Of a stretch of 64,000 nucleotides of DNA, positions 1-64,000 are shown in pieces. Location: assembly GCF_900172355.1 (NCBI RefSeq), contig NZ_FWFZ01000009.1, positions 1 through 64,000 of the forward strand. The letters run 5' to 3'. The notes below the pieces were generated by a model, which was not told the origin of the DNA, searched no databases, and saw only the letters and a list, made by a program, of their open reading frames with translations. Within the stretch, counting starts at the first letter, position 1. The number at the start of each line of letters is the position of its first letter. Source of the DNA: Roseisalinus antarcticus (GTDB taxonomy: Bacteria; Pseudomonadota; Alphaproteobacteria; Rhodobacterales; Rhodobacteraceae). The translations under genes and the position numbers were made by a program.

Positions 1-95
1 TACAGGTCTCGCAACCCGAACCTTCTCCGAAGATCGACGGTGACCGCCAGCGTCACCACCGGCCGCGCACTGCGCTACGCCGGAGGCTCCGCGCG

Positions 96-125
96 CGGCC
101 TCCTACACCACTTCCCGGGACACTA
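96..125. other. Possible terminal repeat of a second insertion sequence
   Basis: The IS3 transposase homology on the minus strand stops abruptly at about 123, where the complement reads TAGTGTCCCGGGAAGTGGTG and continues TAGGAGG. A TGTCCCGGGAAGTGGTGTA-type end resembles the termini I remember for IS256/mutator-family elements in alphaproteobacteria. If so, positions 1-120 are the tail of such an element, inserted into the IS3 transposase. No transposase reading frame is visible in the 120 bases available. The family assignment is from memory and tentative. Confidence 0.3.
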
Positions 126-681
126 CCCAGCCTGGTCCAGGGCGTCGAGCACGACAGCCTGCATGCGCTGTCTGGCTCGCTCGCCAGCCGACGATCCGAC
201 GTGCGCAAGCGGCGATGATGAAAGCGACATACACGAACCCCTTCCATGTGGCGACGTAGGTGAAATCGCTGACCCAGAGCATGTTCGGCGCAGGCACGCG
301 GAACTCGCGGTTCGCTTTGTCCAAGGGACATGGGACTTTCTTGTCAGGGATCGTCGTCCGGCGAGGCTTGCCGCGGAAGATGCCTTGAATAACCCATGTC
401 CTTCATGAGCCGGGCCACGGTGCAACGGGCGACATCAACCCCTTGTCGGACGAGTTGTCGCCAGACCTTGCGAACGCCGTAGACCCGCCAGTTCTCCTCG
501 AAGACACGGCGGATCTCGGGGCGCAGGGCCTCATCGCGGCGGGCAGGGTCCGACAGGCGGGCTGGGTTGGCCCGCTTCGCCAGGTGGTCGTAGTATGTGG
601 ACGGGGCGATCGGCAGCACCTTGCGGATCGGCTCGACCCCGTGCGCGCTCCTGTGCGCGTCAATGAAATCCACCATCATTT
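123..681 (-). pseudogene. IS3-family transposase orfB, frameshifted and truncated
   Basis: Reading from 681 leftwards, the protein starts MVDFIDAHR and continues through the usual N-terminal region (VEPIRKVLPIAPSTYYDHL, then VYGVRKVWRQL). At about 395 the frame breaks in the MKDMG segment and the homology resumes one frame over with the integrase-core motif WVSDFTYV, which carries the first catalytic Asp. A second frame change near 160 is needed to reach VVLDALDQAG, where a stop coincides with the proposed insertion point. The HSDRG motif and the catalytic Glu are missing. This is a dead remnant. Confidence 0.85.
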
Positions 682-999
682 CGACCGGCGGTCGAGCTCC
701 GCCAACGCAAGATACGCCGACGCCTTCCCGAGGATCTCGTTCGCCTGGCGCAGTTCCCGGTTCTGCCGCTCGAGCGACTTCATCTTCTCGGCCATGTCGC
801 TTGGGATGACAGCGCGCTGCCCGCTGTCCACCTCGGCCTTCTTGACCCAGCTGTTCAACGTGTTCGCCGGGCATCCGATCTTCGCGGCCACCGAAGCGAT
901 CGCCTGCCAGCGCGATCCGTGCTGACCCGGATTGCCGAGGACCATGCGCACTGCGCGCTCGCGGACCTCAGCGGAAACCTTGTTCGTCGTCTTGCCCAT
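676..999 (-). CDS. IS3-family transposase OrfA (HTH protein)
   Basis: A protein of 107 residues. It begins MGKTTNKVSAEVRERAVRM, a typical OrfA opening, followed by a helix-turn-helix (about residues 30-60, with IASVAAKIGCPANTLNSWV) that binds the IS ends. A leucine-zipper-like C-terminus (MKSLERQNRELRQANEIL) mediates multimerisation in the family. The last codons overlap the start of orfB, the usual arrangement for a programmed -1 frameshift. The frame is intact although its partner orfB is broken. Confidence 0.85.
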   Translation of the reverse strand: MGKTTNKVSAEVRERAVRMVLGNPGQHGSRWQAIASVAAKIGCPANTLNSWVKKAEVDSGQRAVIPSDMAEKMKSLERQNRELRQANEILGKASAYLALAELDRRSK

Positions 1000-1151
1000 G
1001 ATGACTCCATCTACTCAAGAGTTGGAGCCGCCGGCAAATTCGGCGCGGTTCAGATCCTGTCCAACTATTGGGCGTAGCTCAGATCTTGTCCCATCGTGCT
1101 TCCCTCCATTCCCGCGAAAGATTCACACCATCAGCCCGTGAGATCAAACAC

Positions 1152-1499
1152 CTAGAAGAGATCGATGTCGCCGTGTTCCTGCCGTGGCTCAGCCTGTCTC
1201 GAACGCCCCGAAAGACGTCGCCGCATCTCGCCAAGCCGGACCTCGGACAAAGGTCCGCTCAAGTCGAAGGACGAGGCATCGTCTCCGATTTCCTGCGACA
1301 GCCGCGACAGGTACAGCCTGAGCTCTTCTATCGATTGGGCCAGGAGATCGAGGCTCTGAAAGTCCGTCGGAAATGATTTCTGGTCCGCTCCGCGCGGGTC
1401 CTGCATCAAGGCGTGCTCAAGCGATTGAAGGGTCTTGCCGGCCTCTGCAAGTTCCACAGCGACCAAGGCGACGGCTTGTCCCGCACTCAAATAGGCCAT
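1152..1499 (-). CDS. Small helical protein at the end of the che operon, unknown function
   Basis: A protein of 115 residues that I do not recognise. It is Ala/Leu/Glu/Gln-rich and probably all-helical up to about residue 75 (AVELAEAGKTLQSLEHALMQ; LDLLAQSIEELRLYLSRL), with a basic, disordered-looking C-terminus (RRRLSGRSRQAEPRQE). There is no signal peptide or membrane segment. It starts 6 bp after the stop of the second cheY, so it is almost certainly the last gene of the chemotaxis transcript. A helical adaptor or phosphatase-like accessory role would fit but is only inference. The IS3 element lies 100 bp downstream. Confidence 0.6.
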   Translation of the reverse strand: MAYLSAGQAVALVAVELAEAGKTLQSLEHALMQDPRGADQKSFPTDFQSLDLLAQSIEELRLYLSRLSQEIGDDASSFDLSGPLSEVRLGEMRRRLSGRSRQAEPRQEHGDIDLF

Positions 1500-1505
1500 A
1501 CCCGC

Positions 1506-1892
1506 CTACAGCTTTCCGACGACCCGCTCGATGCAAGTCCGCATCGAGTCGGTCGTGAACGGCTTCTTGATCATGTTGTTCAGACCAAGGGCCTGAGCCT
1601 TCTGGATGAGCTCCTTGTTGGGACTGCCCGTTACGAGGATGAACCCCACCTTCTGCGTCGACTTGTTCTTGCGCAGCGCCTCCAGAAACCCGAGGCCATC
1701 CAGGTTCGGCATGTTGAGGTCGGACAGGACCAGGTGGACGGGATTGGACGCCAGCTTGTTCAGGGCGGCCCGGGCATCACCTTCCGCCTGAACCTGCCAC
1801 ACGCCGATTTCCTCGAGCGCCTGGGTGATGAGGCCCCGGCTCGTAGCCATGTCATCGACTACCATGACACGCAATGTCTCCTTCAGGCTCAT
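1506..1892 (-). CDS. cheY: CheY-type single-domain response regulator
   Basis: A protein of 128 residues, one receiver domain. Visible features are the acidic pair D13-D14 (MVVDD), phospho-acceptor D58 in LSDLNMP, a Thr in ILVTGS, and the conserved Lys in MIKKPF. With no output domain it should act by protein contact, after phosphorylation by CheA, on the flagellar switch or as a phosphate sink. It overlaps cheR by 4 bp (ATGA). It differs clearly from the other cheY of the operon (5412-5780), in line with the several non-equivalent CheY proteins of Rhodobacter-type chemotaxis systems. Confidence 0.9.
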   Translation of the reverse strand: MSLKETLRVMVVDDMATSRGLITQALEEIGVWQVQAEGDARAALNKLASNPVHLVLSDLNMPNLDGLGFLEALRKNKSTQKVGFILVTGSPNKELIQKAQALGLNNMIKKPFTTDSMRTCIERVVGKL

Positions 1893-2782
1893 CGGGATAT
1901 CTCCGTCTTCGAGGTCATTTCAGCTTTCTGGGCGTTGCGGCGGTAGGAGGTGATCCCCGTGCTGTTGAACAGACTGATGGCCGGGCCTGATATCCGCTCG
2001 GAATGACCAATGAAAAGCATTCCTTCGGTCTCCAGCAACGGCGCAAAGCGGGACCAGAGCCGCGCCTGGGTCAACTTGTCGAAATAAATCGCGACATTTC
2101 TGCAAAAAATTGCCTGAAACGGTCCGCGCACTGGCCATTCCTTCACAAGATTGAGCAGGCCGAATTGCACGAGGTTCTTGACCTCCGGCACCAGCGTGAA
2201 TTCACCCGGTCGGTCCGCGGCGATGGTCATCCGGTCCTTGTGATCCGCCGGAAGGGAGTCTCTTTCCTCCGACAGGTAAAGACCGGCCTTGGCCCGTGCC
2301 AGGATCACCGGATCGACGTCGGTGGCGAGGATACGGATATCGTAGCGGGCCGCGTCCGGACAGGCCTCGAGAACGCACATCGCAATGGAATAGGGCTCCT
2401 GCCCCGCCGAACAGCCCGCGGACCAGAAGCGGACACGACCACCGTTTCGGGCGCTCTTGATCGCCTCGGGCAGAATCAGGTCCCGAAACTGATCGAAGTG
2501 ATGCTTCTCCCGGAAGAAATGGGTCACGTTGGTGGTCAGCGCGGACAGCATCTCGGATTGTTCGGCGGCGCCGTCCGGACCGGTCAGCAGGTCCAGATAG
2601 CTCTTGAAGTTCGGCAGACGCAGCGCCCGGAGCCGCCGCGTGAGCCGGGAATAGACCAGAGACCGTTTCGCCGGCTGCAAATCCAACCCGAAATTCTCGT
2701 AGGCAAGCTGCGCAATGACTTTGAATTGCGCGTCAGAGAAGTCGAATTCGCCCGAAACGTCGGGCACGGCCTGCGTGTTCAT
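1889..2782 (-). CDS. cheR: CheR chemoreceptor glutamate methyltransferase
   Basis: A protein of 297 residues, full length for CheR. The N-terminal helical domain has RLTRRLRALRL at about 46-56 and TTNVTHFFRE at 83-92, the CheR hallmark. The SAM-binding motif is SAGCSAGQEP at 121-130, and CRNVAIYFD lies near 228. It uses S-adenosylmethionine to methylate glutamates on receptors during adaptation. It overlaps cheW and cheY by 4 bp each. No cheB is found in this operon, so the opposing demethylase must come from elsewhere; the only CheB domain seen in the window is in the hybrid at 26684-29989. Confidence 0.93.
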   Translation of the reverse strand: MNTQAVPDVSGEFDFSDAQFKVIAQLAYENFGLDLQPAKRSLVYSRLTRRLRALRLPNFKSYLDLLTGPDGAAEQSEMLSALTTNVTHFFREKHHFDQFRDLILPEAIKSARNGGRVRFWSAGCSAGQEPYSIAMCVLEACPDAARYDIRILATDVDPVILARAKAGLYLSEERDSLPADHKDRMTIAADRPGEFTLVPEVKNLVQFGLLNLVKEWPVRGPFQAIFCRNVAIYFDKLTQARLWSRFAPLLETEGMLFIGHSERISGPAISLFNSTGITSYRRNAQKAEMTSKTEISR

Positions 2783-3246
2783 GCCGCGCCCTCTGCCTTG
2801 GCCGGAACGATGCGGCCGAGGTCGATGACCCGCGTCATGCCCTCTTCAATCGGGATTACCCCAAGAATGCAGGTGGTCGTATCATCGGCGCGAACGTTCG
2901 GCGTCTCCTGAACCCGATCGTGCCGGACACTCAGGATTTCGGAGACCGAGTCGACGAGAAGCCCGATGGTCTGGCCATTGACCGCCGCTATGATGATCAC
3001 GTGGCGCTCGGTCGGCGTGATGCGCCCGAGGCCCAGCTTGGCGGCCAGGTCGAAGATGGGAATGACCGCGCCGCGCAGGTTCATCACACCCAGGACATGG
3101 TCGGGGGCGTGCGGAAGGATCGTGACCGGCGACCAGCGCCGGATCTCTCGGATCTGGGTGATCTCGATACAGAAACTCTGTTCGCCAGCGACGAAGGTAA
3201 CGAACTCAATGAACTCGCTCTCGGCGATTTCAACCGGCTGCGCCAT
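2779..3246 (-). CDS. cheW: CheW coupling protein
   Basis: A protein of 155 residues starting MAQPVEIAES. I chose this start over one 17 codons upstream because it is preceded by AAAAGGAGATCGCC, a strong ribosome-binding site, and CheW proteins are of this length. The CheW beta-barrel is recognisable: FVAGEQSFCIEI, EIRRWSPVTILP, GVMNLRGAVIPIFDLAAKLG and GLLVDSVSEIL. It links receptors to CheA at the membrane array. The start lies inside the end of cheA (17-bp overlap), indicating translational coupling. Confidence 0.92.
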   Translation of the reverse strand: MAQPVEIAESEFIEFVTFVAGEQSFCIEITQIREIRRWSPVTILPHAPDHVLGVMNLRGAVIPIFDLAAKLGLGRITPTERHVIIIAAVNGQTIGLLVDSVSEILSVRHDRVQETPNVRADDTTTCILGVIPIEEGMTRVIDLGRIVPAKAEGAA

Positions 3247-5401
3247 TGGCGATCTCCTTTTCGGGGCGGGGGTCGGACACACGTCGCAGGGCAGCACTGC
3301 TGTTGGCCACCACTGCGTCCGGGTCGATGATCAGGGCGATCTTTCCATCGCCGAGGATTGTTGCCGCGGACACGCCGGGGATATGACCGTAGTTGCCTTC
3401 GAGGCTCTTGATGACGACCTGGCGCTGATCCGAGATTCCGTTGACAGCCAGGGCGCAATGGCTCTGGCCCTCGGTCTGGATCAGGAGCAGGACCTGGTCG
3501 CGGACATCCGCGTCCGGCACGCCGCGGCCCAGAGAGGTGGCCACGTCGATGATCGGCACGTAGCTGCCGCGGATCGACAGGAGCCAGCCGTCCACACCGA
3601 AACGGTGCAATTCGTCCGGGCCGGGGCGGATCGTCTCGATGATCGAGGAGATCGGCACCACCATGGTCTGGCCCGCGACCTTGACGACCATGCCGTCCAT
3701 CACGGCCAGGGTTAGCGGCAGGACGATGGAGAAGGTGGTCCCCTCGCCGGCTCGGCTCGTGATCGTCACGCGCCCCCCCAAAGAGCTGATCGCGGTCTTC
3801 ACGACGTCCATCCCGACCCCGCGACCGGAGAGGTTGGAAACCTCCTTGGCCGTGGAAAAGCCCGGCATGAACAAAAGGTTGTCGATCTCACCGGGGGCAA
3901 GCTCCGCCTCCGCGGGGACCAGGCCCTTGCTGACTGCGGTTTCGAGAATACGGTCCCGGTCCAACCCGGCGCCGTCGTCGGTGATCTCGATCAGGACCGA
4001 GCCGGAGCGGTGGAAGGCGGCGAGACGAATCGTGCCGACCGCGTCCTTGCCGGCCCTGGCCCGCTGCTCGGGGCCTTCGAGACCGTGGTCGATGGCGTTG
4101 CGGATCATGTGGGTCAGGGGATCGGCGAGGCGCTCGACGACGGTCTTGTCGACTTCCGTGCCCTCGCCCTCGGTCACCAGGCGCGCGGCCTTGCCGGTGG
4201 CGTCGGACGCCTCTCGGACGATCCGGGACATGCGCTGGAACAACGGTTTGACGGGCTGGGCCCGGATCGCCATGACGCCTTCCTGAATCTCGCGGGCGAG
4301 AAGCTTGTAGTCCTCCAGCTCGGTCGAGAGGCCGGAGCCCGAGGGCAAGCCGATCTCTTCTATGCGCTGGGAGATTACGGCCTGATTGATGATCAACTCG
4401 CCGACGGTGTTGATGAGGCGGTCGACCCTCTCGAGGTCGACGCGCAGCGTAGGGCGGGGGCCGTTGGCGGCCTTCGGCTCCTGCTTCTTCTCGGCATCAG
4501 CGGGCGACGTCCGCAGGGCTGCCAGGTCGACGACCTTCACGGCCTCCTCGGCGGGGGCCGACGCGGCGGCCGGGGGCGTAGGGTCCGCCCCCCCGTCGGG
4601 GGCCGCATCGTCGAGATCCGGGACGTCCGCGGCCGCCTCCTCTGGCGGGTCGGTCTGGATCGCCTCGATCGACAGCTCGCAAAGACCTTCGACGAATTCG
4701 AAGACCTCGTCGATCAAATGCTCAGGCTCGCTCGACCTTAGCCGGATAATCCAGTCGGTCTTCGGCGCCTTCCAGTCCAGATCGGCGAAGGGCGCCAGAT
4801 CAGTGGTGTTCGCGGCTACCTCGAGGCTGCCCAGACCGGCCAGCGCCTCGAAGATCAGCAAGGGCTCGTGGCCATTGGCGTAAAGCGCAGGATTCGGCGA
4901 GAAACGGATCTCGTAGCCATCGGTCTGTCCACCGATGTCGTCCTGCAGGTCGAGGTCGAGCGCGAGCGCCTCGAAGACGAACTCTTCTTCCTGACCGCCG
5001 TCCTCACCATCCGCCGGGTCGATACCGAGAAAGCCGTTGAGCGCCTGCAGCAGGCTGGCATGCGTCCCCTCATCCACCTCGGAGGCGATCCGGTTCGCCT
5101 CCACCAGGTCGGACAGGTGATCGCCGGCGCGTTGCAGCACGCGCATCAGCTCGGGATCGACCTCGAGCTGGTCCGAGCGGACCCTGTCGAGGACCGTCTC
5201 GAAGGTATGCGCGAAGCCCACGAGCTGATTCAGACCGAAGGCGCCCGCGCCGCCCTTGATCGAATGTACGGCGCGGAAGACGGCGTGCACCGTCTCGCCC
5301 TCGTAGCTTCCGCCCGACATCTCGGCCAGACCCTCGATCAGGGCGTCGAGCAGGTCTTCGCATTCCTCGAAGAACGTGTCGCGGATGGAGTTGATCGACA
5401 T
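3230..5401 (-). CDS. cheA: CheA chemotaxis histidine kinase
   Basis: A protein of 723 residues. The N-terminal HPt (P1) domain carries the phospho-acceptor H46 in FRAVHSIKGG. A long acidic and Ala/Pro-rich stretch (about 130-310) replaces a clearly recognisable P2. The dimerisation P3 segment follows (DRLINTVGELIINQAVISQ, about 330), then the P4 kinase domain with the N-box HMIRNAIDHG (about 430) and the ATP-lid motifs GAGLDRD and GRGVGMDVVK (about 530). A CheW-like P5 runs to the end. All catalytic boxes are present. It phosphorylates the CheY proteins in response to receptor signals. It is placed 10 bp after the upstream cheY and overlaps cheW. Confidence 0.95.
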   Translation of the reverse strand: MSINSIRDTFFEECEDLLDALIEGLAEMSGGSYEGETVHAVFRAVHSIKGGAGAFGLNQLVGFAHTFETVLDRVRSDQLEVDPELMRVLQRAGDHLSDLVEANRIASEVDEGTHASLLQALNGFLGIDPADGEDGGQEEEFVFEALALDLDLQDDIGGQTDGYEIRFSPNPALYANGHEPLLIFEALAGLGSLEVAANTTDLAPFADLDWKAPKTDWIIRLRSSEPEHLIDEVFEFVEGLCELSIEAIQTDPPEEAAADVPDLDDAAPDGGADPTPPAAASAPAEEAVKVVDLAALRTSPADAEKKQEPKAANGPRPTLRVDLERVDRLINTVGELIINQAVISQRIEEIGLPSGSGLSTELEDYKLLAREIQEGVMAIRAQPVKPLFQRMSRIVREASDATGKAARLVTEGEGTEVDKTVVERLADPLTHMIRNAIDHGLEGPEQRARAGKDAVGTIRLAAFHRSGSVLIEITDDGAGLDRDRILETAVSKGLVPAEAELAPGEIDNLLFMPGFSTAKEVSNLSGRGVGMDVVKTAISSLGGRVTITSRAGEGTTFSIVLPLTLAVMDGMVVKVAGQTMVVPISSIIETIRPGPDELHRFGVDGWLLSIRGSYVPIIDVATSLGRGVPDADVRDQVLLLIQTEGQSHCALAVNGISDQRQVVIKSLEGNYGHIPGVSAATILGDGKIALIIDPDAVVANSSAALRRVSDPRPEKEIANGAAG

Positions 5402-5411
5402 CAGATCCTCC

Positions 5412-5780
5412 TCATGCGCCAGAGACGCGTTTGAGCACGGAAATGAGCGAGGTGTCGTCGAAGGGCTTCACGATCCATCCCGTCGCCCCCGCCTCGCGCG
5501 CGCGGGCCTTGAGCTCCGGCGCACTTTCGGTGGTGAGCACGAGGATCGGCACCGTGCTGTTGACCGCGCCCTTGCGTATCGCGTCGATGACGCCAAAGCC
5601 GTCCATGTTCGGCATGTTGATGTCGGTGATCACAACGTCGGGCGCGACATCGGGAAACCGGGAAACACCATCCACACCATCTTCGGCCGAGGTAACCTCG
5701 AACCCTGCCCCCTCGAGCGATACCCGCAGCAATTCCCGAATCGTGCGCGAATCGTCTATTGCAAGGACCTTGGGTTTCAT
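5412..5780 (-). CDS. cheY: CheY-type response regulator (upstream copy)
   Basis: A protein of 122 residues, receiver domain only. It has D9-D10 (AIDDSRTIR), phospho-acceptor D53 in VITDINMPNMDG, a Thr in LVLTTES and Lys in GWIVKPF. The order STAS-cheY-cheA is typical of sensor arrays of the CheA/VieS class in alphaproteobacteria. It overlaps the STAS gene by 4 bp and precedes cheA by 10 bp. Confidence 0.9.
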   Translation of the reverse strand: MKPKVLAIDDSRTIRELLRVSLEGAGFEVTSAEDGVDGVSRFPDVAPDVVITDINMPNMDGFGVIDAIRKGAVNSTVPILVLTTESAPELKARAREAGATGWIVKPFDDTSLISVLKRVSGA

Positions 5781-6064
5781 GCGGCCGCCTCCTGTTCGAT
5801 AAGTTCCCGTGACAGCCCGAGCGTCATCAGGCCCGACGCCAGGCCGTCGGACGGCGCCTGGATGTCGAAATCCTGGCCCTCGGCGGACCAGGCCCGCCGG
5901 GCGGAGAGCAGCATCAGCCCCATCCGGGCGCTGGTGCGCCGCACCTTCGCGCCGTCCAGCACGACCGGCTTGCCCCTTGCCTCTGCGAGGAACCCGTGCA
6001 GGGCGGCGCAGGCCTCGTGGTTCGCGGTCGGTGGCAGTTCAAATTTCTCGCACTGATCATCCAT
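5777..6064 (-). CDS. STAS-domain protein, first gene of the che operon
   Basis: A protein of 95 residues with the alternating beta-alpha pattern of a lipid-binding-type or anti-anti-sigma STAS domain: ACAALHGFLAEARGKPVVLDGAKV, then GLMLLSARRAWSAEGQDFDI, ending LGLSRELIEQ. The usual phosphorylatable Ser after the VLDG strand appears here as the Arg-Thr-Ser of KVRRTSARMG, so the site may be retained. It lies directly behind the proposed promoter and is co-transcribed with cheY-cheA. STAS proteins at this position are common in alphaproteobacterial che operons; the partner is unknown. Confidence 0.75.
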   Translation of the reverse strand: MDDQCEKFELPPTANHEACAALHGFLAEARGKPVVLDGAKVRRTSARMGLMLLSARRAWSAEGQDFDIQAPSDGLASGLMTLGLSRELIEQEAAA

Positions 6065-6154
6065 GCAATGCTCCTCAGGTCCGGCAGGAGATGTGCGGAC
6101 GGCGCCCCAGGCGGCACCGGCCGAAGTCTCGTCCCATTCCCTAAGGGCCGGGGC

Positions 6155-6183
6155 TTAACAAACGGTTTGCCCCGGAGCGTCAA
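6155..6183 (-). promoter_or_regulatory. Candidate sigma-70 promoter of the che operon
   Basis: On the minus strand TTGACG (6183-6178) and TGTTAA (6160-6155) are separated by exactly 17 bp, about 90 bp before the STAS start codon. The -35 box matches consensus at five of six positions, the -10 box at three. CAAA-N7-TTAA overlapping the -10 is a degenerate CtrA-like half-site, with two mismatches in one half. Confidence 0.45.
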
Positions 6184-6205
6184 CAATGGAAAGCTGCCGC
6201 CGCAT

Positions 6206-6236
6206 CGAAAAACGGCCCGCGCCGGAACGCGGGCCG
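6206..6236 (-). terminator. Rho-independent terminator of acs-adk
   Basis: A perfect 9-bp stem, CGGCCCGCG (6213-6221) with CGCGGGCCG (6228-6236) and a 6-nt loop, is followed on the minus strand by TTTTTCGATG. It lies 35 bp after the adk stop codon and just upstream of the proposed che promoter, so it insulates the two minus-strand operons. Confidence 0.85.
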
Positions 6237-6270
6237 CCAAGGGCCGTCGATGTCGCCGGTGTCGCCGGTG

Positions 6271-6956
6271 TCAGCCCGCCGCGGCCTCGACCTCGGCTCC
6301 GATCCGGGCCGAAACGGCGTCGATATCGCCCATCGCGGGCACCCGGCGCAGGGCCCCGCGGCCGGCGTAATAATCTATCAGCGGAGCGGTTTCCGCGTGG
6401 TAGGCCGACAGCCTGGCCCCCACGACCTCTGCCTTGTCGTCGCTTCGGCGCTTGAACCCGGTGCCGCCGCAGGTGTCGCAGACGCCGTCCACGGCGGGCG
6501 TCTTGAAGGTGTCGTGCCAGCCCTCGCCGCAGCCCGCGCAGGTGTAGCGGCCCGAGATCCGCGCGACCATCGCCGCGTCATCGACCTCGAGCGAGATCAC
6601 CCCGGAGACACTGCGCCCGGTCTCGGCCAACAGCCCGTCAAGCGCCCGGGCCTGCCCGATCGTGCGCGGGAAGCCGTCGAGAATCACGCCGGCCGCGGTG
6701 TCGGGGTCGGCGATTCGGTCACGCAGGATGTCGATGACGATCTCGTCGGAGACCAGCGCCCCCTGGTCCATCACCGCCTTCGCGGCCTGTCCCGCCTCTG
6801 TCCCCGCGGCGACGGCCTGCCGCAACAGGTCGCCGGTGGACAGCTGGACCAGGCCGAACGCCTCTTGCAGGCGGCGGGCCTGGGTGCCCTTGCCGGCGCC
6901 CGGGGGGCCCAGCAGAATGAGAACGGGCGCATCGGCCCCGGTATCCGCGCCGTCCA

Positions 6957-6957
<1 letters not shown>
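6271..6957 (-). CDS. adk: Adenylate kinase
   Basis: A protein of 228 residues with the P-loop GPPGAGKGT near the N-terminus, STGDLLR, and ILDGFPRT. It has a long-type LID with four cysteines (CAGCGEGW and CDTCGG), which in the family bind a structural zinc. It converts ATP + AMP to 2 ADP. The start ATG overlaps the acs stop (TGATG), which fixes the start against a longer upstream frame. Coupling with acs is logical, since acetyl-CoA synthetase produces AMP that Adk recycles. Ribosomal-protein operons often hold the main adk copy in related genomes, so this may be a second one. Confidence 0.95.
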
Positions 6958-8927
<1,970 letters not shown>

Positions 8928-9433
8928 CGTTCCCCCCTGGGTCTTGGATCAAACCGGCGGGGCCCCTGCCTCCTCCAAGGCAGATATGGGCGCCACCACA
9001 GTCTCGCACACTAGAGCGTGAACCGGCAAAAAAGTATACAAGCTCCGGTTTTTCTGAGGAAATCCTGTAAATCCCTTTTCCCGCATCGCAGCAATGCTGT
9101 GAATTGGTTTACAAAGCCGGGACTTGGGCGCCGAAACGCCCCGGTCCCGGCCACCCTGGCCGGCGCGGCAATGCCGAGCGGACCAAGCTTACGTCGCGCA
9201 AAGCGGCAAGAGACCGGGCATTTGCTTGTTTTCCGGTCAATCGACGGAGCCGCCCGGACAGCGGACGGAAAAGACTCCGTGCCGCCCGGGCCCTGCCCTA
9301 CCCACGGATTTGGGCGGACAAACCGCGCCAATGCCCGGCCTGAACGGGCATCACGAATGAACTGACCCACCGTCGTCAAGGACCGCTCAAAGGTCTCGTG
9401 GTCGGGTGATAGTCTTTGGGGGACTTAGACAAC
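8928..9433. promoter_or_regulatory. Divergent control region between acs and urtA, no gene
   Basis: About 500 bp without a convincing gene. The stretch 9016-9120 is distinctly AT-richer than its surroundings. On the minus strand TATACT (9038-9033) is a possible -10 box for acs, about 100 bp before the start codon, without a good -35. TGTAAA (near 9066) and TTTACA (near 9109) form a widely spaced inverted repeat. Toward urtA I see no clear sigma-70 or sigma-54 promoter; the urtA ribosome-binding site is TTTGGGGGAC at 9415-9424. Short overlapping frames here look like noise. Confidence 0.5.
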
Positions 9434-10717
9434 ATGAATACCAAAATTGCGATTTCCGCTGCGGCATTGCTGGCCTCCTCGGCCGCTGTCCAGGCACAGG
9501 ATGTGGCCTGCCCGATCCAGGTGGGCGTCCTTCACTCGCTGTCGGGCAGCATGGCGATTTCCGAGACCACGTTGAAAGACGTCATGCTCATGCTCATCGA
9601 AGAGCAGAACGCGGCCGGCGGCCTGCTGGGCTGCGACCTGGAAGCGGTCGTCGTCGACCCCGCCTCCGACTGGCCGCTCTTCGCGGAAAAGGCCCGAGAG
9701 CTGCTGACCGTCCACGAGGTCGACGTGATCTTCGGCAACTGGACCTCGGTGTCGCGCAAATCCGTGCTGCCCGTCATCGAAGAGCTCAACGGCCTGCTGT
9801 TCTATCCGGTCCAGTATGAAGGCGAGGAATCCTCGCGCAACGTGTTCTACACCGGCGCCGCGCCGAACCAGCAGGCGATCCCGGCCGTGGACTACTTCCT
9901 CGAGGAGCTGGGCGTCGAGAAATTCGCGCTGCTGGGGACCGACTACGTCTATCCCCGCACCACCAACAACATCCTGCAGCAATACCTGATCGACGCCGGC
10001 ATTCCCGAAGAGGACATCTTCGTGAACTACACGCCCTTCGGTCATTCCGACTGGGCCACGATCGTGTCCGACGTCGTCGCCCTCGGCGCGGACGGTGTGC
10101 CGGTCGGCGTGATCTCGACGATCAACGGCGATGCCAACATCGGCTTCTACAAGGAGCTTGCCGCCGCCGACGTCTCGGCCGACGACATCCCCGTCGTGGC
10201 CTTCTCGGTCGGTGAAGAGGAACTCTCGGGCCTCGACACCTCGAACCTCGTCGGCCACCTGGCGGCCTGGAACTACTTCATGTCCGCCGACACCCCCGCC
10301 AACGCCGAGTTCATCGCCGCCTGGCATGAGTTCATCGGCGACGACGCCCGCGTGACCAACGACCCGATGGAGGCGCATTACATCGGCTTCAACATGTGGG
10401 TGAACGCGGTGACCGAAGCCGGCACCACCGACGTGGACGCGGTGCGCGAGGCGATGTGGGGCCAGGAATTCCCGAACCTCACCGGCGGCATGGCCGTGAT
10501 GGGCACCAACCATCACCTCGCCAAGCCGGTCCTGATCGGCGAGATCCGCGCCGACGGACAGTTCGACATCATCAGCCAGACCCCCGAGGTCGCCGGTGAT
10601 GCCTGGACCGACTACCTGCCCGAATCCGCGGTCCTGACCTCGGATTGGAAAGACCTCGGCTGCGGAATGTACAACACCGAGACCGAGACCTGCGTTCAGC
10701 TGACCTCGAACTACTGA
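9434..10717 (+). CDS. urtA: Urea ABC transporter, substrate-binding protein
   Basis: A protein of 427 residues with a Sec signal peptide (MNTKIAISAAALLASSAAVQA, probable cut before QDV). The mature part is a type I periplasmic binding protein of the UrtA/AmiC type, with VGVLHSLSGSMAISE, a region typical of urea or short-amide binders, and SWRK-like spacing in NWTSVSRKSVLP. It captures urea in the periplasm. A TTG start 18 bp upstream is possible, but the ATG has the better ribosome-binding site (GGGGGAC). A strong hairpin follows the gene, as expected for a binding protein made in excess over the permease. Confidence 0.92.
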   Translation: MNTKIAISAAALLASSAAVQAQDVACPIQVGVLHSLSGSMAISETTLKDVMLMLIEEQNAAGGLLGCDLEAVVVDPASDWPLFAEKARELLTVHEVDVIFGNWTSVSRKSVLPVIEELNGLLFYPVQYEGEESSRNVFYTGAAPNQQAIPAVDYFLEELGVEKFALLGTDYVYPRTTNNILQQYLIDAGIPEEDIFVNYTPFGHSDWATIVSDVVALGADGVPVGVISTINGDANIGFYKELAAADVSADDIPVVAFSVGEEELSGLDTSNLVGHLAAWNYFMSADTPANAEFIAAWHEFIGDDARVTNDPMEAHYIGFNMWVNAVTEAGTTDVDAVREAMWGQEFPNLTGGMAVMGTNHHLAKPVLIGEIRADGQFDIISQTPEVAGDAWTDYLPESAVLTSDWKDLGCGMYNTETETCVQLTSNY

Positions 10718-10735
10718 TCCCCGGATCATCAAGAC

Positions 10736-10770
10736 CCGGGGCGCGGTTTCTCCCGCCGCGCCCCGGTTTT
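10736..10770 (+). terminator. Attenuating terminator between urtA and urtB
   Basis: A perfect 11-bp GC stem, CCGGGGCGCGG (10736-10746) with CCGCGCCCCGG (10756-10766), a 9-nt loop, and four T residues. The short U-tract and position inside the operon suggest partial termination or stabilisation of the urtA mRNA. Confidence 0.8.
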
Positions 10771-10785
10771 CACCTGAAAGCACCC

Positions 10786-12726
10786 ATGCCCATGCGCCTG
10801 CTCACGTTTCTCGTGGTCTGCCTCTGGCTGCCCGTCGTCGCCGCCGCCCAGGACCTTCAGTCCATCCTCCAGACCCACGCGGAAGAGGCGGCCTCGCCCT
10901 CGCGCCGCACGGTCGGCACCATGCTCGACGATCTCGCGGCCTCCGGCCTGCCCGGGGTCGCCACATTCCTCGAACGCTACCAGGACCGCGACGTGGTCCA
11001 GCGCGCCGGTGACGGGCTGTTCTTCTATGCCACCAAGTCCGGCGACACCTATACCCTCAGCGATATTTCCACCGGTGAGGAGGTCGGCACCGCGCCCTCC
11101 TCCGAGATCACAGAGATCCGCCCCAACGGCGGCGTCCGCCGCGAGATCGCCGGCACCCTCGTGGCCTTCCAGCTCTCCGACCCGGATATCGAGCGCCGCC
11201 AGACCGCGGTCGAGGCCATCGCCCGGTCGCCCTCCGCCGACCAGCTCGCCCCCCTGCGCACCTCGATCGAGACCGAGACCGACCCCGCCCTGCTCGCCCG
11301 CAAGCGCCAGCTCGCGGGCATCCTCGCGGCCAGCTTCGCCGACAGCACCGCGGACCGCGTCGCCGCGATCGAGAGCCTTTCGGGCGAGGTCAGTGTCGAG
11401 GTCCGCGCCGCCCTCAACCAGATCCTGTCGAGTTCCACCGGCGTGGCCACCGCCCTGCCCGATGGCAACATTGCCCGGACGTTCACCCCCGGCAGCGACC
11501 TGACCGAGGCCGAGGCCTATGACCAGCTGGTGGAGGAAGGGCTCGCCCTGCCCGCGCCCACCCGCGCCGATATCCGCAACGCCCTGGCGGCGAACATCGA
11601 CGGCGGCAGGGTCGGCGGCGTCCCCGTGGCCCGACTGGACAACGACGAGACCCGCGACCAGGCCTATGGCGCGCTGGCCGCAGACGGGATCGTGCCCCCG
11701 CGCATCGGCGCGGCCGAGCAGAGCGCGGCGCTCTCCGCCCATGTCTTCTACGAGATCTACGACGAGGATGACCCGGCCATCACCGACGCCGCGCGCACAG
11801 CCCTCTCCGAGGTCGAGACCCGCGTCGGCATGGGCCAGATGGTTGACCTGTCGCTGGACGGGTTGTCGCTGGCCTCGATCTACTTCCTGGCCGCCATCGG
11901 CCTCGCGATCACCTTCGGCGTCATGGGCGTCATCAACATGGCCCATGGCGAATTCATCATGCTCGGCGCCTATACCGGTTACGTGGTGCAGCTTTTCGTG
12001 CCGAACTACACGCTCAGCCTGTTTATCGCCCTGCCGCTGGCCTTCGCCGTGGCCTTCGGCGCGGGCGTGGCGATGGAACGGCTGGTGATCCGCTGGCTCT
12101 ATCACCGACCTCTGGAAACCCTGCTGGCGACCTTCGGCATCTCGATCGCGCTTCAGCAGCTGGCCAAGAACATCTTCGGCACCCAGGCCCGGCCGCTGAC
12201 CTCGCCGGGCTGGCTCGACGGGGCCTGGGTGGTCAACGACGTGATACAGATCAGCTACATCCGGATCGCGATCTTCGTGCTGGCACTGATCTTCCTGGCG
12301 CTGATCCTGTTCATCCTGAAACGCACCCGCCTCGGCCTCGAGGTGCGCGCCGTGACCCAGAACCCCGGCATGGCGGCCTCCATGGGCATCAACCCCGACC
12401 GGATCAACATGCTGACCTTCGGGCTGGGCTCAGGCATCGCCGGGATCGCCGGCGTGGCCATCGGCCTCTACGCGCAGGTGACCTCGGAAATGGGCTCCGC
12501 CTATATCGTGCAAAGCTTCATGACCGTGGTCGTGGGCGGCGTCGGCAACGTCTGGGGCACGCTGGCGGGCGCATCGCTCATCGGCGGGCTGCAAAAGGGG
12601 ATCGAGTGGTTCAACCCCTCAAACACCCTCGCGGCCCAGACCTACATGATCCTCTTCATCATCCTTTTCATCCAGTTCCGCCCCAAAGGCATCGTCGCCC
12701 TCAAGGGCCGCGCCGCTGGAGACTGA
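10786..12726 (+). CDS. urtB: Urea ABC transporter, permease UrtB
   Basis: A protein of 646 residues. It has a signal peptide (residues 1 to about 22), then a periplasmic, helical-repeat-like region of roughly 330 residues. From about residue 355 comes a LivH-type permease with GLAITFGVMGVINMAHGEF and about eight membrane segments. The long N-terminal extension is typical of proteobacterial UrtB and absent from plain LivH. The start ATG at 10786 follows the urtA-urtB hairpin; a second ATG two codons on is equally possible. It forms the channel with UrtC. Confidence 0.93.
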   Translation: MPMRLLTFLVVCLWLPVVAAAQDLQSILQTHAEEAASPSRRTVGTMLDDLAASGLPGVATFLERYQDRDVVQRAGDGLFFYATKSGDTYTLSDISTGEEVGTAPSSEITEIRPNGGVRREIAGTLVAFQLSDPDIERRQTAVEAIARSPSADQLAPLRTSIETETDPALLARKRQLAGILAASFADSTADRVAAIESLSGEVSVEVRAALNQILSSSTGVATALPDGNIARTFTPGSDLTEAEAYDQLVEEGLALPAPTRADIRNALAANIDGGRVGGVPVARLDNDETRDQAYGALAADGIVPPRIGAAEQSAALSAHVFYEIYDEDDPAITDAARTALSEVETRVGMGQMVDLSLDGLSLASIYFLAAIGLAITFGVMGVINMAHGEFIMLGAYTGYVVQLFVPNYTLSLFIALPLAFAVAFGAGVAMERLVIRWLYHRPLETLLATFGISIALQQLAKNIFGTQARPLTSPGWLDGAWVVNDVIQISYIRIAIFVLALIFLALILFILKRTRLGLEVRAVTQNPGMAASMGINPDRINMLTFGLGSGIAGIAGVAIGLYAQVTSEMGSAYIVQSFMTVVVGGVGNVWGTLAGASLIGGLQKGIEWFNPSNTLAAQTYMILFIILFIQFRPKGIVALKGRAAGD

Positions 12727-12729
12727 CAC

Positions 12730-14082
12730 ATGACCTCTTCCACCGACACCGCACCTTCTTCTGGTCCGAAATATCCCGGGGGGTCCGGGGGGCAGCGCCC
12801 CCCGGCGGTTCGCCGCGCCCCGCGCGGCGAACCCCTGCGGCGGCGCAGCTTCGTCGCCCGCAACCCCTCGATCCTGTGGTTCCTGCTGGCGCTCTCCCTG
12901 TTCACCCTCGGCGTGACGGTGCTGGCCGAGGCGACGGGAACGGGCCTGCTGTCCACCTCCTTCATCAAGACCCTGGGCAAGACCCTCTGCCTGTGCCTGG
13001 TGGCCGTGGCGATGGACGTGGTCTGGGGCTATTGCGGCATCCTCTCGCTCGGGCACATGGCCTTCTTCGGCCTCGGCGGCTACGCCATTGGCCAATGGCT
13101 GATGTATGCGCGGACCGAACAGATCGTGATGGGCAACCTCGACGGCCAGCCGATCCCGGCCACCCCGCAGGAGATCTCGGACGCCATCGGCACCCAGATC
13201 TTCGGCGTCGTCGGCGCCTCCGAGCTGCCGGCGATCTGGGCCTTCGCCCATTCCCTGCCGCTGCAACTGGCGATGGTGGTCCTGGTGCCCGGCCTGCTGG
13301 CACTGATCTTCGGCTGGCTCGCCTTCCGCAGCCGGGTGACCGGCGTCTACCTGTCGATCCTGACCCAGGCGATGACCCTCGCCCTTTCGCTCTACCTCTT
13401 CCAGAACGACAGCGGGCTGCGCGGCAACAACGGCCTGTCTGGCCTGCAGAACATCCCCGGCTACGAGAACACCCCCCAGGCGACCCTCTCGATCAGCTTC
13501 TTCTGGGCCTCGGCCGCCGCCCTCGCGATCGGCTACGTGGCCCTCGCCTGGGCCGTGTCGGGAAAGATGGGCTCGGTCATCCGCGGCATCCGCGACAACG
13601 AGGCCCGTGTCCGCTTCCTCGGCTACCACGTGGAAAGCTACAAGCTCTTCGTCTTCACCCTCAGCGCCATCGTCGCCGCCATCGCGGGCGCCCTCTACTA
13701 TCCCCAGGCGGGCATCATCAACCCCGCCGAGATCGCGCCCATCGCCTCGATCTACCTTGCAGTCTGGGTGGCCATCGGCGGCCGCGGCCGACTCTACGGC
13801 GCGGTCATCGGCGCGGCGTTTGTGTCGCTCCTGTCGTCCTGGTTCACCGGCGGCGGCGCCCCGGACATAGAACTCGGCTTCTACACCGTGCAGTGGACCG
13901 ACTGGTGGCTCGTCCTCCTCGGCCTCAGCTTTGTCGCGGTGACGCTCTTTGCCCCCAAGGGCATCGGCGGCCTGTTCGACCTGATCAACCACCGCGTCAT
14001 GCCCGACCGCGAAGGCGACTACGGCCCCGACACGGGTTCCTGGCGCACCGAGGAAGGCACCGAGGAGGAGCCCCCCAGATGA
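12730..14082 (+). CDS. urtC: Urea ABC transporter, permease UrtC, with palindromic insert
   Basis: A protein of 450 residues, LivM-type, with GLGGYAIGQW in the first half, GVYLSILTQAMTL, and the LivM hallmark region GYHVESYKLFVFTLSA. About ten membrane segments begin near residue 48. It pairs with UrtB. Residues about 11-38 (GPKYPGGSGGQRPPAVRRAP and onward) are Pro/Arg/Gly-rich and unlike the family N-terminus. They are encoded by two perfect DNA palindromes (12785-12833) that keep the frame open. The start is 3 bp after the urtB stop; the ATGA overlap with urtD shows coupling. Confidence 0.92.
   Translation: MTSSTDTAPSSGPKYPGGSGGQRPPAVRRAPRGEPLRRRSFVARNPSILWFLLALSLFTLGVTVLAEATGTGLLSTSFIKTLGKTLCLCLVAVAMDVVWGYCGILSLGHMAFFGLGGYAIGQWLMYARTEQIVMGNLDGQPIPATPQEISDAIGTQIFGVVGASELPAIWAFAHSLPLQLAMVVLVPGLLALIFGWLAFRSRVTGVYLSILTQAMTLALSLYLFQNDSGLRGNNGLSGLQNIPGYENTPQATLSISFFWASAAALAIGYVALAWAVSGKMGSVIRGIRDNEARVRFLGYHVESYKLFVFTLSAIVAAIAGALYYPQAGIINPAEIAPIASIYLAVWVAIGGRGRLYGAVIGAAFVSLLSSWFTGGGAPDIELGFYTVQWTDWWLVLLGLSFVAVTLFAPKGIGGLFDLINHRVMPDREGDYGPDTGSWRTEEGTEEEPPR
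12785..12833 (+). repeat. Two tandem perfect palindromes inside urtC
   Basis: Hairpin 1 is CCGGGGGGC (12785-12793) with GCCCCCCGG (12797-12805), loop 3. Hairpin 2 is GGTTCGCCGCGC (12807-12818) with GCGCGGCGAACC (12822-12833), loop 3. The preceding AAATATCCCGGGGGGTCC belongs to the same unit. The block resembles extragenic palindromic repeats I know from Rhodobacterales intergenic regions, and shares its GGGGGGC/GCCCCC core with the cluster at 46443-46492. Here it lies within a coding frame. Confidence 0.85.
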
Positions 14083-14819
14083 GCACCCTTCTCGAGGTGT
14101 CCGGCGTCTCCGTCACCTTCGACGGCTTCCGCGCCATCAACAATCTCTCGATCCAGATCGGAGAGCCGGAGCTGCGGGCCGTGATCGGGCCGAACGGCGC
14201 GGGCAAGACCACCTTCATGGACATCGTCACCGGCAAGACCCGCCCCGACCAGGGCCGCGTCCTCTGGGGCGAGAAATCGGTCTCCCTTCTCCGGATGTCG
14301 GAAAGCGAGATCGCCCGCGCCGGCATCGGGCGCAAGTTCCAGAAACCCACCGTGTTCGAGGCCCAGACCGTGCGTGAGAACCTGGCCATGGCCCTCAAGA
14401 ACCCGCGCGGGCCCTTCGACGTGCTCTTCTCGCGCGGATTGGACGACGCCGACAGCCGCATCCATGGGCTCGCCGACGAGATCGGACTGCGGGATCACCT
14501 GTCGCGCCCGGCCGGAGAGCTCTCGCACGGGCAGAAGCAGTGGCTCGAGATCGGGATGCTGCTGGCCCAGGATCCGCGCCTGCTGCTGGTCGACGAACCG
14601 GCGGCCGGCATGACCCCGACAGAGCGCCAGCATACGACCGACCTGCTCAAGCGCGCGGCAGAGACCCGCGCGGTCGTGGTGGTCGAGCACGACATGGAAT
14701 TCGTGCGGCGGCTGAACTGCAAGGTGACGGTGCTGCACGAAGGGTCGGTCCTGGCCGAGGGCTCGCTCGATCACGTGACCGGGGACCAACGCGTCATCGA
14801 CGTCTATCTGGGGCGATAA
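14079..14819 (+). CDS. urtD: Urea ABC transporter, ATP-binding protein UrtD
   Basis: A protein of 246 residues. Walker A is GPNGAGKTT (37-45), the signature is LSHGQKQWLEIG (about 149), and Walker B is RLLLVDEPAAGMT (about 167), followed by the switch His in VVVVEHDMEF. It is LivG-like in length and motif set. ATP hydrolysis at the inner face drives urea import. The ATG overlaps the urtC stop (ATGA). Confidence 0.95.
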   Translation: MSTLLEVSGVSVTFDGFRAINNLSIQIGEPELRAVIGPNGAGKTTFMDIVTGKTRPDQGRVLWGEKSVSLLRMSESEIARAGIGRKFQKPTVFEAQTVRENLAMALKNPRGPFDVLFSRGLDDADSRIHGLADEIGLRDHLSRPAGELSHGQKQWLEIGMLLAQDPRLLLVDEPAAGMTPTERQHTTDLLKRAAETRAVVVVEHDMEFVRRLNCKVTVLHEGSVLAEGSLDHVTGDQRVIDVYLGR

Positions 14820-14821
14820 TC

Positions 14822-15517
14822 ATGCTGGAAGTGAAAGACCTCACCCTGCGCTACGGTCAAAGCCAGATCCTCCACAGCATCCGGCTGCAGGCGAAACCGG
14901 GCCAAGTCACGGCGGTGATGGGTACCAATGGCGTGGGCAAGACCTCGCTGCTGAAGGCCATCGCCGGCCGTCACCCCTATCGCAACGGATCGATCAGCCT
15001 GAACGGCAAGGCGCTGCCGCACCTCACCGCCTACGGCGCGGCCCGCGCCGGCATCGCCTACGTGCCCCAGGGGCGCGAGGTCTTTCCGCTGATGACGGTG
15101 ATGGAAAACCTGGAGAGCGGCTATGCCTGCCTGCCGGCCTCGGAGCACGGGGTGCCGGACCGGATCTTCGACCTGTTCCCGGTGCTCAAGGAGATGAAGG
15201 ACCGCCGCGGCGGTGATCTCTCGGGCGGCCAGCAACAACAGCTGGCGATCGCCCGGGCGCTGATCACCAGGCCGCGGGTGCTGCTTCTGGACGAACCGAC
15301 CGAGGGGATCCAGCCCAATATCATCACTCAGATCGGCGAGGTCATCAAACTGCTGCGCGAAGAGGGCGAGATCTGCATCGTGCTGGTGGAGCAGTATTTC
15401 GACTTTGCCGTGGGGCTGGCGGACACGTTCTTCGTCCTGACACGGGGCGAGGTGAGCCACAGGGCGGAAAAAGCGACGCTCGACCGCGACCGCCTCCTCA
15501 ACGCCGTTTCAATCTAG
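14822..15517 (+). CDS. urtE: Urea ABC transporter, ATP-binding protein UrtE
   Basis: A protein of 231 residues. Walker A is GTNGVGKTS (34-42), the Q-loop is in YVPQGREVFPLMTV, the signature is LSGGQQQQLAIARAL (about 135), and Walker B is VLLLDEPTEGIQPN. It is the LivF-type partner of UrtD. The start is 2 bp after the urtD stop. It ends the urt operon, followed by a run of hairpins. Confidence 0.95.
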   Translation: MLEVKDLTLRYGQSQILHSIRLQAKPGQVTAVMGTNGVGKTSLLKAIAGRHPYRNGSISLNGKALPHLTAYGAARAGIAYVPQGREVFPLMTVMENLESGYACLPASEHGVPDRIFDLFPVLKEMKDRRGGDLSGGQQQQLAIARALITRPRVLLLDEPTEGIQPNIITQIGEVIKLLREEGEICIVLVEQYFDFAVGLADTFFVLTRGEVSHRAEKATLDRDRLLNAVSI

Positions 15518-15521
15518 CGGT

Positions 15522-15708
15522 GCGGCCCCAAGCGGGGCCGCGCCGGTCATGTCAGGCCGCGCAACTGCGCGGCCTTCCGGTTGGCGCCCGGCGCAACCGT
15601 CCCGCCTCACCTGAAACCTGGCGCACGGTCGCTGCGGGACGGCGGGCGGGGCGACGGGGGCGGCCCCGCAGGGGGCGCACGCGAGCGCCGTGCGGCGTCC
15701 CGCCCGCC
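15522..15708. repeat. Cluster of inverted repeats after urtE
   Basis: Three hairpins follow each other: GCGGCCCC/GGGGCCGC (15522-15541, loop 4), GGCCGCGC/GCGCGGCC (15555-15574, loop 4), and GGTTGGCGCC/GGCGCAACC with one bulge (about 15579-15598). A fourth pair, GGCGGGCGGG (15641-15650) and CCCGCCCGCC (15699-15708), encloses 48 bp. None has a clear U-tract. The first probably helps end the urt transcript; the rest are unexplained. No gene is visible in 15518-15770. Confidence 0.7.
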
Positions 15709-15770
15709 CTCTGGCATACCGGGGCGCATGGCGGCATAAGGGCTGCGTCGTACCGGCCATGAAGGATCCC

Positions 15771-16601
15771 ATGACACATCCCTATTACTCCGGCCTCGGC
15801 GGGCATCCCGGTCAGGACAGGCTGCTGACCGACCGCGCCACCTTCACCGAAAGCTACGCCTTCATTCCCCGAGGCGCGATGCGCGACATCGTCGCCAGCG
15901 CCCTGCCCTTCTGGGAGCAGACCCGCGCCTTCGTCCTCGCGCGGCCGCTGTCGGGATTCGCCGAGACCTTTTCGCAATACATCATGGAGGTCGGGCCCGG
16001 CGGCGGTTCCGACCGCCCGGACGACGACTCGGAGGCGGAAGCGATCCTCTTCGTGGTCGAAGGCGGAGGCGTGCTCACCATCGACGGCGCCCTGCATCGG
16101 CTCTCCCCCGGCTCCTACGTCTACCTGCCGCCGGAGACCCGCTGGAGCCTGCGCAACGACCGGGACGCTCCCCTCAAGTTCCACTGGTTTCGCAAGGCCT
16201 ACCAGGCGGTGGACGGCATCGACCGCCCCGAGGTCCTCGTCACCAGCGACGCCGCGGTGAGCCCCAGCGCCATGCCCGGATGCGAGGGCGTCTGGGAGAC
16301 CAGCCGCTTCGTCGATCCCACGGACATGCGCCACGACATGCATGTCAACATCGTCACCTTCTACCCGGGCGGCATGATCCCGTTCTGCGAGACCCACGTG
16401 ATGGAACACGGGCTTTTCGTGCTTCAGGGCAAGGGCGTCTATTGCCTGAACAAGGATTGGGTCGAGGTCGAGGCCGGCGATTTCATGTGGCTGCGCGCCT
16501 TCTGCCCCCAGGCCTGCTACGCTGGCGGTGCGGAGCCGTTCCGCTACCTCCTCTACAAGGATGTGAACAGGCACATGCCGCTGCGGATCAACGCGCGGTA
16601 G
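15771..16601 (+). CDS. (S)-ureidoglycine aminohydrolase, bicupin
   Basis: A protein of 276 residues built of two cupin domains. The N-terminal one (about 60-135) contains AEAILFVVEGGGVLTIDG and GSYVYLPPETRW. The C-terminal one (about 175-265) has VNIVTFYPGGMIPFCETHVMEHGLFVL, with the Glu/His/His/Gln-type manganese ligands of the family, and AGDFMWLRAFCPQ. The family hydrolyses ureidoglycine to ureidoglycolate and ammonia, after allantoate. The start at 15771 has AAGGA four bases upstream; an in-frame ATG lies 12 bp earlier. The next gene, allA on the opposite strand, takes the product further. Confidence 0.88.
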   Translation: MTHPYYSGLGGHPGQDRLLTDRATFTESYAFIPRGAMRDIVASALPFWEQTRAFVLARPLSGFAETFSQYIMEVGPGGGSDRPDDDSEAEAILFVVEGGGVLTIDGALHRLSPGSYVYLPPETRWSLRNDRDAPLKFHWFRKAYQAVDGIDRPEVLVTSDAAVSPSAMPGCEGVWETSRFVDPTDMRHDMHVNIVTFYPGGMIPFCETHVMEHGLFVLQGKGVYCLNKDWVEVEAGDFMWLRAFCPQACYAGGAEPFRYLLYKDVNRHMPLRINAR

Positions 16602-16607
16602 GCCGGC

Positions 16608-17093
16608 CTAGCCGACCGTCCAGGGCCTGGCGAACCAGTGTTCCTGCAGGTTGTCACCGGGCCCGATCCGGTCGACCACCGCGAAGAGCCCCGGCGCGGC
16701 CAGCGGCGTCAGCACCCCGTGCCAGGTGCCCCGGTGCAGGTTGATCCCCTGCCCCGGCGCCGTACGGAAGGCCAGCGGGCGCCCAGGCACCCCGCCCATG
16801 TCGGGCGCCACGACGACCAGGAACGGATCGAGGCTCATGGGCAGAAAGGCCTGGCTGCCCTCGGGATGCCGCTCGACCATCTCCAGGCGCAGGGGCAGCC
16901 GCCGGGGCTCGGCCCGGAACAGGCTGATCCCGGCCCGCCCCTGCCCGCCGAAATCGAGCGTGGCCCGGTCGTGATACCGCCCGCAGAGCCCCTGGTTGAT
17001 CAGCTTGTCCGGCGCCCCGTCCGTGTCCAGCACGTCGCCGAAGGGGGCGAAGGCCGCGGCCCCCAGCGCCTCGATCCCGATATGGTCGCCCAT
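16608..17093 (-). CDS. allA: Ureidoglycolate lyase
   Basis: A protein of 161 residues, the AllA length. Recognisable parts are FAPFGDVLDTDGAP, the GQGRAGISLFRAEPRRLPL region, MVERHPEGSQAFLPM, FLVVVAPD, and HRGTWHGVLTPL, which holds the conserved active-site area. It splits ureidoglycolate to glyoxylate and urea. It converges with the aminohydrolase gene (6-bp gap). The urea formed matches the adjacent urea import and presumed urease elsewhere; no urease gene is in the window. Confidence 0.92.
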   Translation of the reverse strand: MGDHIGIEALGAAAFAPFGDVLDTDGAPDKLINQGLCGRYHDRATLDFGGQGRAGISLFRAEPRRLPLRLEMVERHPEGSQAFLPMSLDPFLVVVAPDMGGVPGRPLAFRTAPGQGINLHRGTWHGVLTPLAAPGLFAVVDRIGPGDNLQEHWFARPWTVG

Positions 17094-17265
17094 CTGCCGT
17101 CCCCCGCCTGCCGAGCCCTGCCCAATTCATGGACATCCGCGACGCCCGTCCGGGCCGCGCATTGAATCCCTGATGCCATCGGGTTGAGATTGCCTCACAC
17201 TTCACGGCAAAAGCAAAGCGATACGGACGGCCCCCGGACCGCCCGATCGGAACAAGGGGACAGAC

Positions 17266-18501
17266 ATGTACGATTTTGCCGCGCTGTGGGACTGGGTCGG
17301 CTTCGCGGTCCGATGGGTCCACGTGATCACGGCCATCGCCTGGATCGGCTCGTCCTTCTACTTCGTCGCCCTCGACCTCGGCCTGAACCGCAAGATCAAG
17401 GGGCCGGCGGACGGCGAGGAATGGCAGGTCCACGGCGGCGGCTTCTACCATATCCAGAAATACCTGGTCGCCCCCGCCGCCATGCCCGAGCACCTGACCT
17501 GGTTCAAATGGGAGGCCTATTCCACCTGGCTTTCGGGCGCGGCGCTGCTGATGGTGGTCTACTGGGTGGGCGGAGAGCTCTACCTGATCGACCCGCAGAA
17601 GGCCGACCTCGCGCTCTGGCAGGGGATCGTCCTTTCGGCCGCCTCGCTCGCGGTCGGCTGGGTGATCTACGACTACCTTTGCAAATCGCCGCTGGGCGAG
17701 CGGCCGACGACGCTCATGCTGCTGCTCTTCGGGATGCTGGTGGCGATGTCCTGGGGCTATCACCAGGTCTTCACCGGCCGCGCGGCCATGCTGCACCTCG
17801 GGGCCTTCACCGCCACGATCATGACCGCCAACGTGTTTGCCATCATCATGCCGAACCAGCGGATCGTGGTCGCCGACCTCAAGGCCGGCCGCACGCCGGA
17901 TCCGAAATACGGCAAGATCGCCAAGCTCCGCTCCACCCACAACAATTACCTGACCCTGCCGGTCGTGTTCCTGATGCTGTCGAACCATTATCCGCTGGCC
18001 TTCGCGACCGAGTATTCCTGGGCGATCGCCGCGCTGGTGTTCCTGATGGGGGTCACGATCCGGCATTTCTTCAACACGATGCACGCCAGACAGGGCATGC
18101 CGCACTGGACCTGGCTGGTGACCGCGCTGCTGTTCCTGGCCATCGTCTGGCTCTCGACCGCGCCGATGCGGTGGGACAGCTATGAGGAGGCCCAGGCCCG
18201 CGAGCTGACCCCGTATGAGCAGCGCTTTGCCGAGGCCGAGGGCTTCGACGAGGCCCATGACATCGTCGTCGGCCGCTGTTCCATGTGCCATGCCCGAGAG
18301 CCGGTCTGGGGCAACCTGCGCTGGCCGCCCAAAGGCGTCCTGCTGGAGACGCCCGGTGACATCGCTCGCAATGCCCGCGCGATCTATGTCCAGGCAGGGT
18401 TGAGCCACGCGATGCCACCTGCGAACATCACCAATATCGAGGACGACCACCGCCGCGCCCTCGTCCGCTGGTACCGGGCCGCCGCGCATACCACGCCCTG
18501 A
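17266..18501 (+). CDS. puuD: Membrane-bound urate oxidase with cytochrome c domain
   Basis: A protein of 411 residues. The N-terminal part has about eight membrane segments and the PuuD pattern (RWVHVITAIAWIGSSFYFV at 17-35, with GGGFYHIQKYLVAP). A C-terminal periplasmic cytochrome c domain has the haem motif CSMCH at about residue 338. It oxidises urate to 5-hydroxyisourate and passes electrons to a cytochrome oxidase rather than making hydrogen peroxide. It fits between purine breakdown and the ureide genes on both sides. HIU hydrolase and OHCU decarboxylase are not in the window. Confidence 0.93.
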   Translation: MYDFAALWDWVGFAVRWVHVITAIAWIGSSFYFVALDLGLNRKIKGPADGEEWQVHGGGFYHIQKYLVAPAAMPEHLTWFKWEAYSTWLSGAALLMVVYWVGGELYLIDPQKADLALWQGIVLSAASLAVGWVIYDYLCKSPLGERPTTLMLLLFGMLVAMSWGYHQVFTGRAAMLHLGAFTATIMTANVFAIIMPNQRIVVADLKAGRTPDPKYGKIAKLRSTHNNYLTLPVVFLMLSNHYPLAFATEYSWAIAALVFLMGVTIRHFFNTMHARQGMPHWTWLVTALLFLAIVWLSTAPMRWDSYEEAQARELTPYEQRFAEAEGFDEAHDIVVGRCSMCHAREPVWGNLRWPPKGVLLETPGDIARNARAIYVQAGLSHAMPPANITNIEDDHRRALVRWYRAAAHTTP

Positions 18502-18582
18502 GCGCCGCCACGCGGGCCAGGCGGCACAGGACGAACGACGCGCCGCACGCCCCGCAAGAGGCCACATCAGGAGACGAGGACC

Positions 18583-19506
18583 ATGTCCGCAGACGACCTT
18601 TTCGACGCACATGACCCCCGGTTCCACGCGCTCGTCAACGCCAACGCCCGGCTCCGGACCCTGCACACGGGCAGCGAATGGGTCGAGGGGCCCGCGTATT
18701 TCGCCGGCGGGCGCTACCTGATCTGGTCGGACATTCCCAACGACCGGATGCTGCGCCTCGACGAGGCCGACGACAGCGTCAGCCTCTTCCGCCAGCCCTC
18801 GGGCAATTCCAACGGCAACACGGTCGACCGGCAGGGCCGCCTGATCAGCTGCGAGCATGGCCGCCGCCGCGTCAGCCGGACAGAGCATGACGGCTCGATC
18901 ACCGTCATCGCCGACGCCTACCAGGGCAAGCGGCTGAACTCGCCCAATGACGTGGTGGTGAAATCCGACGGCACGATCTGGTTCACCGACCCGGCCTACG
19001 GGATCGAGAGCGATTACGAGGGCAACAAGGCCGCGGGCGAGATCGGCGGCTGGTATGTCTTTCGCGTGGTGCCCGAGACCGGAGAGATCAGCGCCGTCAT
19101 CACCGGGATGGTGCGGCCCAACGGGCTGGCCTTCTCGTTCGATGAAACGCGGCTCTATGTCAGCGATTCGGGCAAGCCGCACCATGCGCCCTTCGAGAAA
19201 CAGGCCGACATGATGGTCGCCGATGTCGCGCCGGACGGCAGCCTAGGCAACCTGCGCCCGTTCACCAATATCCATCATGGCGGTTTCGACGGCTTTCGGC
19301 TCGACACCGAGGGGCGGATCTGGGCCGCCGCCGGGGCGAACGTGGAATGCTACGCCCCCGACGCGACGCTGCTGGGCCGGATCAAGCTGCCCGAGACGGT
19401 GTCGAACCTGTGCTTTGGCGGGCCCAAGCGCAATATCCTCTACGTGACCGCCACGACCTCGCTCTACCGGATCCGGCTGATGGTGAACGGGGCGAAGACC
19501 TACTGA
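18583..19506 (+). CDS. SMP-30/gluconolactonase-family lactonase
   Basis: A protein of 307 residues with a six-bladed beta-propeller pattern. The family's metal-site residues appear in order: Glu in WVEGPAYF (about 30), Asn in LNSPNDVVVKSDGTIWFTDP (about 125), Asn in RPNGLAFS (about 180), and Asp in VSDSG (about 195). It probably opens a sugar-acid or related lactone. The substrate is unknown. The gene lies 80 bp after puuD, possibly in the same transcript, but a link to purine breakdown is not established. Confidence 0.85.
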   Translation: MSADDLFDAHDPRFHALVNANARLRTLHTGSEWVEGPAYFAGGRYLIWSDIPNDRMLRLDEADDSVSLFRQPSGNSNGNTVDRQGRLISCEHGRRRVSRTEHDGSITVIADAYQGKRLNSPNDVVVKSDGTIWFTDPAYGIESDYEGNKAAGEIGGWYVFRVVPETGEISAVITGMVRPNGLAFSFDETRLYVSDSGKPHHAPFEKQADMMVADVAPDGSLGNLRPFTNIHHGGFDGFRLDTEGRIWAAAGANVECYAPDATLLGRIKLPETVSNLCFGGPKRNILYVTATTSLYRIRLMVNGAKTY

Positions 19507-19550
19507 CGCCCGGCCCGGCGCACTTCGGCTTCGCGTTGGCGCGGCCGGCC

Positions 19551-19626
19551 GGATCGTGCCAGGATCGTGCCAGAATCGTGACAGGATCGCCCCGGGGACT
19601 TGCGGGGGACCTGCGGGGGACCGCGC
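19551..19626 (+). repeat. Two runs of 11-bp tandem repeats before the CocE-type gene
   Basis: GGATCGTGCCA occurs at 19551-19561 and 19562-19572, with the variants GAATCGTGACA (19573-19583) and GGATCGCCCCG (19584-19594). A second set follows: GGGGACTTGCG (19594-19604), GGGGACCTGCG (19605-19615), GGGGACCGCGC (19616-19626). The 11-bp period holds across about 76 bp and ends 34 bp before the ATG at 19660. The period is close to one helical turn, so all copies would face one side of the DNA. Confidence 0.9.
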
Positions 19627-19659
19627 CGGGGATCCGGCGCGAACAGGGGGGCGCACGCG

Positions 19660-21360
19660 ATGACCGGGACTTTCACCATCCGCGACCATGTGCCCGTGCC
19701 CATGCGGGACGGCATCGATCTTCATGCCGATGTCTGGCTGCCCGAGGGCGCGGGGCCCTTTCCCGTGCTGCTTCAGCGCACGCCCTACATCAAGGAAGAG
19801 CCCTTCGGCACGCAGCATATCTCGGCGATGGATTTCCGCGGCACCCTGCGGCGCGGCTATGCCATCGTGGTGCAGGATTGCCGGGGGCGCTGGTCGTCCG
19901 ACGGGCAGTTCGACCCGTTCTGCAACGAGACCGCCGATGGGCACGACACCATCGCCTGGCTGTGCGCCCAGCCGTTCTGCGACGGGCGCATCGCCATGTT
20001 CGGCGCCTCCTACGTCGGGGCGACGCAGGTGCTGGCCAGCCTCGGCGCCCCCGAGGGGCTGGCCGCGATCGCGCCGAACCTGACCACGGCGCGCCATGAC
20101 GAGACCTGGACCTCGCGCGGCGGGGCGGTCGAGCTGGGCTTTCTCTACCTCTGGATCATCGAGGCGCTGGCCGGCATCGACCTGCAGAAACGCGCGGGCG
20201 ACATGACCCCCGGGGCGCTGGCCCGGGCGCGGGCGCTGCTGGCGGACCTCAGCGCCGACCCCGACGCCGCGTTCCGGCGCCTGCCGTTGATCGACGAAGG
20301 GCTCGTCGGGCTCGCGCCCTACGTCGCCGACTGGTTCGAGACAGCCACCGCCGAGACCACGCGCCTGACCGAGCTCGCCGAGACACCTGTCCCCGCGCTG
20401 GTCATCGGCGGCTGGAACGACATCTTCGTCGAGGGCTCCATCGAGTTGTTCGAGACGCTGCGCGGGCGCTGGCCGACCCGGGCCGAAGTGCCCGACCGGC
20501 TGATCCTGGGGCCATGGTCGCATGGCAACCCGAGCGACTTCCAGGGTGATCTCTGGCACGGCTACGGCAGCACGACCGCGCCGCTTCTGGCCGAGCATCT
20601 GGCGTTCTTCGAGGCGGCCTTCGCGGGCGCCTGCCCCGACACGCCCATGGTGCGCTATTTCCGCAGCGGGTCGAACACCTGGCACGCGGCACCTGACTGG
20701 CCGCTGCCGGGCACAGCGCCGAGAGAGATGTTTCTCGACGGGGCCGGCGGCCTCTCCGCCGCGCCCGGCCCCGACGCCGCGCTGCGCTACACCGCCGATC
20801 CGTCCGACCCGGTGCCGACCACCGGCGGCGCGACCTTCCTGCCCGGCCTCGTGATGGGCAAGAACTCCGGCCCGCGGGACCAGGCAGAGGTGGAGCGTCG
20901 CGGCGATGTCCTCGTCCTGACCTCGGCCCCGCTAGAGGCCGCGATGGAGGTGACCGGCAGGGTCGAGGCCGTGCTCTGGGTCGCCACCACGGCGCCCTGC
21001 TGTGACTGGACGGTCCGGCTGTGCGAGGTCGACGCCACGGGGGCAAGCCGGGGCCTGGTGGACGGCATCCTGCGCTGGGATGCGCCCGACGGGGCCGCCC
21101 CGGCCGTGGTGCGGGTGACGCTGGGCCATATCGGGCACCTCTTCGCGCAGGGCAGCCGGGTCCGGGTGCAGGTCGCCTCGTCCAACTTCCCGCGCTTCGA
21201 CCGCAACCCGCAATCGGGCGCCGCGCCGGCGACGGCCACCGAGGCGGATTTCCGGCCCGCCGCTCAGACGGTCCTTGTCGGCGCCGCGCATCCCAGCCGG
21301 ATCGTCCTGCCGGTGATCCCCGAGGCCTTTCCGGGGGGGCCGGAGTTCACGGCCCTCTAG
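19660..21360 (+). CDS. CocE/NonD-family X-Pro-peptidase-like hydrolase
   Basis: A protein of 566 residues. The alpha/beta-hydrolase core comprises MRDGIDLHADVWLPEG, YAIVVQDCRGRWSSDG, and the nucleophile elbow FGASYVGATQ (Ser near residue 118), with DPFCNETADGHDTI between. The acid region is VIGGWNDIFVEG and the His is in GPWSHG. A C-terminal jelly-roll domain (from about 365, with MEVTGRVEAVLWV) completes the family fold. It hydrolyses esters or amides; the substrate is unknown. Its stop and that of the convergent next gene share CTAG. Confidence 0.88.
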   Translation: MTGTFTIRDHVPVPMRDGIDLHADVWLPEGAGPFPVLLQRTPYIKEEPFGTQHISAMDFRGTLRRGYAIVVQDCRGRWSSDGQFDPFCNETADGHDTIAWLCAQPFCDGRIAMFGASYVGATQVLASLGAPEGLAAIAPNLTTARHDETWTSRGGAVELGFLYLWIIEALAGIDLQKRAGDMTPGALARARALLADLSADPDAAFRRLPLIDEGLVGLAPYVADWFETATAETTRLTELAETPVPALVIGGWNDIFVEGSIELFETLRGRWPTRAEVPDRLILGPWSHGNPSDFQGDLWHGYGSTTAPLLAEHLAFFEAAFAGACPDTPMVRYFRSGSNTWHAAPDWPLPGTAPREMFLDGAGGLSAAPGPDAALRYTADPSDPVPTTGGATFLPGLVMGKNSGPRDQAEVERRGDVLVLTSAPLEAAMEVTGRVEAVLWVATTAPCCDWTVRLCEVDATGASRGLVDGILRWDAPDGAAPAVVRVTLGHIGHLFAQGSRVRVQVASSNFPRFDRNPQSGAAPATATEADFRPAAQTVLVGAAHPSRIVLPVIPEAFPGGPEFTAL

Positions 21361-22262
21361 CCGGCCTCGCGTCGTCCGTTCCCCGGCGCCCCGCTGGTGG
21401 CGGCGAAAGCCTCGGCGATCGCGCCGGCGGTCGTGATCCAGACCCGGTCGCGCCGGGCCTCGATTTGGGCCAGCGCATGGCGCAGGTGGCGCAGGCGGAA
21501 CGGCTGGCCGACGATATAGGGATGCAGCGCGATGCCCATCACGAGGCTCTGGCTTTCGGACTGCTCCAGCATCTCGTCGAACGTGTCGCCGATCATGTCG
21601 GCAAAGGCCGCGGGGCCGTCCTTGCGGGCGACGATCGCGGGGATGTCGTTGACCTCCTGCGGATAGGGCACCGCCAGAAGCGGGCCCGAGCGGGTGCGCA
21701 GCCAGACCGGCTGATCGTCCATGCACCAGTTCAGGGTATAGCCGTAGCCCGCCTCCCTCAGCAGGTCCGGGGTGACCGCGCTCTCGGCGATCCAGGGGCT
21801 GAGCCAGCCGGCCGGCCGCCGCCCCGTCTCGCGGGTCAGCACGTCGGTGGCCTCGGCGATCAGGGCGGCCTCGTCAGCCTCGGACAGGGTGGATTGCCGC
21901 TCTGAATTGGTGCGGCCGTGGCCGGCGATCTCGTCCCCGCGCCGGGCATGCGCGGCCATCAGCTCGGGCGCGTGGTCGTACATGGCGGAATTGGCCAGCA
22001 CCGTCGCCGGCAGCTTCAGCCGGTCCAGCAGCTCGATCAGCCGCCAGGCGCCGACCCGGTTGCCGTAGTCGCGCCAGGCGTAGTTCAGCACGTCGGGTTG
22101 CGGCCCGCCGGGGGCCAGCTCCGCGCCCAGCCCCGCGCCGAAGGCGAAATGTTCCAGGTTGATGCCGAGATAGACCGCCAGCCGCTTGCCGCCGGGCCAC
22201 AGGAAATCCGGGCGGGCGTTGATCGGCGCGTAGTCAAAGCGGCCGTGACCGGGCAGGCTCAT
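21357..22262 (-). CDS. Polysaccharide-deacetylase-family protein, PuuE/amidase-like
   Basis: A protein of 301 residues of the NodB-homology type related to metal-independent allantoinase PuuE and peptidoglycan-type deacetylases: RLAVYLGINLEHF, WRDYGNRVGAWRLIELLDRL, PATVLANS, and EIAGHGRTNSERQ. The C-terminal half has GYTLNWCMDDQPVW and MGIALHPYIVGQPFRL. The start at 22262 sits in the end of the upstream SnoaL gene (4-bp overlap). The purine context makes an amide-ring hydrolase conceivable. It is not typical enough of PuuE to call it that. Confidence 0.78.
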   Translation of the reverse strand: MSLPGHGRFDYAPINARPDFLWPGGKRLAVYLGINLEHFAFGAGLGAELAPGGPQPDVLNYAWRDYGNRVGAWRLIELLDRLKLPATVLANSAMYDHAPELMAAHARRGDEIAGHGRTNSERQSTLSEADEAALIAEATDVLTRETGRRPAGWLSPWIAESAVTPDLLREAGYGYTLNWCMDDQPVWLRTRSGPLLAVPYPQEVNDIPAIVARKDGPAAFADMIGDTFDEMLEQSESQSLVMGIALHPYIVGQPFRLRHLRHALAQIEARRDRVWITTAGAIAEAFAATSGAPGNGRREAG

Positions 22263-22675
22263 AGCGGCGCCTCGGATAGCCCCGCCCGGTCCAGCAGGAT
22301 CTCCGCGCTGTCGTTCCAGACCTGGGTGCTGACGATGACCCCGCCGCGCACGACGAAGATGTCGATGTAGCGGTTGGTCTCGAACGGCGTCCCGTCGGGC
22401 CATTCGCCGTAGAGAAACCCGGTATTGTAGACATGGACATCGCCGGTCTCGGGGTCCTCGGCGGCATCGGTGCGCCCGAACCGCTTTTTGACCCATTTGT
22501 AGCGCCGGGCGTTGAACGCGGCGGTCTGGGCCGGGGTCGAGAACGCCCGCCCGCCGGTGAAGACGATGCTGAAATCCTCCGAGACATAGGCAGAGGCCCC
22601 CTCGGGGTCAGGCACCATGCAGAGCTCCAGGTAGGTCTCGACGATCCGTCGCGCCTCGGTCATTGCCTGCGTCAT
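22259..22675 (-). CDS. SnoaL/NTF2-like protein
   Basis: A protein of 138 residues with the NTF2-like cone fold pattern: helix MTEARRIVETYLELCMVPD, DFSIVFTGGRAF, ending with strands TNRYIDIFVVRGGVIVSTQVWNDSAEILL. Such proteins act as isomerases, hydratases or small-ligand binders. It forms a two-gene unit with the deacetylase-like gene (ATGA overlap), which suggests that the two act on one substrate. That substrate is unknown. Confidence 0.75.
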   Translation of the reverse strand: MTQAMTEARRIVETYLELCMVPDPEGASAYVSEDFSIVFTGGRAFSTPAQTAAFNARRYKWVKKRFGRTDAAEDPETGDVHVYNTGFLYGEWPDGTPFETNRYIDIFVVRGGVIVSTQVWNDSAEILLDRAGLSEAPL

Positions 22676-22898
22676 GCCATCCTCGCCTGTTGCCCCGCGC
22701 AGGGCCTGACGGCCCCCCTCTGCGGATCACCTTAGCCCCCCGCACCGCCCTTTCCAGATCAAAGCGCGGGGGGCAGCCGCCCGGACTGCGCCGTCCCGGG
22801 CCAGCGGGCGACGAAGTCGCGGTCCGCGCACAGATGTCGTGCGTTGACCTGTCCGCGGGCATGCTAAACTCCTCTCCAACGCAAACGGGGGAGCCAGC

Positions 22899-23675
22899 AT
22901 GCAAATCGGAAAGGCCGGCAAGGCCACCACGTCCATCTCGACCGCGACGCCGGACAGCATCACCGTCCGGGGTCATGACCTCGTGTCCGACCTCATGGGG
23001 CACCTGAGTTTCGGCGAATACTTCTTTCTGCTCACCACGGGCCGCAAGCCGACCGAGGATCAACGCTTCTTCCTCGACGTGCTGCTGGTCTCGATCGCCG
23101 AACACGGGCTGGTCCCGACCAATCAGGCGGCGCGGATGACCTATGCGGCCGATCCCGATTTCCTGCAGGGCGCGGTCGCGGCCGGGCTGCTGGGCTGCGG
23201 CAAGGTGATCCTGGGGACGACCGAGACCGCCGGCGCCTTCCTGCAGGACGCCAAGGCGCGGATCGACGCGGGCGAGACCATGGACGACATCATCGCCGCG
23301 CTGCGCGACAGCGGCGGGCGCATTCCCGGCTTCGGCCACCCGCTGCACAAGCCGGTCGACCCCCGCGCCCAGCGCATCCTGTCGCTGGCCGAGGAGCGCG
23401 GCCTTTCGGGGCCTTACGTCCCGCTTGCCCGGGCGACCGAAGAGGCGGTCGGGCGGCTGTGGTCGCGGCCGCTGCCCATGAACGTGTCCTTCGCGATCCC
23501 TGCGGTGCTGCTCGACCTCGAGTTTCCGCCCGCGGTGTTGAAGGCGGTGCCGATCCTGGCGCGCACGGCGAGCCTGCTGGCGCACCTGGCCGAGGAATCG
23601 GGCAACCCCATCGGCTTCACCCTCGCCCATCATGCGGAACAGGGCATCACCTTCGATCCGGAGGGCGGCCAATGA
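22899..23675 (+). CDS. Citryl-CoA-lyase-like, citrate-synthase-family protein
   Basis: A protein of 258 residues, much shorter than citrate synthase (about 430), matching stand-alone citryl-CoA lyases. The small-domain active-site region is kept: FGEYFFLLTTGRKPT, AEHGLVPTNQAARM (first catalytic His), GGRIPGFGHPLHKPVDPRA (second catalytic His), and ESGNPIGFTLAHHAEQ. The expected reaction is cleavage of an acyl-CoA such as citryl-CoA to acetyl-CoA and an oxoacid. GGGGGAGCC precedes the ATG. It overlaps the following CoA-ligase gene (ATGA), so the ligase probably makes its substrate. Confidence 0.82.
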   Translation: MQIGKAGKATTSISTATPDSITVRGHDLVSDLMGHLSFGEYFFLLTTGRKPTEDQRFFLDVLLVSIAEHGLVPTNQAARMTYAADPDFLQGAVAAGLLGCGKVILGTTETAGAFLQDAKARIDAGETMDDIIAALRDSGGRIPGFGHPLHKPVDPRAQRILSLAEERGLSGPYVPLARATEEAVGRLWSRPLPMNVSFAIPAVLLDLEFPPAVLKAVPILARTASLLAHLAEESGNPIGFTLAHHAEQGITFDPEGGQ

Positions 23676-24988
23676 TGCATGCCCCCGCGATCGAGACCGC
23701 CCCCTGGGACCGGCAGATTGGCGATGACGACGCGGCCTACCGTGCGCAGGTCCGCTATCTTCTGGAGCATTCCGCCTTCTACCGCGACAAGCTGGCCGAG
23801 GCGGGCTTTGCCTCCGCCGAGGCGGTGGGCGGGCTGGCCGACATCGCCCGGCTGCCCTTCACCGAGAAGGACGAGCTGCGCGCCACCCGCGACGCGGACC
23901 ACCCCATCGGCACGCACCTGGCCGCGCCGATGAAGGACATCGTGCGGATCTATTCCACCAGCGGCACCACCGGCACGCCCAGCTACATCCCGCTGACCGC
24001 CGAGGACCTGGCCAACTGGGTCGAGATCTCGCAACGCTCCTACGCCGCCAGCGGGATCGCGCCCGGAGAGCGGATGGTCACCACCTACAATGCCGGACCC
24101 TTCGTGGCGGGCGTCACGCTCGATGCCTTCGCGGCCCTCGGGGTCTGTCACATCCCCGTCGGCGCGGGCAACACCGAACGGCTGATGGCCGCCGTCTCGC
24201 TGCTGCAACCGAGCGTGCTGGGCTGCACCCCGTCCTACGCGCTGCATCTGGCGGAATGGGCGGCGCAGCGGGGGATCGACACCGCCGCCTCCAGCGTCCG
24301 GCGCATCCTGGTGGCCGGAGAGCCCGGCGGTGGAGAGCCCGCCCTGCGCGCCCGGCTCGAGGAGGCCTGGGGCGCCAAGGTGACCGAAGCGATGGGGATC
24401 GGCGACATCTCGGTCTCGCTCTGGGGCGAGTGCGACCACCAGACCGGGATGCACTTTTCCGGCCGCGGCATCGTCCATGCCGAGGTGATCGACCCCGAGA
24501 CCGGCGCCGCCCTGCCGTTCGAGGACGGGGTCGAGGGAGAGCTGGTCTATACCCACCTTCGGCAGCGGGCCGCGCCGCTGCTGCGGTTCCGCTCGCGCGA
24601 CCGGGTGCGGATCGGCACGACGGCCTGCGCCTGTGGCCGCACCTCGCCCCATGTGCGCTGCATCGGGCGGACCGACGACATGCTGATCGTGCGCGGGGTG
24701 AACCTTTTCCCGACCGCGGTGCGCGAGGTCGTGGGCGAGTTCGGTGACCATGTCAGCGGGGTGATCTCGATCCGGCCACAGACCAGGGGCGTCAAACAGG
24801 CGCCGCCCCTGCCCGTGACCGTGGAGCTGGCCGAGGGCACGACCCCGCCCGCCGACCTCGCCGAGCGGATTGCCCGGCGCATCCGCGACAAGCTGGTCGC
24901 GACCACCGCCGTCACGCTGGTCGGGCACGGGACGCTGCCCCGCTCCGACTACAAATCCAGACTCATCGACTGGTCCGACGCCGTCTGA
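23672..24988 (+). CDS. Phenylacetate-CoA-ligase-like AMP-binding enzyme
   Basis: A protein of 438 residues of the PaaK type. It has YLLEHSAFYRDKL, the ATP motif STSGTTGTPSYIPLT (about 90), EAMGIGDISVSLWGE (about 247), a cysteine group with CACGRTSPHVRCIGRTDDML, and the C-terminal domain with RGVNLFPTAVREV. It forms an acyl-AMP and then an acyl-CoA from an organic acid. It is translationally coupled to the citryl-CoA-lyase-like gene and followed by a VOC gene 31 bp later. The acid activated is unknown and need not be aromatic. Confidence 0.87.
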   Translation: MMHAPAIETAPWDRQIGDDDAAYRAQVRYLLEHSAFYRDKLAEAGFASAEAVGGLADIARLPFTEKDELRATRDADHPIGTHLAAPMKDIVRIYSTSGTTGTPSYIPLTAEDLANWVEISQRSYAASGIAPGERMVTTYNAGPFVAGVTLDAFAALGVCHIPVGAGNTERLMAAVSLLQPSVLGCTPSYALHLAEWAAQRGIDTAASSVRRILVAGEPGGGEPALRARLEEAWGAKVTEAMGIGDISVSLWGECDHQTGMHFSGRGIVHAEVIDPETGAALPFEDGVEGELVYTHLRQRAAPLLRFRSRDRVRIGTTACACGRTSPHVRCIGRTDDMLIVRGVNLFPTAVREVVGEFGDHVSGVISIRPQTRGVKQAPPLPVTVELAEGTTPPADLAERIARRIRDKLVATTAVTLVGHGTLPRSDYKSRLIDWSDAV

Positions 24989-25019
24989 CCGCACCGTCCC
25001 ATCCCGAAAGGAACCTCCC

Positions 25020-25619
25020 ATGAACCCGCCAAACCAGATCCGGAAGATCCAATCCCAGGGCGTGCACCACATCACGCTGATGGGGGCCGACCGCCAGACC
25101 TCCATCGACTTCTGGGAAGGTCTTCTGGGCATGCCGTTCATCTTCGACCAGCCCAACCTCGACAACCCGAACGAGGGGCATCTCTACTTCGATCCGGGCG
25201 ACGGGCGGCTGATCACGATCTTCACCAACGAGGACCGCAAACCCGACGCCCGCCGCACCTCGACCGAGACCGGCGCGGTGCACCATATCGCATTCAGCGT
25301 GAGCCAGGCGTCGTTCTGGCAGGTGGCAAAGCGGCTCGATGCGCGCGGGATCAAGCATTCCGGCGCAAAGGACCGCGGCTTCATGGATTCGATCTATTTC
25401 GAGGATCCGCTGGGTCTGCTGATCGAGATCGCGAGCTACCGGTTCGAGCCCCCCGAGGGCACGCGCCATGCCGACGTGATGATCGAGGCGCACAAGATCC
25501 GCGTCGCGCGGGGCGATCACCATATCGACCGCGAACACCTGGCCGATGCGATCGAACTTCTGATCGAACGGCGCCACGCCTCGCTGTCTTCGGACCGCGG
25601 ACCGCGCAATCCCTACTGA
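25020..25619 (+). CDS. VOC-superfamily (glyoxalase/extradiol dioxygenase) protein
   Basis: A protein of 199 residues. Two beta-alpha-beta-beta-beta modules are visible: GVHHITLMGADRQTSIDFWEGLLGMPF (15-41) and GAVHHIAFSVSQASFWQV (about 82), with SIYFEDPLGLLIEI near 125. The His in HHITL, the His in HHIAF and the Glu in LIEI are the usual metal ligands. The last 60 residues are an extension rich in charged residues. AAAGGAACC precedes the ATG. Lyase, isomerase and ring-cleaving roles are all possible. It is probably the third gene of the CoA operon. Confidence 0.82.
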   Translation: MNPPNQIRKIQSQGVHHITLMGADRQTSIDFWEGLLGMPFIFDQPNLDNPNEGHLYFDPGDGRLITIFTNEDRKPDARRTSTETGAVHHIAFSVSQASFWQVAKRLDARGIKHSGAKDRGFMDSIYFEDPLGLLIEIASYRFEPPEGTRHADVMIEAHKIRVARGDHHIDREHLADAIELLIERRHASLSSDRGPRNPY

Positions 25620-25632
25620 TCGCGCGTCCCCT

Positions 25633-25651
25633 GGCCCTTCTCGAAAGGGCC
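25633..25651 (+). terminator. Hairpin after the VOC gene
   Basis: GGCCCTT (25633-25639) pairs perfectly with AAGGGCC (25645-25651) around a 5-nt loop, 14 bp after the stop codon. There is no U-tract, so it is a weak terminator or mRNA end-protector. Confidence 0.4.
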
Positions 25652-25831
25652 GGGGGACTTGGTCGGCTCGCCTGGCGCGGCCCAATCGCCGCGGACCCCA
25701 CGCATGCTTCGCGATGCGCCGGAACGAAAACCTCGGCGGTCGTGGTCCGGACCGCGACCAACCGGTCCGGACAGGCCTGGCCTAGTCGGCCCTGAATTCC
25801 ACCTCTTCGATGAGGCTCATGAGATCCTTGC

Positions 25832-26467
25832 TCAGCCGCGGCGTCGGCTCTCCGGACGGCCGGACAGGTGCTGCGACAGCACCAGGTAGTGCAGGTGCAG
25901 GTTCGTGATCTTCTTCTGCAGGTCGCCCAGCATCTCGGTCAACTTCCCGACGGGCATGTCGCGCACGTCGGCCGACCGGCTTTCCAGGAATTTCGAGATG
26001 TTGAACAGGGGCATGATCGCGCTTTCGATCGTGCGGAAGGCCAGGTCGTCGAGCTGCGAGCGCAGCGGGTTGGCGATGCTCACCGTCTCGTCGAACATCC
26101 CCGTCACCTGGCCGAAGAACCGCTGGAAACGCAGCACGAACACCCGCACGGCGTCGTCGGTTAAGGATTGCGACACCACCAGCCGGGGATCAGACAGAAT
26201 CAGGTCCTGCATCACCACCCGGTCGCCGGTGAAACTCCAGATTCCGGTGGGCCTGTCGACGCTCTCCAGGTAGCGGGTGACATCCTGCAGCACCCGCCCC
26301 CTGAGCGTGGTCTTCAACGGCCGCGGCTCGTTGAAGGCGATCTGGATTCGCGCGTCGCCCTCGTTAACGACCACGCTGCGAAGCCGAAACTCTCCGCCAC
26401 GCTCCTCTATCGACATGGAAAGATTTGAAAAGACGGGTTTTTCCCCGGTTCTCTCGACAAGATCCAT
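25832..26467 (-). CDS. Unknown protein divergent from the CheB-CheR hybrid
   Basis: A protein of 211 residues that I do not recognise. I chose MDLVERTGEK as the start because GGGAG lies 6-7 bp before it; a longer frame to 26599 has no such site. The N-terminal half is strand-rich (FSNLSMSIEERGGEFRLRSVVVNEGDARIQIAF). The C-terminal half is helical (VRVFVLRFQRFFGQVTGMFDETVSI, then LGDLQKKITNLHLHYLVLSQHL). There is no membrane segment or signal. Divergent pairing with a chemotaxis hybrid across a CtrA-like site suggests a signalling role, but this is inference only. Confidence 0.65.
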   Translation of the reverse strand: MDLVERTGEKPVFSNLSMSIEERGGEFRLRSVVVNEGDARIQIAFNEPRPLKTTLRGRVLQDVTRYLESVDRPTGIWSFTGDRVVMQDLILSDPRLVVSQSLTDDAVRVFVLRFQRFFGQVTGMFDETVSIANPLRSQLDDLAFRTIESAIMPLFNISKFLESRSADVRDMPVGKLTEMLGDLQKKITNLHLHYLVLSQHLSGRPESRRRG

Positions 26468-26511
26468 AAGATGCTCCCGCGCCACCGAGCCGCATTCTGA
26501 CACCCCGATGG

Positions 26512-26526
26512 TTACCAATTGGTTAA
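26512..26526. promoter_or_regulatory. CtrA-like box in the divergent promoter region
   Basis: TTAC-CAATTGG-TTAA matches the CtrA consensus TTAA-N7-TTAA with one mismatch and has a perfect 10-bp palindromic centre, ACCAATTGGT. The surrounding 26500-26610 is AT-rich and separates the unknown minus-strand gene (26467) from the CheB-CheR hybrid (26684). CtrA controls motility and chemotaxis genes in Rhodobacterales, which makes the site plausible. Confidence 0.45.
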
Positions 26527-26683
26527 AATATCGCACCGAACAGTTAACTTGGCGCTCAAACCATCGTGCGATATTGCAACCTTGCCGGGCATTGTGCAAC
26601 GCTCAAATAACCTTGGATTGCGCTACATGGCGTGAGGACCGGCCTCTTCGCCCGCCCCGCGCCATCAGGATGGTGATGTCAGC

Positions 26684-29600
26684 ATGCCAGACAAGACCGG
26701 ACCCGGATCGGCTGCGACGCAGGAGGGCGACCCCGCGGATCTTCGGATCGTCGGCATCGCCGCATCGGCCGGCGGACTCGAGGCGGTGTCGCTGCTCGCG
26801 CAGAACCTGCCCGCAAAGGCGAACGCGAGCTATATCGTCGCGCAACACATGTCGCCCACGAACAAGAGCCTGCTGAGCTCGCTGATCGCCCGGGAAACCG
26901 CGCTGCCGGTGATCGAGCTCGGCGAGGACGTCGCCCCCGAGCCTGACACGATCTATGTCTCGCCGCCGAACTGGGACGTGATCTACCAGGACGGCCGGAT
27001 CTGCCGGCGCACGCCGTCCAGCCGCCCGGCGAGCCCGAAGCCCTCGGCCGACCGCCTGTTCAAGTCCCTCGCGGCGAGCTGCGGCGAACGCTCCGTGGCC
27101 ATCGTCCTGTCCGGCACCGGCAGCGACGGCAGCTACGGCACCCAGGATGTCCGCGAGGCGGGCGGCATCACCATCGCCCAGGACGTTGCCTCGGCGAAAT
27201 ACGACGGGATGCCGGCCTCGGCCATAGACACCGGCTGCGTCGACCTCACGCTGACGCCCGAGCAGATCGGCGAGCACCTCAAGAAGATCCTGTCCCCCTC
27301 GCGCGATTTCGAGCCGCTGCGCCATCTCGACGAAGAACCCGGGCGTGTCTCGACGCTTCTCAAGATGCTGCTGGCGCGGACGCGGGTCGATTTCCGGGAC
27401 TACAAGGAAAACACCGTCAACCGCCGGATCACCCGGCGCATGACGGCGCTGGGGATCGAGGATGTCGACGCCTATGTCGACCATTGCCGGACCTCGGAAC
27501 AGGAGCTCGACGCGTTGCACCGCGACCTGCTGATCTCGGTCACCCGGTTCTTCCGCGACCGGGACCAGTTTGATCAGCTCCGGCGCGAAATCGAAAAGCT
27601 GGTCGCGCAATCGCGGCACCGCCAGATCCGGGTCTGGGTCGCCGGCTGCGCCACCGGGGAAGAGGCCTATTCCGTCGCGATCCTGTTCGCCGAGGCCATG
27701 GGTGGACGCCGCGAACTGACCAAGGACCGGCTGCAGATCTTCGCCACAGACATCGACGAACGCGCCCTCGGGATCGCGCGGCGCGCCAGCTATCCGGCGA
27801 GCGCCGCCGACGACATCCCGCCCGACTACCTGTCGAGATATTTCGTCGAGTCCGGCGGCAAGCTCATGGTCGCGGCCGAGCTGCGGGCGGTCACGCTGTT
27901 CTCCAGGCACAACATCTTCCACGACCCGCCGTTCATCTGCGTAAGCCTTGTCTCCCTGCGCAACGTGCTGATCTATTTCAACGCGGCGCTGCAGGAGCGG
28001 GTGCTGAACCGGGTGCTCACTGCCCTCTCGCCCGGGGGGCTGCTGTTTCTGGGCACCGCCGAAAGCATCGGCCACATGGATGTCCGCCTTGAAAGCCCGT
28101 CGCCGACCGACAAGATCTTCACCAAGCGGGCCGGCTTCCGCGAGGGCGCCCTCGCCATGTCCTCCCCGCAGTCGAGCCGGCTTGCAAGCCAACGCCAGAA
28201 GCCCGACGACAGCGCCGCACGGGCCGAGGACCTGCACGGCAAGCAGTTCGACGCCCTCGCCAAGGCCGTGGCCGAGAACGGGTTCCTGGCGACGCGGTCC
28301 GGCGACATCGTCCGGGTCTTCGGCGACATCTCGCCCTACATCGAAGTGTCGGAGAACAGCCTGCTGTCGCTCAGCATCCGGCTGCTGAAGGCACCGTTTC
28401 GCGACGACGTCACCGGCATGATCGCCGTGGTCCTGCTCAACCGCAAGCGGCGGCGGGGCCGGGTGCACGACTTCGCCGTCGGCAGCGACAACCGGGTGCA
28501 GATCGAATGCATCCCGCTGGCAGGCGCCACGCAGGGCGAGGACCACGTCCTGGTCTCGTTCCAGACCCGGCACGAGGCCGCGACCACCGCCGAGATCTAC
28601 ACCCTGACTGACGCAGGGCGGCAGGACTACATCGCCCGGCTCGAATCCGAGAACGAGATCACCCGCGAGGCGCTGCAACAGACCGTCGAAGAGCTGCGGA
28701 CTGCCAACGAGGAACTGCAATCGGTCAACGAAGAGATGCAATCGACCAACGAAGAGCTGCAATCCACCAACGAAGAGCTCGAAACCTCCAACGAAGAGCT
28801 CCAGTCGACAAACGAGGAGCTGGTCACCGTCAACGAGGAGATGCAGATCAATGCGGCCCAGCTCCAGGTGGTCTCGACCGAAGCGATGGCCATCCTCGCG
28901 GCCTCGCCCTTTCTGCTGCTGGTCGTGGACGAGACGCTCACGATCCGCAAGGCGTCGGATCTGGCGCTCGACTTCTTCAAGCTCGGAGACCTGCCGCATT
29001 CGGGGGTGCACCTGTCGCGCTGCAAGCTGCCGACGGGCTTTCCGGAGCTGACCCGCGCGGCCAACGACGTCTTCAGGCAGGGGCGCAACACGACGTTTTC
29101 GGTGGAATCGGACGGTCGGTTCTTCTCGGTCAGCATCGCCCCCTATTCCGGGCCGGACAGCACGGTCGTGGGGCTGACGATCGCGGCCCATGAATTCGAT
29201 TCCGATCCCTTCCGGATGATGACCGAGATGATGGATTCCATGGCCGGCATCTCGCGCTGGAGCTACAACGTCTACAGCGGAGAGGTGTTCTGGTCGCCGG
29301 AGATCTACCGGATGCACGGGCTCTCCCCGGATCAGCCGCCGCCCTCGCTGGAGGAGGCGTTCACCTACTTTCACCCCGATGAACAGCAGATGATCCGCGA
29401 GAAATTCGACGCGAGCCTGCGGGCCGACGTGCCCTTCGGGTTCGAGGCCCGCATCGTCCGCGCCGACGGCGGGATCACCTTCGTGCAATCGGCAGGCGCC
29501 GTCGCCCGGGACCGCAACGGAGAGCCCACCTACATCGTCGGCGCGATCCGCGACTGGACCCGCGAGCTGGCCGAGCGCATGCTGGTGCGCAACTTCTCCG

Positions 29601-29989
29601 AGGTGCAGGACGATTTCGGCATCGGCTTCTACTCCATGGATATCGCCAATTCCCAAAACTACTGGAGCCGGGGGCTCTATCTGATCCTCGGGCTGGACCC
29701 CGAGCGCGACACGCCCAGCATCGACAGGGCGTTGGCGCGGATATGTCGTGAGGATCGGGACTTGGTCGCGGGCCTTGTGCAGGGCTTGATCGACACCGGG
29801 GCGCCGTTCGGGTTTTTCGCCCGCATCGTCAGCAAGGCCGGCGACCGGATCTGGTGCGAGGGCAAGGGCCGCGCCCGGATCGCCGAGAATGGCGAGGTCA
29901 GCCATATCTACGGCAGCTTCTGCCGGCTGTCCCCGGACAGGGTCGCGGCCGAAACGCTGACCGAGGCCCGCAAGATCCCCACGCCCTGA
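26684..29989 (+). CDS. CheB-CheR-PAS hybrid signalling protein
   Basis: A protein of 1101 residues. The order is: CheB methylesterase (1 to about 200; triad S28 in AASAGG, H55 in AQHMS, D148 in GTGSDG; no receiver domain), CheR methyltransferase (about 215-480; NRRITRRM, RFFRD, AGCATGEEAYS near 317), a PAS-like segment (about 520-640), a coiled coil of seven-residue TNEELQS repeats (about 669-722), then three PAS-type modules (about 730-830, 850-960, 980-1095). There is no histidine kinase domain at the end, unlike many relatives. It may sense a signal through PAS and adjust receptor methylation both ways, or serve a non-chemotactic two-component system. Confidence 0.93.
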   Translation: MPDKTGPGSAATQEGDPADLRIVGIAASAGGLEAVSLLAQNLPAKANASYIVAQHMSPTNKSLLSSLIARETALPVIELGEDVAPEPDTIYVSPPNWDVIYQDGRICRRTPSSRPASPKPSADRLFKSLAASCGERSVAIVLSGTGSDGSYGTQDVREAGGITIAQDVASAKYDGMPASAIDTGCVDLTLTPEQIGEHLKKILSPSRDFEPLRHLDEEPGRVSTLLKMLLARTRVDFRDYKENTVNRRITRRMTALGIEDVDAYVDHCRTSEQELDALHRDLLISVTRFFRDRDQFDQLRREIEKLVAQSRHRQIRVWVAGCATGEEAYSVAILFAEAMGGRRELTKDRLQIFATDIDERALGIARRASYPASAADDIPPDYLSRYFVESGGKLMVAAELRAVTLFSRHNIFHDPPFICVSLVSLRNVLIYFNAALQERVLNRVLTALSPGGLLFLGTAESIGHMDVRLESPSPTDKIFTKRAGFREGALAMSSPQSSRLASQRQKPDDSAARAEDLHGKQFDALAKAVAENGFLATRSGDIVRVFGDISPYIEVSENSLLSLSIRLLKAPFRDDVTGMIAVVLLNRKRRRGRVHDFAVGSDNRVQIECIPLAGATQGEDHVLVSFQTRHEAATTAEIYTLTDAGRQDYIARLESENEITREALQQTVEELRTANEELQSVNEEMQSTNEELQSTNEELETSNEELQSTNEELVTVNEEMQINAAQLQVVSTEAMAILAASPFLLLVVDETLTIRKASDLALDFFKLGDLPHSGVHLSRCKLPTGFPELTRAANDVFRQGRNTTFSVESDGRFFSVSIAPYSGPDSTVVGLTIAAHEFDSDPFRMMTEMMDSMAGISRWSYNVYSGEVFWSPEIYRMHGLSPDQPPPSLEEAFTYFHPDEQQMIREKFDASLRADVPFGFEARIVRADGGITFVQSAGAVARDRNGEPTYIVGAIRDWTRELAERMLVRNFSEVQDDFGIGFYSMDIANSQNYWSRGLYLILGLDPERDTPSIDRALARICREDRDLVAGLVQGLIDTGAPFGFFARIVSKAGDRIWCEGKGRARIAENGEVSHIYGSFCRLSPDRVAAETLTEARKIPTP
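28690..28850 (+). repeat. 21-bp tandem coding repeats (NEELQST heptads)
   Basis: About seven copies of a 21-bp unit encode NEELQS-type heptads (TANEELQ, SVNEEMQ, STNEELQ, STNEELE, TSNEELQ, STNEELV, TVNEEMQ). They form a parallel coiled coil between the PAS-like segment and the following PAS modules. Near-identical units may gain or lose copies by slippage in steps that keep the frame and the heptad phase. Confidence 0.85.
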
Positions 29990-30157
29990 CCGCCCGCCGC
30001 GCCGGCGCGGGCCGCCGGCCGCGGGATGCCTTGTCCTGGGCTTGCTTGCTTCGGGCCGCGGCAGAACATTATATGAACATCATGGTCTGGCCTCTGCGAT
30101 TCCCCCTCTCTGCGACCCCGGCGCCCGCCGCACCGGGCGCGACCGCGCGGGGCGCCG

Positions 30158-30913
30158 ATGTATAGCGTCACGATCCCGCCGATCGGATCCGCCCGGGCCT
30201 GGCGCCGCGCCGCAAGCGCGGCCCTCGCCGCACGGATCCCGCCGGCCGAGGTGCGCTGGTCCCTCGCCGGGGCCGAGGCTGAACCGGTCGAAAGCCGGCC
30301 GCTGCCCGAGGCGGTGCGCCCGGTGCGGGTGGCGGCCAGGTTCCTGGCCTTGGCCGATACCGTGGTCTGGCACCGCGAAACCGCCTGCCTCGCCGATCTC
30401 TACGCCCTGCTCTGGCGCCTCCGCCAGGACCCGGCATTGATCGAGGACGACACCGACCCCGCGCTCTCGGCCCTGCGCGAACGGGCGCGGCAGGTCAGCC
30501 GCTGCCAGCGCAGGCTCCGCACCGGGCTGCGCTTCGTGAGCCTGCCGGCCGATGTGCGCCGGGACGGGGGCCCGCATCTCGCGGCACGCGTCGCGCCCGC
30601 GCACCGGACGCTGGAACCCCTGGCGCCGATCCTGGCCCGCCGTTTCGACAGCATGGACTGGACGATCCTGTCACCGGACCTGACCCTGCGCTTCGAAGCA
30701 GGCGTCCTCACGCTCCACCCAGGCAGCCCGGCCCCCGGCCGCGCAGCCAGCGCCCCGGTTGGCGCCCCAACCGACAGTCTCCAAGCGGCGCTAGAGCAGC
30801 ACGTCAGCAGGAAATCCGCGCCCCGTCCGGCGCGGGGCGGCGCGGGCAAACGCCCTCAGCCCGTAGCCGACCTGCTGTCGCTCATCGACGGCACCGCCGC
30901 CCGAGACGGCTAG
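30158..30913 (+). CDS. DUF4130 (TIGR03915)-family protein, orphan
   Basis: A protein of 251 residues. The start MYSVTIPPIGSARAWRRAA, then PPAEVRWSLAG, the region LADLYALLWRLRQDPAL (about 85-101), HRTLEPLAPILARRFDSMDWTILSPDL (about 148-174), and LTLHPGS match the DUF4130 family. That family is usually paired with a radical SAM protein, or fused to the uracil-DNA-binding UdgX, and is presumed to act in DNA repair. Neither partner is present. The HKMHAFVRFR-type segment is replaced by QRRLRTGLRFVSLPAD, and the C-terminal LWLTYYRTTFNPARL-type part by a Pro/Arg/Gly-rich tail, so it may be degenerate. Confidence 0.72.
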   Translation: MYSVTIPPIGSARAWRRAASAALAARIPPAEVRWSLAGAEAEPVESRPLPEAVRPVRVAARFLALADTVVWHRETACLADLYALLWRLRQDPALIEDDTDPALSALRERARQVSRCQRRLRTGLRFVSLPADVRRDGGPHLAARVAPAHRTLEPLAPILARRFDSMDWTILSPDLTLRFEAGVLTLHPGSPAPGRAASAPVGAPTDSLQAALEQHVSRKSAPRPARGGAGKRPQPVADLLSLIDGTAARDG

Positions 30914-30990
30914 ACCTTGGCCATGGGATGGCGGGTGGGGCGTCGCTGCGCCCCGAAGGGGGGCCAGCGCGCGGCACACGTCAGCCCCTC

Positions 30991-32088
30991 TCAGGTATTG
31001 AACAGAAAGTGCAGGACGTCGCCGTCCTTGACCAGATAGCTCTTGCCCTCGGCCCGCATCTTTCCGGCTTCCTTCGCCGGTTGCTCGCCGCCGAGCTCCA
31101 CGAAATCCTCGAAGGCGATGGTCTCGGCCCGGATGAAACCCTTCTCGAAATCGCCGTGGATCACGCCCGCGGCCTGCGGCGCATGGGTGCCCTCGCGGAT
31201 CGTCCAGGCCCGGGCTTCCTTCGGCCCCACGGTAAAGTAGGTCTGCAGGTGCAACAGCTCATAGCCGGCCCGGATCAGCCGGTCGAGCCCGGCTTCCTCC
31301 AGCCCCATCTCGCCCAGGAACATCCCGGCCTCCTCCTCCTCGAGCTGGCTGATCTCCTCCTCGATCCGCGCCGAGATCACCACGTGGGAATTGCCCTCCG
31401 CCGCGGCCATCTCGGCCACCTGCGCGGAAAACGCGTTCCCCGTCCCGGCCGCGGCCTCCTCGACATTGCAGACGTAAAGCACCGGCTTGGTGGTCAGAAG
31501 TTGCAGCAGCTTCCAGGCCTTGATGTCCTCGTCATCGACCTCGACGACCCGCGCGGGCCGGCCCTCTTCCAGCACCGCTTGCGCGGCCTTCAGAAGCCGC
31601 TCCTGCTGGACCGCCTCCTTGTCACCGCCGCGCACCTTGCGGACGATGTTCTGCATCCGCCGTTCGATGCTCTCCAGGTCGGCCAGCATCAACTCGGTCT
31701 CGATCGTCGCGGCATCGGCCACCGGATCCACGCGGCCTTCCACGTGGGTGACGTCCCCGTCCTCGAAACACCGCAGCACATGGGCGATGGCATCGACCTC
31801 GCGGATGTTGGCAAGAAACTGGTTGCCCAGCCCCTCGCCCTTGGAGGCGCCCTTCACCAGCCCCGCGATATCCACGAACGTCATCCGCGTCGGGATGATC
31901 TGCTTGGATTTCGCGATCTCGGCCAGCCGCTCCAGCCGCGAGTCCGGCACGGCGACCTCGCCCACGTTCGGCTCGATGGTGCAGAACGGAAAATTCGCCG
32001 CCTGCGCCGCGGCCGTGCGGGTAAGCGCGTTGAACAGCGTCGACTTGCCGACATTCGGCAGCCCGACAATTCCCATACGAAAGCCCAT
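30991..32088 (-). CDS. ychF: YchF/OLA1 GTPase-family ATPase
   Basis: A protein of 365 residues, standard length. It begins MGFRMGIVGLPNVGKST (G1 loop) and continues with the switch region FCTIEPNVGEVAVPD, DIAGLVKGASKGEGLGNQFLANIREVDAI, NVEEAA in place of the GTPase NKxD, and the C-terminal TGS-type domain (LQTYFTVGPKEARAWTI, then SYLVKDGDVLHFLFNT). It is an ATPase that binds ribosomes and is linked to oxidative-stress responses. The start was set at the conserved N-terminus; the upstream in-frame extension is not coding-like. Confidence 0.96.
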   Translation of the reverse strand: MGFRMGIVGLPNVGKSTLFNALTRTAAAQAANFPFCTIEPNVGEVAVPDSRLERLAEIAKSKQIIPTRMTFVDIAGLVKGASKGEGLGNQFLANIREVDAIAHVLRCFEDGDVTHVEGRVDPVADAATIETELMLADLESIERRMQNIVRKVRGGDKEAVQQERLLKAAQAVLEEGRPARVVEVDDEDIKAWKLLQLLTTKPVLYVCNVEEAAAGTGNAFSAQVAEMAAAEGNSHVVISARIEEEISQLEEEEAGMFLGEMGLEEAGLDRLIRAGYELLHLQTYFTVGPKEARAWTIREGTHAPQAAGVIHGDFEKGFIRAETIAFEDFVELGGEQPAKEAGKMRAEGKSYLVKDGDVLHFLFNT

Positions 32089-32302
32089 GGTCTTCCCCTC
32101 TGCCTGATCCGCGCCGCTTCTAGTGCCGCCCCCCCGGCTGCGCAAGCCGCCCGTTCCCGACACCGGCTGCGCCCCCCTGCCTCCGCCCCCGCCTCGCCGA
32201 GGCCCGGCCGGCCCGCCCGCCGCGCTTCTTCCATTGATTTTCCCGCGCCCGTGCCGCACACCGCGCCGGCAGGCGATGGATTGACCGGACAAGGGGACAG
32301 GC

Positions 32303-33094
32303 ATGACACGGATCGACGCCAAATTCGCGCAGCTTCGCGCCGAGGGCCGCAAGGCCTTCGTGGCCTATGTCATGGCCGGCGACCCCGATCACGCCACCTC
32401 GTTGCAGGTTCTCAAGGGCCTGCCCGCCGCCGGCGTGGACATCATCGAGCTGGGCGTGCCCTTCACCGACCCCATGGCCGACGGCCCCACGATCCAGCTG
32501 GCCGGGCAACGGGCGCTCGAAGGCGGCCAGACCCTGGCCGGCACCCTCGACATGGTGCGCACCTTGCGGGCCGAGGATGACACCACGCCGGTCGTGCTCA
32601 TGGGCTATTACAACCCGATCTACAGCATGGGAGTCGCGGCCTTCCTCGAAGCGGCCAGCGAGGCCGGCGTCGACGGGCTGATCGTGGTCGACCTGCCCCC
32701 CGAAGAGGACGCCGAGCTCTGCCTGCCCGCCCAGGCCGCCGGGCTGAACTTCATCCGTCTCGCCACGCCCACGACCGACGACAAGCGCCTGCCCAAGGTG
32801 CTGCAGAACACCTCCGGCTTCGTCTATTACGTCTCGATCACGGGCATCACCGGCGCCGCCAACGCCCAGGCCACCAACGTCGGCCCCGAAGTCTCACGGA
32901 TCAAGTCGCAGACCGACCTGCCGGTGATCGTTGGCTTCGGGATCAAGACGCCCGAGGCCGCCATGGCCATCGCCGGCGTCGCCGACGGCGCGGTCGTGGG
33001 CTCGGCCATCGTGGAAAAGATCGGCGCGGGCCAATCCCCCGACGAGGTGCTGGCCTTCGTCAAATCCCTCGCCGACGGCGCCCACGGGGCCTGA
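32303..33094 (+). CDS. trpA: Tryptophan synthase alpha chain
   Basis: A protein of 263 residues. Catalytic E49 (IIELGVPF) and D60 (DPMADGP) are at the standard positions, with [19 protein letters not shown] and [12 protein letters not shown] as phosphate-binding strands. It cleaves indole-3-glycerol phosphate to indole and glyceraldehyde 3-phosphate. It stands alone here, without trpB or trpF next to it. GACAAGGGGACAGGC gives a good ribosome-binding site before the ATG. Confidence 0.97.
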
Positions 33095-33121
33095 CCCCGG
33101 AACGCCGCCGCGGCACCGGCG

Positions 33122-34522
33122 TCAATCCCACCAGGGCCCGTGCCGGCCCGCGCCGCCATCGACCCGGTCGAACCCATGCCGCCCGAAGAAATCGCGCTGG
33201 CCCTGGATCAGGTCCGTCGTCCCCCGTGCAAGCGCCATGGACTCCAGGAACGCCAGCGCCGCCGCCAGCGCGGGCACCGGATGCCCCGCCGCGACCGAGG
33301 CCGCCACCACCCGCCGCATCGCCGGCACGGCCTCGCGCAGCATCCCGGCAAAGGCCGGCGCAAAGATCAGCTGGCCCATCGGCAAATCACCCCGGAACGC
33401 CCCGGCGATGCCGTCCAGCAGCGCCGAGCGGATGATGCAGCCCGCCCGCCAGACCTCGGCGATCCGCGCGAAATCCAGGCTCCAGCCGAATTCGTCGGAC
33501 GCCGCGTCGAGGATCCGGAACCCCTGGGCATAAGCCACGATCCGGCCGGCCAGCAGCGCCGCCTCCAGGTCCGCCGCGTCCAGCTCCAGCGGCTCCCGTC
33601 CGAACCCGAGGATCTCGGCCCCGGCCTCGCGGACCTCCTTCTCGGCGGACCAGCTCCGCGCCGCCACCGCCGCCTCGATCGCCGAGGCCGACTGGCCCAT
33701 CCGCAGCGCCTCGATCACGGTCCAACGGCCGGTGCCCTTCTGCCCGGCCCGGTCGACGATCGCATCCACCGCCGGCCCGCCCGAAATCCTGTCGACGGCG
33801 CCCAGCACCTCGGCCGAAATCTCGACCAGGTAGCTCTTGAGCGGCCCGTCGTTCCAGGCGCCGAAGACCTTGCCGATCTCGGCCGGTGCCTTGCCCAGGC
33901 CATAGCGCATCAGCCCGTAGACCTCGGCGATCAGCTCCATGTCGGCGTATTCGATGCCGTTGTGCACGGTCTTGACGAAATGCCCCGCCCCGTCAGGCCC
34001 GAATCGATCGGCGCACGGCGCCCCCTCGAACTTGGCCGAGATCGCCTCGATCACCTCCCGCAGCCCGGCCCAGACACTCTCGGTGCCGCCCGCCATGATC
34101 GAGGGGCCGTGCCGCGCCCCCTCCTCGCCGCCCGATACGCCCATCCCGAGGAACGCCACGCCGGACGATTCGACCTCGTCGGTCCGCCGCCGGGTGTCGT
34201 TGAAATCCGCGTTGCCCGCGTCGATGATCACATCGCCGTCGCCCAGCACCTCCAGCAGCTCGGCGATTCCCGAATCCACCGCCCCGCCGGCCGGCACCAT
34301 CAGGATGATCGCCCGCGGCGCCGGCATCGCCCGCGCCATCGCGACAAGGCTCTCGTGCCCGGTCAGATTTTCGGCAAGCGCCCCGGCCTCGCCGACGAAT
34401 TCCGGCACCCGCGACGTCGTCCGGTTCGCGACATGCAACCCGTAGCCGTTGTCGAGAATATTGAGCGCAAGCGCGCTGCCCATTGTGCCGAGCCCGTAAA
34501 GCCCGAGGCTGGGGAGTGTCAT
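33122..34522 (-). CDS. gnd: 6-Phosphogluconate dehydrogenase, decarboxylating
   Basis: A protein of 466 residues, the long NADP-type. It has the Rossmann motif LGLYGLGTMGSALALN, GMGVSGGEEGARHGPSIM, the catalytic Lys in GHFVKTVHNGIEYADM (about 180), and KGTGRWTVIEALRMG (about 255). It converts 6-phosphogluconate to ribulose 5-phosphate and carbon dioxide in the oxidative pentose phosphate pathway. It converges with trpA (27-bp gap). C-terminal residues are present to DGGAGRHGPWWD. Confidence 0.96.
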   Translation of the reverse strand: MTLPSLGLYGLGTMGSALALNILDNGYGLHVANRTTSRVPEFVGEAGALAENLTGHESLVAMARAMPAPRAIILMVPAGGAVDSGIAELLEVLGDGDVIIDAGNADFNDTRRRTDEVESSGVAFLGMGVSGGEEGARHGPSIMAGGTESVWAGLREVIEAISAKFEGAPCADRFGPDGAGHFVKTVHNGIEYADMELIAEVYGLMRYGLGKAPAEIGKVFGAWNDGPLKSYLVEISAEVLGAVDRISGGPAVDAIVDRAGQKGTGRWTVIEALRMGQSASAIEAAVAARSWSAEKEVREAGAEILGFGREPLELDAADLEAALLAGRIVAYAQGFRILDAASDEFGWSLDFARIAEVWRAGCIIRSALLDGIAGAFRGDLPMGQLIFAPAFAGMLREAVPAMRRVVAASVAAGHPVPALAAALAFLESMALARGTTDLIQGQRDFFGRHGFDRVDGGAGRHGPWWD

Positions 34523-34586
34523 GACGGATGGTCCTTTTCGCAGATCATGCGCCAGCTAACTCCGAAAGCCGCCGGACCAAAAGGGC

Positions 34587-35297
34587 TCAGTCCCGACGGA
34601 ATGTCAGATAATGCGGCACACGGCCCTCGCGCAGGGCCTTTTGCTCGTAGCGGGTGGAGATCCAGTCGGCCCAGGGCTCGCGCCAATCCGCCGCCCGCGT
34701 GGCCGTCCAGCGGAAGCCGAAGCGCGGCACCTGCTCCAGGGCCTGGCGCACGTAATCGGGAATGTCGGTCGCCACCCGGAACTCCGCCCCCGGCGCCAGG
34801 ACCCGCGCCAGCGGCTCCAGATGCTCGGGCGTCACGAATCGCCGCCGGTGGTGCCGGGCCTTCGGCCAGGGATCGGGATAAAGCAGGAACGCCCGGGACA
34901 CGCTCGCCTCGGGCAGCACATCGAACAGGTCACGCACATCGCCGGGATGAACCCGCAGGTTGTCGACGCCGGTCTTGCGGATCTTCGACAACAGCATCGC
35001 CACGCCGTTGATGTAGGGCTCGCAGCCAATCAGCCCGGCCTGCGGATTATGCTCGGCCTGGTGCACCATGTGCTCGCCCCCACCGAACCCGATCTCCAGC
35101 CAGAGATCCCGGCCCCCGAACAGCGCGACGATATCCAGCGGCCTGCGCTCCGGGTTCTCCTCCCACGAGACCGGCCCGGGCGACAGCGCACCCAGATCCC
35201 GCTCCAGCGCGACCTTCTGCGACTTGCGCAGGCCCTTGCCCTTGGTCCGGCCGTAGAAATTGCGCCAGGGTGCGCCGCTGGGATGATCGTTTTCCAT
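34587..35297 (-). CDS. trmB: tRNA (guanine-N7-)-methyltransferase
   Basis: A protein of 236 residues. The opening FYGRTKGKGLRKSQ is the usual alphaproteobacterial TrmB N-terminus. The SAM site is LWLEIGFGGGEHMV (about 67), followed by YINGVAMLLSKI, the catalytic region FLLYPDPWPKARHHRRR, and the C-terminal ATDIPDYV and TRYEQKALREGR. It makes m7G46 in tRNA. The start at 35297 was chosen by family alignment; the frame upstream lacks homology. Confidence 0.96.
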   Translation of the reverse strand: MENDHPSGAPWRNFYGRTKGKGLRKSQKVALERDLGALSPGPVSWEENPERRPLDIVALFGGRDLWLEIGFGGGEHMVHQAEHNPQAGLIGCEPYINGVAMLLSKIRKTGVDNLRVHPGDVRDLFDVLPEASVSRAFLLYPDPWPKARHHRRRFVTPEHLEPLARVLAPGAEFRVATDIPDYVRQALEQVPRFGFRWTATRAADWREPWADWISTRYEQKALREGRVPHYLTFRRD

Positions 35298-35486
35298 GGC
35301 GCACCGCCTAGCCAAACCATGGGGTGCAGGCAACCGGTCTTCATTGCCTCGCAATATCCCCGCCGGAGGCGCCCCGACCACAGCCCGTACCCGGCCCGCC
35401 CTCCAGGCGTCACGATGCAAGGTGATGAAAAAAGAGAGCGCGGCAGCGCACAATTTGAGACGGCCCGCCCGTCGGGGCGGCGCGGC

Positions 35487-35900
35487 TCAGCGGCGGCGCA
35501 GGCGGATGACGACGTCGACCTTGCAGATCTCGGCCCCGTCGGGCGCGTTGGGCAGACGAGAAATCTCGAGTTCGTCGGCCGGCGCGTCGGTCAGCTCCGC
35601 CCGGTCTTCCCAGAAGAAATGCGGATGGTCGGTCATGTTGGTGTCGAAATAGCTCTTGGAGCCGTCGACCACGATCTCCCGCAGGATCCCGGCCTCGCAG
35701 AACGCCTTGAGCGTGTTGTAGACCGTGGCCAGCGAGACCTTCTCGCCGGCATCCCGCGCGGCGTCGAACAGGCTCTCGGCGGTGACGTGACGGTCGTTTC
35801 CATCGCCCACCAGCAGATCCGCCAGCGCGATCCGCTGCCGGGTCGGACGAAGTCCCGCGCCCGCCAGCCAGATTTCCCCTCGCGCCGTCACCTGTTCCAC
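35487..35900 (-). CDS. irr: Fur-family iron/haem-responsive regulator Irr
   Basis: A protein of 137 residues. The winged helix has GLRPTRQRIALADLL, HVTAESLFDAA and SLATVYNTLKAFCEAGILREI. The dimer domain carries FDTNMTDHPHFFWED, whose HPH is the His-rich metal/haem motif typical of Irr rather than Fur. Irr controls haem synthesis and iron uptake according to haem status. It is divergent from fabA-fabB-fabI, an order I know from many Rhodobacterales. I see no clear ICE-type box in 35901-36092. Confidence 0.9.
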   Translation of the reverse strand: MEQVTARGEIWLAGAGLRPTRQRIALADLLVGDGNDRHVTAESLFDAARDAGEKVSLATVYNTLKAFCEAGILREIVVDGSKSYFDTNMTDHPHFFWEDRAELTDAPADELEISRLPNAPDGAEICKVDVVIRLRRR

Positions 35901-36092
35901 TGAACGCGTCCCGTTTGCACCATTGCGATAACATATGGCAGAAGCCGGCCGCTTTTCAATGCGTCACTCGGCCCCGCCCGGCCGCCGGCGCCGCCCCGTG
36001 CCGCCCTTGCCACTGTTTGCCCGAGGGTGATATGGGCCTGCACGACTTGGAACAAGAACCTTTGACCGCATCAGAATGGAGCCCCCGCCAGC

Positions 36093-36602
36093 ATGGCCGA
36101 ATATCCAACCAGTTTCGACCGGGACGACCTGCTCAAATGCGCCCGGGGTGAGCTCTTCGGACCCGGCAACGCGCAGCTACCCGAGCCGCCGATGCTGATG
36201 ATGGACCGGATCACCGACGTCTCGGGCGATGGCGGCACCCATGGCAAGGGCCACGTGGTGGCGGAATTCGACATCAACCCAGACCTGTGGTTCTTCGACT
36301 GCCACTTCCCCGGCAACCCGATCATGCCCGGCTGCCTCGGCCTCGACGGCCTGTGGCAGCTGACGGGCTTCAACCTCGGCTGGCGCGGCTGGCAGGGCCG
36401 CGGTTATGCACTGGGCGTGGGCGAGGTCAAGCTGACAGGCATGGTGCGCCCGGACCGCAATATGCTTACCTACCACGTCGACTTCACCAAGGCCGTCCAG
36501 AGCCGGCGCCTGACCATGGGCGTGGCCGACGGTCGGGTCGAGGCCGACGGAGAGACCATCTATCTGGTCAAGGACATGAAGGTCGCGCTCTCCGAGAGCT
36601 GA
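36093..36602 (+). CDS. fabA: 3-Hydroxydecanoyl-ACP dehydratase/isomerase
   Basis: A protein of 169 residues. Active-site H71 ([14 protein letters not shown]) and D85 (LGLDGLWQL) are where expected for FabA. It dehydrates 3-hydroxydecanoyl-ACP and isomerises the trans-2 to the cis-3 product, the branch point to unsaturated fatty acids. The next gene, fabB, elongates the cis product. The start has CCCGCCAGC before it, only a weak ribosome-binding site. Confidence 0.97.
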
Positions 36603-36624
36603 CCCACCAAAGCAGGGAGGCGTC

Positions 36625-37854
36625 ATGCGCCGCGTCGTCGTTACAGGACTGGGCATCGTCTCGCCCATCGGAAACAACGCTGCCGAGGTCGAAGCCTCGC
36701 TGCGCGCGGGCCGCTCGGGCATCGTCGCGGTCGAGGAGATGGCCGAACACGGCTTTCGCTCGCAGATCGCGGGAACCCCCAAGATCGACGTGACCGAGCA
36801 TGTGGACAAACGCGCCCTGCGCTTCATGGGCCCCGGGGCGGCCTACGCCCATATCGCCATGACCCAGGCCATCGCCGACGCGGGCCTCGAGGAAAGTGAC
36901 GTGGTCAACCCCCGCTCCGGGCTGATCGCGGGCTCCGGCGGGCCCTCGACCTCGGCCATGTTCGCCGCCCACAGGACGGTGATCGAGAAGGGCTCGCCCA
37001 AGCGGATCGGACCCTTCGCGGTGCCAAAGTGCATGTCCTCGACGATCTCGGCCAACCTCTCGACGGCGTTCCGGATCAAGGGGATCAACTACTCGATCAC
37101 CTCGGCCTGCTCGACCTCGCTGCATTGCATCGGGGCCGCGTCCGAGCAGATCATGATGGGCAAGCAGGACATCATGTTCGCCGGCGGCGCCGAAGAACTG
37201 GACTGGACCCTGTCGTGCCTGTTCGACGCCATGGGCGCGATGAGCTCGCGGTTCAACGACACCCCCGACCGCGCCAGCCGCGCCTTCGACGCGGACCGCG
37301 ACGGCTTTGTCATCGCCGGCGGCGGCGGCATGGTCGTGCTGGAAGACTACGAGCACGCCAAGGCCCGCGGTGCCAGGATCTATGCCGAGGTCACCGGCTT
37401 CGCCGCGACCTCCGACGGGCATGACATGGTCGCCCCCTCCGGCGAAGGCGGCGAGCGCGCCATGCGGATCGCGCTCCAGACCCTGCCCGAGGATCGCCAG
37501 GTCGGCTATATCAACGCCCATGGCACCTCGACGCCGGTCGGCGATGTGGGCGAGGTTCAGGCCGTGCGCCGGGTCTTCGGCCAGGGCACGACCCCGCCGA
37601 TCAGCTCGACCAAGTCGATGACCGGCCACAGCCAGGGCGCGACCGGCGCACAGGAGGCCGTCTATTGCCTGCTGATGCTCGAAAAGGACTTCATCGCCCC
37701 GTCGATCAACGTCGAGACCCTCGACCCGGAGCTTGCCCCGTCCGAGATCGCGACCTCCCTGGTCGAGGATGCCGGGCTGGATACCGTGATGACCAACAGC
37801 TTCGGCTTCGGCGGAACCAATGGGTCCATGCTGCTGTCGAAACTGAGGGACTGA
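36625..37854 (+). CDS. fabB: 3-Oxoacyl-ACP synthase I
   Basis: A protein of 409 residues of the thiolase fold. The catalytic Cys is C162 in [14 protein letters not shown], with His in [11 protein letters not shown] (about 297) and [10 protein letters not shown] (about 332), plus the N-terminal [15 protein letters not shown]. It condenses malonyl-ACP with acyl-ACP, including the cis-decenoyl product of FabA. It starts 22 bp after fabA with AGGGAGG upstream. Confidence 0.97.
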
Positions 37855-37858
37855 GGCC

Positions 37859-38659
37859 ATGACCATTTCGATGTCCGGCAAGCGCGGCCTTGTCATGGGG
37901 GTCGCCAACGAGCGGTCCATCGCGTGGGGCATCGCCCAGGCGCTGCACGAGGCGGGCGCGGAGCTCGCCTTCAGCTACCAGGGAGAGCAGCTCAAACGCC
38001 GGGTGGAGCCGCTGATGGCCGGGATCGGCAGCGACATCCTCGTCGAGGCCGACGTGACCGACGACGCCTCGCTCGACGCGGCCTTCGCCACCCTGGCCGA
38101 GCGCTGGGGCACGATCGACTTCCTGGTCCATGCCATCGCGTTCTCGGACAAGTCGGAACTGGCGGGCCGGTTCTGCGACACTTCGCGGGCGAACTTCCAG
38201 ACCTCGCTGAACGTGTCGTGCTACAGTTTCATCGATGTGTCGCGCCGGGCGGCGGCGCTGATGCCGGACGGCGGGTCGCTAATCACGCTGACCTACCAGG
38301 GCAGCCAGAAGGTGATCCCGTTCTACAACGTGATGGGCGTGGCCAAGGCCGCGCTGGAATCGGCCACCCGCTACCTGGCCAACGACCTCGGGCCGCAGGG
38401 CATCCGGGTCAACGCGATCTCTCCGGGTCCGATGAAAACGCTGGCCGGGGCGGCCGTGACCGGCGCCCGGCGCACCTTCAAGCACGCCGAGACCAACGCC
38501 CCCCTGCGCGCCAACGCCACGCTGGCCGCGGTCGGCGGCACGGCGGTCTGGCTCTGCTCGGACGCGGGCGCCTTTACCAGCGGCGAGGTCGTCCACGTGG
38601 ACGGCGGCTATCACATCATCGGGATGCCACGTCCCGACATGATGCCCCCGGCCACCTGA
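37859..38659 (+). CDS. fabI: Enoyl-ACP reductase (NADH)
   Basis: A protein of 266 residues, an atypical short-chain dehydrogenase. It has GKRGLVMGVANERSIAWGIAQ, the catalytic Tyr/Lys pattern TYQGSQKVIPFYNVMGVAKAAL (Tyr and Lys eight residues apart), and ISPGPMKTLAG. It reduces trans-2-enoyl-ACP in the last step of each elongation cycle. It starts 4 bp after fabB, so the three fab genes form one operon. Confidence 0.96.
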   Translation: MTISMSGKRGLVMGVANERSIAWGIAQALHEAGAELAFSYQGEQLKRRVEPLMAGIGSDILVEADVTDDASLDAAFATLAERWGTIDFLVHAIAFSDKSELAGRFCDTSRANFQTSLNVSCYSFIDVSRRAAALMPDGGSLITLTYQGSQKVIPFYNVMGVAKAALESATRYLANDLGPQGIRVNAISPGPMKTLAGAAVTGARRTFKHAETNAPLRANATLAAVGGTAVWLCSDAGAFTSGEVVHVDGGYHIIGMPRPDMMPPAT

Positions 38660-38700
38660 CGGCCGCGCAGACGGCCCGGCCCCGCCCCCGGCGTTTCGCG

Positions 38701-39852
38701 TCAGGCGGAGGCAGCCTCGGCGTCCGTCCTCGGCGGCGCCAGCACCGGCGCGAAATACCAGGCCAGCAGCGTGAACGGCAGCAGCGCCGCCATCGCCATG
38801 CGCAGGCCCGCGACCTCGGCGACAAAGCCGAAGGCGGGCGGCGAGACGAAGCCGATCACTGTCGAGATCAGGGAGAACGCGGCCATGGTCTCGGCCGCCG
38901 GCCGGCCCGGGGTCTTGGCGGCGGCCGAAAAGCCCAGCGGGATCGAGATGCAGATCCCCAGCCCGATCACCGCGAAGCCCGTCAGCGCCAGCATCGGCCC
39001 TTGGGCCACGACCACCATGACGATGCCCGCGGCGGTGGCGGCGGCCATGGTCCGCTCGACCGCCAGCGCCCCCCAGCGCTGCACACCGCCGTCGCCCAGG
39101 AACCGGCCCAGGGTCAGCGCCCCGATCAGCGCCGGCAGAGCCAGCGCGGCGAACTGCTCTGACAGGCCCAGCGCGTCGCGCAGGTAGATCACGCCCCAGC
39201 TGCGGCCGATGCCCTCCAGCAGGATCCCCGCCGTGGCAAACCCCGCGATCACGAAGGCCGCCCGGCCCGGGATCGCGAAGCGGCGCGGCGCCCCCGCCCC
39301 CGGCCGGGCGGGATGGTCCCGCAAGGGCCCGATGAGCCACAGCGTCAGCCCGGTCGCCACAAGGGCGAAGACCGTGAAATGCGTCACCGGCGCCGTGCCC
39401 AGGCCGATCAGGCCGACCGAGGCCAGCGAGACCCCGAGAAACCCGATCCCCCACCAGCCGTGACAGCGGTTCATGATCCGCCGCCCGCTCTGCGCCTCGA
39501 TCCGGTCGGCCTCGACGTTGATCGCGAGATTGCCCAGCGCCAGCCCCACGCCGAAGCCCAGAAGCGCCAGCGCCGGCAGACCGGGGGCGAGGGCCACGGG
39601 GATGGTCATGGCAGCAAAGACCGGCAGGCCGGCCAGCAGGCTGCGGCGGGGACCCACGCTCTCGACCAGCGCCGACACGAAGAGGTTGCCCAGAACGACC
39701 CCGGCCGGCATCGCCGTCAGCGCGAGCCCGAAGGCGCCCTTGGACAGGCCGAGCGCGGCCTGTATCTCTGGCAGGCGGGCATAGAGCACGCCAACGCAGC
39801 TGCCGTGCAATGCGAACGCCGCCATCACGCGCACCGCGTGGGTCATTGTCAT
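38701..39852 (-). CDS. MFS transporter, 12-helix type
   Basis: A protein of 383 residues with about twelve membrane helices. The loop after helix 2 is present as ESVGPRRSLLAG, a GxxxR-like motif, and the first helix region reads HGSCVGVLYARLPEIQAALGLS, common to the YbjJ-type sugar or drug exporter-like group. The substrate cannot be told. The start at 39852 was chosen by an AGGA about 10 bp upstream; a second ATG lies two codons on. Confidence 0.85.
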   Translation of the reverse strand: MTMTHAVRVMAAFALHGSCVGVLYARLPEIQAALGLSKGAFGLALTAMPAGVVLGNLFVSALVESVGPRRSLLAGLPVFAAMTIPVALAPGLPALALLGFGVGLALGNLAINVEADRIEAQSGRRIMNRCHGWWGIGFLGVSLASVGLIGLGTAPVTHFTVFALVATGLTLWLIGPLRDHPARPGAGAPRRFAIPGRAAFVIAGFATAGILLEGIGRSWGVIYLRDALGLSEQFAALALPALIGALTLGRFLGDGGVQRWGALAVERTMAAATAAGIVMVVVAQGPMLALTGFAVIGLGICISIPLGFSAAAKTPGRPAAETMAAFSLISTVIGFVSPPAFGFVAEVAGLRMAMAALLPFTLLAWYFAPVLAPPRTDAEAASA

Positions 39853-39960
39853 CTGTCGGGAATCCTGTGGAAGCTGGACCTTGGTCTTGGCGCGCGGCGC
39901 GGCGAAGGGCAAGGCGCCGCGGCCGAACGTCGGGCCCGGCGGATTCCGCAGAAGGTCCGC

Positions 39961-39998
39961 ACAAGAAAAGAGACCGCGAAAGTCTTCCTTTCGCGGTC
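39961..39998 (-). terminator. Rho-independent terminator of the SlyD-type gene
   Basis: A perfect 11-bp stem, GACCGCGAAAG (39972-39982) with CTTTCGCGGTC (39988-39998) and a 5-nt loop. On the minus strand it is followed by TCTTTTCTTGT. It lies 66 bp after the stop at 40064 and before the MFS gene. Confidence 0.85.
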
Positions 39999-40063
39999 CC
40001 AGTCTGTTGCGGCCCGTCCATTGCGGCCTCTTTGATCAGGCCCGTCCGGTGCTGCCCGTTCGA

Positions 40064-40498
40064 TCAGGCCGCGTTGATGTCGACCAGCTCGATGGCGAAG
40101 GTCAGATCCTTGCCCGCCAGCGGGTGGTTCGCGTCGAGCGTGACCTCGGCGTCGGTCGCCTCGACCACTGTGACGGGAACGACCTGCCCCTGCGGCGTCT
40201 GCATCTGCAGCCGGGTGCCCGGATCGACCGGCACGTCGTCGGGGATCTGGTCGCGGGGAATCGCCTGCCGCGCCGCCGGGTCGGCCTCGCCATAGGCATC
40301 GGCACAGGGCACGGCCACGGTCTTGGTCTCACCGACCGCCATGCCCGGAAGCGCCTTGTCGAGCCCAGGGATGATCTGGCCGGAGCCGACTTCGAATTCC
40401 AGCGGGTCGCGGCCCTGGCTGCTGTCGAAGGTGGCGCCATCGTCGAGGGTGCCAGTGTAGTGAATGCGCACGGTGTCGCCGGTCTTGACCTGCGTCAT
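40064..40498 (-). CDS. FKBP-type peptidyl-prolyl isomerase, SlyD-like
   Basis: A protein of 144 residues. The FKBP domain is split by an insert-in-flap domain as in SlyD: VRIHYTGTLDDGATFDSS, VGSGQIIPGLDKALPGM, the insert from about 70 to 120, then the signature VTLDANHPLAGKDLTFAIELVDI. The His-rich metal-binding tail of SlyD is missing. It catalyses proline cis-trans isomerisation and acts as a chaperone in the cytoplasm. It is monocistronic with its own terminator. Confidence 0.92.
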   Translation of the reverse strand: MTQVKTGDTVRIHYTGTLDDGATFDSSQGRDPLEFEVGSGQIIPGLDKALPGMAVGETKTVAVPCADAYGEADPAARQAIPRDQIPDDVPVDPGTRLQMQTPQGQVVPVTVVEATDAEVTLDANHPLAGKDLTFAIELVDINAA

Positions 40499-40665
40499 GG
40501 GAAATCTCCGTATCGGTTTGAGGGAGGAAAAGGGATGAGGAGGCCACCAGTCTCGGCGGGTGCTCCGGCTCTCCCCCTTAGGCTAGGCATCCTTGGCGGG
40601 AATTGCAAATCCCCCGCCCGGTTTTGGCCTTTTCCACCCCCCGCCCCCCATGCGACTGTGCCGCC

Positions 40666-41343
40666 ATGAGCATCAAGACCTGCATTTTCGACGCCTATGG
40701 CACGCTGTTCGACGTGAACGCGGCCGCCCGCGACGCCGCCCGGGAGCCGGGGCGCGAGGCGCTGGCCGAGGTCTGGCCCGGCCTTGCGCGGGACTGGCGG
40801 CTGAAGCAGCTGCAATACACCTGGCTGCGGGCGGTCGCGGGGCGGCACTGCGATTTCTGGCAGGTCACCGAGGACGGGCTGGACTGGGCGATGGAGGCGG
40901 CGGGCCTCGACGATGCCGACCTGCGCCGGCGGCTGCTGGATCTTTACCGGACCCTACCGGCCTACCCCGAGGTGCCGGCCATGCTCCGGGGCCTGACGGA
41001 CCGGGGCGTGGCCTGCGCGATCCTGTCGAACGGCGCCCCCGAGATGCTGGAGGCCGCCGTCGCCTCGGCCGGGATCGGCGACCGGCTGAGCGCGGTGCTG
41101 TCCGTGGAGCGCGCGGGCGTGTTCAAGCCCTCGCCCCGGGTCTACGACCTTGTCGGCGAGGAATTCAGCACGCGGGCCGAAGAGGTTCTGTTCGTGTCGT
41201 CCAACGGCTGGGACGCGGCGGGGGCTGCGGGCTACGGCTTTCGCACGGTCTGGGTGAACCGGGCGGGCGAGCCCATGGACCGGCTCTATGCGCAGCCCCA
41301 CCACGTCCTTGCCGACCTGACCGCGATCGGAGAGCTGATCTGA
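40666..41343 (+). CDS. Haloacid dehalogenase, type II
   Basis: A protein of 225 residues of the HAD superfamily. The nucleophile Asp is D9 in CIFDAYGTLFDV. The 2-haloacid dehalogenase pattern continues with LKQLQYTWLRAV, ILSNGAPEMLEAAV, VFKPSPRVYDL and FVSSNGWDAAGA. The family converts (S)-2-haloacids to (R)-2-hydroxy acids with inversion. It is coupled to the next gene by an ATG/TGA overlap. The Asn/Lys/Ser pattern supports dehalogenase rather than phosphatase activity. Confidence 0.88.
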   Translation: MSIKTCIFDAYGTLFDVNAAARDAAREPGREALAEVWPGLARDWRLKQLQYTWLRAVAGRHCDFWQVTEDGLDWAMEAAGLDDADLRRRLLDLYRTLPAYPEVPAMLRGLTDRGVACAILSNGAPEMLEAAVASAGIGDRLSAVLSVERAGVFKPSPRVYDLVGEEFSTRAEEVLFVSSNGWDAAGAAGYGFRTVWVNRAGEPMDRLYAQPHHVLADLTAIGELI

Positions 41344-42164
41344 TGCCGAGTTTCACCACGTCCGACGGGCTGAACCTCCATTTCGACGACCAGGGCGACG
41401 GGGCCCCGGTGCTCTGCCTCGCCGGTCTGACGCGGAACGGCGACGATTTCGCCTACCTGCTGCCGCATCTTGCGGGCCACCGCGTCATCCGGCTGGATTA
41501 TCGCGGGCGCGGCCTGTCGGACTACGCGACCGACTGGAGCACATACACCATCCCGACCGAGGCGCGGGACGTGATCGAGCTGCTGGATCATCTGGGGCTG
41601 GAGCGGGTCTCGATCATCGGCACCTCACGCGGCGGGCTGGTGGCCATGGCATTGGCGAGCATGGCGCCGGAGCGGCTGGACCGGGTGATCTTCAACGACA
41701 TCGGCCCGGTGATCGACATGGCGGGGCTGGGGCGGATCATGGCCTATGTGGGCACATCCGCGCCCCTGCCCGATCTGGAGGCCGGCGCCCGCCAGCTGGC
41801 AGCCGCACATGCCGCCGATTTCCCCGGCGTGCCCCTGGACCGTTGGCGCACAGAGGCTGCCGCCCGCTGGACCGCGGGCCCGGAGGGGCTGACGCTGCGC
41901 TACGACGCGCATCTGCGCGACGCGCTGATGGCGGTGGCGGGACAGCCGGCGCCGCCGGACCCCTGGGCCTTTTTCGCGCCGATGACCGGCCTGCCGCTGG
42001 GGGTGATCCGGGGCGCGAATTCGGACCTGCTGAGCGCGGAGACCCTGGCCGAGATGCACAAGCGCCATCCGGGGATGCGCTCGGTGACGGTGCCGGATCG
42101 AGGCCATGTGCCGTTTCTCGACGAACCCGAGGCGCTGGCCCTGATCCACGACGTGCTGTCGTGA
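41343..42164 (+). CDS. Alpha/beta hydrolase
   Basis: A protein of 273 residues. It has the oxyanion region CLAGLTRNGDDFAYL, RLDYRGRGLSDY, the nucleophile elbow GTSRGGLVAM (Ser about 101), and the final His in VPDRGHVPFLDEP. Such neighbours of dehalogenases may be esterases or haloalkane-type hydrolases; the nucleophile here is Ser, not Asp, so an esterase-type role is likelier. The start overlaps the dehalogenase stop. Confidence 0.85.
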   Translation: MPSFTTSDGLNLHFDDQGDGAPVLCLAGLTRNGDDFAYLLPHLAGHRVIRLDYRGRGLSDYATDWSTYTIPTEARDVIELLDHLGLERVSIIGTSRGGLVAMALASMAPERLDRVIFNDIGPVIDMAGLGRIMAYVGTSAPLPDLEAGARQLAAAHAADFPGVPLDRWRTEAAARWTAGPEGLTLRYDAHLRDALMAVAGQPAPPDPWAFFAPMTGLPLGVIRGANSDLLSAETLAEMHKRHPGMRSVTVPDRGHVPFLDEPEALALIHDVLS

Positions 42165-42201
42165 GGCCCGCGGCCTGCCCCCTCTCAGGACCCGACCGCA
42201 G

Positions 42202-43185
42202 ATGAACATCGACATGATCCGCACCGCCGCCGGCCGCCTTGACGGACACGCCAGGCGCACGCCGCTTCTTGGCTCGCCCTTCCTCGACCGCCTCGCCGGT
42301 CGGCGGGTGCTGATCAAGGCCGAGTGCCTGCAGCACACCGGGTCGTTCAAGTATCGCGGCGCGTTCTCGGCAATCTCCGCGCTGACCGCCGAGGTCCGGG
42401 CGAACGGCGTGCTGGCCTATTCCAGCGGCAACCATGCCCAGGGCATCGCGCTGGCCGGACAGCAGCATGGCATCCCGGTCGTCATCGTCATGCCCTCGGA
42501 CGCGCCGCGCCTGAAGCTGGCCAATACCCGCGCCCTAGGGGCCGAGGTCATCGAATACGACCGCGGCCGCGAGAACCGCGAAGAGATCGGCGGCGCGATC
42601 GCCGCCGAGCGCGGGCTGACCCTGATACCGCCCTACGATTCGCCCCAGGTCATCGCCGGCCAGGGCACCGTCGGGCTGGAGATCGCCGAGGACGCCCGGC
42701 GCCTCGGGATCGACCGCGCCGACGTGCTGGTCTGCTGCGGCGGCGGCGGGCTGACCTCGGGCGTGGCCCTCGCGCTGCAGGCCGGGGCGACGGGCCTGTG
42801 CGCTCGCCCGGTCGAGCCCGTGGGGTTCGACGACACCGCCCGCTCGCTGATCTCGCATCGGATCGAGCGCAACGCGACGACCGCGGGCTCTCTTTGCGAC
42901 GCGGTGCTGACGCCCGCGCCCGGAGAGCTGACCTTCCCGATCATGGACAGACTCTGCGGCCCGGGCCTGTCGGTCACCGACGACGAGGCGCTTCTGGCCA
43001 TGGCGCACGCGTTCCAGCGGCTCAAGATCGTGCTCGAGCCCGGCGGCGCGGTGGCCCTCGCCGCCGCCCTGTTCCGGCCGTCCGAAATCGCGGGGGACAC
43101 GGTGATCGCCGTCGCCTCGGGCGGCAATGTCGATGCGCCTGTCTTTGCCCGCGCGCTGTCGATGTTGGGAGGCGACAGCGCCTGA
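42202..43185 (+). CDS. Threonine/serine dehydratase (PLP, fold type II)
   Basis: A protein of 327 residues, without the regulatory C-terminal domain of biosynthetic IlvA. The PLP lysine is in HTGSFKYRGAFSA (about 52), with SSGNHAQGIALAG and the phosphate-binding CGGGGLTSG (about 180). It deaminates Thr or Ser to 2-oxo acids, or racemises Ser. It is probably a catabolic enzyme. It follows the hydrolase by 37 bp and may be in the same transcript. Confidence 0.87.
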   Translation: MNIDMIRTAAGRLDGHARRTPLLGSPFLDRLAGRRVLIKAECLQHTGSFKYRGAFSAISALTAEVRANGVLAYSSGNHAQGIALAGQQHGIPVVIVMPSDAPRLKLANTRALGAEVIEYDRGRENREEIGGAIAAERGLTLIPPYDSPQVIAGQGTVGLEIAEDARRLGIDRADVLVCCGGGGLTSGVALALQAGATGLCARPVEPVGFDDTARSLISHRIERNATTAGSLCDAVLTPAPGELTFPIMDRLCGPGLSVTDDEALLAMAHAFQRLKIVLEPGGAVALAAALFRPSEIAGDTVIAVASGGNVDAPVFARALSMLGGDSA

Positions 43186-43338
43186 CCGATCCCTCCGCAC
43201 CCCCAGCCTCCGCACCCCCAGGCCCCGGGAGGCGTGCGGGACGGCCTGACGGACGGGTGGCCGCCGGCCCCCCATCCGGCGCGGGCCCGTCCCATGCCTT
43301 TTTCGCGACCGACGGTGCGGGCCGGTCGCCGGATCAGA

Positions 43339-43367
43339 TTGACTCCGGTCGCAAGCTGGGATTTTGT
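43339..43367 (+). promoter_or_regulatory. Candidate sigma-70 promoter of the pca-like operon
   Basis: TTGACT (43339-43344) and TTTTGT (43362-43367) are 17 bp apart. The -35 box fits consensus at five of six positions, the -10 box at three. A start near 43374 gives a leader of about 140 nt that contains the hairpin at 43437-43470. Confidence 0.35.
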
Positions 43368-43436
43368 CTGCGGTCAGGGAGGAGGGCCAGAGCTTTCCTG
43401 ACGGCCCGTCCGGGGTCTCGGAAATCTGGCCTGGCT

Positions 43437-43470
43437 GGTTCGGGCCTCGTCAAAGGCGACGGCCCGAACC
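43437..43470 (+). promoter_or_regulatory. Perfect 10-bp inverted repeat in the pca-like leader
   Basis: GGTTCGGGCC (43437-43446) and GGCCCGAACC (43461-43470) are separated by 14 bp, ending 46 bp before the start codon at 43517. As RNA it would be a stable hairpin without U-tract; as DNA it is a possible operator for an IclR- or LysR-type regulator. Neither regulator gene is nearby. Confidence 0.6.
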
Positions 43471-43516
43471 GCTCTATCCGACGCAGCCACTTCACGACGG
43501 CGGGAGACGATCTCAG

Positions 43517-44329
43517 ATGACCGATCACATGATCGACCGGGGAGACGTGACGATTCGGGCCCGAACCGACGGGGTCGAGCATGCGCAGGCGCCGACCCTG
43601 GTGTTCGCCAATTCGCTCGGGACCGACCTGACGATCTGGGACGGGGTCCTGCGGCACCTGCCCGGCGGGCTGCGGATCGTGCGGTTCGACAATCGCGGGC
43701 ACGGCCGATCCTCCGTGCCGCCCGCGCCCTATTCGATGGGCGCGCTGATCGGCGACGCCGAGGCCGTCTGCGATGCGCTGGACGTGCGCGACGCGGTTTT
43801 CGTGGGCCTTTCCATCGGCGGGCAGATCGCCCAGGGGCTTGCCGTCAAGCGGCTGGACATCATCCGGGCTATGGTCCTGTCGAACACCGCCGCGCGGATC
43901 GGCACCAAGGAACTTTGGGACAGCCGGATCGCCGACATCAGGGCCGGCGGGCTGGCCTCGATCGCCGACAGCGTGATGGAGCGGTGGTTTTCCCGCAACT
44001 TTCGCGCAAGCGGCGCCGACGCCCCCTGGCGCGAGCTGCTGCTGGCAACGCCCGAAGAGGGCTATATCGGCTGCTGCGCCGCGATCAGCGGCAGCGACTT
44101 CTTCACCCCGACCTCGGGGCTGCGCCTGCCGACGCTGGCCATCGCCGGGTCCGAGGATGCCTCTACCCCGCCAGACCTGGTACGCGAGACCGCCGAGCTG
44201 ATCCCCGGCTCGCGGTTCGAGCTGATGCGCCGGGTCGGCCACCTGCCAGGCATCGAGGCACCCGAAGCCTACGCCGCGCTGCTCGTGTCCTTCCTGCGCG
44301 AGACCGGGCATCTGACCGAACCCGACTGA
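43517..44329 (+). CDS. pcaD: 3-Oxoadipate enol-lactonase-like hydrolase
   Basis: A protein of 270 residues. It has the PcaD-type opening VFANSLGTDLTIWD, FDNRGHGRSSVP, the nucleophile elbow VGLSIGGQIAQGLA (Ser about 95), Asp in AGSEDASTP, and His in VGHLPGIEAPEAY. In the protocatechuate branch this enzyme opens 3-oxoadipate enol-lactone. A pcaB-like gene follows two genes later. Ring-cleaving pcaGH and pcaC are not in the window, so the real substrate may differ. Confidence 0.82.
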   Translation: MTDHMIDRGDVTIRARTDGVEHAQAPTLVFANSLGTDLTIWDGVLRHLPGGLRIVRFDNRGHGRSSVPPAPYSMGALIGDAEAVCDALDVRDAVFVGLSIGGQIAQGLAVKRLDIIRAMVLSNTAARIGTKELWDSRIADIRAGGLASIADSVMERWFSRNFRASGADAPWRELLLATPEEGYIGCCAAISGSDFFTPTSGLRLPTLAIAGSEDASTPPDLVRETAELIPGSRFELMRRVGHLPGIEAPEAYAALLVSFLRETGHLTEPD

Positions 44330-44330
44330 C

Positions 44331-45038
44331 ATGGCCGAGATCGTGCTTGTGCACGGCTCCTGTCACGGGGCGTGGTGCTGGGACCTGGTCGCGCCGATCC
44401 TGACGGCGGCGGGCCACGACGTCACCGCTGTCGACATGCCCGGGCGCGGCGAGGCCGGTCCGATCGAGACCGCGACCCTCGACAGCTTTGCCCGGGCCAT
44501 CCTGGACCGGATCGAGGGGCGGGCCATGCTCGTCGGCCATTCGGCGGGCGGCTTCGCGATCACGGCGGCGGCAGAGAAAGCCCCCGAAAAGGTCGCGATG
44601 CTGATCCATGTCTGCGCCTTCGTGCCGGTCGCGGGCCAGTCGTTGGCGGACATGCGCCAGCGGATGCCCGACCCGCCCTTGCTGGGCGCCATCGAGGTGG
44701 CGCCGGACCGCTCTCGCTATGGTATCAAGCCGGGCCGGGCGGTGGATCTGTTCTACCGGGACGTGCCGCCGAAGCTGGCGCGGGAGGCCGCGGGCAGGCT
44801 CTGCCTTGAGGCGACCCGGCCGCAGGAAACGCCGCTGGCCTCGGTGAACCGGGCGGCGGCGCTGCCGCGCCGCTATGTGCTGTGCACCGAGGACCGCACG
44901 ATCCTGCCGGCCATACAGCAGGAGATGGTCGCAGATTGGCCCGCGGCGCATGTGATCCGCATGCAGAGCGGGCATTCGCCGTTCCTGTCCGATCCGGACG
45001 GGCTGGCCGGACATATCCTGGACTTCACCCGGGGCTGA
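44331..45038 (+). CDS. Alpha/beta hydrolase, salicylate-esterase/pyrethroid-hydrolase type
   Basis: A protein of 235 residues starting AEIVLVHGSCHGAWCWDLV, the hallmark of the methyl-ester or hydroxynitrile-lyase-like branch of hydrolases. Nucleophile Ser lies in VGHSAGGFAIT (about 70), and His in MQSGHSPFLSDPDG near the end. It starts 1 bp after the pcaD-like stop and is certainly co-transcribed. It may free an aromatic acid from its methyl ester before further breakdown, which is inference. Confidence 0.83.
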   Translation: MAEIVLVHGSCHGAWCWDLVAPILTAAGHDVTAVDMPGRGEAGPIETATLDSFARAILDRIEGRAMLVGHSAGGFAITAAAEKAPEKVAMLIHVCAFVPVAGQSLADMRQRMPDPPLLGAIEVAPDRSRYGIKPGRAVDLFYRDVPPKLAREAAGRLCLEATRPQETPLASVNRAAALPRRYVLCTEDRTILPAIQQEMVADWPAAHVIRMQSGHSPFLSDPDGLAGHILDFTRG

Positions 45039-45052
45039 CATGGGGGGCTGAC

Positions 45053-46408
45053 ATGGCCGCTTCGCTATTCGATTCCGCGATCTACCGCGACCTCGTGACC
45101 GACCGCGAGACCGCCGCGCTGTTTTCCGACAGCGCCGAGGTCCGGGCCATGCTGATCGTGCTGGGGGCTCTGGCGCGGGCGCAGGGCGCGGCCGGGGTGA
45201 TCCCCGAGATCAGCGCGGGCGCGATCCACCGCGCCTCGATGGAGCTTCAGATCGACCCAGGCGGGCTGGCGCGGGCCACGGGGCGCGACGCGGTGGCCGT
45301 GCCGGAGCTCGCGCGCCAGTTCCGCGACCTGATGCAGGCGCCCGAGCACGCGCAATGGGTCCATTTCGGCGCCACGAGCCAGGATATCATGGACACCGCG
45401 CTGGCGCTGCGGCTGCGGCAGGTGCTGGCGCGGGCGGAGGACCGGCTGGCGGCGCTGATGCTGGCGCTGGCGCGGCAGGCCGAGGCCCATGCAACGCTGC
45501 CGATGGCCGGGCGCACCTTCGGCCAGGCTGCGACGCCCACCAGTTTCGGCGCGGTCGCGGCGGGATGGGGCGGCGCATTGCCGGCGCTGGCCGACCGGCT
45601 GGACGCCCTGCGGCCGCTTCTGCTGACGACGCAGCTGGCGGGGTCGGCGGGGACCCTGTCGGCAATGGCGCCCGAGACCGCGCAGGCGGTTCGCGCGGGA
45701 TTTGCCGACGCGCTCGGCCTCGGGCCTGCGCGGCAGGGCGGGCATGCGGTGCGCCAGCCCCTTGCCGCGCTGGCGAGTTGGGCGACCGAGGTAACCGGAA
45801 GCCTGGCAAAGATGGGCGCGGATCTGATGCTGATGACCCAGACCGGGATCGCCGAGGTGCGGCTGCCGGCGTCGGGCGGCTCGGCCGCGATGCCGCAGAA
45901 GCAGAACCCGGTCATGCCGTCGCTGCTGGGTGCGCTGGCCGCGCAGACGGCCGGTCTGAACGGGGTGATGCAGGCGGCGCTGGTGCATCGCCAGCAGCGG
46001 GACGGGGCGGCCTGGATATCGGAATGGCTGAGCCTGCCGCAGATCTGCATGGGGCTGGTACGATCGCTCGATGTCGCGGCGGACTTGGCCCGCGATCTCG
46101 CGCCGCTTCCGGTGCGGATGGCCGCCAATATCGACGACGGCACTGGGGGGATCTTTGCCGAGGCCCTGCAGGTTCGCCTGGGCGAGACGATGCCGCCCAC
46201 CGAGGCGCAGGCGCAGGTCAAGGCGCTTTGTGCGCGGATGCGGGCCGAGGGGCGCGGCCTGCCCGACCTGGCCCGGGAGGCGTTCCCAGAGGCAGATCTC
46301 GACGGGCTGTTTTCCCCCGCCGCCCAGCTTGGCCTCGCCCCGGCGGACGCCCGCGCCTTTGCCGCCTCGGCACGCGAGCGGGCCGAGGCGATGACCCGCG
46401 TGGCGTAA
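45053..46408 (+). CDS. pcaB: 3-Carboxy-cis,cis-muconate cycloisomerase-like protein
   Basis: A protein of 451 residues of the fumarase/aspartase superfamily. It has the conserved HFGATSQDIMDTALALRLR (about 102), TFGQAATPTSFG, and the signature GSAAMPQKQNPV (about 280), whose Ser is the catalytic base. PcaB converts 3-carboxymuconate to 4-carboxymuconolactone. It is in one transcript with the two hydrolases. An adenylosuccinate-lyase-like paralogue cannot be excluded, but the length and AMPQKQNPV motif favour PcaB. Confidence 0.87.
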   Translation: MAASLFDSAIYRDLVTDRETAALFSDSAEVRAMLIVLGALARAQGAAGVIPEISAGAIHRASMELQIDPGGLARATGRDAVAVPELARQFRDLMQAPEHAQWVHFGATSQDIMDTALALRLRQVLARAEDRLAALMLALARQAEAHATLPMAGRTFGQAATPTSFGAVAAGWGGALPALADRLDALRPLLLTTQLAGSAGTLSAMAPETAQAVRAGFADALGLGPARQGGHAVRQPLAALASWATEVTGSLAKMGADLMLMTQTGIAEVRLPASGGSAAMPQKQNPVMPSLLGALAAQTAGLNGVMQAALVHRQQRDGAAWISEWLSLPQICMGLVRSLDVAADLARDLAPLPVRMAANIDDGTGGIFAEALQVRLGETMPPTEAQAQVKALCARMRAEGRGLPDLAREAFPEADLDGLFSPAAQLGLAPADARAFAASARERAEAMTRVA

Positions 46409-46442
46409 CCTCGCGGAGCGGCTTGCGCCGCGCAGGTTTCTT

Positions 46443-46492
46443 CGGGGGGCAAAGCCCCCGGCCGGCCTGCGGCGGCCTCCCCCCCCCGGGGG
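46443..46492. repeat. Palindrome-rich intergenic element
   Basis: GGGGGC-AAA-GCCCCC (46445-46459) is followed by GGCCGGCC, CGGCGGCC and a run of nine C and five G (46479-46492). The core is like the first hairpin in urtC (12785-12805). It lies between the pcaB-like and alcohol dehydrogenase genes; the other 190 bp between 46409 and 46600 show no gene. Confidence 0.6.
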
Positions 46493-46600
46493 CGCGGCTT
46501 TTGCAGTGTTGCGCACCGCGGGCGGGCCCGCGCCTCGTTCCGGACATGCGATGTCGGAAACCGGCCAGACGGGCGCCGCGGAGCCGGCAATCTGGCCGAC

Positions 46601-47686
46601 ATGATACGTATCAAAGCCGCCGTCTGCCGCGCCTTCGGAGAGCCCCTGTCGATCGAGGAGGTCACCTTGCGCGACCCGCTTGCCGGCGAGGTGCAGGTCA
46701 CGCTCGAAGCCGTGGCGATCTGTCATTCCGACATCTCCTTCGCCGATGGCGGCTGGGGCGGGCCGCTGCCGGCGGTCTATGGCCATGAGGCCGCCGGGCG
46801 GATCTCGGCGCTGGGCCCGGGCGCCGTGGGGCTGAACGAGGGGGACCGTGTCGTCGTCACGCTTCTGCGGTCCTGCGGGCGCTGCACCCAATGCGCCAGC
46901 GGTCGTCACCCGCCCCTGTGCGAGACGCCCAGCGCGGCGACGCTGGGCCCGCTCTCCGGCGAGGATGGCGCACCGGTCTGGCAGGCGATGTCCTGCGGCG
47001 CCTTCGCAGAGCGCGTGGTCGTGGACCAGAGCCAGGTCGTCGCGGTGGGCGACGCGGTCTCGCCCGAGGTGGCGGCGCTTCTGGCCTGCGGGGTGATCAC
47101 CGGCGTGGGCGCGGTGGTGAATTCCGCGGGGCTCAGGGCCGGGCAGGACGCGGTCGTGATCGGCGCGGGCGGGGTCGGGCTGAACGCGATCCAGGGTGCG
47201 CGGATCGCCGGAGCCCGCCGGATCGTGGCGGTCGATCTGTCCGCGGCCAAGCTGGAGGTCGCGCGGGAGTTTGGCGCGACGGACGTGGTGCTGGCCTCCG
47301 GCCCCGCGCCCTGGGACGAGATGCGCGCCGCCATCGGCCGCGGCGCCGACGCGGTTCTCGTGACCGTGGGCGCGACCCAGGCCTATGACGCGGCCCCGCG
47401 CTATCTCGCGCCCGGCGGCAGGGTGGTGACGGTCGGGATGCCCCACGTCGGCGCGTTGTCGCATTTCGAGCCGGTGAACCTCGCGGCCGCGGGCCAGGGC
47501 ATGGTCGGCTCCAAGATGGGCGACGTGGTGATCCGCCGCGACATTCCCTGGATGGTGGACCTTTACCAACAGGGGCGGCTGAAGCTCGACGAGCTGATCT
47601 CGGGCCGCTGGAGCCTGGAGCAGATCAACGAGGCGATGGACGACACCCGGTCGGGCAGCGCCAAGCGCAACGTCATCCTGTTCTAG
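46601..47686 (+). CDS. Zinc-dependent alcohol dehydrogenase (MDR family)
   Basis: A protein of 361 residues. Catalytic zinc ligands are Cys in VAICHSDIS (about 39) and the GHEAAG His/Glu. The structural zinc lobe is CGRCTQCASGRHPPLC (about 90-105). The Rossmann motif is GAGGVGLNAIQGA (about 189), with D in VAVDLS selecting NAD. The insert matches class III-like/aryl-alcohol types. The substrate is unknown. It is the first gene of a possible unit with the enolase-superfamily gene. Confidence 0.9.
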   Translation: MIRIKAAVCRAFGEPLSIEEVTLRDPLAGEVQVTLEAVAICHSDISFADGGWGGPLPAVYGHEAAGRISALGPGAVGLNEGDRVVVTLLRSCGRCTQCASGRHPPLCETPSAATLGPLSGEDGAPVWQAMSCGAFAERVVVDQSQVVAVGDAVSPEVAALLACGVITGVGAVVNSAGLRAGQDAVVIGAGGVGLNAIQGARIAGARRIVAVDLSAAKLEVAREFGATDVVLASGPAPWDEMRAAIGRGADAVLVTVGATQAYDAAPRYLAPGGRVVTVGMPHVGALSHFEPVNLAAAGQGMVGSKMGDVVIRRDIPWMVDLYQQGRLKLDELISGRWSLEQINEAMDDTRSGSAKRNVILF

Positions 47687-47788
47687 GCGGCCCCCGGGCG
47701 GCGACCGGCCCCGCGCCGCTGGACCGGGCGGCCGGATCGTGATTGGCTCCTGCCACAGGGCAAGGCAGGCAGCGCAGGCGGGGCGGAC

Positions 47789-49013
47789 ATGAAACTCAAG
47801 GACCTCGAGATCTTCGTCGTCTCCCCCCCGGATCCGGGCTGGGGCGGCCGCTACTGGATCATCCCGAAGGTCACCACCGACACCGGCATCGCGGGCTATG
47901 GCGAGTGCTATGCCGCCAGCGTCGGCCCTGCGGCCATGTGTGCGGTGATCGAGGATGTCTTTGCCCGGCACATGGCCGGCGAGCGCCCGGACAACATCGA
48001 GCTGATGATGCGCCGGGCCTATTCCTCGGGCTTCACCCAGCGGCCGGACCTGACGGTCATGGGCGCCTTCTCGGGGCTCGAGATCGCGTGCTGGGACATC
48101 CTCGGCAAGGCCCTGGACCGCCCCGTTCACGCGCTGATCGGCGGCCGGGTCAATGACCGGATCCGGTGCTACAGCTACCTCTATCCCGCGGCGGGCCAAC
48201 CCCTGCCCGCATTCTGGACCTCGGCAGAGATGGCCGGCGAGGCGGCGCTTGCCCTGGTCGAGCAGGGCTATACCGCCGTCAAGTTCGACCCGGCCGGGCC
48301 CTACACGATCCGCTCGGGGCACATGCCGGCGCTGTCGGACATCTCGCGCGCGATGGCGTTCTGCGAGGCGGTGCGCGACGCGGTGGGGGACCGCCGACAT
48401 CCTCTTCGGCACCCATGGCCAGTTCTCGGTCGCCGGGGCCGTGCGCATGGGCGCCGCGATCGAGGCCTACGACCCGCTCTGGTACGAAGAGCCGGTGCCC
48501 CCCGACGACCCCGCCGCCATGGCGCAGGTCGCGCGGGCCACCCGCATCCCCGTGGCGACCGGAGAGCGCCTGAGCACGGCCGCCGAGTTCGCCGCGGTCC
48601 TCCGCGCCGGCGCGGCCAGCATCCTTCAGCCGGCCCTGGGCCGCGCCGGCGGGATCTGGGAGGGGCGCAAGATCGCCGTGCTCGCCCAGGCATTCGGGGC
48701 GCAGGTGGCACCGCACCTCTATGCCGGGCCGGTGGAATGGGCCGCGAACCTGCAACTGGCCGCCGCGATCCCGAACCTGCTGATGGCCGAGACCATCGAC
48801 ACCGATTTTCACCGCGATCTGATCGGCGGCACGATCCGTGTCACCGGCGGTCATGTGGAGATCGGCGCGGCCCCCGGCCTCGGGATCGACTTCGACGAGG
48901 CGCTGGCCCGGGCCCATCCCTGGACCGGCGAGGGCCTGCACCTGGAGATGCAGGAGGCGCCGATCAGCTACAGCGAGGAAAACGTCTTTGCTGGCGGGGC
49001 GCCGCGCGATTGA
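47789..49013 (+). pseudogene. Mandelate racemase/muconate lactonizing-family gene, frameshifted
   Basis: The first frame (47789 to about 48393) encodes the N-terminal capping domain and the barrel start: MKLKDLEIFVVSPPDPGW, GYGECYAASVGP, EIACWDILGKALDRPVHALIGG, TAVKFDPAGPYT. The homology then continues in another frame from about 48391 to 49013: DILFGTHGQFS, LWYEEPVPPDD (metal Glu), IPVATGERLS, LQPALGRAGGIWE, and VAPHLYAGPVEWAAN. Loss of two bases in GACCGCCGACATC (48389-48401; GACCGCGCCGACATC would restore it) explains the break. Joined, it is about 407 residues, normal for a sugar-acid dehydratase. It may be a recent pseudogene or a sequence error, as both halves look intact. Confidence 0.85.
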
Positions 49014-49120
49014 CGGCGCGGGCGGCCGGGGCTATTGCCTTGCGCATGATCCGTCACGCCGCCAGCACAGCCTACTTTACCGGGCCCAGATAGGACCCGG
49101 CCGGCAGACGTGACCCAACG

Positions 49121-49148
49121 AAGCCGCCGCGAGGCGGCTTTTCTGTTT
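49121..49148 (+). terminator. Rho-independent terminator, end of a possible small RNA
   Basis: AAGCCGCC (49121-49128), loop GCGA, GGCGGCTT (49133-49140), then TTCTGTTT. A GNRA tetraloop closes the perfect 8-bp stem. A second hairpin, CCGGG-C-CC/GG-A-CCCGG (49079-49099, one mismatch), lies just upstream, so a short transcript of two hairpins is possible. It may also simply end the enolase-superfamily transcript (stop at 49013). Confidence 0.75.
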
Positions 49149-49186
49149 CCGACGGTCCCGCTCGCGGCACGACACAGCGAGTGACC

Positions 49187-49636
49187 ATGACACGGATTGC
49201 GATCAGACCCTTCGCCCATGCCGACCTGCCGGAGCTGCACCGCATGGTCTGCGCCCTCGCCGCCCACCACGGCGACACGGCGGACGTCACGCCCGACGAG
49301 CTGCTGCACAACGTCACCGGCGCGACCCCTTGGGCGACCTTGCTGATCGCCGATGCCGGCGGCCCGGTGGGCTATGCCGCGCTGTCGCGCCGGATCCACC
49401 TGCAATGGGGCCGCCGGGGGATGGAGCTGACCAACCTCTGGATCGACCCGGTCTGGCGCGGCGGCGGCGCGGGCCGGATGCTGATCGACGCCGCCCGGCG
49501 CGAGGCGCGGGCGCTGGGCTGCGCCTACATCACCGTGGGCACGACCGAGGCCAATATCGCCGCGCAGAAGACCTACCTTCGCGCAGGGTTCGAGCCGCAG
49601 GAGGCCCGCGGCCGGCGCTTTTGCTGCGCCTTGTGA
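49187..49636 (+). CDS. GNAT-family N-acetyltransferase
   Basis: A protein of 149 residues with the GNAT fold: IRPFAHADLPELHRMV, VGYAALSRRIHLQWGRRGMELTNLWIDP, the acetyl-CoA loop WRGGGAGRMLIDAA (about 103-116), YITVGTTEANIAAQKTYLRAGF. The acceptor is unknown. An ATG was taken as the start; a GTG two codons before it is possible. Confidence 0.85.
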   Translation: MTRIAIRPFAHADLPELHRMVCALAAHHGDTADVTPDELLHNVTGATPWATLLIADAGGPVGYAALSRRIHLQWGRRGMELTNLWIDPVWRGGGAGRMLIDAARREARALGCAYITVGTTEANIAAQKTYLRAGFEPQEARGRRFCCAL

Positions 49637-49674
49637 GGGCTGGGCGGCGGCCCCGGCAAGCTTGGCCGGCACGC

Positions 49675-51162
49675 TCAGCCCGCGCTGAACAGCGGAAAGC
49701 TCACTCCCAGCGCCCATGCGAGGCAGAGCCCGAGGCCCAGCCCTGCGGCCAGCGGCCCGCAGCGTGCACCCACCCAGCGGCCCATCAGCCCGTGGACGAC
49801 GAAGAACAGCAGCAGGACCGGCAGGATAATGACCAGGAACAGCAGCCGCTCGGGGTCGATCGCCGCCGCCGCGGCCAGCGACAGGAACAGCGCCAGCCGC
49901 GCCGCGATCCGGCGCCACCAGCGGCCCCGGCCCGCCCCGGTGGCGTAGCTGTCGGCGATCATGAACGGGACCGTCCCGAAGGCCAGCGCCGCGATCACCA
50001 CGAGCCGTTCGGCGTTGGGCACGAAGCTGGCCGCGTAGCGATCCATCGCAAGGCCGAACACCCCGATCCCCCAGAGCGCGAGCGCCAGCGCCGCCCCCGC
50101 CGACAGCGGCGGCCCGCCCAGCCGCCAGACCCGCAGCAACACAAGCTGCAGGCCGCCAAGAAGCACAAGGTGCAGCATCAGGTAATCGGCCACCAGGACC
50201 GGCAGGAAGGGAATGTAGATCGTCGTCGCGACAAGCGGCACCAGCGCCGCGGGCAAGAGTACGGCGGCCCAGAACCGCCGCGCCGGGATCTCGGCCGGGC
50301 GCACCCGGGCCTTCGGAAGCAGGCCGACCAGCGGATAGGTCAGCGCCACGATCCCGCCCAGCAGCGCCAGGATCCACGGGCCGACCCGCACCGGCGCCAC
50401 GGCCCCTTCCCGCCCGAAGGCCGCATCGAGCCAGAGCTGCGCCTCGCGCACCGCCGTGGCGCTGTAGAGCACGCCCACATGCTCCACCCCCGGCGCCACG
50501 ACCGCCCGGCGCAGCACGTCGCCCGCCTGCACCGTCTCGCCCTCTGCCGCGTCAAGCTGGACCAGCCGCGCCGCCGCGAGCGCCGCGTCGCGCAACCGCC
50601 CTTCCCATTCGCCGCTGATCGCCAGAAGCCTTTGCGGGGCACTGGCCGTCACCGCCTGCGAGAACATCGAGATCGTCACCACCGCATCGACCGGATGCCC
50701 GGCCTCGGCTTCGGCAAGGGCCGCGCGGACGATCACATCGGTCGCCATGGAATGGCCCAACAGGGCCACGCCGCCCGTCTCGCCGACCCGCGCCCGGCCC
50801 AGCGTCAGCACCTCGCGGGTCTCTGCTACCAGCCGCGCGGTCGTGCCGTCGACCGAGGTCACGTCGCCCGACATCGGCTCGGGGTTGCGGCCGTGGCCCT
50901 CGAAGTCGAAGGCCAGCACGGCATAGCCCGCCTTCGCGAGGGTCAGCGAATAGGCCTGCATCAATTGCCGCGAGCCGGCAAAGCCGTGGGCGACCACCAC
51001 CAGCGGCCCCTCCACCCCCGGCAGGCGGTAGAGCGTGGCCGGCGTCTCTCCGGCCTGCAGCGCCGTGATCTCGAGCCCGGCGCGGGCCCGTTCCAGCATC
51101 GTGACCGAGGCCGCCACAAGGATCGCTGCGACCAGCGCCACAAGGATGCGGCGGCGTGTCAT
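49675..51162 (-). CDS. Membrane-anchored alpha/beta hydrolase
   Basis: A protein of 495 residues. An N-terminal anchor (RILVALVAAILVAASVTM) leads to an alpha/beta hydrolase of about 230 residues: VVVAHGFAGSRQLMQAY, FDFEGHGRNPEPM, Ser in LLGHSMATDVI (about 140), and a late His in PGVEHVGVLYS. The last 220 residues form about seven membrane helices. The fusion of a soluble hydrolase with a C-terminal membrane domain is uncommon. The hydrolase is predicted outside, acting on a membrane-derived or imported ester. It is divergent from bciA. Confidence 0.75.
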   Translation of the reverse strand: MTRRRILVALVAAILVAASVTMLERARAGLEITALQAGETPATLYRLPGVEGPLVVVAHGFAGSRQLMQAYSLTLAKAGYAVLAFDFEGHGRNPEPMSGDVTSVDGTTARLVAETREVLTLGRARVGETGGVALLGHSMATDVIVRAALAEAEAGHPVDAVVTISMFSQAVTASAPQRLLAISGEWEGRLRDAALAAARLVQLDAAEGETVQAGDVLRRAVVAPGVEHVGVLYSATAVREAQLWLDAAFGREGAVAPVRVGPWILALLGGIVALTYPLVGLLPKARVRPAEIPARRFWAAVLLPAALVPLVATTIYIPFLPVLVADYLMLHLVLLGGLQLVLLRVWRLGGPPLSAGAALALALWGIGVFGLAMDRYAASFVPNAERLVVIAALAFGTVPFMIADSYATGAGRGRWWRRIAARLALFLSLAAAAAIDPERLLFLVIILPVLLLFFVVHGLMGRWVGARCGPLAAGLGLGLCLAWALGVSFPLFSAG

Positions 51163-51251
51163 CGGACGCTCCCGCACGGGGGCCGGGCCCTGGGGATCTT
51201 GCGGGATCGCTCTGGCAATAGCGCGGAATGCATGGATCTGTCCTGTCGTTG

Positions 51252-51332
51252 CGGGCGGTGCGCTGCGCGCGGTGCGGGCGGTGCGCTGCATACGGTGCGG
51301 GCGGTGCGCTGCACGCGGTGCGCTGCACACCG
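51252..51332. repeat. 23-bp tandem repeats in the bciA divergent promoter
   Basis: Three 23-bp units with the core CGGGCGGTGCGCTGC followed by GCGCGGTG, ATACGGTG or ACGCGGTG (51252-51274, 51275-51297, 51298-51320), then a partial fourth CGCTGCACACCG (51321-51332). They fill the middle of the 260-bp region between the hydrolase (51162) and bciA (51423). The last piece contains TGCACACCG, near the inverse of CGGTGCG in the units. Nothing here looks coding. Confidence 0.9.
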
Positions 51333-51422
51333 TTTGGGTGCAACATACATCGCGCCGGGCGCATGGCCACAGCCCGGCGGGATGGCCCTTGCCGCGACGG
51401 CGCCGACAGGTAGTCTGCCCCC

Positions 51423-52457
51423 ATGACGTCGAGCCCCTCAACCGCCCCCGCCGAACGCCCTCCCGCTCCCGCCCGGCGCGTCTTTCTGATCGGGGCGACC
51501 GGCACAATCGGGCGGGCCACGGCGGCGGCTCTCGTCGCGCGCGGATACGATGTCGTCTGCTTCGTGCGGCCCCGCGCCGGCGTAGGCGGGCGCCTGACGG
51601 AGACGGCGAGCCAGGACCTGCTGGCGGGGACCGAGGTGCGCTTCGGCGACGTCACCGACCCGGACTCGCTGGCCCGCGACGGCTTTCGGGGCGAGTGTTT
51701 CGACGTGCTGGTCTCCTGCCTCGCGTCGCGCACCGGCGCCCCGAAGGACGCCTGGGCCATCGACCACCGGGCCCATGTCCACGCGCTGACGGCCGCGCGG
51801 GCGGCGGGCGTGGGCCACATGGTGCAGCTCTCGGCGATCTGCGTGCAAAAGCCACTCCTGGCCTTCCAGCAGGCCAAGCTCGCCTTCGAGCGGGAGCTCG
51901 CAAGCTCCGGCATCACCTATTCCATCGTCCGCGCGACGGCGTTCTTCAAATCCCTCTCCGGCCAGCTGGACAGGGTCCGGGCGGGCAAGCCGTTCCTCGT
52001 CTTCGGCGACGGCACCCTGACCGCCTGCAAGCCGATCAGCGACGCCGATCTCGGCGGCTATCTCGCCGGCTGCATCGCGGACGAGGACCGCTGGAACAGG
52101 ATCTTGCCCATCGGCGGCCCCGGCCCCGCGATCACCCCGCGCGAGCAGGGCGAGGCGCTTTTCCGTCTGCTCGGCCGGCCGCCGAAGTTCCGGCAGGTGC
52201 CCGTCGCCCTGCTCGACACGATCCGCGGGGGGCTGGCGCTCGCCGGGCGGGTCAGCCCGCGGCTTGCCGAAAAGAGCGAGCTGGCGCGGATCGGGCGCTA
52301 TTACGCGACCGAATCCATGCTGGTTCTGGACCCGGCCACCGGGCGCTATGACGCCGGGGCCACGCCCTCCTTCGGGCGGGATACGCTGTTGGACTATTAC
52401 GCGCGGCTGGTCAGCGGCGAGGTCCGGGCCGAGCGCGGCGACCACGCCGTCTTCTGA
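51423..52457 (+). CDS. bciA: Divinyl (bacterio)chlorophyllide 8-vinyl reductase
   Basis: A protein of 344 residues of the NmrA/atypical short-chain dehydrogenase type. It has the NADPH motif FLIGATGTIGRATAAALVARGYDVVCFVRP (about 20-48), DVLVSCLASRTGAPKDAWAIDH, HMVQLSAICVQKPLLAFQQAKLAFE, and SIVRATAFFKSLSGQ, all typical of BciA. It reduces the C8-vinyl group with NADPH in chlorophyll or bacteriochlorophyll a synthesis. In known purple bacteria bciA lies outside the photosynthesis gene cluster, as here. Its presence suggests a photosynthetic or recently photosynthetic organism. Confidence 0.88.
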   Translation: MTSSPSTAPAERPPAPARRVFLIGATGTIGRATAAALVARGYDVVCFVRPRAGVGGRLTETASQDLLAGTEVRFGDVTDPDSLARDGFRGECFDVLVSCLASRTGAPKDAWAIDHRAHVHALTAARAAGVGHMVQLSAICVQKPLLAFQQAKLAFERELASSGITYSIVRATAFFKSLSGQLDRVRAGKPFLVFGDGTLTACKPISDADLGGYLAGCIADEDRWNRILPIGGPGPAITPREQGEALFRLLGRPPKFRQVPVALLDTIRGGLALAGRVSPRLAEKSELARIGRYYATESMLVLDPATGRYDAGATPSFGRDTLLDYYARLVSGEVRAERGDHAVF

Positions 52458-52482
52458 CGCGCCTCCGCGCGGCCCCGCGCAC

Positions 52483-52542
52483 CCCGGCGCGACGCGGCCC
52501 GGCGCACCCTGGCCCGGCGCACCCTGGCCCGGCGCGACGCTG
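52483..52542. repeat. Four 15-bp tandem repeats between bciA and the XRE regulator
   Basis: CCCGGCGCGACGCGG (52483-52497), CCCGGCGCACCCTGG twice (52498-52512, 52513-52527), and CCCGGCGCGACGCTG (52528-52542). They begin 25 bp after the bciA stop and end 58 bp before the regulator ATG. A multiple of three keeps any translation in phase, but no gene spans them. Confidence 0.88.
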
Positions 52543-52600
52543 CCCGCCCCTTGCAAAGCCGTCATCGCCCGGCAATGTTCTTCCGAGGAAGGATAGTTGC

Positions 52601-53239
52601 ATGTCAGACAAGTCCCCGCCCGGCCTGCGCCAGAACCCGCACCGCCTGCGCGACCGTGCCGACAAGAACCTGGAGGCCGCCATCGGCCGCTCGGTCCGCC
52701 GCCACCGCAAGCAGCAGCGGATGACGGTCCATGACCTGGCGGTTAAGACCGGCCTCTCGGCGGGGATGCTGTCGAAGATCGAGAACGGCGCCACCTCGCC
52801 CTCGCTCACCACGTTGCAGACCCTGTCCCATGCGCTCAGCGTACCGCTGGTCTCGCTCTTCGAGGGCTATGCCGAGCCGCGCGGCGCGATGCATGTCCGC
52901 GCGGGCGAGGCCGCGGAGGTGGAGCGTTCGGGCACCCGCGCGGGCCACCAGTACAACCTGCTGGGCCATATCGGCTCCAACGGCAGCGGGGTGATCGTGG
53001 AGCCTTACCTGATCACCCTGTCGGAGCATTCCGACGTCTTCCCGGCCTTCCAGCATGACGGGATAGAGCTGATCTACATGCTCGAGGGCACAGTCGATTA
53101 TCGCCACGGCGAAGAGCTCTACCGGCTGCTGCCCGGCGACAGCCTGTTCTTCGACGCCGACGCGCCCCACGGCCCCGAGGCGCTGATCGACCTGCCGATC
53201 CGCTACCTGTCGGCAATCTGCTATCCCCAGAACGGCTGA
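52601..53239 (+). CDS. XRE-cupin transcriptional regulator of the mgs operon
   Basis: A protein of 212 residues. The helix-turn-helix of the Cro/CI type spans about 29-88 (SVRRHRKQQRMTVHDLAVKTGLSAGMLSKIENG), and a cupin domain about 125-200 has IELIYMLEGTVDYRHG, YRLLPGDSLFFDADAPHG. The cupin probably senses a small metabolite such as an amine or glutamate derivative. It precedes mgsA by 154 bp with two palindromes in between, and is the likely regulator. AGGAAGG before the ATG is a strong ribosome-binding site. Confidence 0.88.
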   Translation: MSDKSPPGLRQNPHRLRDRADKNLEAAIGRSVRRHRKQQRMTVHDLAVKTGLSAGMLSKIENGATSPSLTTLQTLSHALSVPLVSLFEGYAEPRGAMHVRAGEAAEVERSGTRAGHQYNLLGHIGSNGSGVIVEPYLITLSEHSDVFPAFQHDGIELIYMLEGTVDYRHGEELYRLLPGDSLFFDADAPHGPEALIDLPIRYLSAICYPQNG

Positions 53240-53248
53240 GCCCGGCCA

Positions 53249-53271
53249 TTCTGCCCGGTATTTGGGCAGAA
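53249..53271. promoter_or_regulatory. Candidate operator before mgsA
   Basis: TTCTGCCC (53249-53256) and GGGCAGAA (53264-53271) form a perfect 8-bp inverted repeat with a 7-bp spacer, followed at once by TTCGCGAA (53272-53279). A second smaller palindrome, ATTCA-TCTAG-TGAAT, lies at 53332-53346, 48 bp before mgsA. The centre-to-centre distance is about 79 bp. No U-tract follows the first, so an operator is likelier than a terminator. Confidence 0.6.
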
Positions 53272-53393
53272 TTCGCGAAAGACGGCGACATCGGGCGACA
53301 AGGGACTTTATATTCCTGCAAGGCAACTGATATTCATCTAGTGAATTTCTCGACTCGCGCCGCGCCCGGCACCGATCAGCTACGGAGAGCAAG

Positions 53394-54281
53394 ATGTGTG
53401 GAATTGTCGGCCTGTTCCTCAAGACCGAGACGCTGCGCCCCCGGCTGGGCGGGCTGCTGACCGACATGCTGATCACGATGACCGACCGGGGCCCCGACAG
53501 CGCCGGCATCGCGGTCTACGGCGCTCCGCAGGATCACAAGCTGACCGTGCAATCCGACACGCCGGACACCGTATTCCCGGCGCTGGAGCACTGGCTGCAG
53601 GAGCAGGACGCCACCATCACGCTGCGCCGGCTCGACACCCACGCGGTGGTCTCGCTTCCGGCAGAGCGGGCCGGGGCGATCCGCGCCGCCTTGGCCGGGG
53701 ATTTCCCCGGCCTGCGGGTCATGGGCAGCGGCAAGGCGATGGAGATCTTCAAGGAGGTCGGCCTGCCGCGCGACGTGGCCGACCGCTTCGGCCTGCGCGA
53801 GATGGCCGGCAGCCACGGCATCGGCCACACCCGCATGGCCACCGAAAGCGCCGTCACGACCGACGGCGCCCACCCGTTCTCAACCGGGCCGGACCAATGC
53901 CTTGTGCACAACGGGTCGCTGTCCAACCACAACGGCTTGCGCCGGACGCTGGCCCGCGAGGGCATCACCGTCTCCAGCCAGAACGACAGCGAGGTCGCGG
54001 CCGCCTACCTCACCTGGAAGATGCGCGAGGGCGCCAACCTCGGGCAGGCGCTGGAGGCGGGGCTGTCGGATCTCGACGGGTTCTACACCTTCGTCGTGGG
54101 AACCGAGACCGGCTTTGGCGTGCTGCGCGATCCGGTCGCCTGCAAGCCCGCCGTCCTGGCCGAGACCGAGGACTACGTGGCCTTCGGCAGCGAATACCGC
54201 GCCCTCGTCGATTTGCCCGGGATCGACACGGCCCGGGTCTGGGAGCCCGAACCCGCCACCGTCTATTTCTGGGAGCGCTGA
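53394..54281 (+). CDS. mgsA: N-methylglutamate synthase subunit A (class II amidotransferase)
   Basis: A protein of 295 residues starting MCGIVGLFLK, with the Cys2 nucleophile of Ntn amidotransferases, TDRGPDSAGIAVYG, and GHTRMATESAVT, HPFSTGPDQCLVHNGSLSNHN. It releases an amino group, ammonia or methylamine, from a gamma-glutamyl amide for the synthase. The same family includes GlxB of rhizobia. The order with B, C and a GmaS-type enzyme favours the N-methylglutamate pathway of methylamine use. Confidence 0.85.
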   Translation: MCGIVGLFLKTETLRPRLGGLLTDMLITMTDRGPDSAGIAVYGAPQDHKLTVQSDTPDTVFPALEHWLQEQDATITLRRLDTHAVVSLPAERAGAIRAALAGDFPGLRVMGSGKAMEIFKEVGLPRDVADRFGLREMAGSHGIGHTRMATESAVTTDGAHPFSTGPDQCLVHNGSLSNHNGLRRTLAREGITVSSQNDSEVAAAYLTWKMREGANLGQALEAGLSDLDGFYTFVVGTETGFGVLRDPVACKPAVLAETEDYVAFGSEYRALVDLPGIDTARVWEPEPATVYFWER

Positions 54282-54283
54282 AC

Positions 54284-54967
54284 ATGCAGACCATCGACAT
54301 GGCAACCACCGACCTGCGCAGCCTGAACGCCATGCTGCAAGGCCAGCCGCAGGACACCAACGAAACCGCCTGGGAGGTGCTGAACCCGCGCGGCGCCCAT
54401 GCGCTGGCCGTCGGGCTAGACGCGCCGATCGCGGTCACCGTGCGCGGCTCCACGGGCTATTACTGCGCGGGCATGAACAAGCAGGCCAGCGTCACGGTCA
54501 CCGGCTCGGCCGGGCCGGGCGTGGCCGAGAACATGATGTCGGGCACCGTGGTGATCGACGGCGACGCCAGCCAGTATGCCGGCGCCACCGGCCATGGCGG
54601 GCTGCTGGTGGTCAAGGGCAACGCCAGTTCGCGCTGCGGCATCTCGATGAAGGGGATCGACATCGTGGTCCATGGCAATGTCGGCCACATGTCCGCCTTC
54701 ATGGCGCAGAAGGGCAACCTTGTGGTGCTGGGCGACGCAGGCGACGCGCTGGGCGACAGCCTCTACGAGGCGCGGCTTTTCGTGCGCGGGTCGGTCAAGT
54801 CGCTGGGCGCCGATTGCGTCGAAAAGGAGATGCGGCCCGAGCATCTGACCCTGCTGGCCGAGCTTCTGGACCGCGCCGGGGCCGATGCCCGCCCCGAGGA
54901 ATTCCGGCGCTATGGCTCGGCCCGGCAGCTTTATCATTTCAAGGTCGACAATGCGTCGGCGTATTGA
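54284..54967 (+). CDS. mgsB: N-methylglutamate synthase subunit B (GXGXG domain)
   Basis: A protein of 227 residues, a right-handed beta-helix domain as in the C-terminus of glutamate synthase. Repeated Gly turns are visible: GSTGYYCAGMNKQASVTVTGSAGPG, GTVVIDGDASQYAGATGHGGLLVVKGNASSRCG, GNVGHMSAFMAQKGNLVVLGDAGDALGDSLYEA. It probably structures the complex of A and C. It starts 2 bp after mgsA. Confidence 0.85.
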   Translation: MQTIDMATTDLRSLNAMLQGQPQDTNETAWEVLNPRGAHALAVGLDAPIAVTVRGSTGYYCAGMNKQASVTVTGSAGPGVAENMMSGTVVIDGDASQYAGATGHGGLLVVKGNASSRCGISMKGIDIVVHGNVGHMSAFMAQKGNLVVLGDAGDALGDSLYEARLFVRGSVKSLGADCVEKEMRPEHLTLLAELLDRAGADARPEEFRRYGSARQLYHFKVDNASAY

Positions 54968-54976
54968 GGACAGGCG

Positions 54977-56305
54977 ATGACAGACCAGCCCCCCCGCACC
55001 CAGCCGCGCCTGTCGGCGACCTTCACCAACGACGTCAATTCCGAGATCCGGCGCGCCGCCGCGACCGGCATCTACGACATCCGCGGCGGCGGCGCCAAGC
55101 GCCGCGTGCCGCATTTCGACGACCTGCTGTTCCTCGGCGCCTCGATCAGCCGCTACCCGCTGGAAGGCTACCGCGAGCGCTGCGACACAGCCGTCACCCT
55201 GGGCACACGCTTTGCGAAAAAGCCGATCCGGCTCGACATTCCCATCACCATCGCCGGCATGAGCTTCGGCGCCCTCTCCGGGCAAGCCAAGGAGGCGCTG
55301 GGGCGCGGCGCGACCATGGCCGGCACCTCGACCACCACCGGCGACGGCGGCATGACAGAGGAAGAGCGCGGCCATTCGAAACTGCTGGTCTATCAATACC
55401 TGCCGTCCCGCTACGGCATGAACCCCGACGACCTGCGCCGCGCCGATGCGATCGAGATCGTGGTGGGCCAGGGCGCCAAGCCCGGCGGCGGCGGCATGCT
55501 GCTGGGCCAGAAGATCACCGAGCGCGTGGCCGGGATGCGCGATCTGCCCGTGGGCATCGACCAGCGCTCTGCCTGTCGTCACCCGGACTGGACCGGGCCG
55601 GACGACCTCGAGATCAAGATCCTGGAGTTGCGCGAGATCACCGGCTGGGAAAAGCCGATCTACGTCAAGGTCGGCGGGGCGCGGCCCTATTACGACACCG
55701 CGCTGTCGGTGAAGGCGGGGGCCGACGTGATCGTGCTCGACGGCATGCAGGGCGGGACGGCGGCGACCCAGGATGTCTTCATCGAGAACGTCGGCCTGCC
55801 GACGCTGGCCTGCATCCGCCCCGCCGTTCAGGCGCTGCAGGACCTCGGGATGCACCGCAAGGTGCAGCTTGTGGTCTCGGGCGGTATCCGGTCGGGCGCG
55901 GACGTGGCCAAGGCGCTGGCGCTGGGGGCCGACGCGGTGTCCATCGGGACGGCGGCGCTGGTGGCGCTGGGCGACAACGATCCGCGCTGGGAGGCCGAAT
56001 ACAACGCGCTGGGCTCCACCGCCGGGGCCTATGACGACTGGCACGAGGGGCGCGACCCGGCCGGCATCACCACCCAGGACCCCGCGCTTGCCAGCCGGCT
56101 CGACCCGGTCGAGGCGGCGCGGCGCTTGCGCAATTACCTCGCGGTGATGACACTGGAATGCCAGACCATCGCGCGGGCCTGCGGCAAGAGCCATGTCCAC
56201 AACCTCGAACCCGAGGACCTTTGCGCATTGACCATAGAGGCCGCCGCCATGGCCGGCGTCCCGCTTGCGGGGACGGACTGGATCCCGGGGCGGGGCGGAT
56301 ACTAG
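54977..56305 (+). CDS. mgsC: N-methylglutamate synthase subunit C (FMN glutamate-synthase domain)
   Basis: A protein of 442 residues. The FMN barrel of glutamate synthase is visible: ITIAGMSFGALSGQAKEALGRGATMAGTST (about 80-110), VGQGAKPGGGGMLLG, KVGGARPYYDTALSVKAGADVIVLDGMQGGT (about 230-262), and VSGGIRSGADVAKALALGADAVSIGTAAL. It condenses the amine freed by MgsA with 2-oxoglutarate or glutamate. It is 9 bp after mgsB. Confidence 0.87.
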   Translation: MTDQPPRTQPRLSATFTNDVNSEIRRAAATGIYDIRGGGAKRRVPHFDDLLFLGASISRYPLEGYRERCDTAVTLGTRFAKKPIRLDIPITIAGMSFGALSGQAKEALGRGATMAGTSTTTGDGGMTEEERGHSKLLVYQYLPSRYGMNPDDLRRADAIEIVVGQGAKPGGGGMLLGQKITERVAGMRDLPVGIDQRSACRHPDWTGPDDLEIKILELREITGWEKPIYVKVGGARPYYDTALSVKAGADVIVLDGMQGGTAATQDVFIENVGLPTLACIRPAVQALQDLGMHRKVQLVVSGGIRSGADVAKALALGADAVSIGTAALVALGDNDPRWEAEYNALGSTAGAYDDWHEGRDPAGITTQDPALASRLDPVEAARRLRNYLAVMTLECQTIARACGKSHVHNLEPEDLCALTIEAAAMAGVPLAGTDWIPGRGGY

Positions 56306-56347
56306 GCCGACTTTCAGGGACAGACATCAGACAAGGGACAGCACCAG

Positions 56348-57655
56348 ATGACACAGGACCTCGCCGCCTTTGCCCGTGAGAAGGGTGTGAAATACTTAAT
56401 GATCTCCTACACCGACCTCTTCGGCGGTCAGCGGGCCAAACTTGTGCCCGCCCAGGCGATCGGAGAGATGGCGGTCGAGGGCGCGGGCTTCGCGGGCTTT
56501 GCCACCTGGCTCGACATGACCCCGGCGCATCCCGACATGCTGGCCGTGCCCGACCCCACAACCGTGATCCAGCTGCCCTGGAAGCCCGAGGTCGCCTGGG
56601 TCGCCGCGAATTGCGTGATGGAGGGCGAGGACGTGGCCCAGGCCCCCCGCAACGTGCTGCGCCGGCTGGTCGACACGGCGCTCGCCAAGAACCTGCGCGT
56701 CAAGACCGGGGTCGAGGCGGAGTTCTTCCTGCTGACGCCCGAGGGCACGCAGATTTCGGACCCGTTCGATACCGCCACCAAACCCTGCTACGACCAGCAG
56801 GCGGTGATGCGGCGCTATGACGTGATTTCCGAAATCTGCGACTACATGCTCGATCTCGGCTGGGGCCCCTACCAGAACGACCACGAGGACGCGAACGGCC
56901 AGTTCGAGATGAACTGGGACTTCGCCGATGCGCTGGTGACGGCCGACCGGCATTCGTTCTTCAAGTTCATGGTCAAGTCGGTCGCCGAAAAGCACGGGTT
57001 CCGCGCGACCTTCATGCCCAAGCCGATCGAGGGGCTTACGGGCAACGGTTGCCACGCCCATATCTCGGTCTGGTCGCCAGACGGGGCGAGCAACGTCTTC
57101 GCCGACGACGGCAAGGAGCTGGGCCTTTCGGAGCAAGGCCGCAGTTTCCTGGGCGGGATCATGCGGCACGCCACCGCGCTGGCGGCGATCACCAACCCGA
57201 CGGTCAACAGCTACAAGCGGATCAACGCGCCGCGCACCGTGTCGGGGGCGACCTGGGCGCCCAACACCGTCACCTGGACCGGCAACAACCGGACCCACAT
57301 GGTGCGCGTCCCCGGCCCCGGCCGGTTCGAGCTGCGCTTGCCCGACGGGGCGGCCAACCCCTATCTGCTGCAGGCCGTCATCATCGCCGCGGGCCTCTCG
57401 GGCATCGCGGCCAAGGCGGACCCCGGCCCGCGCTACGACATCGACATGTATGCCGAAGGGCACACGGTCAAGGACGCGCCGCGGCTGCCGCTGAACCTGC
57501 TCGACGCGGTCCGCGCCTTCGAGGCCGACACAGGCCTGACCGCGGCCATGGGCGCAGAGTTCTCGGCCTCCTACGTCAAGATGAAGCTGCAGGAATGGAC
57601 CGACTACGTCTCGCATTTCTCGCAATGGGAGCGTGACAACACGCTGGACATCTGA
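56348..57655 (+). CDS. gmaS: Gamma-glutamylmethylamide synthetase (glutamine-synthetase family)
   Basis: A protein of 435 residues of the GlnA family (GlnT/GmaS branch). It has YLMISYTDLFGGQRAKLVPAQAIGEM, TGVEAEFFLLTPEG (metal Glu), NDHEDANGQFEMNWDFADAL, GNGCHAHISVW, and NSYKRINAPRTVSGATWAPN (nucleotide-binding loop). The family joins glutamate with methylamine (GmaS) or ammonia using ATP. It starts 42 bp after mgsC and makes the gamma-glutamylmethylamide that the Mgs complex uses. The NMG dehydrogenase genes (mgdABCD) are not nearby. Confidence 0.85.
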   Translation: MTQDLAAFAREKGVKYLMISYTDLFGGQRAKLVPAQAIGEMAVEGAGFAGFATWLDMTPAHPDMLAVPDPTTVIQLPWKPEVAWVAANCVMEGEDVAQAPRNVLRRLVDTALAKNLRVKTGVEAEFFLLTPEGTQISDPFDTATKPCYDQQAVMRRYDVISEICDYMLDLGWGPYQNDHEDANGQFEMNWDFADALVTADRHSFFKFMVKSVAEKHGFRATFMPKPIEGLTGNGCHAHISVWSPDGASNVFADDGKELGLSEQGRSFLGGIMRHATALAAITNPTVNSYKRINAPRTVSGATWAPNTVTWTGNNRTHMVRVPGPGRFELRLPDGAANPYLLQAVIIAAGLSGIAAKADPGPRYDIDMYAEGHTVKDAPRLPLNLLDAVRAFEADTGLTAAMGAEFSASYVKMKLQEWTDYVSHFSQWERDNTLDI

Positions 57656-57661
57656 GCGCCG

Positions 57662-59524
57662 TCAGACCTGCGCGGGCCCACCCGTCGAGTCCCGTGCCTC
57701 CGGCGCGATCCGCAGGGCCCGCAGCGCGTTGAGGATCACGGCCACGTCGATCACCTCCTGGATCAGCGCGCCCTGCACCGGCGAGAGATAGCCCAGCGCG
57801 GCCGCGATCATCCCCGCGATCGACAGGCCGATGCCCGCGACCATGCTCTGCACGGCGATGGCGCGGGCGCGGCGGGCGACCTGCAGCCCGCTCAGCAACC
57901 GGTCCAGGTGATCGACCAGCAACACGACATCGGCCGCCTCGGCCGAGGCGGCAGCCCCGTGCGCCCCCATCGCCACGCCGATATCCGCCGCCGCCAGCGC
58001 GGGGGCATCGTTGACCCCGTCGCCGACCATCATCACCGGGCCGCCCTCGCGTTCGTCCTGCACCAGCCGCAGCTTCTGCTCGGGGGTGAGGTCCGACCGG
58101 ACCGCGTCGAGGCCCAGACCCTCTGTCACCGCCTCGGCCACGGCCCGCCGGTCGCCGGTGGCAAGCACAAGCCGACCGATCCCGCCCTGCCGCAGGCCCC
58201 GCAACAGCGCGGCCGTTCCGGGCCGAAGCGCGTCGGCCATGACAATGCGGCCCGCGGGCGCCCCGTCCACAGCAACGGCGACGACCACGGCGCCGGGACC
58301 CCGATCCTCGGCCCCAGCCTCCGCCGGCCCGGACCGGCCGGCCACGAATGCGACGCCGCCCACCAGCGTCGCGCGGCCCGCCACGCGGCCGGCCATGCCC
58401 TCGCCCGGGGTCTCCACCACCTCGGTCGGGACCGGCAGCGACAGGCCCCGCGCCCGGGCGGCCGCGACCAGCGCCTGGGCCATGGGATGCCCCGAGGCCT
58501 GGTCCAGCGCCGCCGCGTGGCGCAGGATCTCGTCGTCAGACAAGGCCCCCTGCCGCTCTATCGCGACGATGCCGGGGCGGCCGTCGGTCAGCGTTCCGGT
58601 CTTGTCGAGGATCAGCGTGCGGATCCGGGCCATGGTCTCCAGCGCCGGGGCGCCCTTGATCAGCACGCCGAAATGCGCCGCCCGCGACAGCCCCGCCACA
58701 AGCGCCACCGGCACGGCGAGGATCAGCGGGCACGGCGTCGCGATCACCAGCACCGCCACCGCGCGGATCGGGTCGCCGGTGGACCACCAGGCCGCGAAGG
58801 CCAGGGTCACGGTGACCGCCAGAAACACCAGCGAATAGCGGTCGGCCATCCGCGCCATGGGCGCCCGCGATTTCTGCGCCGCCTCGACCAGCCGGACGAT
58901 GCCGGCATAGGTGCTGTCGGCGGCGCGGCGCGTCACCGTCATCTCGAACGCCTCGCCGGCATTGGTGGCGCCGCTCATGATGTCGTCGCCCCGCGCCAGG
59001 CGCACCGGCAGCGACTCGCCCGTCAGCGCGGATTGATCAAGTGCCGCGCCCGCCCAGGCGAGGGTGCCGTCGACCGGCGCGACCTCTCCCTGCCGGATCA
59101 TCAGGCGGTCACCGGGGGCGATCTCGTCCAGCGGCACCTCTTCGAGGGCGCCGTCCCGCAGCCGCATGGCAGAGCGCGGCACCCGCGACAGCAGGTCCCG
59201 CATCTCGCGCCGGGCGCGGCCCTCGGCGTAGCTTTCGAGCAGGGTGCCGCCGGAATACATCAGCGCCACGACCGAGGCCGCAAGTTCTTCGCCGAAGACC
59301 ATCGCCGCGGTCATCGACAGGGCCGCGACGATGTCGAGCCCGACCTCGCCCGACCTCAGCCCGCGCAGGATCTCCAACACAAGGCCGGCCAGCACCGGAA
59401 GGACCCCCGCGATCCAGCCGAGACTGGCCGCATCCGGCCTGCCCGAGGTCCACAGGGCCAGACCGACAAGAAGGCCCAGCAGCGCGATCCCGGCGAGGGC
59501 CACTTTCGGGCGATCGTTGAGCAT
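57662..59524 (-). CDS. P1B-type heavy-metal ATPase without metal-binding domain
   Basis: A protein of 620 residues. It keeps the TGES loop (SALTGESLPV), DKTGTLTDG with the phosphorylated Asp, the SGHPMAQAL motif, and the hinge GDGVNDAPAL. There is no N-terminal HMA domain. The sixth-helix metal motif is VIATPCPLILAVP, i.e. TPC rather than CPC, and the last helix has LIQEVIDVAVILNALRAL where P1B-4 pumps have HEGGT. These point to a P1B-4-like or unassigned specificity (cobalt, zinc or iron are candidates). An alternative GTG start is 9 bp upstream. Confidence 0.87.
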   Translation of the reverse strand: MLNDRPKVALAGIALLGLLVGLALWTSGRPDAASLGWIAGVLPVLAGLVLEILRGLRSGEVGLDIVAALSMTAAMVFGEELAASVVALMYSGGTLLESYAEGRARREMRDLLSRVPRSAMRLRDGALEEVPLDEIAPGDRLMIRQGEVAPVDGTLAWAGAALDQSALTGESLPVRLARGDDIMSGATNAGEAFEMTVTRRAADSTYAGIVRLVEAAQKSRAPMARMADRYSLVFLAVTVTLAFAAWWSTGDPIRAVAVLVIATPCPLILAVPVALVAGLSRAAHFGVLIKGAPALETMARIRTLILDKTGTLTDGRPGIVAIERQGALSDDEILRHAAALDQASGHPMAQALVAAARARGLSLPVPTEVVETPGEGMAGRVAGRATLVGGVAFVAGRSGPAEAGAEDRGPGAVVVAVAVDGAPAGRIVMADALRPGTAALLRGLRQGGIGRLVLATGDRRAVAEAVTEGLGLDAVRSDLTPEQKLRLVQDEREGGPVMMVGDGVNDAPALAAADIGVAMGAHGAAASAEAADVVLLVDHLDRLLSGLQVARRARAIAVQSMVAGIGLSIAGMIAAALGYLSPVQGALIQEVIDVAVILNALRALRIAPEARDSTGGPAQV

Positions 59525-59620
59525 TGGCTGCACCTGTTGCCGATCCTGCGGGCGCTGCCCTTTCGGGCGAGCCTAGGCGCAGGGGCCGCCCCCTCCAAGC
59601 TCCGTTTTGGGGCGCCGGGC

Positions 59621-60748
59621 TCAGCCGACCGGGGTCGCCACATCCTCCAGCGAGCCCGCGACCCGCCAATCGGGACGGATGGACAGCACGTCGCGGACCG
59701 CGCGGCCCTGCAGCGTCGCCAGATCGTCCCGCCCCATCAGCCGCGCGGGCACAGTGATCGCCATGCGCAGCGCGACCTCTGGGGCGATGCCCAGCACCGT
59801 CACCAGCCGCGCGACGGCCTCCGCCTGCGTCACATGGGCGCCGGCCAGCGAGCCTTCGGCATTGACCAGCCGGCCATTCACCAGCCGGACGTCCTGTCCG
59901 TAGAGCGTCATGTGGTCCGAGCCGCCGACCGTCGACATCGCGTCCGACACCAGAAACATCAGATCCGGCGCCGGCCGGGCCCGGATCGCCAGCGCCACCA
60001 TCTCGTCGGCGACATGGTGGCCGTCGCAGATGATGCCTGCAGGCACGCCCGAATTGATCGCGGCGCCGACGACCCCGGGGGCGCGGTTCTGCATCTGGCT
60101 CATGGCGTTGAAGAGATGGGTGAAGGCCCCCGCGCCCGCCGCCAGCGCCGTCCGGACCTCTTCGGCGGCGGCGTCGGAATGGCCCAGCGACACGACGGCC
60201 CCCGTCGCCGCGAGCTCGGCGATCTGCGCGGGGCTTGCCGCCTCGGGTGCGAGAGTGATCATCACCGGCACCTGCGCCTCGCGCAGCCTCCGGACGACGT
60301 CCAGGGTCCGCGCGTCCATCGGCCGGACGTGGGCGGCGGCATGGGTGCCGCGGCGGGCCTGCGAGATATGCGGCCCCTCGATATGCAGCCCGATCAGGTC
60401 GCCCCGCCCCCGCCCCCGCGCCGCGAGCGCGGCCAAGGCGGCGCGGTCCAGCACCTCGGGCGCGTCGGTGATGACAGTGGGCAGGATCGCCACGGTGCCG
60501 AAACGGCGATGGGCGGCGGCGATGGTCTCCATCCCCGAACGGGTCGGGTCGGTGTTCAGCAGGCAATCGCCACCGCCATTGACCTGCAGATCGACGAATC
60601 CGGGGGAGACGAGGCCGGCCAGCGGCGCAGCGCCGGGCGCGGCGCGGCGGGGGGCGATCTCGGCGATGCGGCCGTCCTGCACCCGCAGGGCCATGGCCTC
60701 GCGCAGCCGGCCCCCGTCGAACAGCAGATCGGGCGCAATCCAGGTCAT
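59621..60748 (-). CDS. nagA: N-acetylglucosamine/galactosamine-6-phosphate deacetylase
   Basis: A protein of 375 residues of the amidohydrolase superfamily. It has SPGFVDLQVNGGGDCLLN (about 48), GLHIEGPHISQARRGTHA (about 120, metal Glu), LGHSDAAAEE (metal His), THLFNAMSQMQNR, and DGHHVADEM, with catalytic Asp in LVSDAMST. It removes acetate from the 6-phosphorylated N-acetyl sugar. It overlaps the kbaZ-like gene by 4 bp. With AgaS upstream the substrate may be the galactosamine epimer (AgaA role). Confidence 0.93.
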   Translation of the reverse strand: MTWIAPDLLFDGGRLREAMALRVQDGRIAEIAPRRAAPGAAPLAGLVSPGFVDLQVNGGGDCLLNTDPTRSGMETIAAAHRRFGTVAILPTVITDAPEVLDRAALAALAARGRGRGDLIGLHIEGPHISQARRGTHAAAHVRPMDARTLDVVRRLREAQVPVMITLAPEAASPAQIAELAATGAVVSLGHSDAAAEEVRTALAAGAGAFTHLFNAMSQMQNRAPGVVGAAINSGVPAGIICDGHHVADEMVALAIRARPAPDLMFLVSDAMSTVGGSDHMTLYGQDVRLVNGRLVNAEGSLAGAHVTQAEAVARLVTVLGIAPEVALRMAITVPARLMGRDDLATLQGRAVRDVLSIRPDWRVAGSLEDVATPVG

Positions 60749-62007
60749 CGCGGCGCCACCTGCAGATAGGGGGCAAGCGCACGGTCCACCTCGGCGGCGA
60801 TCAGCGTGTCGGGCGAGAGCCCGCCCAGCGCCTCGGCGCGGGCGATGGTCTCGTCGCAGAAGACCTGCGCCAGCATCGGCGCGGGCAGCGGCATGTCGGC
60901 AAGATCCGCCCGCAGCCGCGCCACCGCCCGTTGCGCCGGCTGGGCGGGCCAGTAATAGCGGATCCGGTCGGCAAGCCCGAAATGGCGCGCGATGCGGCGG
61001 TCCCGCGGCTGGCCGTGGTAATGGCCCGACCAATGGCGCGGATCGTCGAGCATCAGCCGTTCCATCAGGCCGGGCAACGTCTCTTCGGGCGTCTGCCCCA
61101 GCATCGTGCGCAGCAGGTCGAGGCCATAGACCGCCTGCCGCCAGGCGAAGGTCAGCGCGGGGCCGACCTTGTGAAAACCGAAGCCCAGCTCGGCCAGGCG
61201 GGCATAGGCCTCGGGGCGCTGGTAATCGGTCGAATGCGCCTCGAGCGTGACGCCGGGCCAGCCGGCCAGCGCCGCCCGCAGCCCCGGGTCGCGGTCGCGC
61301 GGCAGGTGGTGGACGGCCATGGGCGAGAACTCCACGCCCGGCTGCACGACCAGCCCGGCGATCCGGGGCAGCAGATCGGCAAGCCCGGCCTGCTCGAAGG
61401 CCGCGCGATGGGCCGCGAGGGTCGCGGCGGCGCTTTCGGGGGTGGTGGCGGGGATGTCGCCGTCCTCGTCCAGCCGGGCGCCGCCGGGGGGCGGCACCTC
61501 GGTGCCGATCACGAACAGCAGCGCCTCGGGGTCCGGCGCGTGGTCCCGCGCGACCCGCGCGAGATCGGCGGAACGCTCGGCGGTGACCGCGTCGGGCAGT
61601 TGCGCAGGCTCTCCCGCGCAGCCTTCGGAGCAGTCGAGATGGATCTTGGTGAAGCCCGCCGCGGCATAGGCCGCGACCATGGCGCGGGCCTCGGCCATGG
61701 CCTCCGCGGCCGGCTGCGCACGCCAGGCCTGCGGGCCGAGGTGATCGCCCCCGAGGACGATCCGCGCACCGGCCGCCTCGGCCATGGCGCGCGCCGCGGT
61801 CGCGAAATCGGCCGGCGACTGCCCGGTGTAGCCGCCCTGGTGGTTGACCTGGTTCGACGTCGCCTCGATCGCCAGCGGCACGCCGGCGCGGGCGGCATGG
61901 GCCAGGCAGATGGTCAGCACCTCGGCATGGGCCGAACAGACCGAGGTCAGCGCCACCGGCTCTCCGGCCCGGTTGCGGGCGGCGATATCGCGGGCGAGCT
62001 CAGCCAT
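60745..62007 (-). CDS. kbaZ: Tagatose-bisphosphate aldolase accessory subunit (KbaZ/GatZ-like)
   Basis: A protein of 420 residues. The family opening is PVALTSVCSAHAEVLTICLAHA, then LAIEATSNQVNHQGGYTG, VLGGDHLGPQAWR, FTKIHLDCSEGC, VIGTEVPPPGG and FGFHKVGPALTFAWRQAVYGLD. KbaZ/GatZ stabilises the catalytic KbaY/GatY; no such partner gene is visible in the window. Some GatZ-type proteins act as aldolases or kinases by themselves in other systems. It overlaps the ROK kinase by 8 bp. Confidence 0.88.
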   Translation of the reverse strand: MAELARDIAARNRAGEPVALTSVCSAHAEVLTICLAHAARAGVPLAIEATSNQVNHQGGYTGQSPADFATAARAMAEAAGARIVLGGDHLGPQAWRAQPAAEAMAEARAMVAAYAAAGFTKIHLDCSEGCAGEPAQLPDAVTAERSADLARVARDHAPDPEALLFVIGTEVPPPGGARLDEDGDIPATTPESAAATLAAHRAAFEQAGLADLLPRIAGLVVQPGVEFSPMAVHHLPRDRDPGLRAALAGWPGVTLEAHSTDYQRPEAYARLAELGFGFHKVGPALTFAWRQAVYGLDLLRTMLGQTPEETLPGLMERLMLDDPRHWSGHYHGQPRDRRIARHFGLADRIRYYWPAQPAQRAVARLRADLADMPLPAPMLAQVFCDETIARAEALGGLSPDTLIAAEVDRALAPYLQVAPR

Positions 62008-62959
62008 GGGCCGACTGCCAGGCGGCATAGGCCGCGCCGCGTGCCCCGCTGGCATCCCCGCCCTCGGCGAGCACGATCTGCGGGATGCGGAACCCCGAAA
62101 GCTGCGACCGCCCGAGGGCCAGGCTCAGGTCGTCAGCAACGCCGGGGATCTTGCTCAGCCCGCCGCCGAGCACGATCACATCGGGATCGACAGTACAGAT
62201 CAGGGTCATCATCAGCTCCGCAGCAAATTCACACCAGATATCCCAGACGACGGAGGCGTCGGCGTCGGTCCCCTTGGCGTCCGCGATCTCGGGCGGGGTC
62301 AGGGCGCGGCCGGTCACCGCCTGCGCCAGCCGGGTCAGGCCCGGGCCGGCCACGTAGGTTTCAAGGCACCCCTCGCGGCCGCAGCCGCAGCCCACGACCG
62401 GCAGGCCGTGGCGGGCGACCAGGTGGGCGGGGGCGTAGACATGGCCGAACTCGCCACCCACGGCGGAATGGCCCGAGATCAGCCGCCCCTCGACCACCAC
62501 GCCGCCGCCCACCCCGGTGCCGAGGATCAGCCCCACGGCGGGGGATTTGCCCCGTGCCGCGCCGAACACGGCCTCTGAGAGGGCGAAGGCCCGGCAATCG
62601 TTCACATGGGTCACCGGGCGCCCGGCCACCGTGGCGATATCGGCGGTGAAGGGCTTGCCGGAGACCGGCAGGTTCGCGGCGAGCGCCAGCCCCGTGGTCG
62701 GGTTCACCAGGCCCGGAGAGCCCACGCCGATCGGCCCGTCGCCCACCCGCTCGGCGGCCCAGCGCACATGCTCGGCCACCGCCTCGACCAGCGCGGGATA
62801 CTCGCGCGGCGTGTCCTGGCGAAGCCGGTCCGCCATGGACCAGTCGGCGTCGAAGACCTGGGTCTCGATCTTGGTGCCGCCGAGGTCGATGCCCGCGGCG
62901 GTCTTGTCTGTTTGACCGGACCCGGGGGTCATGGCCGCTTGACCGGACCCGGCGGTCAT
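62000..62959 (-). CDS. ROK-family amino-sugar kinase
   Basis: A protein of 319 residues. The ATP motif is GIDLGGTKIETQVFD (about 23), with VGSPGLVNPTTG, VNDCRAFALSEAVFGAARG (catalytic Asp), LILGTGVGGGVVV, and the ROK zinc site VVGCGCGREGCLETYV. It resembles N-acetylglucosamine kinases (NagK) and should phosphorylate an amino sugar or its N-acetyl form. The first nine codons are duplicated: MTAGSGQAA is followed by MTPGSGQTD, each with its own ATG. The start at 62959 overlaps the agaS stop; 62932 is the alternative. Confidence 0.9.
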   Translation of the reverse strand: MTAGSGQAAMTPGSGQTDKTAAGIDLGGTKIETQVFDADWSMADRLRQDTPREYPALVEAVAEHVRWAAERVGDGPIGVGSPGLVNPTTGLALAANLPVSGKPFTADIATVAGRPVTHVNDCRAFALSEAVFGAARGKSPAVGLILGTGVGGGVVVEGRLISGHSAVGGEFGHVYAPAHLVARHGLPVVGCGCGREGCLETYVAGPGLTRLAQAVTGRALTPPEIADAKGTDADASVVWDIWCEFAAELMMTLICTVDPDVIVLGGGLSKIPGVADDLSLALGRSQLSGFRIPQIVLAEGGDASGARGAAYAAWQSAHG

Positions 62960-62974
62960 GGCCGCTTGACCGGA
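62912..62974 (-). repeat. 27-bp tandem duplication at the kinase start
   Basis: TTGACCGGACCCGG-S-GGTCATGGCCGC occurs at 62912-62938 and 62939-62965, differing at one base, with a partial third copy TTGACCGGA at 62966-62974. It covers the agaS stop and both possible kinase start codons, giving the protein a repeated nine-residue N-terminus. Confidence 0.92.
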
Positions 62975-64000
62975 TAAAGCGTGACCCCCGCGACCACGCG
63001 CGACAGCGTGCCCCGGCCCTTGAACGGATCGTCCACATCCAGCCCGATCGCGTCGGACCAGACCACCCCCAGCACCTGCGCCAGCGCCACCGCCAGCGGC
63101 GTCTGCCAGACGTCCGGCAGGTCGAGCTTGGGGTCCAGATCGCCGCCCGGACCGAAGGAGGCCAGCCCCGCGTGGGGATATTGCCCCGACAATTCGTCGA
63201 TCAGGTCGGCCTCGTAGTTGGAGGCCTGCGGGTCGCGGCTGGCAAAGAGCACGATGCGGGTGCTGTCGTCGACGAAGCTCTTGGGGCCGTGGCGAAACCC
63301 GAGGGTGCTGTCCCAGAGCGCGGCCACGCGGCCCGCCGTCAGCTCCATCACCTTCAGCGCGGCCTCGCGCGCCGCGAAAGCCATCGGGCCGGTGCCCAGG
63401 AACACGATGCGTCCGGGCGGCTCGGCCTCGGCGGCGACGGCGGCATAGCGCGGCAGCAGCGCCTCGAGCGCCTCGGCCAGGTCCGGCAGGGCGTCCTCGG
63501 GCGGGTCGGCGTCGAACAGGGTCAGGGCCGTCAGCAACATGGTCGAAAAGCTCGACGTCATCGCGAAACCCTGGTCGTGGGTCGCCTCGGGCAGGACCAC
63601 GACACCGCATTCGCCGGTGGCCTTGCGCCGGGCCAGCGCCCCCTTGTCGTTGCAGGTCACGTTGAGGCGCGGCGCCTCGGGCGCCAGCACGTCCAGCGCG
63701 TCGAGGGCGCCCAGCGTCTCGGGCGAGCCGCCGGAGCGGCCGAAGTTCACCACCAGCGGGCGCGGCCCGGGCAGGTAGGCATGGGGCCGGCTGACGAGGT
63801 CGGTGGTGGGCACCGACCGCATCCGCGTCCCCTGCCCCTCCAGCCCCGCGGCGACGATGTCGCCGATATAGGCCGAGGTGCCCGCGCCGCAGAACCAGAC
63901 CTCGGGCGCGTCGAGCGAGGCGATCCAGTCGCGCACCTCGTGCGCGGCGAACTCCTCGGCCCAGCCGCGCCAGATCTCGGGCTGGGCGTGCAGCTCCCGC
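62956..64000 (-). CDS. agaS: SIS-domain sugar isomerase/deaminase AgaS-like, 5' end outside
   Basis: At least 347 residues are visible, and the frame is open to the window edge (RELHAQPEIWRGWAEEFAAH at the edge), so the N-terminus lies beyond 64000. Two SIS domains: EVWFCGAGTSAYIGDI with NFGRSGGSPETLG, and RIVFLGTGPMAFAAREAALKVMELTAG with HGPKSFVD, IVLFASRDP. AgaS deaminates/isomerises galactosamine-6-phosphate to tagatose 6-phosphate; related forms are glucosamine-6-P deaminases. It is the upstream gene of the kinase-kbaZ-nagA operon. Confidence 0.88.
   Translation of the reverse strand, partial: RELHAQPEIWRGWAEEFAAHEVRDWIASLDAPEVWFCGAGTSAYIGDIVAAGLEGQGTRMRSVPTTDLVSRPHAYLPGPRPLVVNFGRSGGSPETLGALDALDVLAPEAPRLNVTCNDKGALARRKATGECGVVVLPEATHDQGFAMTSSFSTMLLTALTLFDADPPEDALPDLAEALEALLPRYAAVAAEAEPPGRIVFLGTGPMAFAAREAALKVMELTAGRVAALWDSTLGFRHGPKSFVDDSTRIVLFASRDPQASNYEADLIDELSGQYPHAGLASFGPGGDLDPKLDLPDVWQTPLAVALAQVLGVVWSDAIGLDVDDPFKGRGTLSRVVAGVTLYPVKRP

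Follow-up and report, generated by a model that had tools for sequence, protein, structure and literature searches.

Three genes of Roseisalinus antarcticus, encoding a citryl-CoA-lyase-fold protein without the catalytic aspartate, a PaaK-like ligase and a VOC protein, look like part of an uncharacterized CoA-dependent pathway

The analyzed stretch of DNA from Roseisalinus antarcticus (64,000 nt; hereafter the window) harbors three genes on its forward strand. The first (P0001, 22899-23675) encodes a protein of 258 aa with the fold of citryl-CoA lyase, referred to here as the lyase, and an RBS-like GGGGGAG can be read directly 5 nt upstream of its ATG (22887-22893, forward strand). Its stop codon overlaps by 4 nt, as ATGA, with the start of the second gene (P0002, 23672-24988), which codes for a PaaK-like AMP-forming acyl-CoA ligase of 438 aa. 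The third gene (P0003, 25020-25619) encodes a single-domain VOC protein of 199 aa resembling MhqO and PcpA, a candidate ring-cleavage dioxygenase; the ATG at 25020 was taken as its start and not the mechanically assigned TTG at 24870. The original prediction had described these reading frames as a citrate-synthase-family protein, an overlapping PaaK-type ligase and a VOC protein, and all three were recovered at the same coordinates. A scan for promoters and terminators returned nothing beyond chance, and folding of the leader RNA gave a z of -1.8.

In profile searches the lyase matches the citrate synthase family PF00285 (93.2 bits, 2.1e-26) and the NCBIfam model NF004868, named 'citryl-CoA lyase' (309.7 bits, cut-off 193). 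Its AF2 model (pLDDT 91) finds its best PDB match in the stand-alone citryl-CoA lyase of Hydrogenobacter thermophilus (6HXP; Z 25.5, rmsd 2.4, 244 residues aligned), and the CCL module of ATP-citrate lyase has the same fold (Z 21.6-23.1). Both the Pfam match and the model identify the C-terminal fold of citrate synthase, some 260 aa in length, and two His motifs, DPR and R....L.AH are shared with 6HXP and the CCL module. The two catalytic His residues, predicted from the start to be retained, are indeed in place: His69 (codon 23103-23105) in an EHG motif aligning with DHG of 6HXP, and His147 (23337-23339) in a GFGHP motif. At the position of the catalytic Asp of known citryl-CoA lyases (NVD of 6HXP), in contrast, the window lyase has Ser197 (TCC, 23487-23489).

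With the window counted, the Asp is missing from 93 of 104 aligned rows, which have S, T, N, A, Q or V instead. In the tree, from which L054 and L055 were left out (below 200 aa), the rows without Asp cluster as a single group, and the GHR of 6HXP and the CCL module reads GHP in 89 of the 93. The second His, His147, is invariant in the 43 rows of alignment A1 and kept in 102 of the 104 rows of the larger set. A His occupies the position of His69 in 99 of the 102 rows with a letter there; it is gone in L057, L058 and L089 (two non-Asp rows and one more), which read DQQF. A short doubtful match, L059, was retained among the 76 lyase loci and stands outside the residue count, and L056, with Ser in the first residue alignment, was too short for the 104-row set. 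Since the pattern search for relatives used peptide patterns derived from the query, one of them spanning Ser197, the relatives it found are biased towards the query; the profile search, which used no such patterns, returned both Asp and non-Asp forms.

A missing catalytic Asp had been named in the original prediction itself as a finding that would refute it, and because this defining residue is lost, a citryl-CoA lyase in the strict sense is rejected. Many proteins of this branch are named citryl-CoA lyase in public annotation and are therefore placed in citrate or reverse-TCA metabolism, a placement that the sequences of the Asp-less lyases argue against. We infer that P0001 is a CoA-dependent C-C lyase. 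In human ATP-citrate lyase, the exchange D1026A is reported to have abolished acetyl-CoA formation, and what this Asp does in the citrate synthase fold is under debate for that enzyme (PMC10115795).

The ligase scores over the cut-offs of PF00501 (49.9 bits) and PF14535 (31.5 bits), the AMP-binding and AMP-binding_C_2 domains that it has in common with PaaK. Its closest solved relatives are PaaK structures (4R1L, 2Y27), and the 2-hydroxyisobutyryl-CoA synthetase 6HDW is a further PDB relative. With 218.1 bits it stays far under the cut-off of 646.3 of the PaaK equivalog TIGR02155, and it is the wider AMP-binding family that is matched. Known citryl-CoA lyase systems use a citryl-CoA synthetase, which is of a different kind from the PaaK-like ligase. 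No such synthetase is present in the window cluster, where the lyase is partnered with the PaaK-like ligase; as had been claimed, the pairing is not the known one.

Nor is the pair confined to close relatives, as a survey of 76 lyase loci including the window revealed. A ligase homologue lies less than 4 kb from the lyase in 41 loci and 4-8 kb away in two, which exceeds chance, and the pair is known from Actinomycetota as well as from several families of the Alphaproteobacteria. The relative in Tropicimonas sediminicola (L001) is 83% identical to the window lyase, and a plasmid of Sinorhizobium fredii NGR234 bears lyase, ligase and VOC genes. Within 2.5 kb of the lyase, 66 of the 76 loci contain a CoA-activating gene, in detail 41 PaaK-like genes, 17 CaiB CoA-transferase genes and 8 other AMP ligases, the last being scored only at loci without a nearby PaaK; CaiB overlaps with neither of the other two kinds. 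Because the ligase is exchanged for CaiB or another AMP ligase and these never co-occur, the substrate of the lyase is very probably a CoA thioester. The loci are related, however, so the cases of mutual exclusion cannot be tallied as independent.

The VOC protein matches PF00903 (53.5 bits). Its best PDB sequence match is MhqO (3OAJ), the PcpA-type 4HUZ also matches weakly (4.4e-6), and the motifs HHIT, HH.AF, RG.....Y and a Glu can be aligned with MhqO and PcpA. A 2-His-1-Glu site of His17, His89 and Glu136 is invariant in 24 of 24 rows and, in a set of 29 rows, kept in all 28 with letters there; these residues would bind a metal. Whereas MhqO and PcpA are two-domain proteins of 320-335 aa, the window protein has a single matching domain, which aligns with each half of the ~320-aa build separately. 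Window-type VOC homologues are found less than 4 kb from the lyase in 25 of the 76 loci, against one at 4-8 kb, and in these 25 the VOC protein belongs to the cluster. Its action, originally put 'before or after' the cleavage, is probably before it, as a ring-cleavage dioxygenase. A VOC gene within 4 kb is missing from 17 of the 41 PaaK loci: L016 has one 4.6 kb away, L039 contains a distant VOC-like ORF (27%), the sequence of L017, L031 and L053 stops at most 1.2 kb downstream, and twelve are VOC-less without such an excuse.

Dioxygenase-type genes lie less than 4 kb from the lyase in 38 of the 76 loci (29 VOC, 5 LigB class III extradiol, 4 intradiol), and the three kinds never overlap. The five LigB genes stand against none in the outer flank of 4-8 kb, the four intradiol dioxygenases against three. 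Clusters of lyase, CaiB and LigB occur in Aminobacter MSH1, Sinorhizobium B11 and Martelella; B. glumae combines an intradiol dioxygenase, the lyase, a FAD hydroxylase, CaiB and LeuCD, and C. necator N-1 the lyase, an AMP ligase and an intradiol dioxygenase. A search of the own genome for LigB found none, with a positive control that matched in 4 of 14 genomes, and one for a MetE-like protein, run without a positive control, gave no match.

These three genes look like part of an uncharacterized bacterial pathway in which CoA is attached to a carboxylic acid that is subsequently split. We tentatively favor, as possible and somewhat short of probable, a small catabolic operon in which a ring-fission acid would be converted to a CoA thioester and cleaved by the Asp-less lyase. 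In detail, the VOC protein would most likely be an O2-dependent dioxygenase opening a para-diol of the hydroquinone or gentisate type to an acid, which a maiA-like glutathione transferase (GST) may isomerize in some relatives. The PaaK-like ligase would turn the carboxylic acid into its CoA thioester, and the lyase would cut a C-C bond of the latter by a retro-aldol (3-hydroxyacyl-CoA) or a hydrolytic retro-Claisen reaction (3-oxoacyl-CoA), with acetyl-CoA and a smaller acid or carbonyl compound as products. The data themselves show which genes are present and conserved, how they replace one another, the fold, the loss of the Asp and the intact metal ligands, to which this reading adds a CoA thioester as the lyase substrate, a ring-fission origin of the acid and an order of steps, all of which we infer. 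CoA activation and C-C cleavage as originally predicted remain the best reading, but the citrate-like hydroxy-polycarboxylic substrate does not, the neighborhoods favoring ring-fission acids. Counting against this operon model are the Asp loss itself, given the reported effect of D1026A (PMC10115795), the additional loss of His69 in three rows, the PaaK loci that have no VOC gene nearby, the similar numbers of intradiol genes in the inner and outer flanks, and the window cluster's lack of an adjoining transporter, hydroxylase or close GST.

Several lyase loci resemble known aromatic pathways in part: in 9 of the 76, a maiA-like GST lies less than 4 kb from the lyase, each time with a VOC gene. 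The homogentisate and gentisate pathways comprise a dioxygenase, a maleyl-type isomerase GST and a fumarylacetoacetate hydrolase (FAH), and the likeness is that in several loci a maiA-like GST accompanies a dioxygenase candidate. Here, the VOC protein would replace the usual dioxygenase, and ligase and lyase would take the place of the hydrolase. Neither the GST nor FAH adjoins the window cluster, which also has no adjoining transporter or hydroxylase. Five matches to the cluster GST in the own genome reach 26-36%, and behind the ligase of L023, a locus in which no VOC was found, lies a distant GST-type ORF (25%). With one reference sequence, FAH homologues were detected in two of the 76 loci (L030, L064) and none in the window piece searched. 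In the beta-ketoadipate pathway, which employs PcaIJ and PcaF, ligase and lyase would correspond to CoA-transferase and thiolase. The cluster of Rhodococcus BX2 (HpaB-like hydroxylase, CatC, intradiol dioxygenase, cycloisomerase, PcaD, AMP ligase, lyase) shares with it the dioxygenase, cycloisomerase, CatC and PcaD, after which the AMP ligase and the Asp-less lyase follow as candidates for activation with CoA and for C-C cleavage; the annotation of the 40 kb read, from a plasmid with an incomplete gene table, contains neither PcaIJ nor a thiolase.

Other lyase branches are found in beta-oxidation-like clusters that are mostly thiolase-free and have no annotated ring-cleavage dioxygenase, which counts against ring-fission acids as substrates; the lyase chemistry may for this reason be a general cleavage of 3-hydroxyacyl- or 3-oxoacyl-CoA. 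The enzyme would then be a retro-aldol or hydrolytic lyase of a modified beta-oxidation, standing in for thiolase on non-thiolysable substrates, with dioxygenases as one substrate-supply module of several and the VOC protein not necessarily among them. An acyl-CoA dehydrogenase homologue lies less than 4 kb from the lyase in nine of the 76 loci, seven of which show no thiolase homologue in a search with one thiolase reference, whereas L057 and L058 do. L104 and L105 add enoyl-CoA hydratase to the dehydrogenase, L105 also pieces of an aldehyde dehydrogenase, and L103 and L107 contain SDR, MaoC and HMG-CoA lyase with a PaaK-like ligase (41%) about 6 kb from the lyase. However, eight of the nine dehydrogenase loci are of the T or A residue type and only L012 of the S type, and none of these enzymes adjoins the window cluster. 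We regard this explanation as rather unlikely.

The VOC superfamily also includes acyl-CoA epimerases and glyoxalase-type GSH enzymes, and the window protein might act in such a way on what the lyase consumes or releases. In line with this, FosA and YaeR models match it with low scores, the VOC gene of Ensifer plasmid pCasidaAA is preceded by a methylmalonyl-CoA mutase at a distance of about 3.4 kb, and a GST adjoins the VOC gene in 9 of the 76 loci. It appears unlikely, however, as MhqO is the closest solved sequence relative, Glyoxalase_4 stays under its cut-off, and no epimerase family of Pfam or NCBIfam reaches E 0.001, a search that distant VOC relatives can escape.

Less likely still, and quite improbable, is a lyase for citryl-CoA or a close homologue such as citramalyl- or malyl-CoA, in which another residue or a bound water would replace the Asp. 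The fold, both His residues and the NF004868 score fit this proposal. LeuCD in two clusters could yield a citramalate- or malate-type acid, and under the respective cut-offs the CaiB of L036 is best matched by succinate-glutarate and mesaconate CoA-transferases, that of L067 by formyl-CoA transferase. Against it stand the 93 of 104 rows without Asp as a single group, and a window cluster devoid of LeuCD, transporter and citryl-CoA synthetase. A housekeeping role is rejected, as two of four congeneric genomes have no match and two a weak citrate-synthase-like match only.

A broader proposal, doubtful in our view, sees in the Asp-less clade a general CoA-dependent C-C lyase for ring-fission acids, employing a version of the citrate synthase mechanism that manages without the Asp, with interchangeable partners (three CoA-activating and three dioxygenase kinds), and thereby a third ending of aromatic catabolism beside hydrolases and thiolase. 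If the ring-fission reading holds, it would define an accessory catabolic module across marine and soil Alphaproteobacteria, Burkholderiales and Actinomycetota, and a natural test for the function of the Asp in the citrate synthase fold. Among the literature matches listed (titles and beginnings of abstracts, mostly outside subscription journals), nothing concerned this branch.

VOC genes also occur apart from the lyase, which counts against the operon model: two Ensifer plasmids carry the VOC gene and a GST with no lyase or ligase within 8 kb. In favor of a dioxygenase, the haloarchaeal regions L116 and L117, though not L115, combine a VOC relative with DoxX, a dienelactone hydrolase and another VOC or 'ring-cleaving dioxygenase' gene. 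Two divergent genes, SnoaL-like and PuuE-like, were rejected as members of the unit, with no homologue at E 1e-5 in the 59 loci of the pattern search. The CocE/NonD hydrolase encoded upstream (19600-21360) was considered as a substrate supplier and excluded from the parts in view of the positions of its homologues, which lie about 2 kb upstream of the lyase in L063 and at a distance of 5 to 8 kb in L011 and L067.

The three open reading frames of the original prediction, encoding a citrate-synthase-fold protein (the lyase), a PaaK-like AMP-forming acyl-CoA ligase and a VOC metalloprotein, are present as claimed. On the forward strand, the lyase gene (22899-23675) is overlapped as ATGA by the ligase gene, which starts at 23672, and the VOC gene starts at 25020, 31 nt past the ligase gene. 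No sigma-70-like promoter was found in the promoter scan and no terminator better than chance in the terminator scan. The lyase-ligase finding is real and conserved. The proposed citryl-CoA lyase identity is not a safe name, since Ser197 takes the place of the NVD-motif Asp in the window lyase and this Asp is absent from 93 of 104 aligned rows, the window among them. The most likely role of the lyase is the CoA-dependent C-C cleavage of an acid derived from aromatic ring fission.

The lyase matches the models NF004868 "citryl-CoA lyase" (309.7 bits, cut-off 193) and PF00285 (93 bits). The top structural match of the lyase AlphaFold2 model (mean pLDDT 91) was 6HXP, the stand-alone citryl-CoA lyase of Hydrogenobacter thermophilus (Foldseek 4.2e-14; Z 25.5, rmsd 2.4, 244 residues), followed by ATP-citrate lyase modules (Z 21.6-23.1) and citrate synthases (Z at most 18.2). 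The window lyase retains His69 and His147. Judging from the offset at the end of the alignment, Ser197 would correspond to residue 541 in the ATP-citrate lyase of Methanosaeta. This residue is mutated to Ala in 6ZNW, according to its entry title a structure holding citryl-CoA. Family membership, rather than an alignment, suggests that D1026 of human ATP-citrate lyase is the same position. In PMC10115795, D1026 is termed essential with a disputed role, general base versus allosteric, and acetyl-CoA was formed by the wild-type enzyme and not by D1026A.

The residue alignment comprised 102 loci, the window and 6HXP, and the Ser197 position was occupied by S (54), T (22), D (11), N (9), A (6), Q (1) and V (1). 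The Asp rows consist of 6HXP and ten Alphaproteobacteria proteins (L090-L099). Around the second His, 89 of the 93 non-Asp rows carry GHP, and 10 of the 11 Asp rows carry GHR. His69 is retained in 99 of the 102 rows bearing a letter there and His147 in 102 of 104. The tree built from 103 rows (91 non-Asp and 12 Asp, one citrate synthase being added) has a single branch that splits non-Asp from Asp rows (99/87; 100% of 200 bootstrap trees). A single origin of the Asp loss is thus well supported, and is not proven because of possible long-branch effects, of which the tool warned, and the midpoint root. As a side observation, L090-L099 form a second group of short proteins with the citrate synthase fold in which Asp is kept, most reading DHGPQAPS ... 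GHRFHKP ... NIDGA.

Neighbours were counted near (up to 4 kb) and far (4-8 kb) from the lyase by tblastn (E 1e-8) in 76 loci: 59 relative loci, 16 plasmid regions (L062-L069 and L100-L107, of which L066 carries no annotation) and the window. In 16 of these loci, the sequence ends within 2.5 kb to one side. Near/far counts, which exceed the number of independent events because the loci are related by descent, were 41/2 for the PaaK-like ligase, 25/1 for the window-type VOC, 17/1 for CaiB, 5/0 for LigB, 4/3 for intradiol dioxygenase, 9/1 for maiA-like GST, 8/5 for MetE-like proteins, 18/2 for GntR and 12/2 for IclR regulators, and 11/6 for the TRAP large permease. A CoA-activating gene lies within 2.5 kb of the lyase in 66 of 76 loci (PaaK 41, CaiB 17, other AMP ligases 8); among the remaining ten, an annotated ligase lies farther away in L103, L104 and L107. 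No locus combines PaaK or another ligase with CaiB within 2.5 kb. Since these enzymes swap while the lyase stays constant, we argue that the lyase acts on the CoA thioester they produce. PaaK partners by residue at the Ser197 position were S 34, N 3, A 2 and T 2, and the pairing extends to Actinomycetota (L023-L025, L033). L005 and L024 match only part of the ligase, and L015 only part of the VOC protein. The Rhodobacterales genome HKCCSP123 carries two cluster copies (L005, L013); in the former, the ligase match between lyase and VOC spans just 126 residues (8895-9272).

A dioxygenase-type neighbour occurs within 4 kb in 38 of 76 loci (VOC 29, LigB 5, intradiol 4) without co-occurrence, and because these ring-cleavage families replace one another, the VOC protein may share their function. 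It retains His17, His89 and Glu136; MhqO is its nearest PDB protein by sequence, and a weak match to PcpA-type 4HUZ (4.4e-6) aligns the HHIT and RG.....Y motifs, whose residues we take to be catalytic in PcpA. A VOC lies within 4 kb in each of the nine GST loci, although in L023 a distant GST-type ORF occurs without one. The named gene clusters also fit ring fission with CoA activation.

Several results count against ring fission: a VOC within 4 kb is missing in 17 of the 41 PaaK loci (five explicable, e.g. because the contig ends, the VOC lies 4.6 kb away or a distant VOC-like ORF is present), the window genome has neither a close cluster-type GST nor LigB, and VOC and GST occur on two Ensifer plasmids with no lyase-ligase pair beside them. 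Furthermore, an acyl-CoA dehydrogenase lies no more than 4 kb from the lyase in nine loci, eight T- or A-type and one S-type. Several of them also contain genes for a hydratase, MaoC, SDR or aldehyde dehydrogenase, and in seven of the nine a search with one thiolase reference sequence showed no homologue in the locus. These neighbourhoods suggest a broader chemistry in which 3-hydroxy- or 3-oxoacyl-CoA is cleaved and ring fission would be one application.

The lyase is an accessory gene. Four congeneric genomes hold no close copy; among 32 further genomes from the family, two (G297 and G310) carry 47-49% copies and another five have 32-37% matches. Profile matches (E 0.001) occurred in 234 of 289 Alphaproteobacteria genomes, many of the matches listed having ORFs of citrate-synthase length; the 29 loci inspected among the best matches, in addition to the window, comprised 19 non-Asp and 10 Asp. 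Among plasmid records, 145 of 72,556 matched (tblastn E 1e-5), the weak end including citrate synthases. A 39% relative on a haloarchaeal plasmid (L120) adjoins an AMP ligase and acyl-CoA dehydrogenases. Of three haloarchaeal regions with distant VOC relatives, L116 and L117 contain dienelactone hydrolase and DoxX genes beside the VOC gene, and L115 does not.

The MetE-like genes (Meth_synt_2, B12-independent methionine synthase fold) lie within 4 kb in L008, L025, L033, L039, L050, L055, L056 and L063, immediately upstream of the lyase in L025 and L063, and farther away in L036 and L040; perhaps they serve a thiol or methyl transfer step. A 121-aa protein adjoining LigB in L063 (11873-12238) matches no Pfam or NCBIfam family at E 0.001 and has homologues likewise beside LigB in L034, L068, L100 and L101, which completes all five LigB loci; it is perhaps a small partner subunit. 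In Ensifer adhaerens (L121, 8001-11516), VOC and GST genes adjoin the gene of an SBP56 (selenium-binding) protein, with neither lyase nor ligase there.

Upstream of the lyase, in divergent orientation, lie SnoaL-like and PuuE-like deacetylase genes, which have no homologues among the 59 relative loci. They belong to a purine-like region (10645-22675) with ABC permeases, a cupin, a urate oxidase N-terminal domain protein, SMP-30 and a CocE/NonD-type (S15) hydrolase; in L009, a urate oxidase homologue lies about 5 kb upstream of the lyase. An ALIL pseudoknot at 602-718 on the reverse strand (101.9 bits, gathering score 50), a family that acts as the frameshift signal of IS3-type insertion sequences, probably marks such an element near the window start. 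Downstream, 26684-29989 on the forward strand encodes an 1101-aa CheB-CheR-PAS fusion protein.
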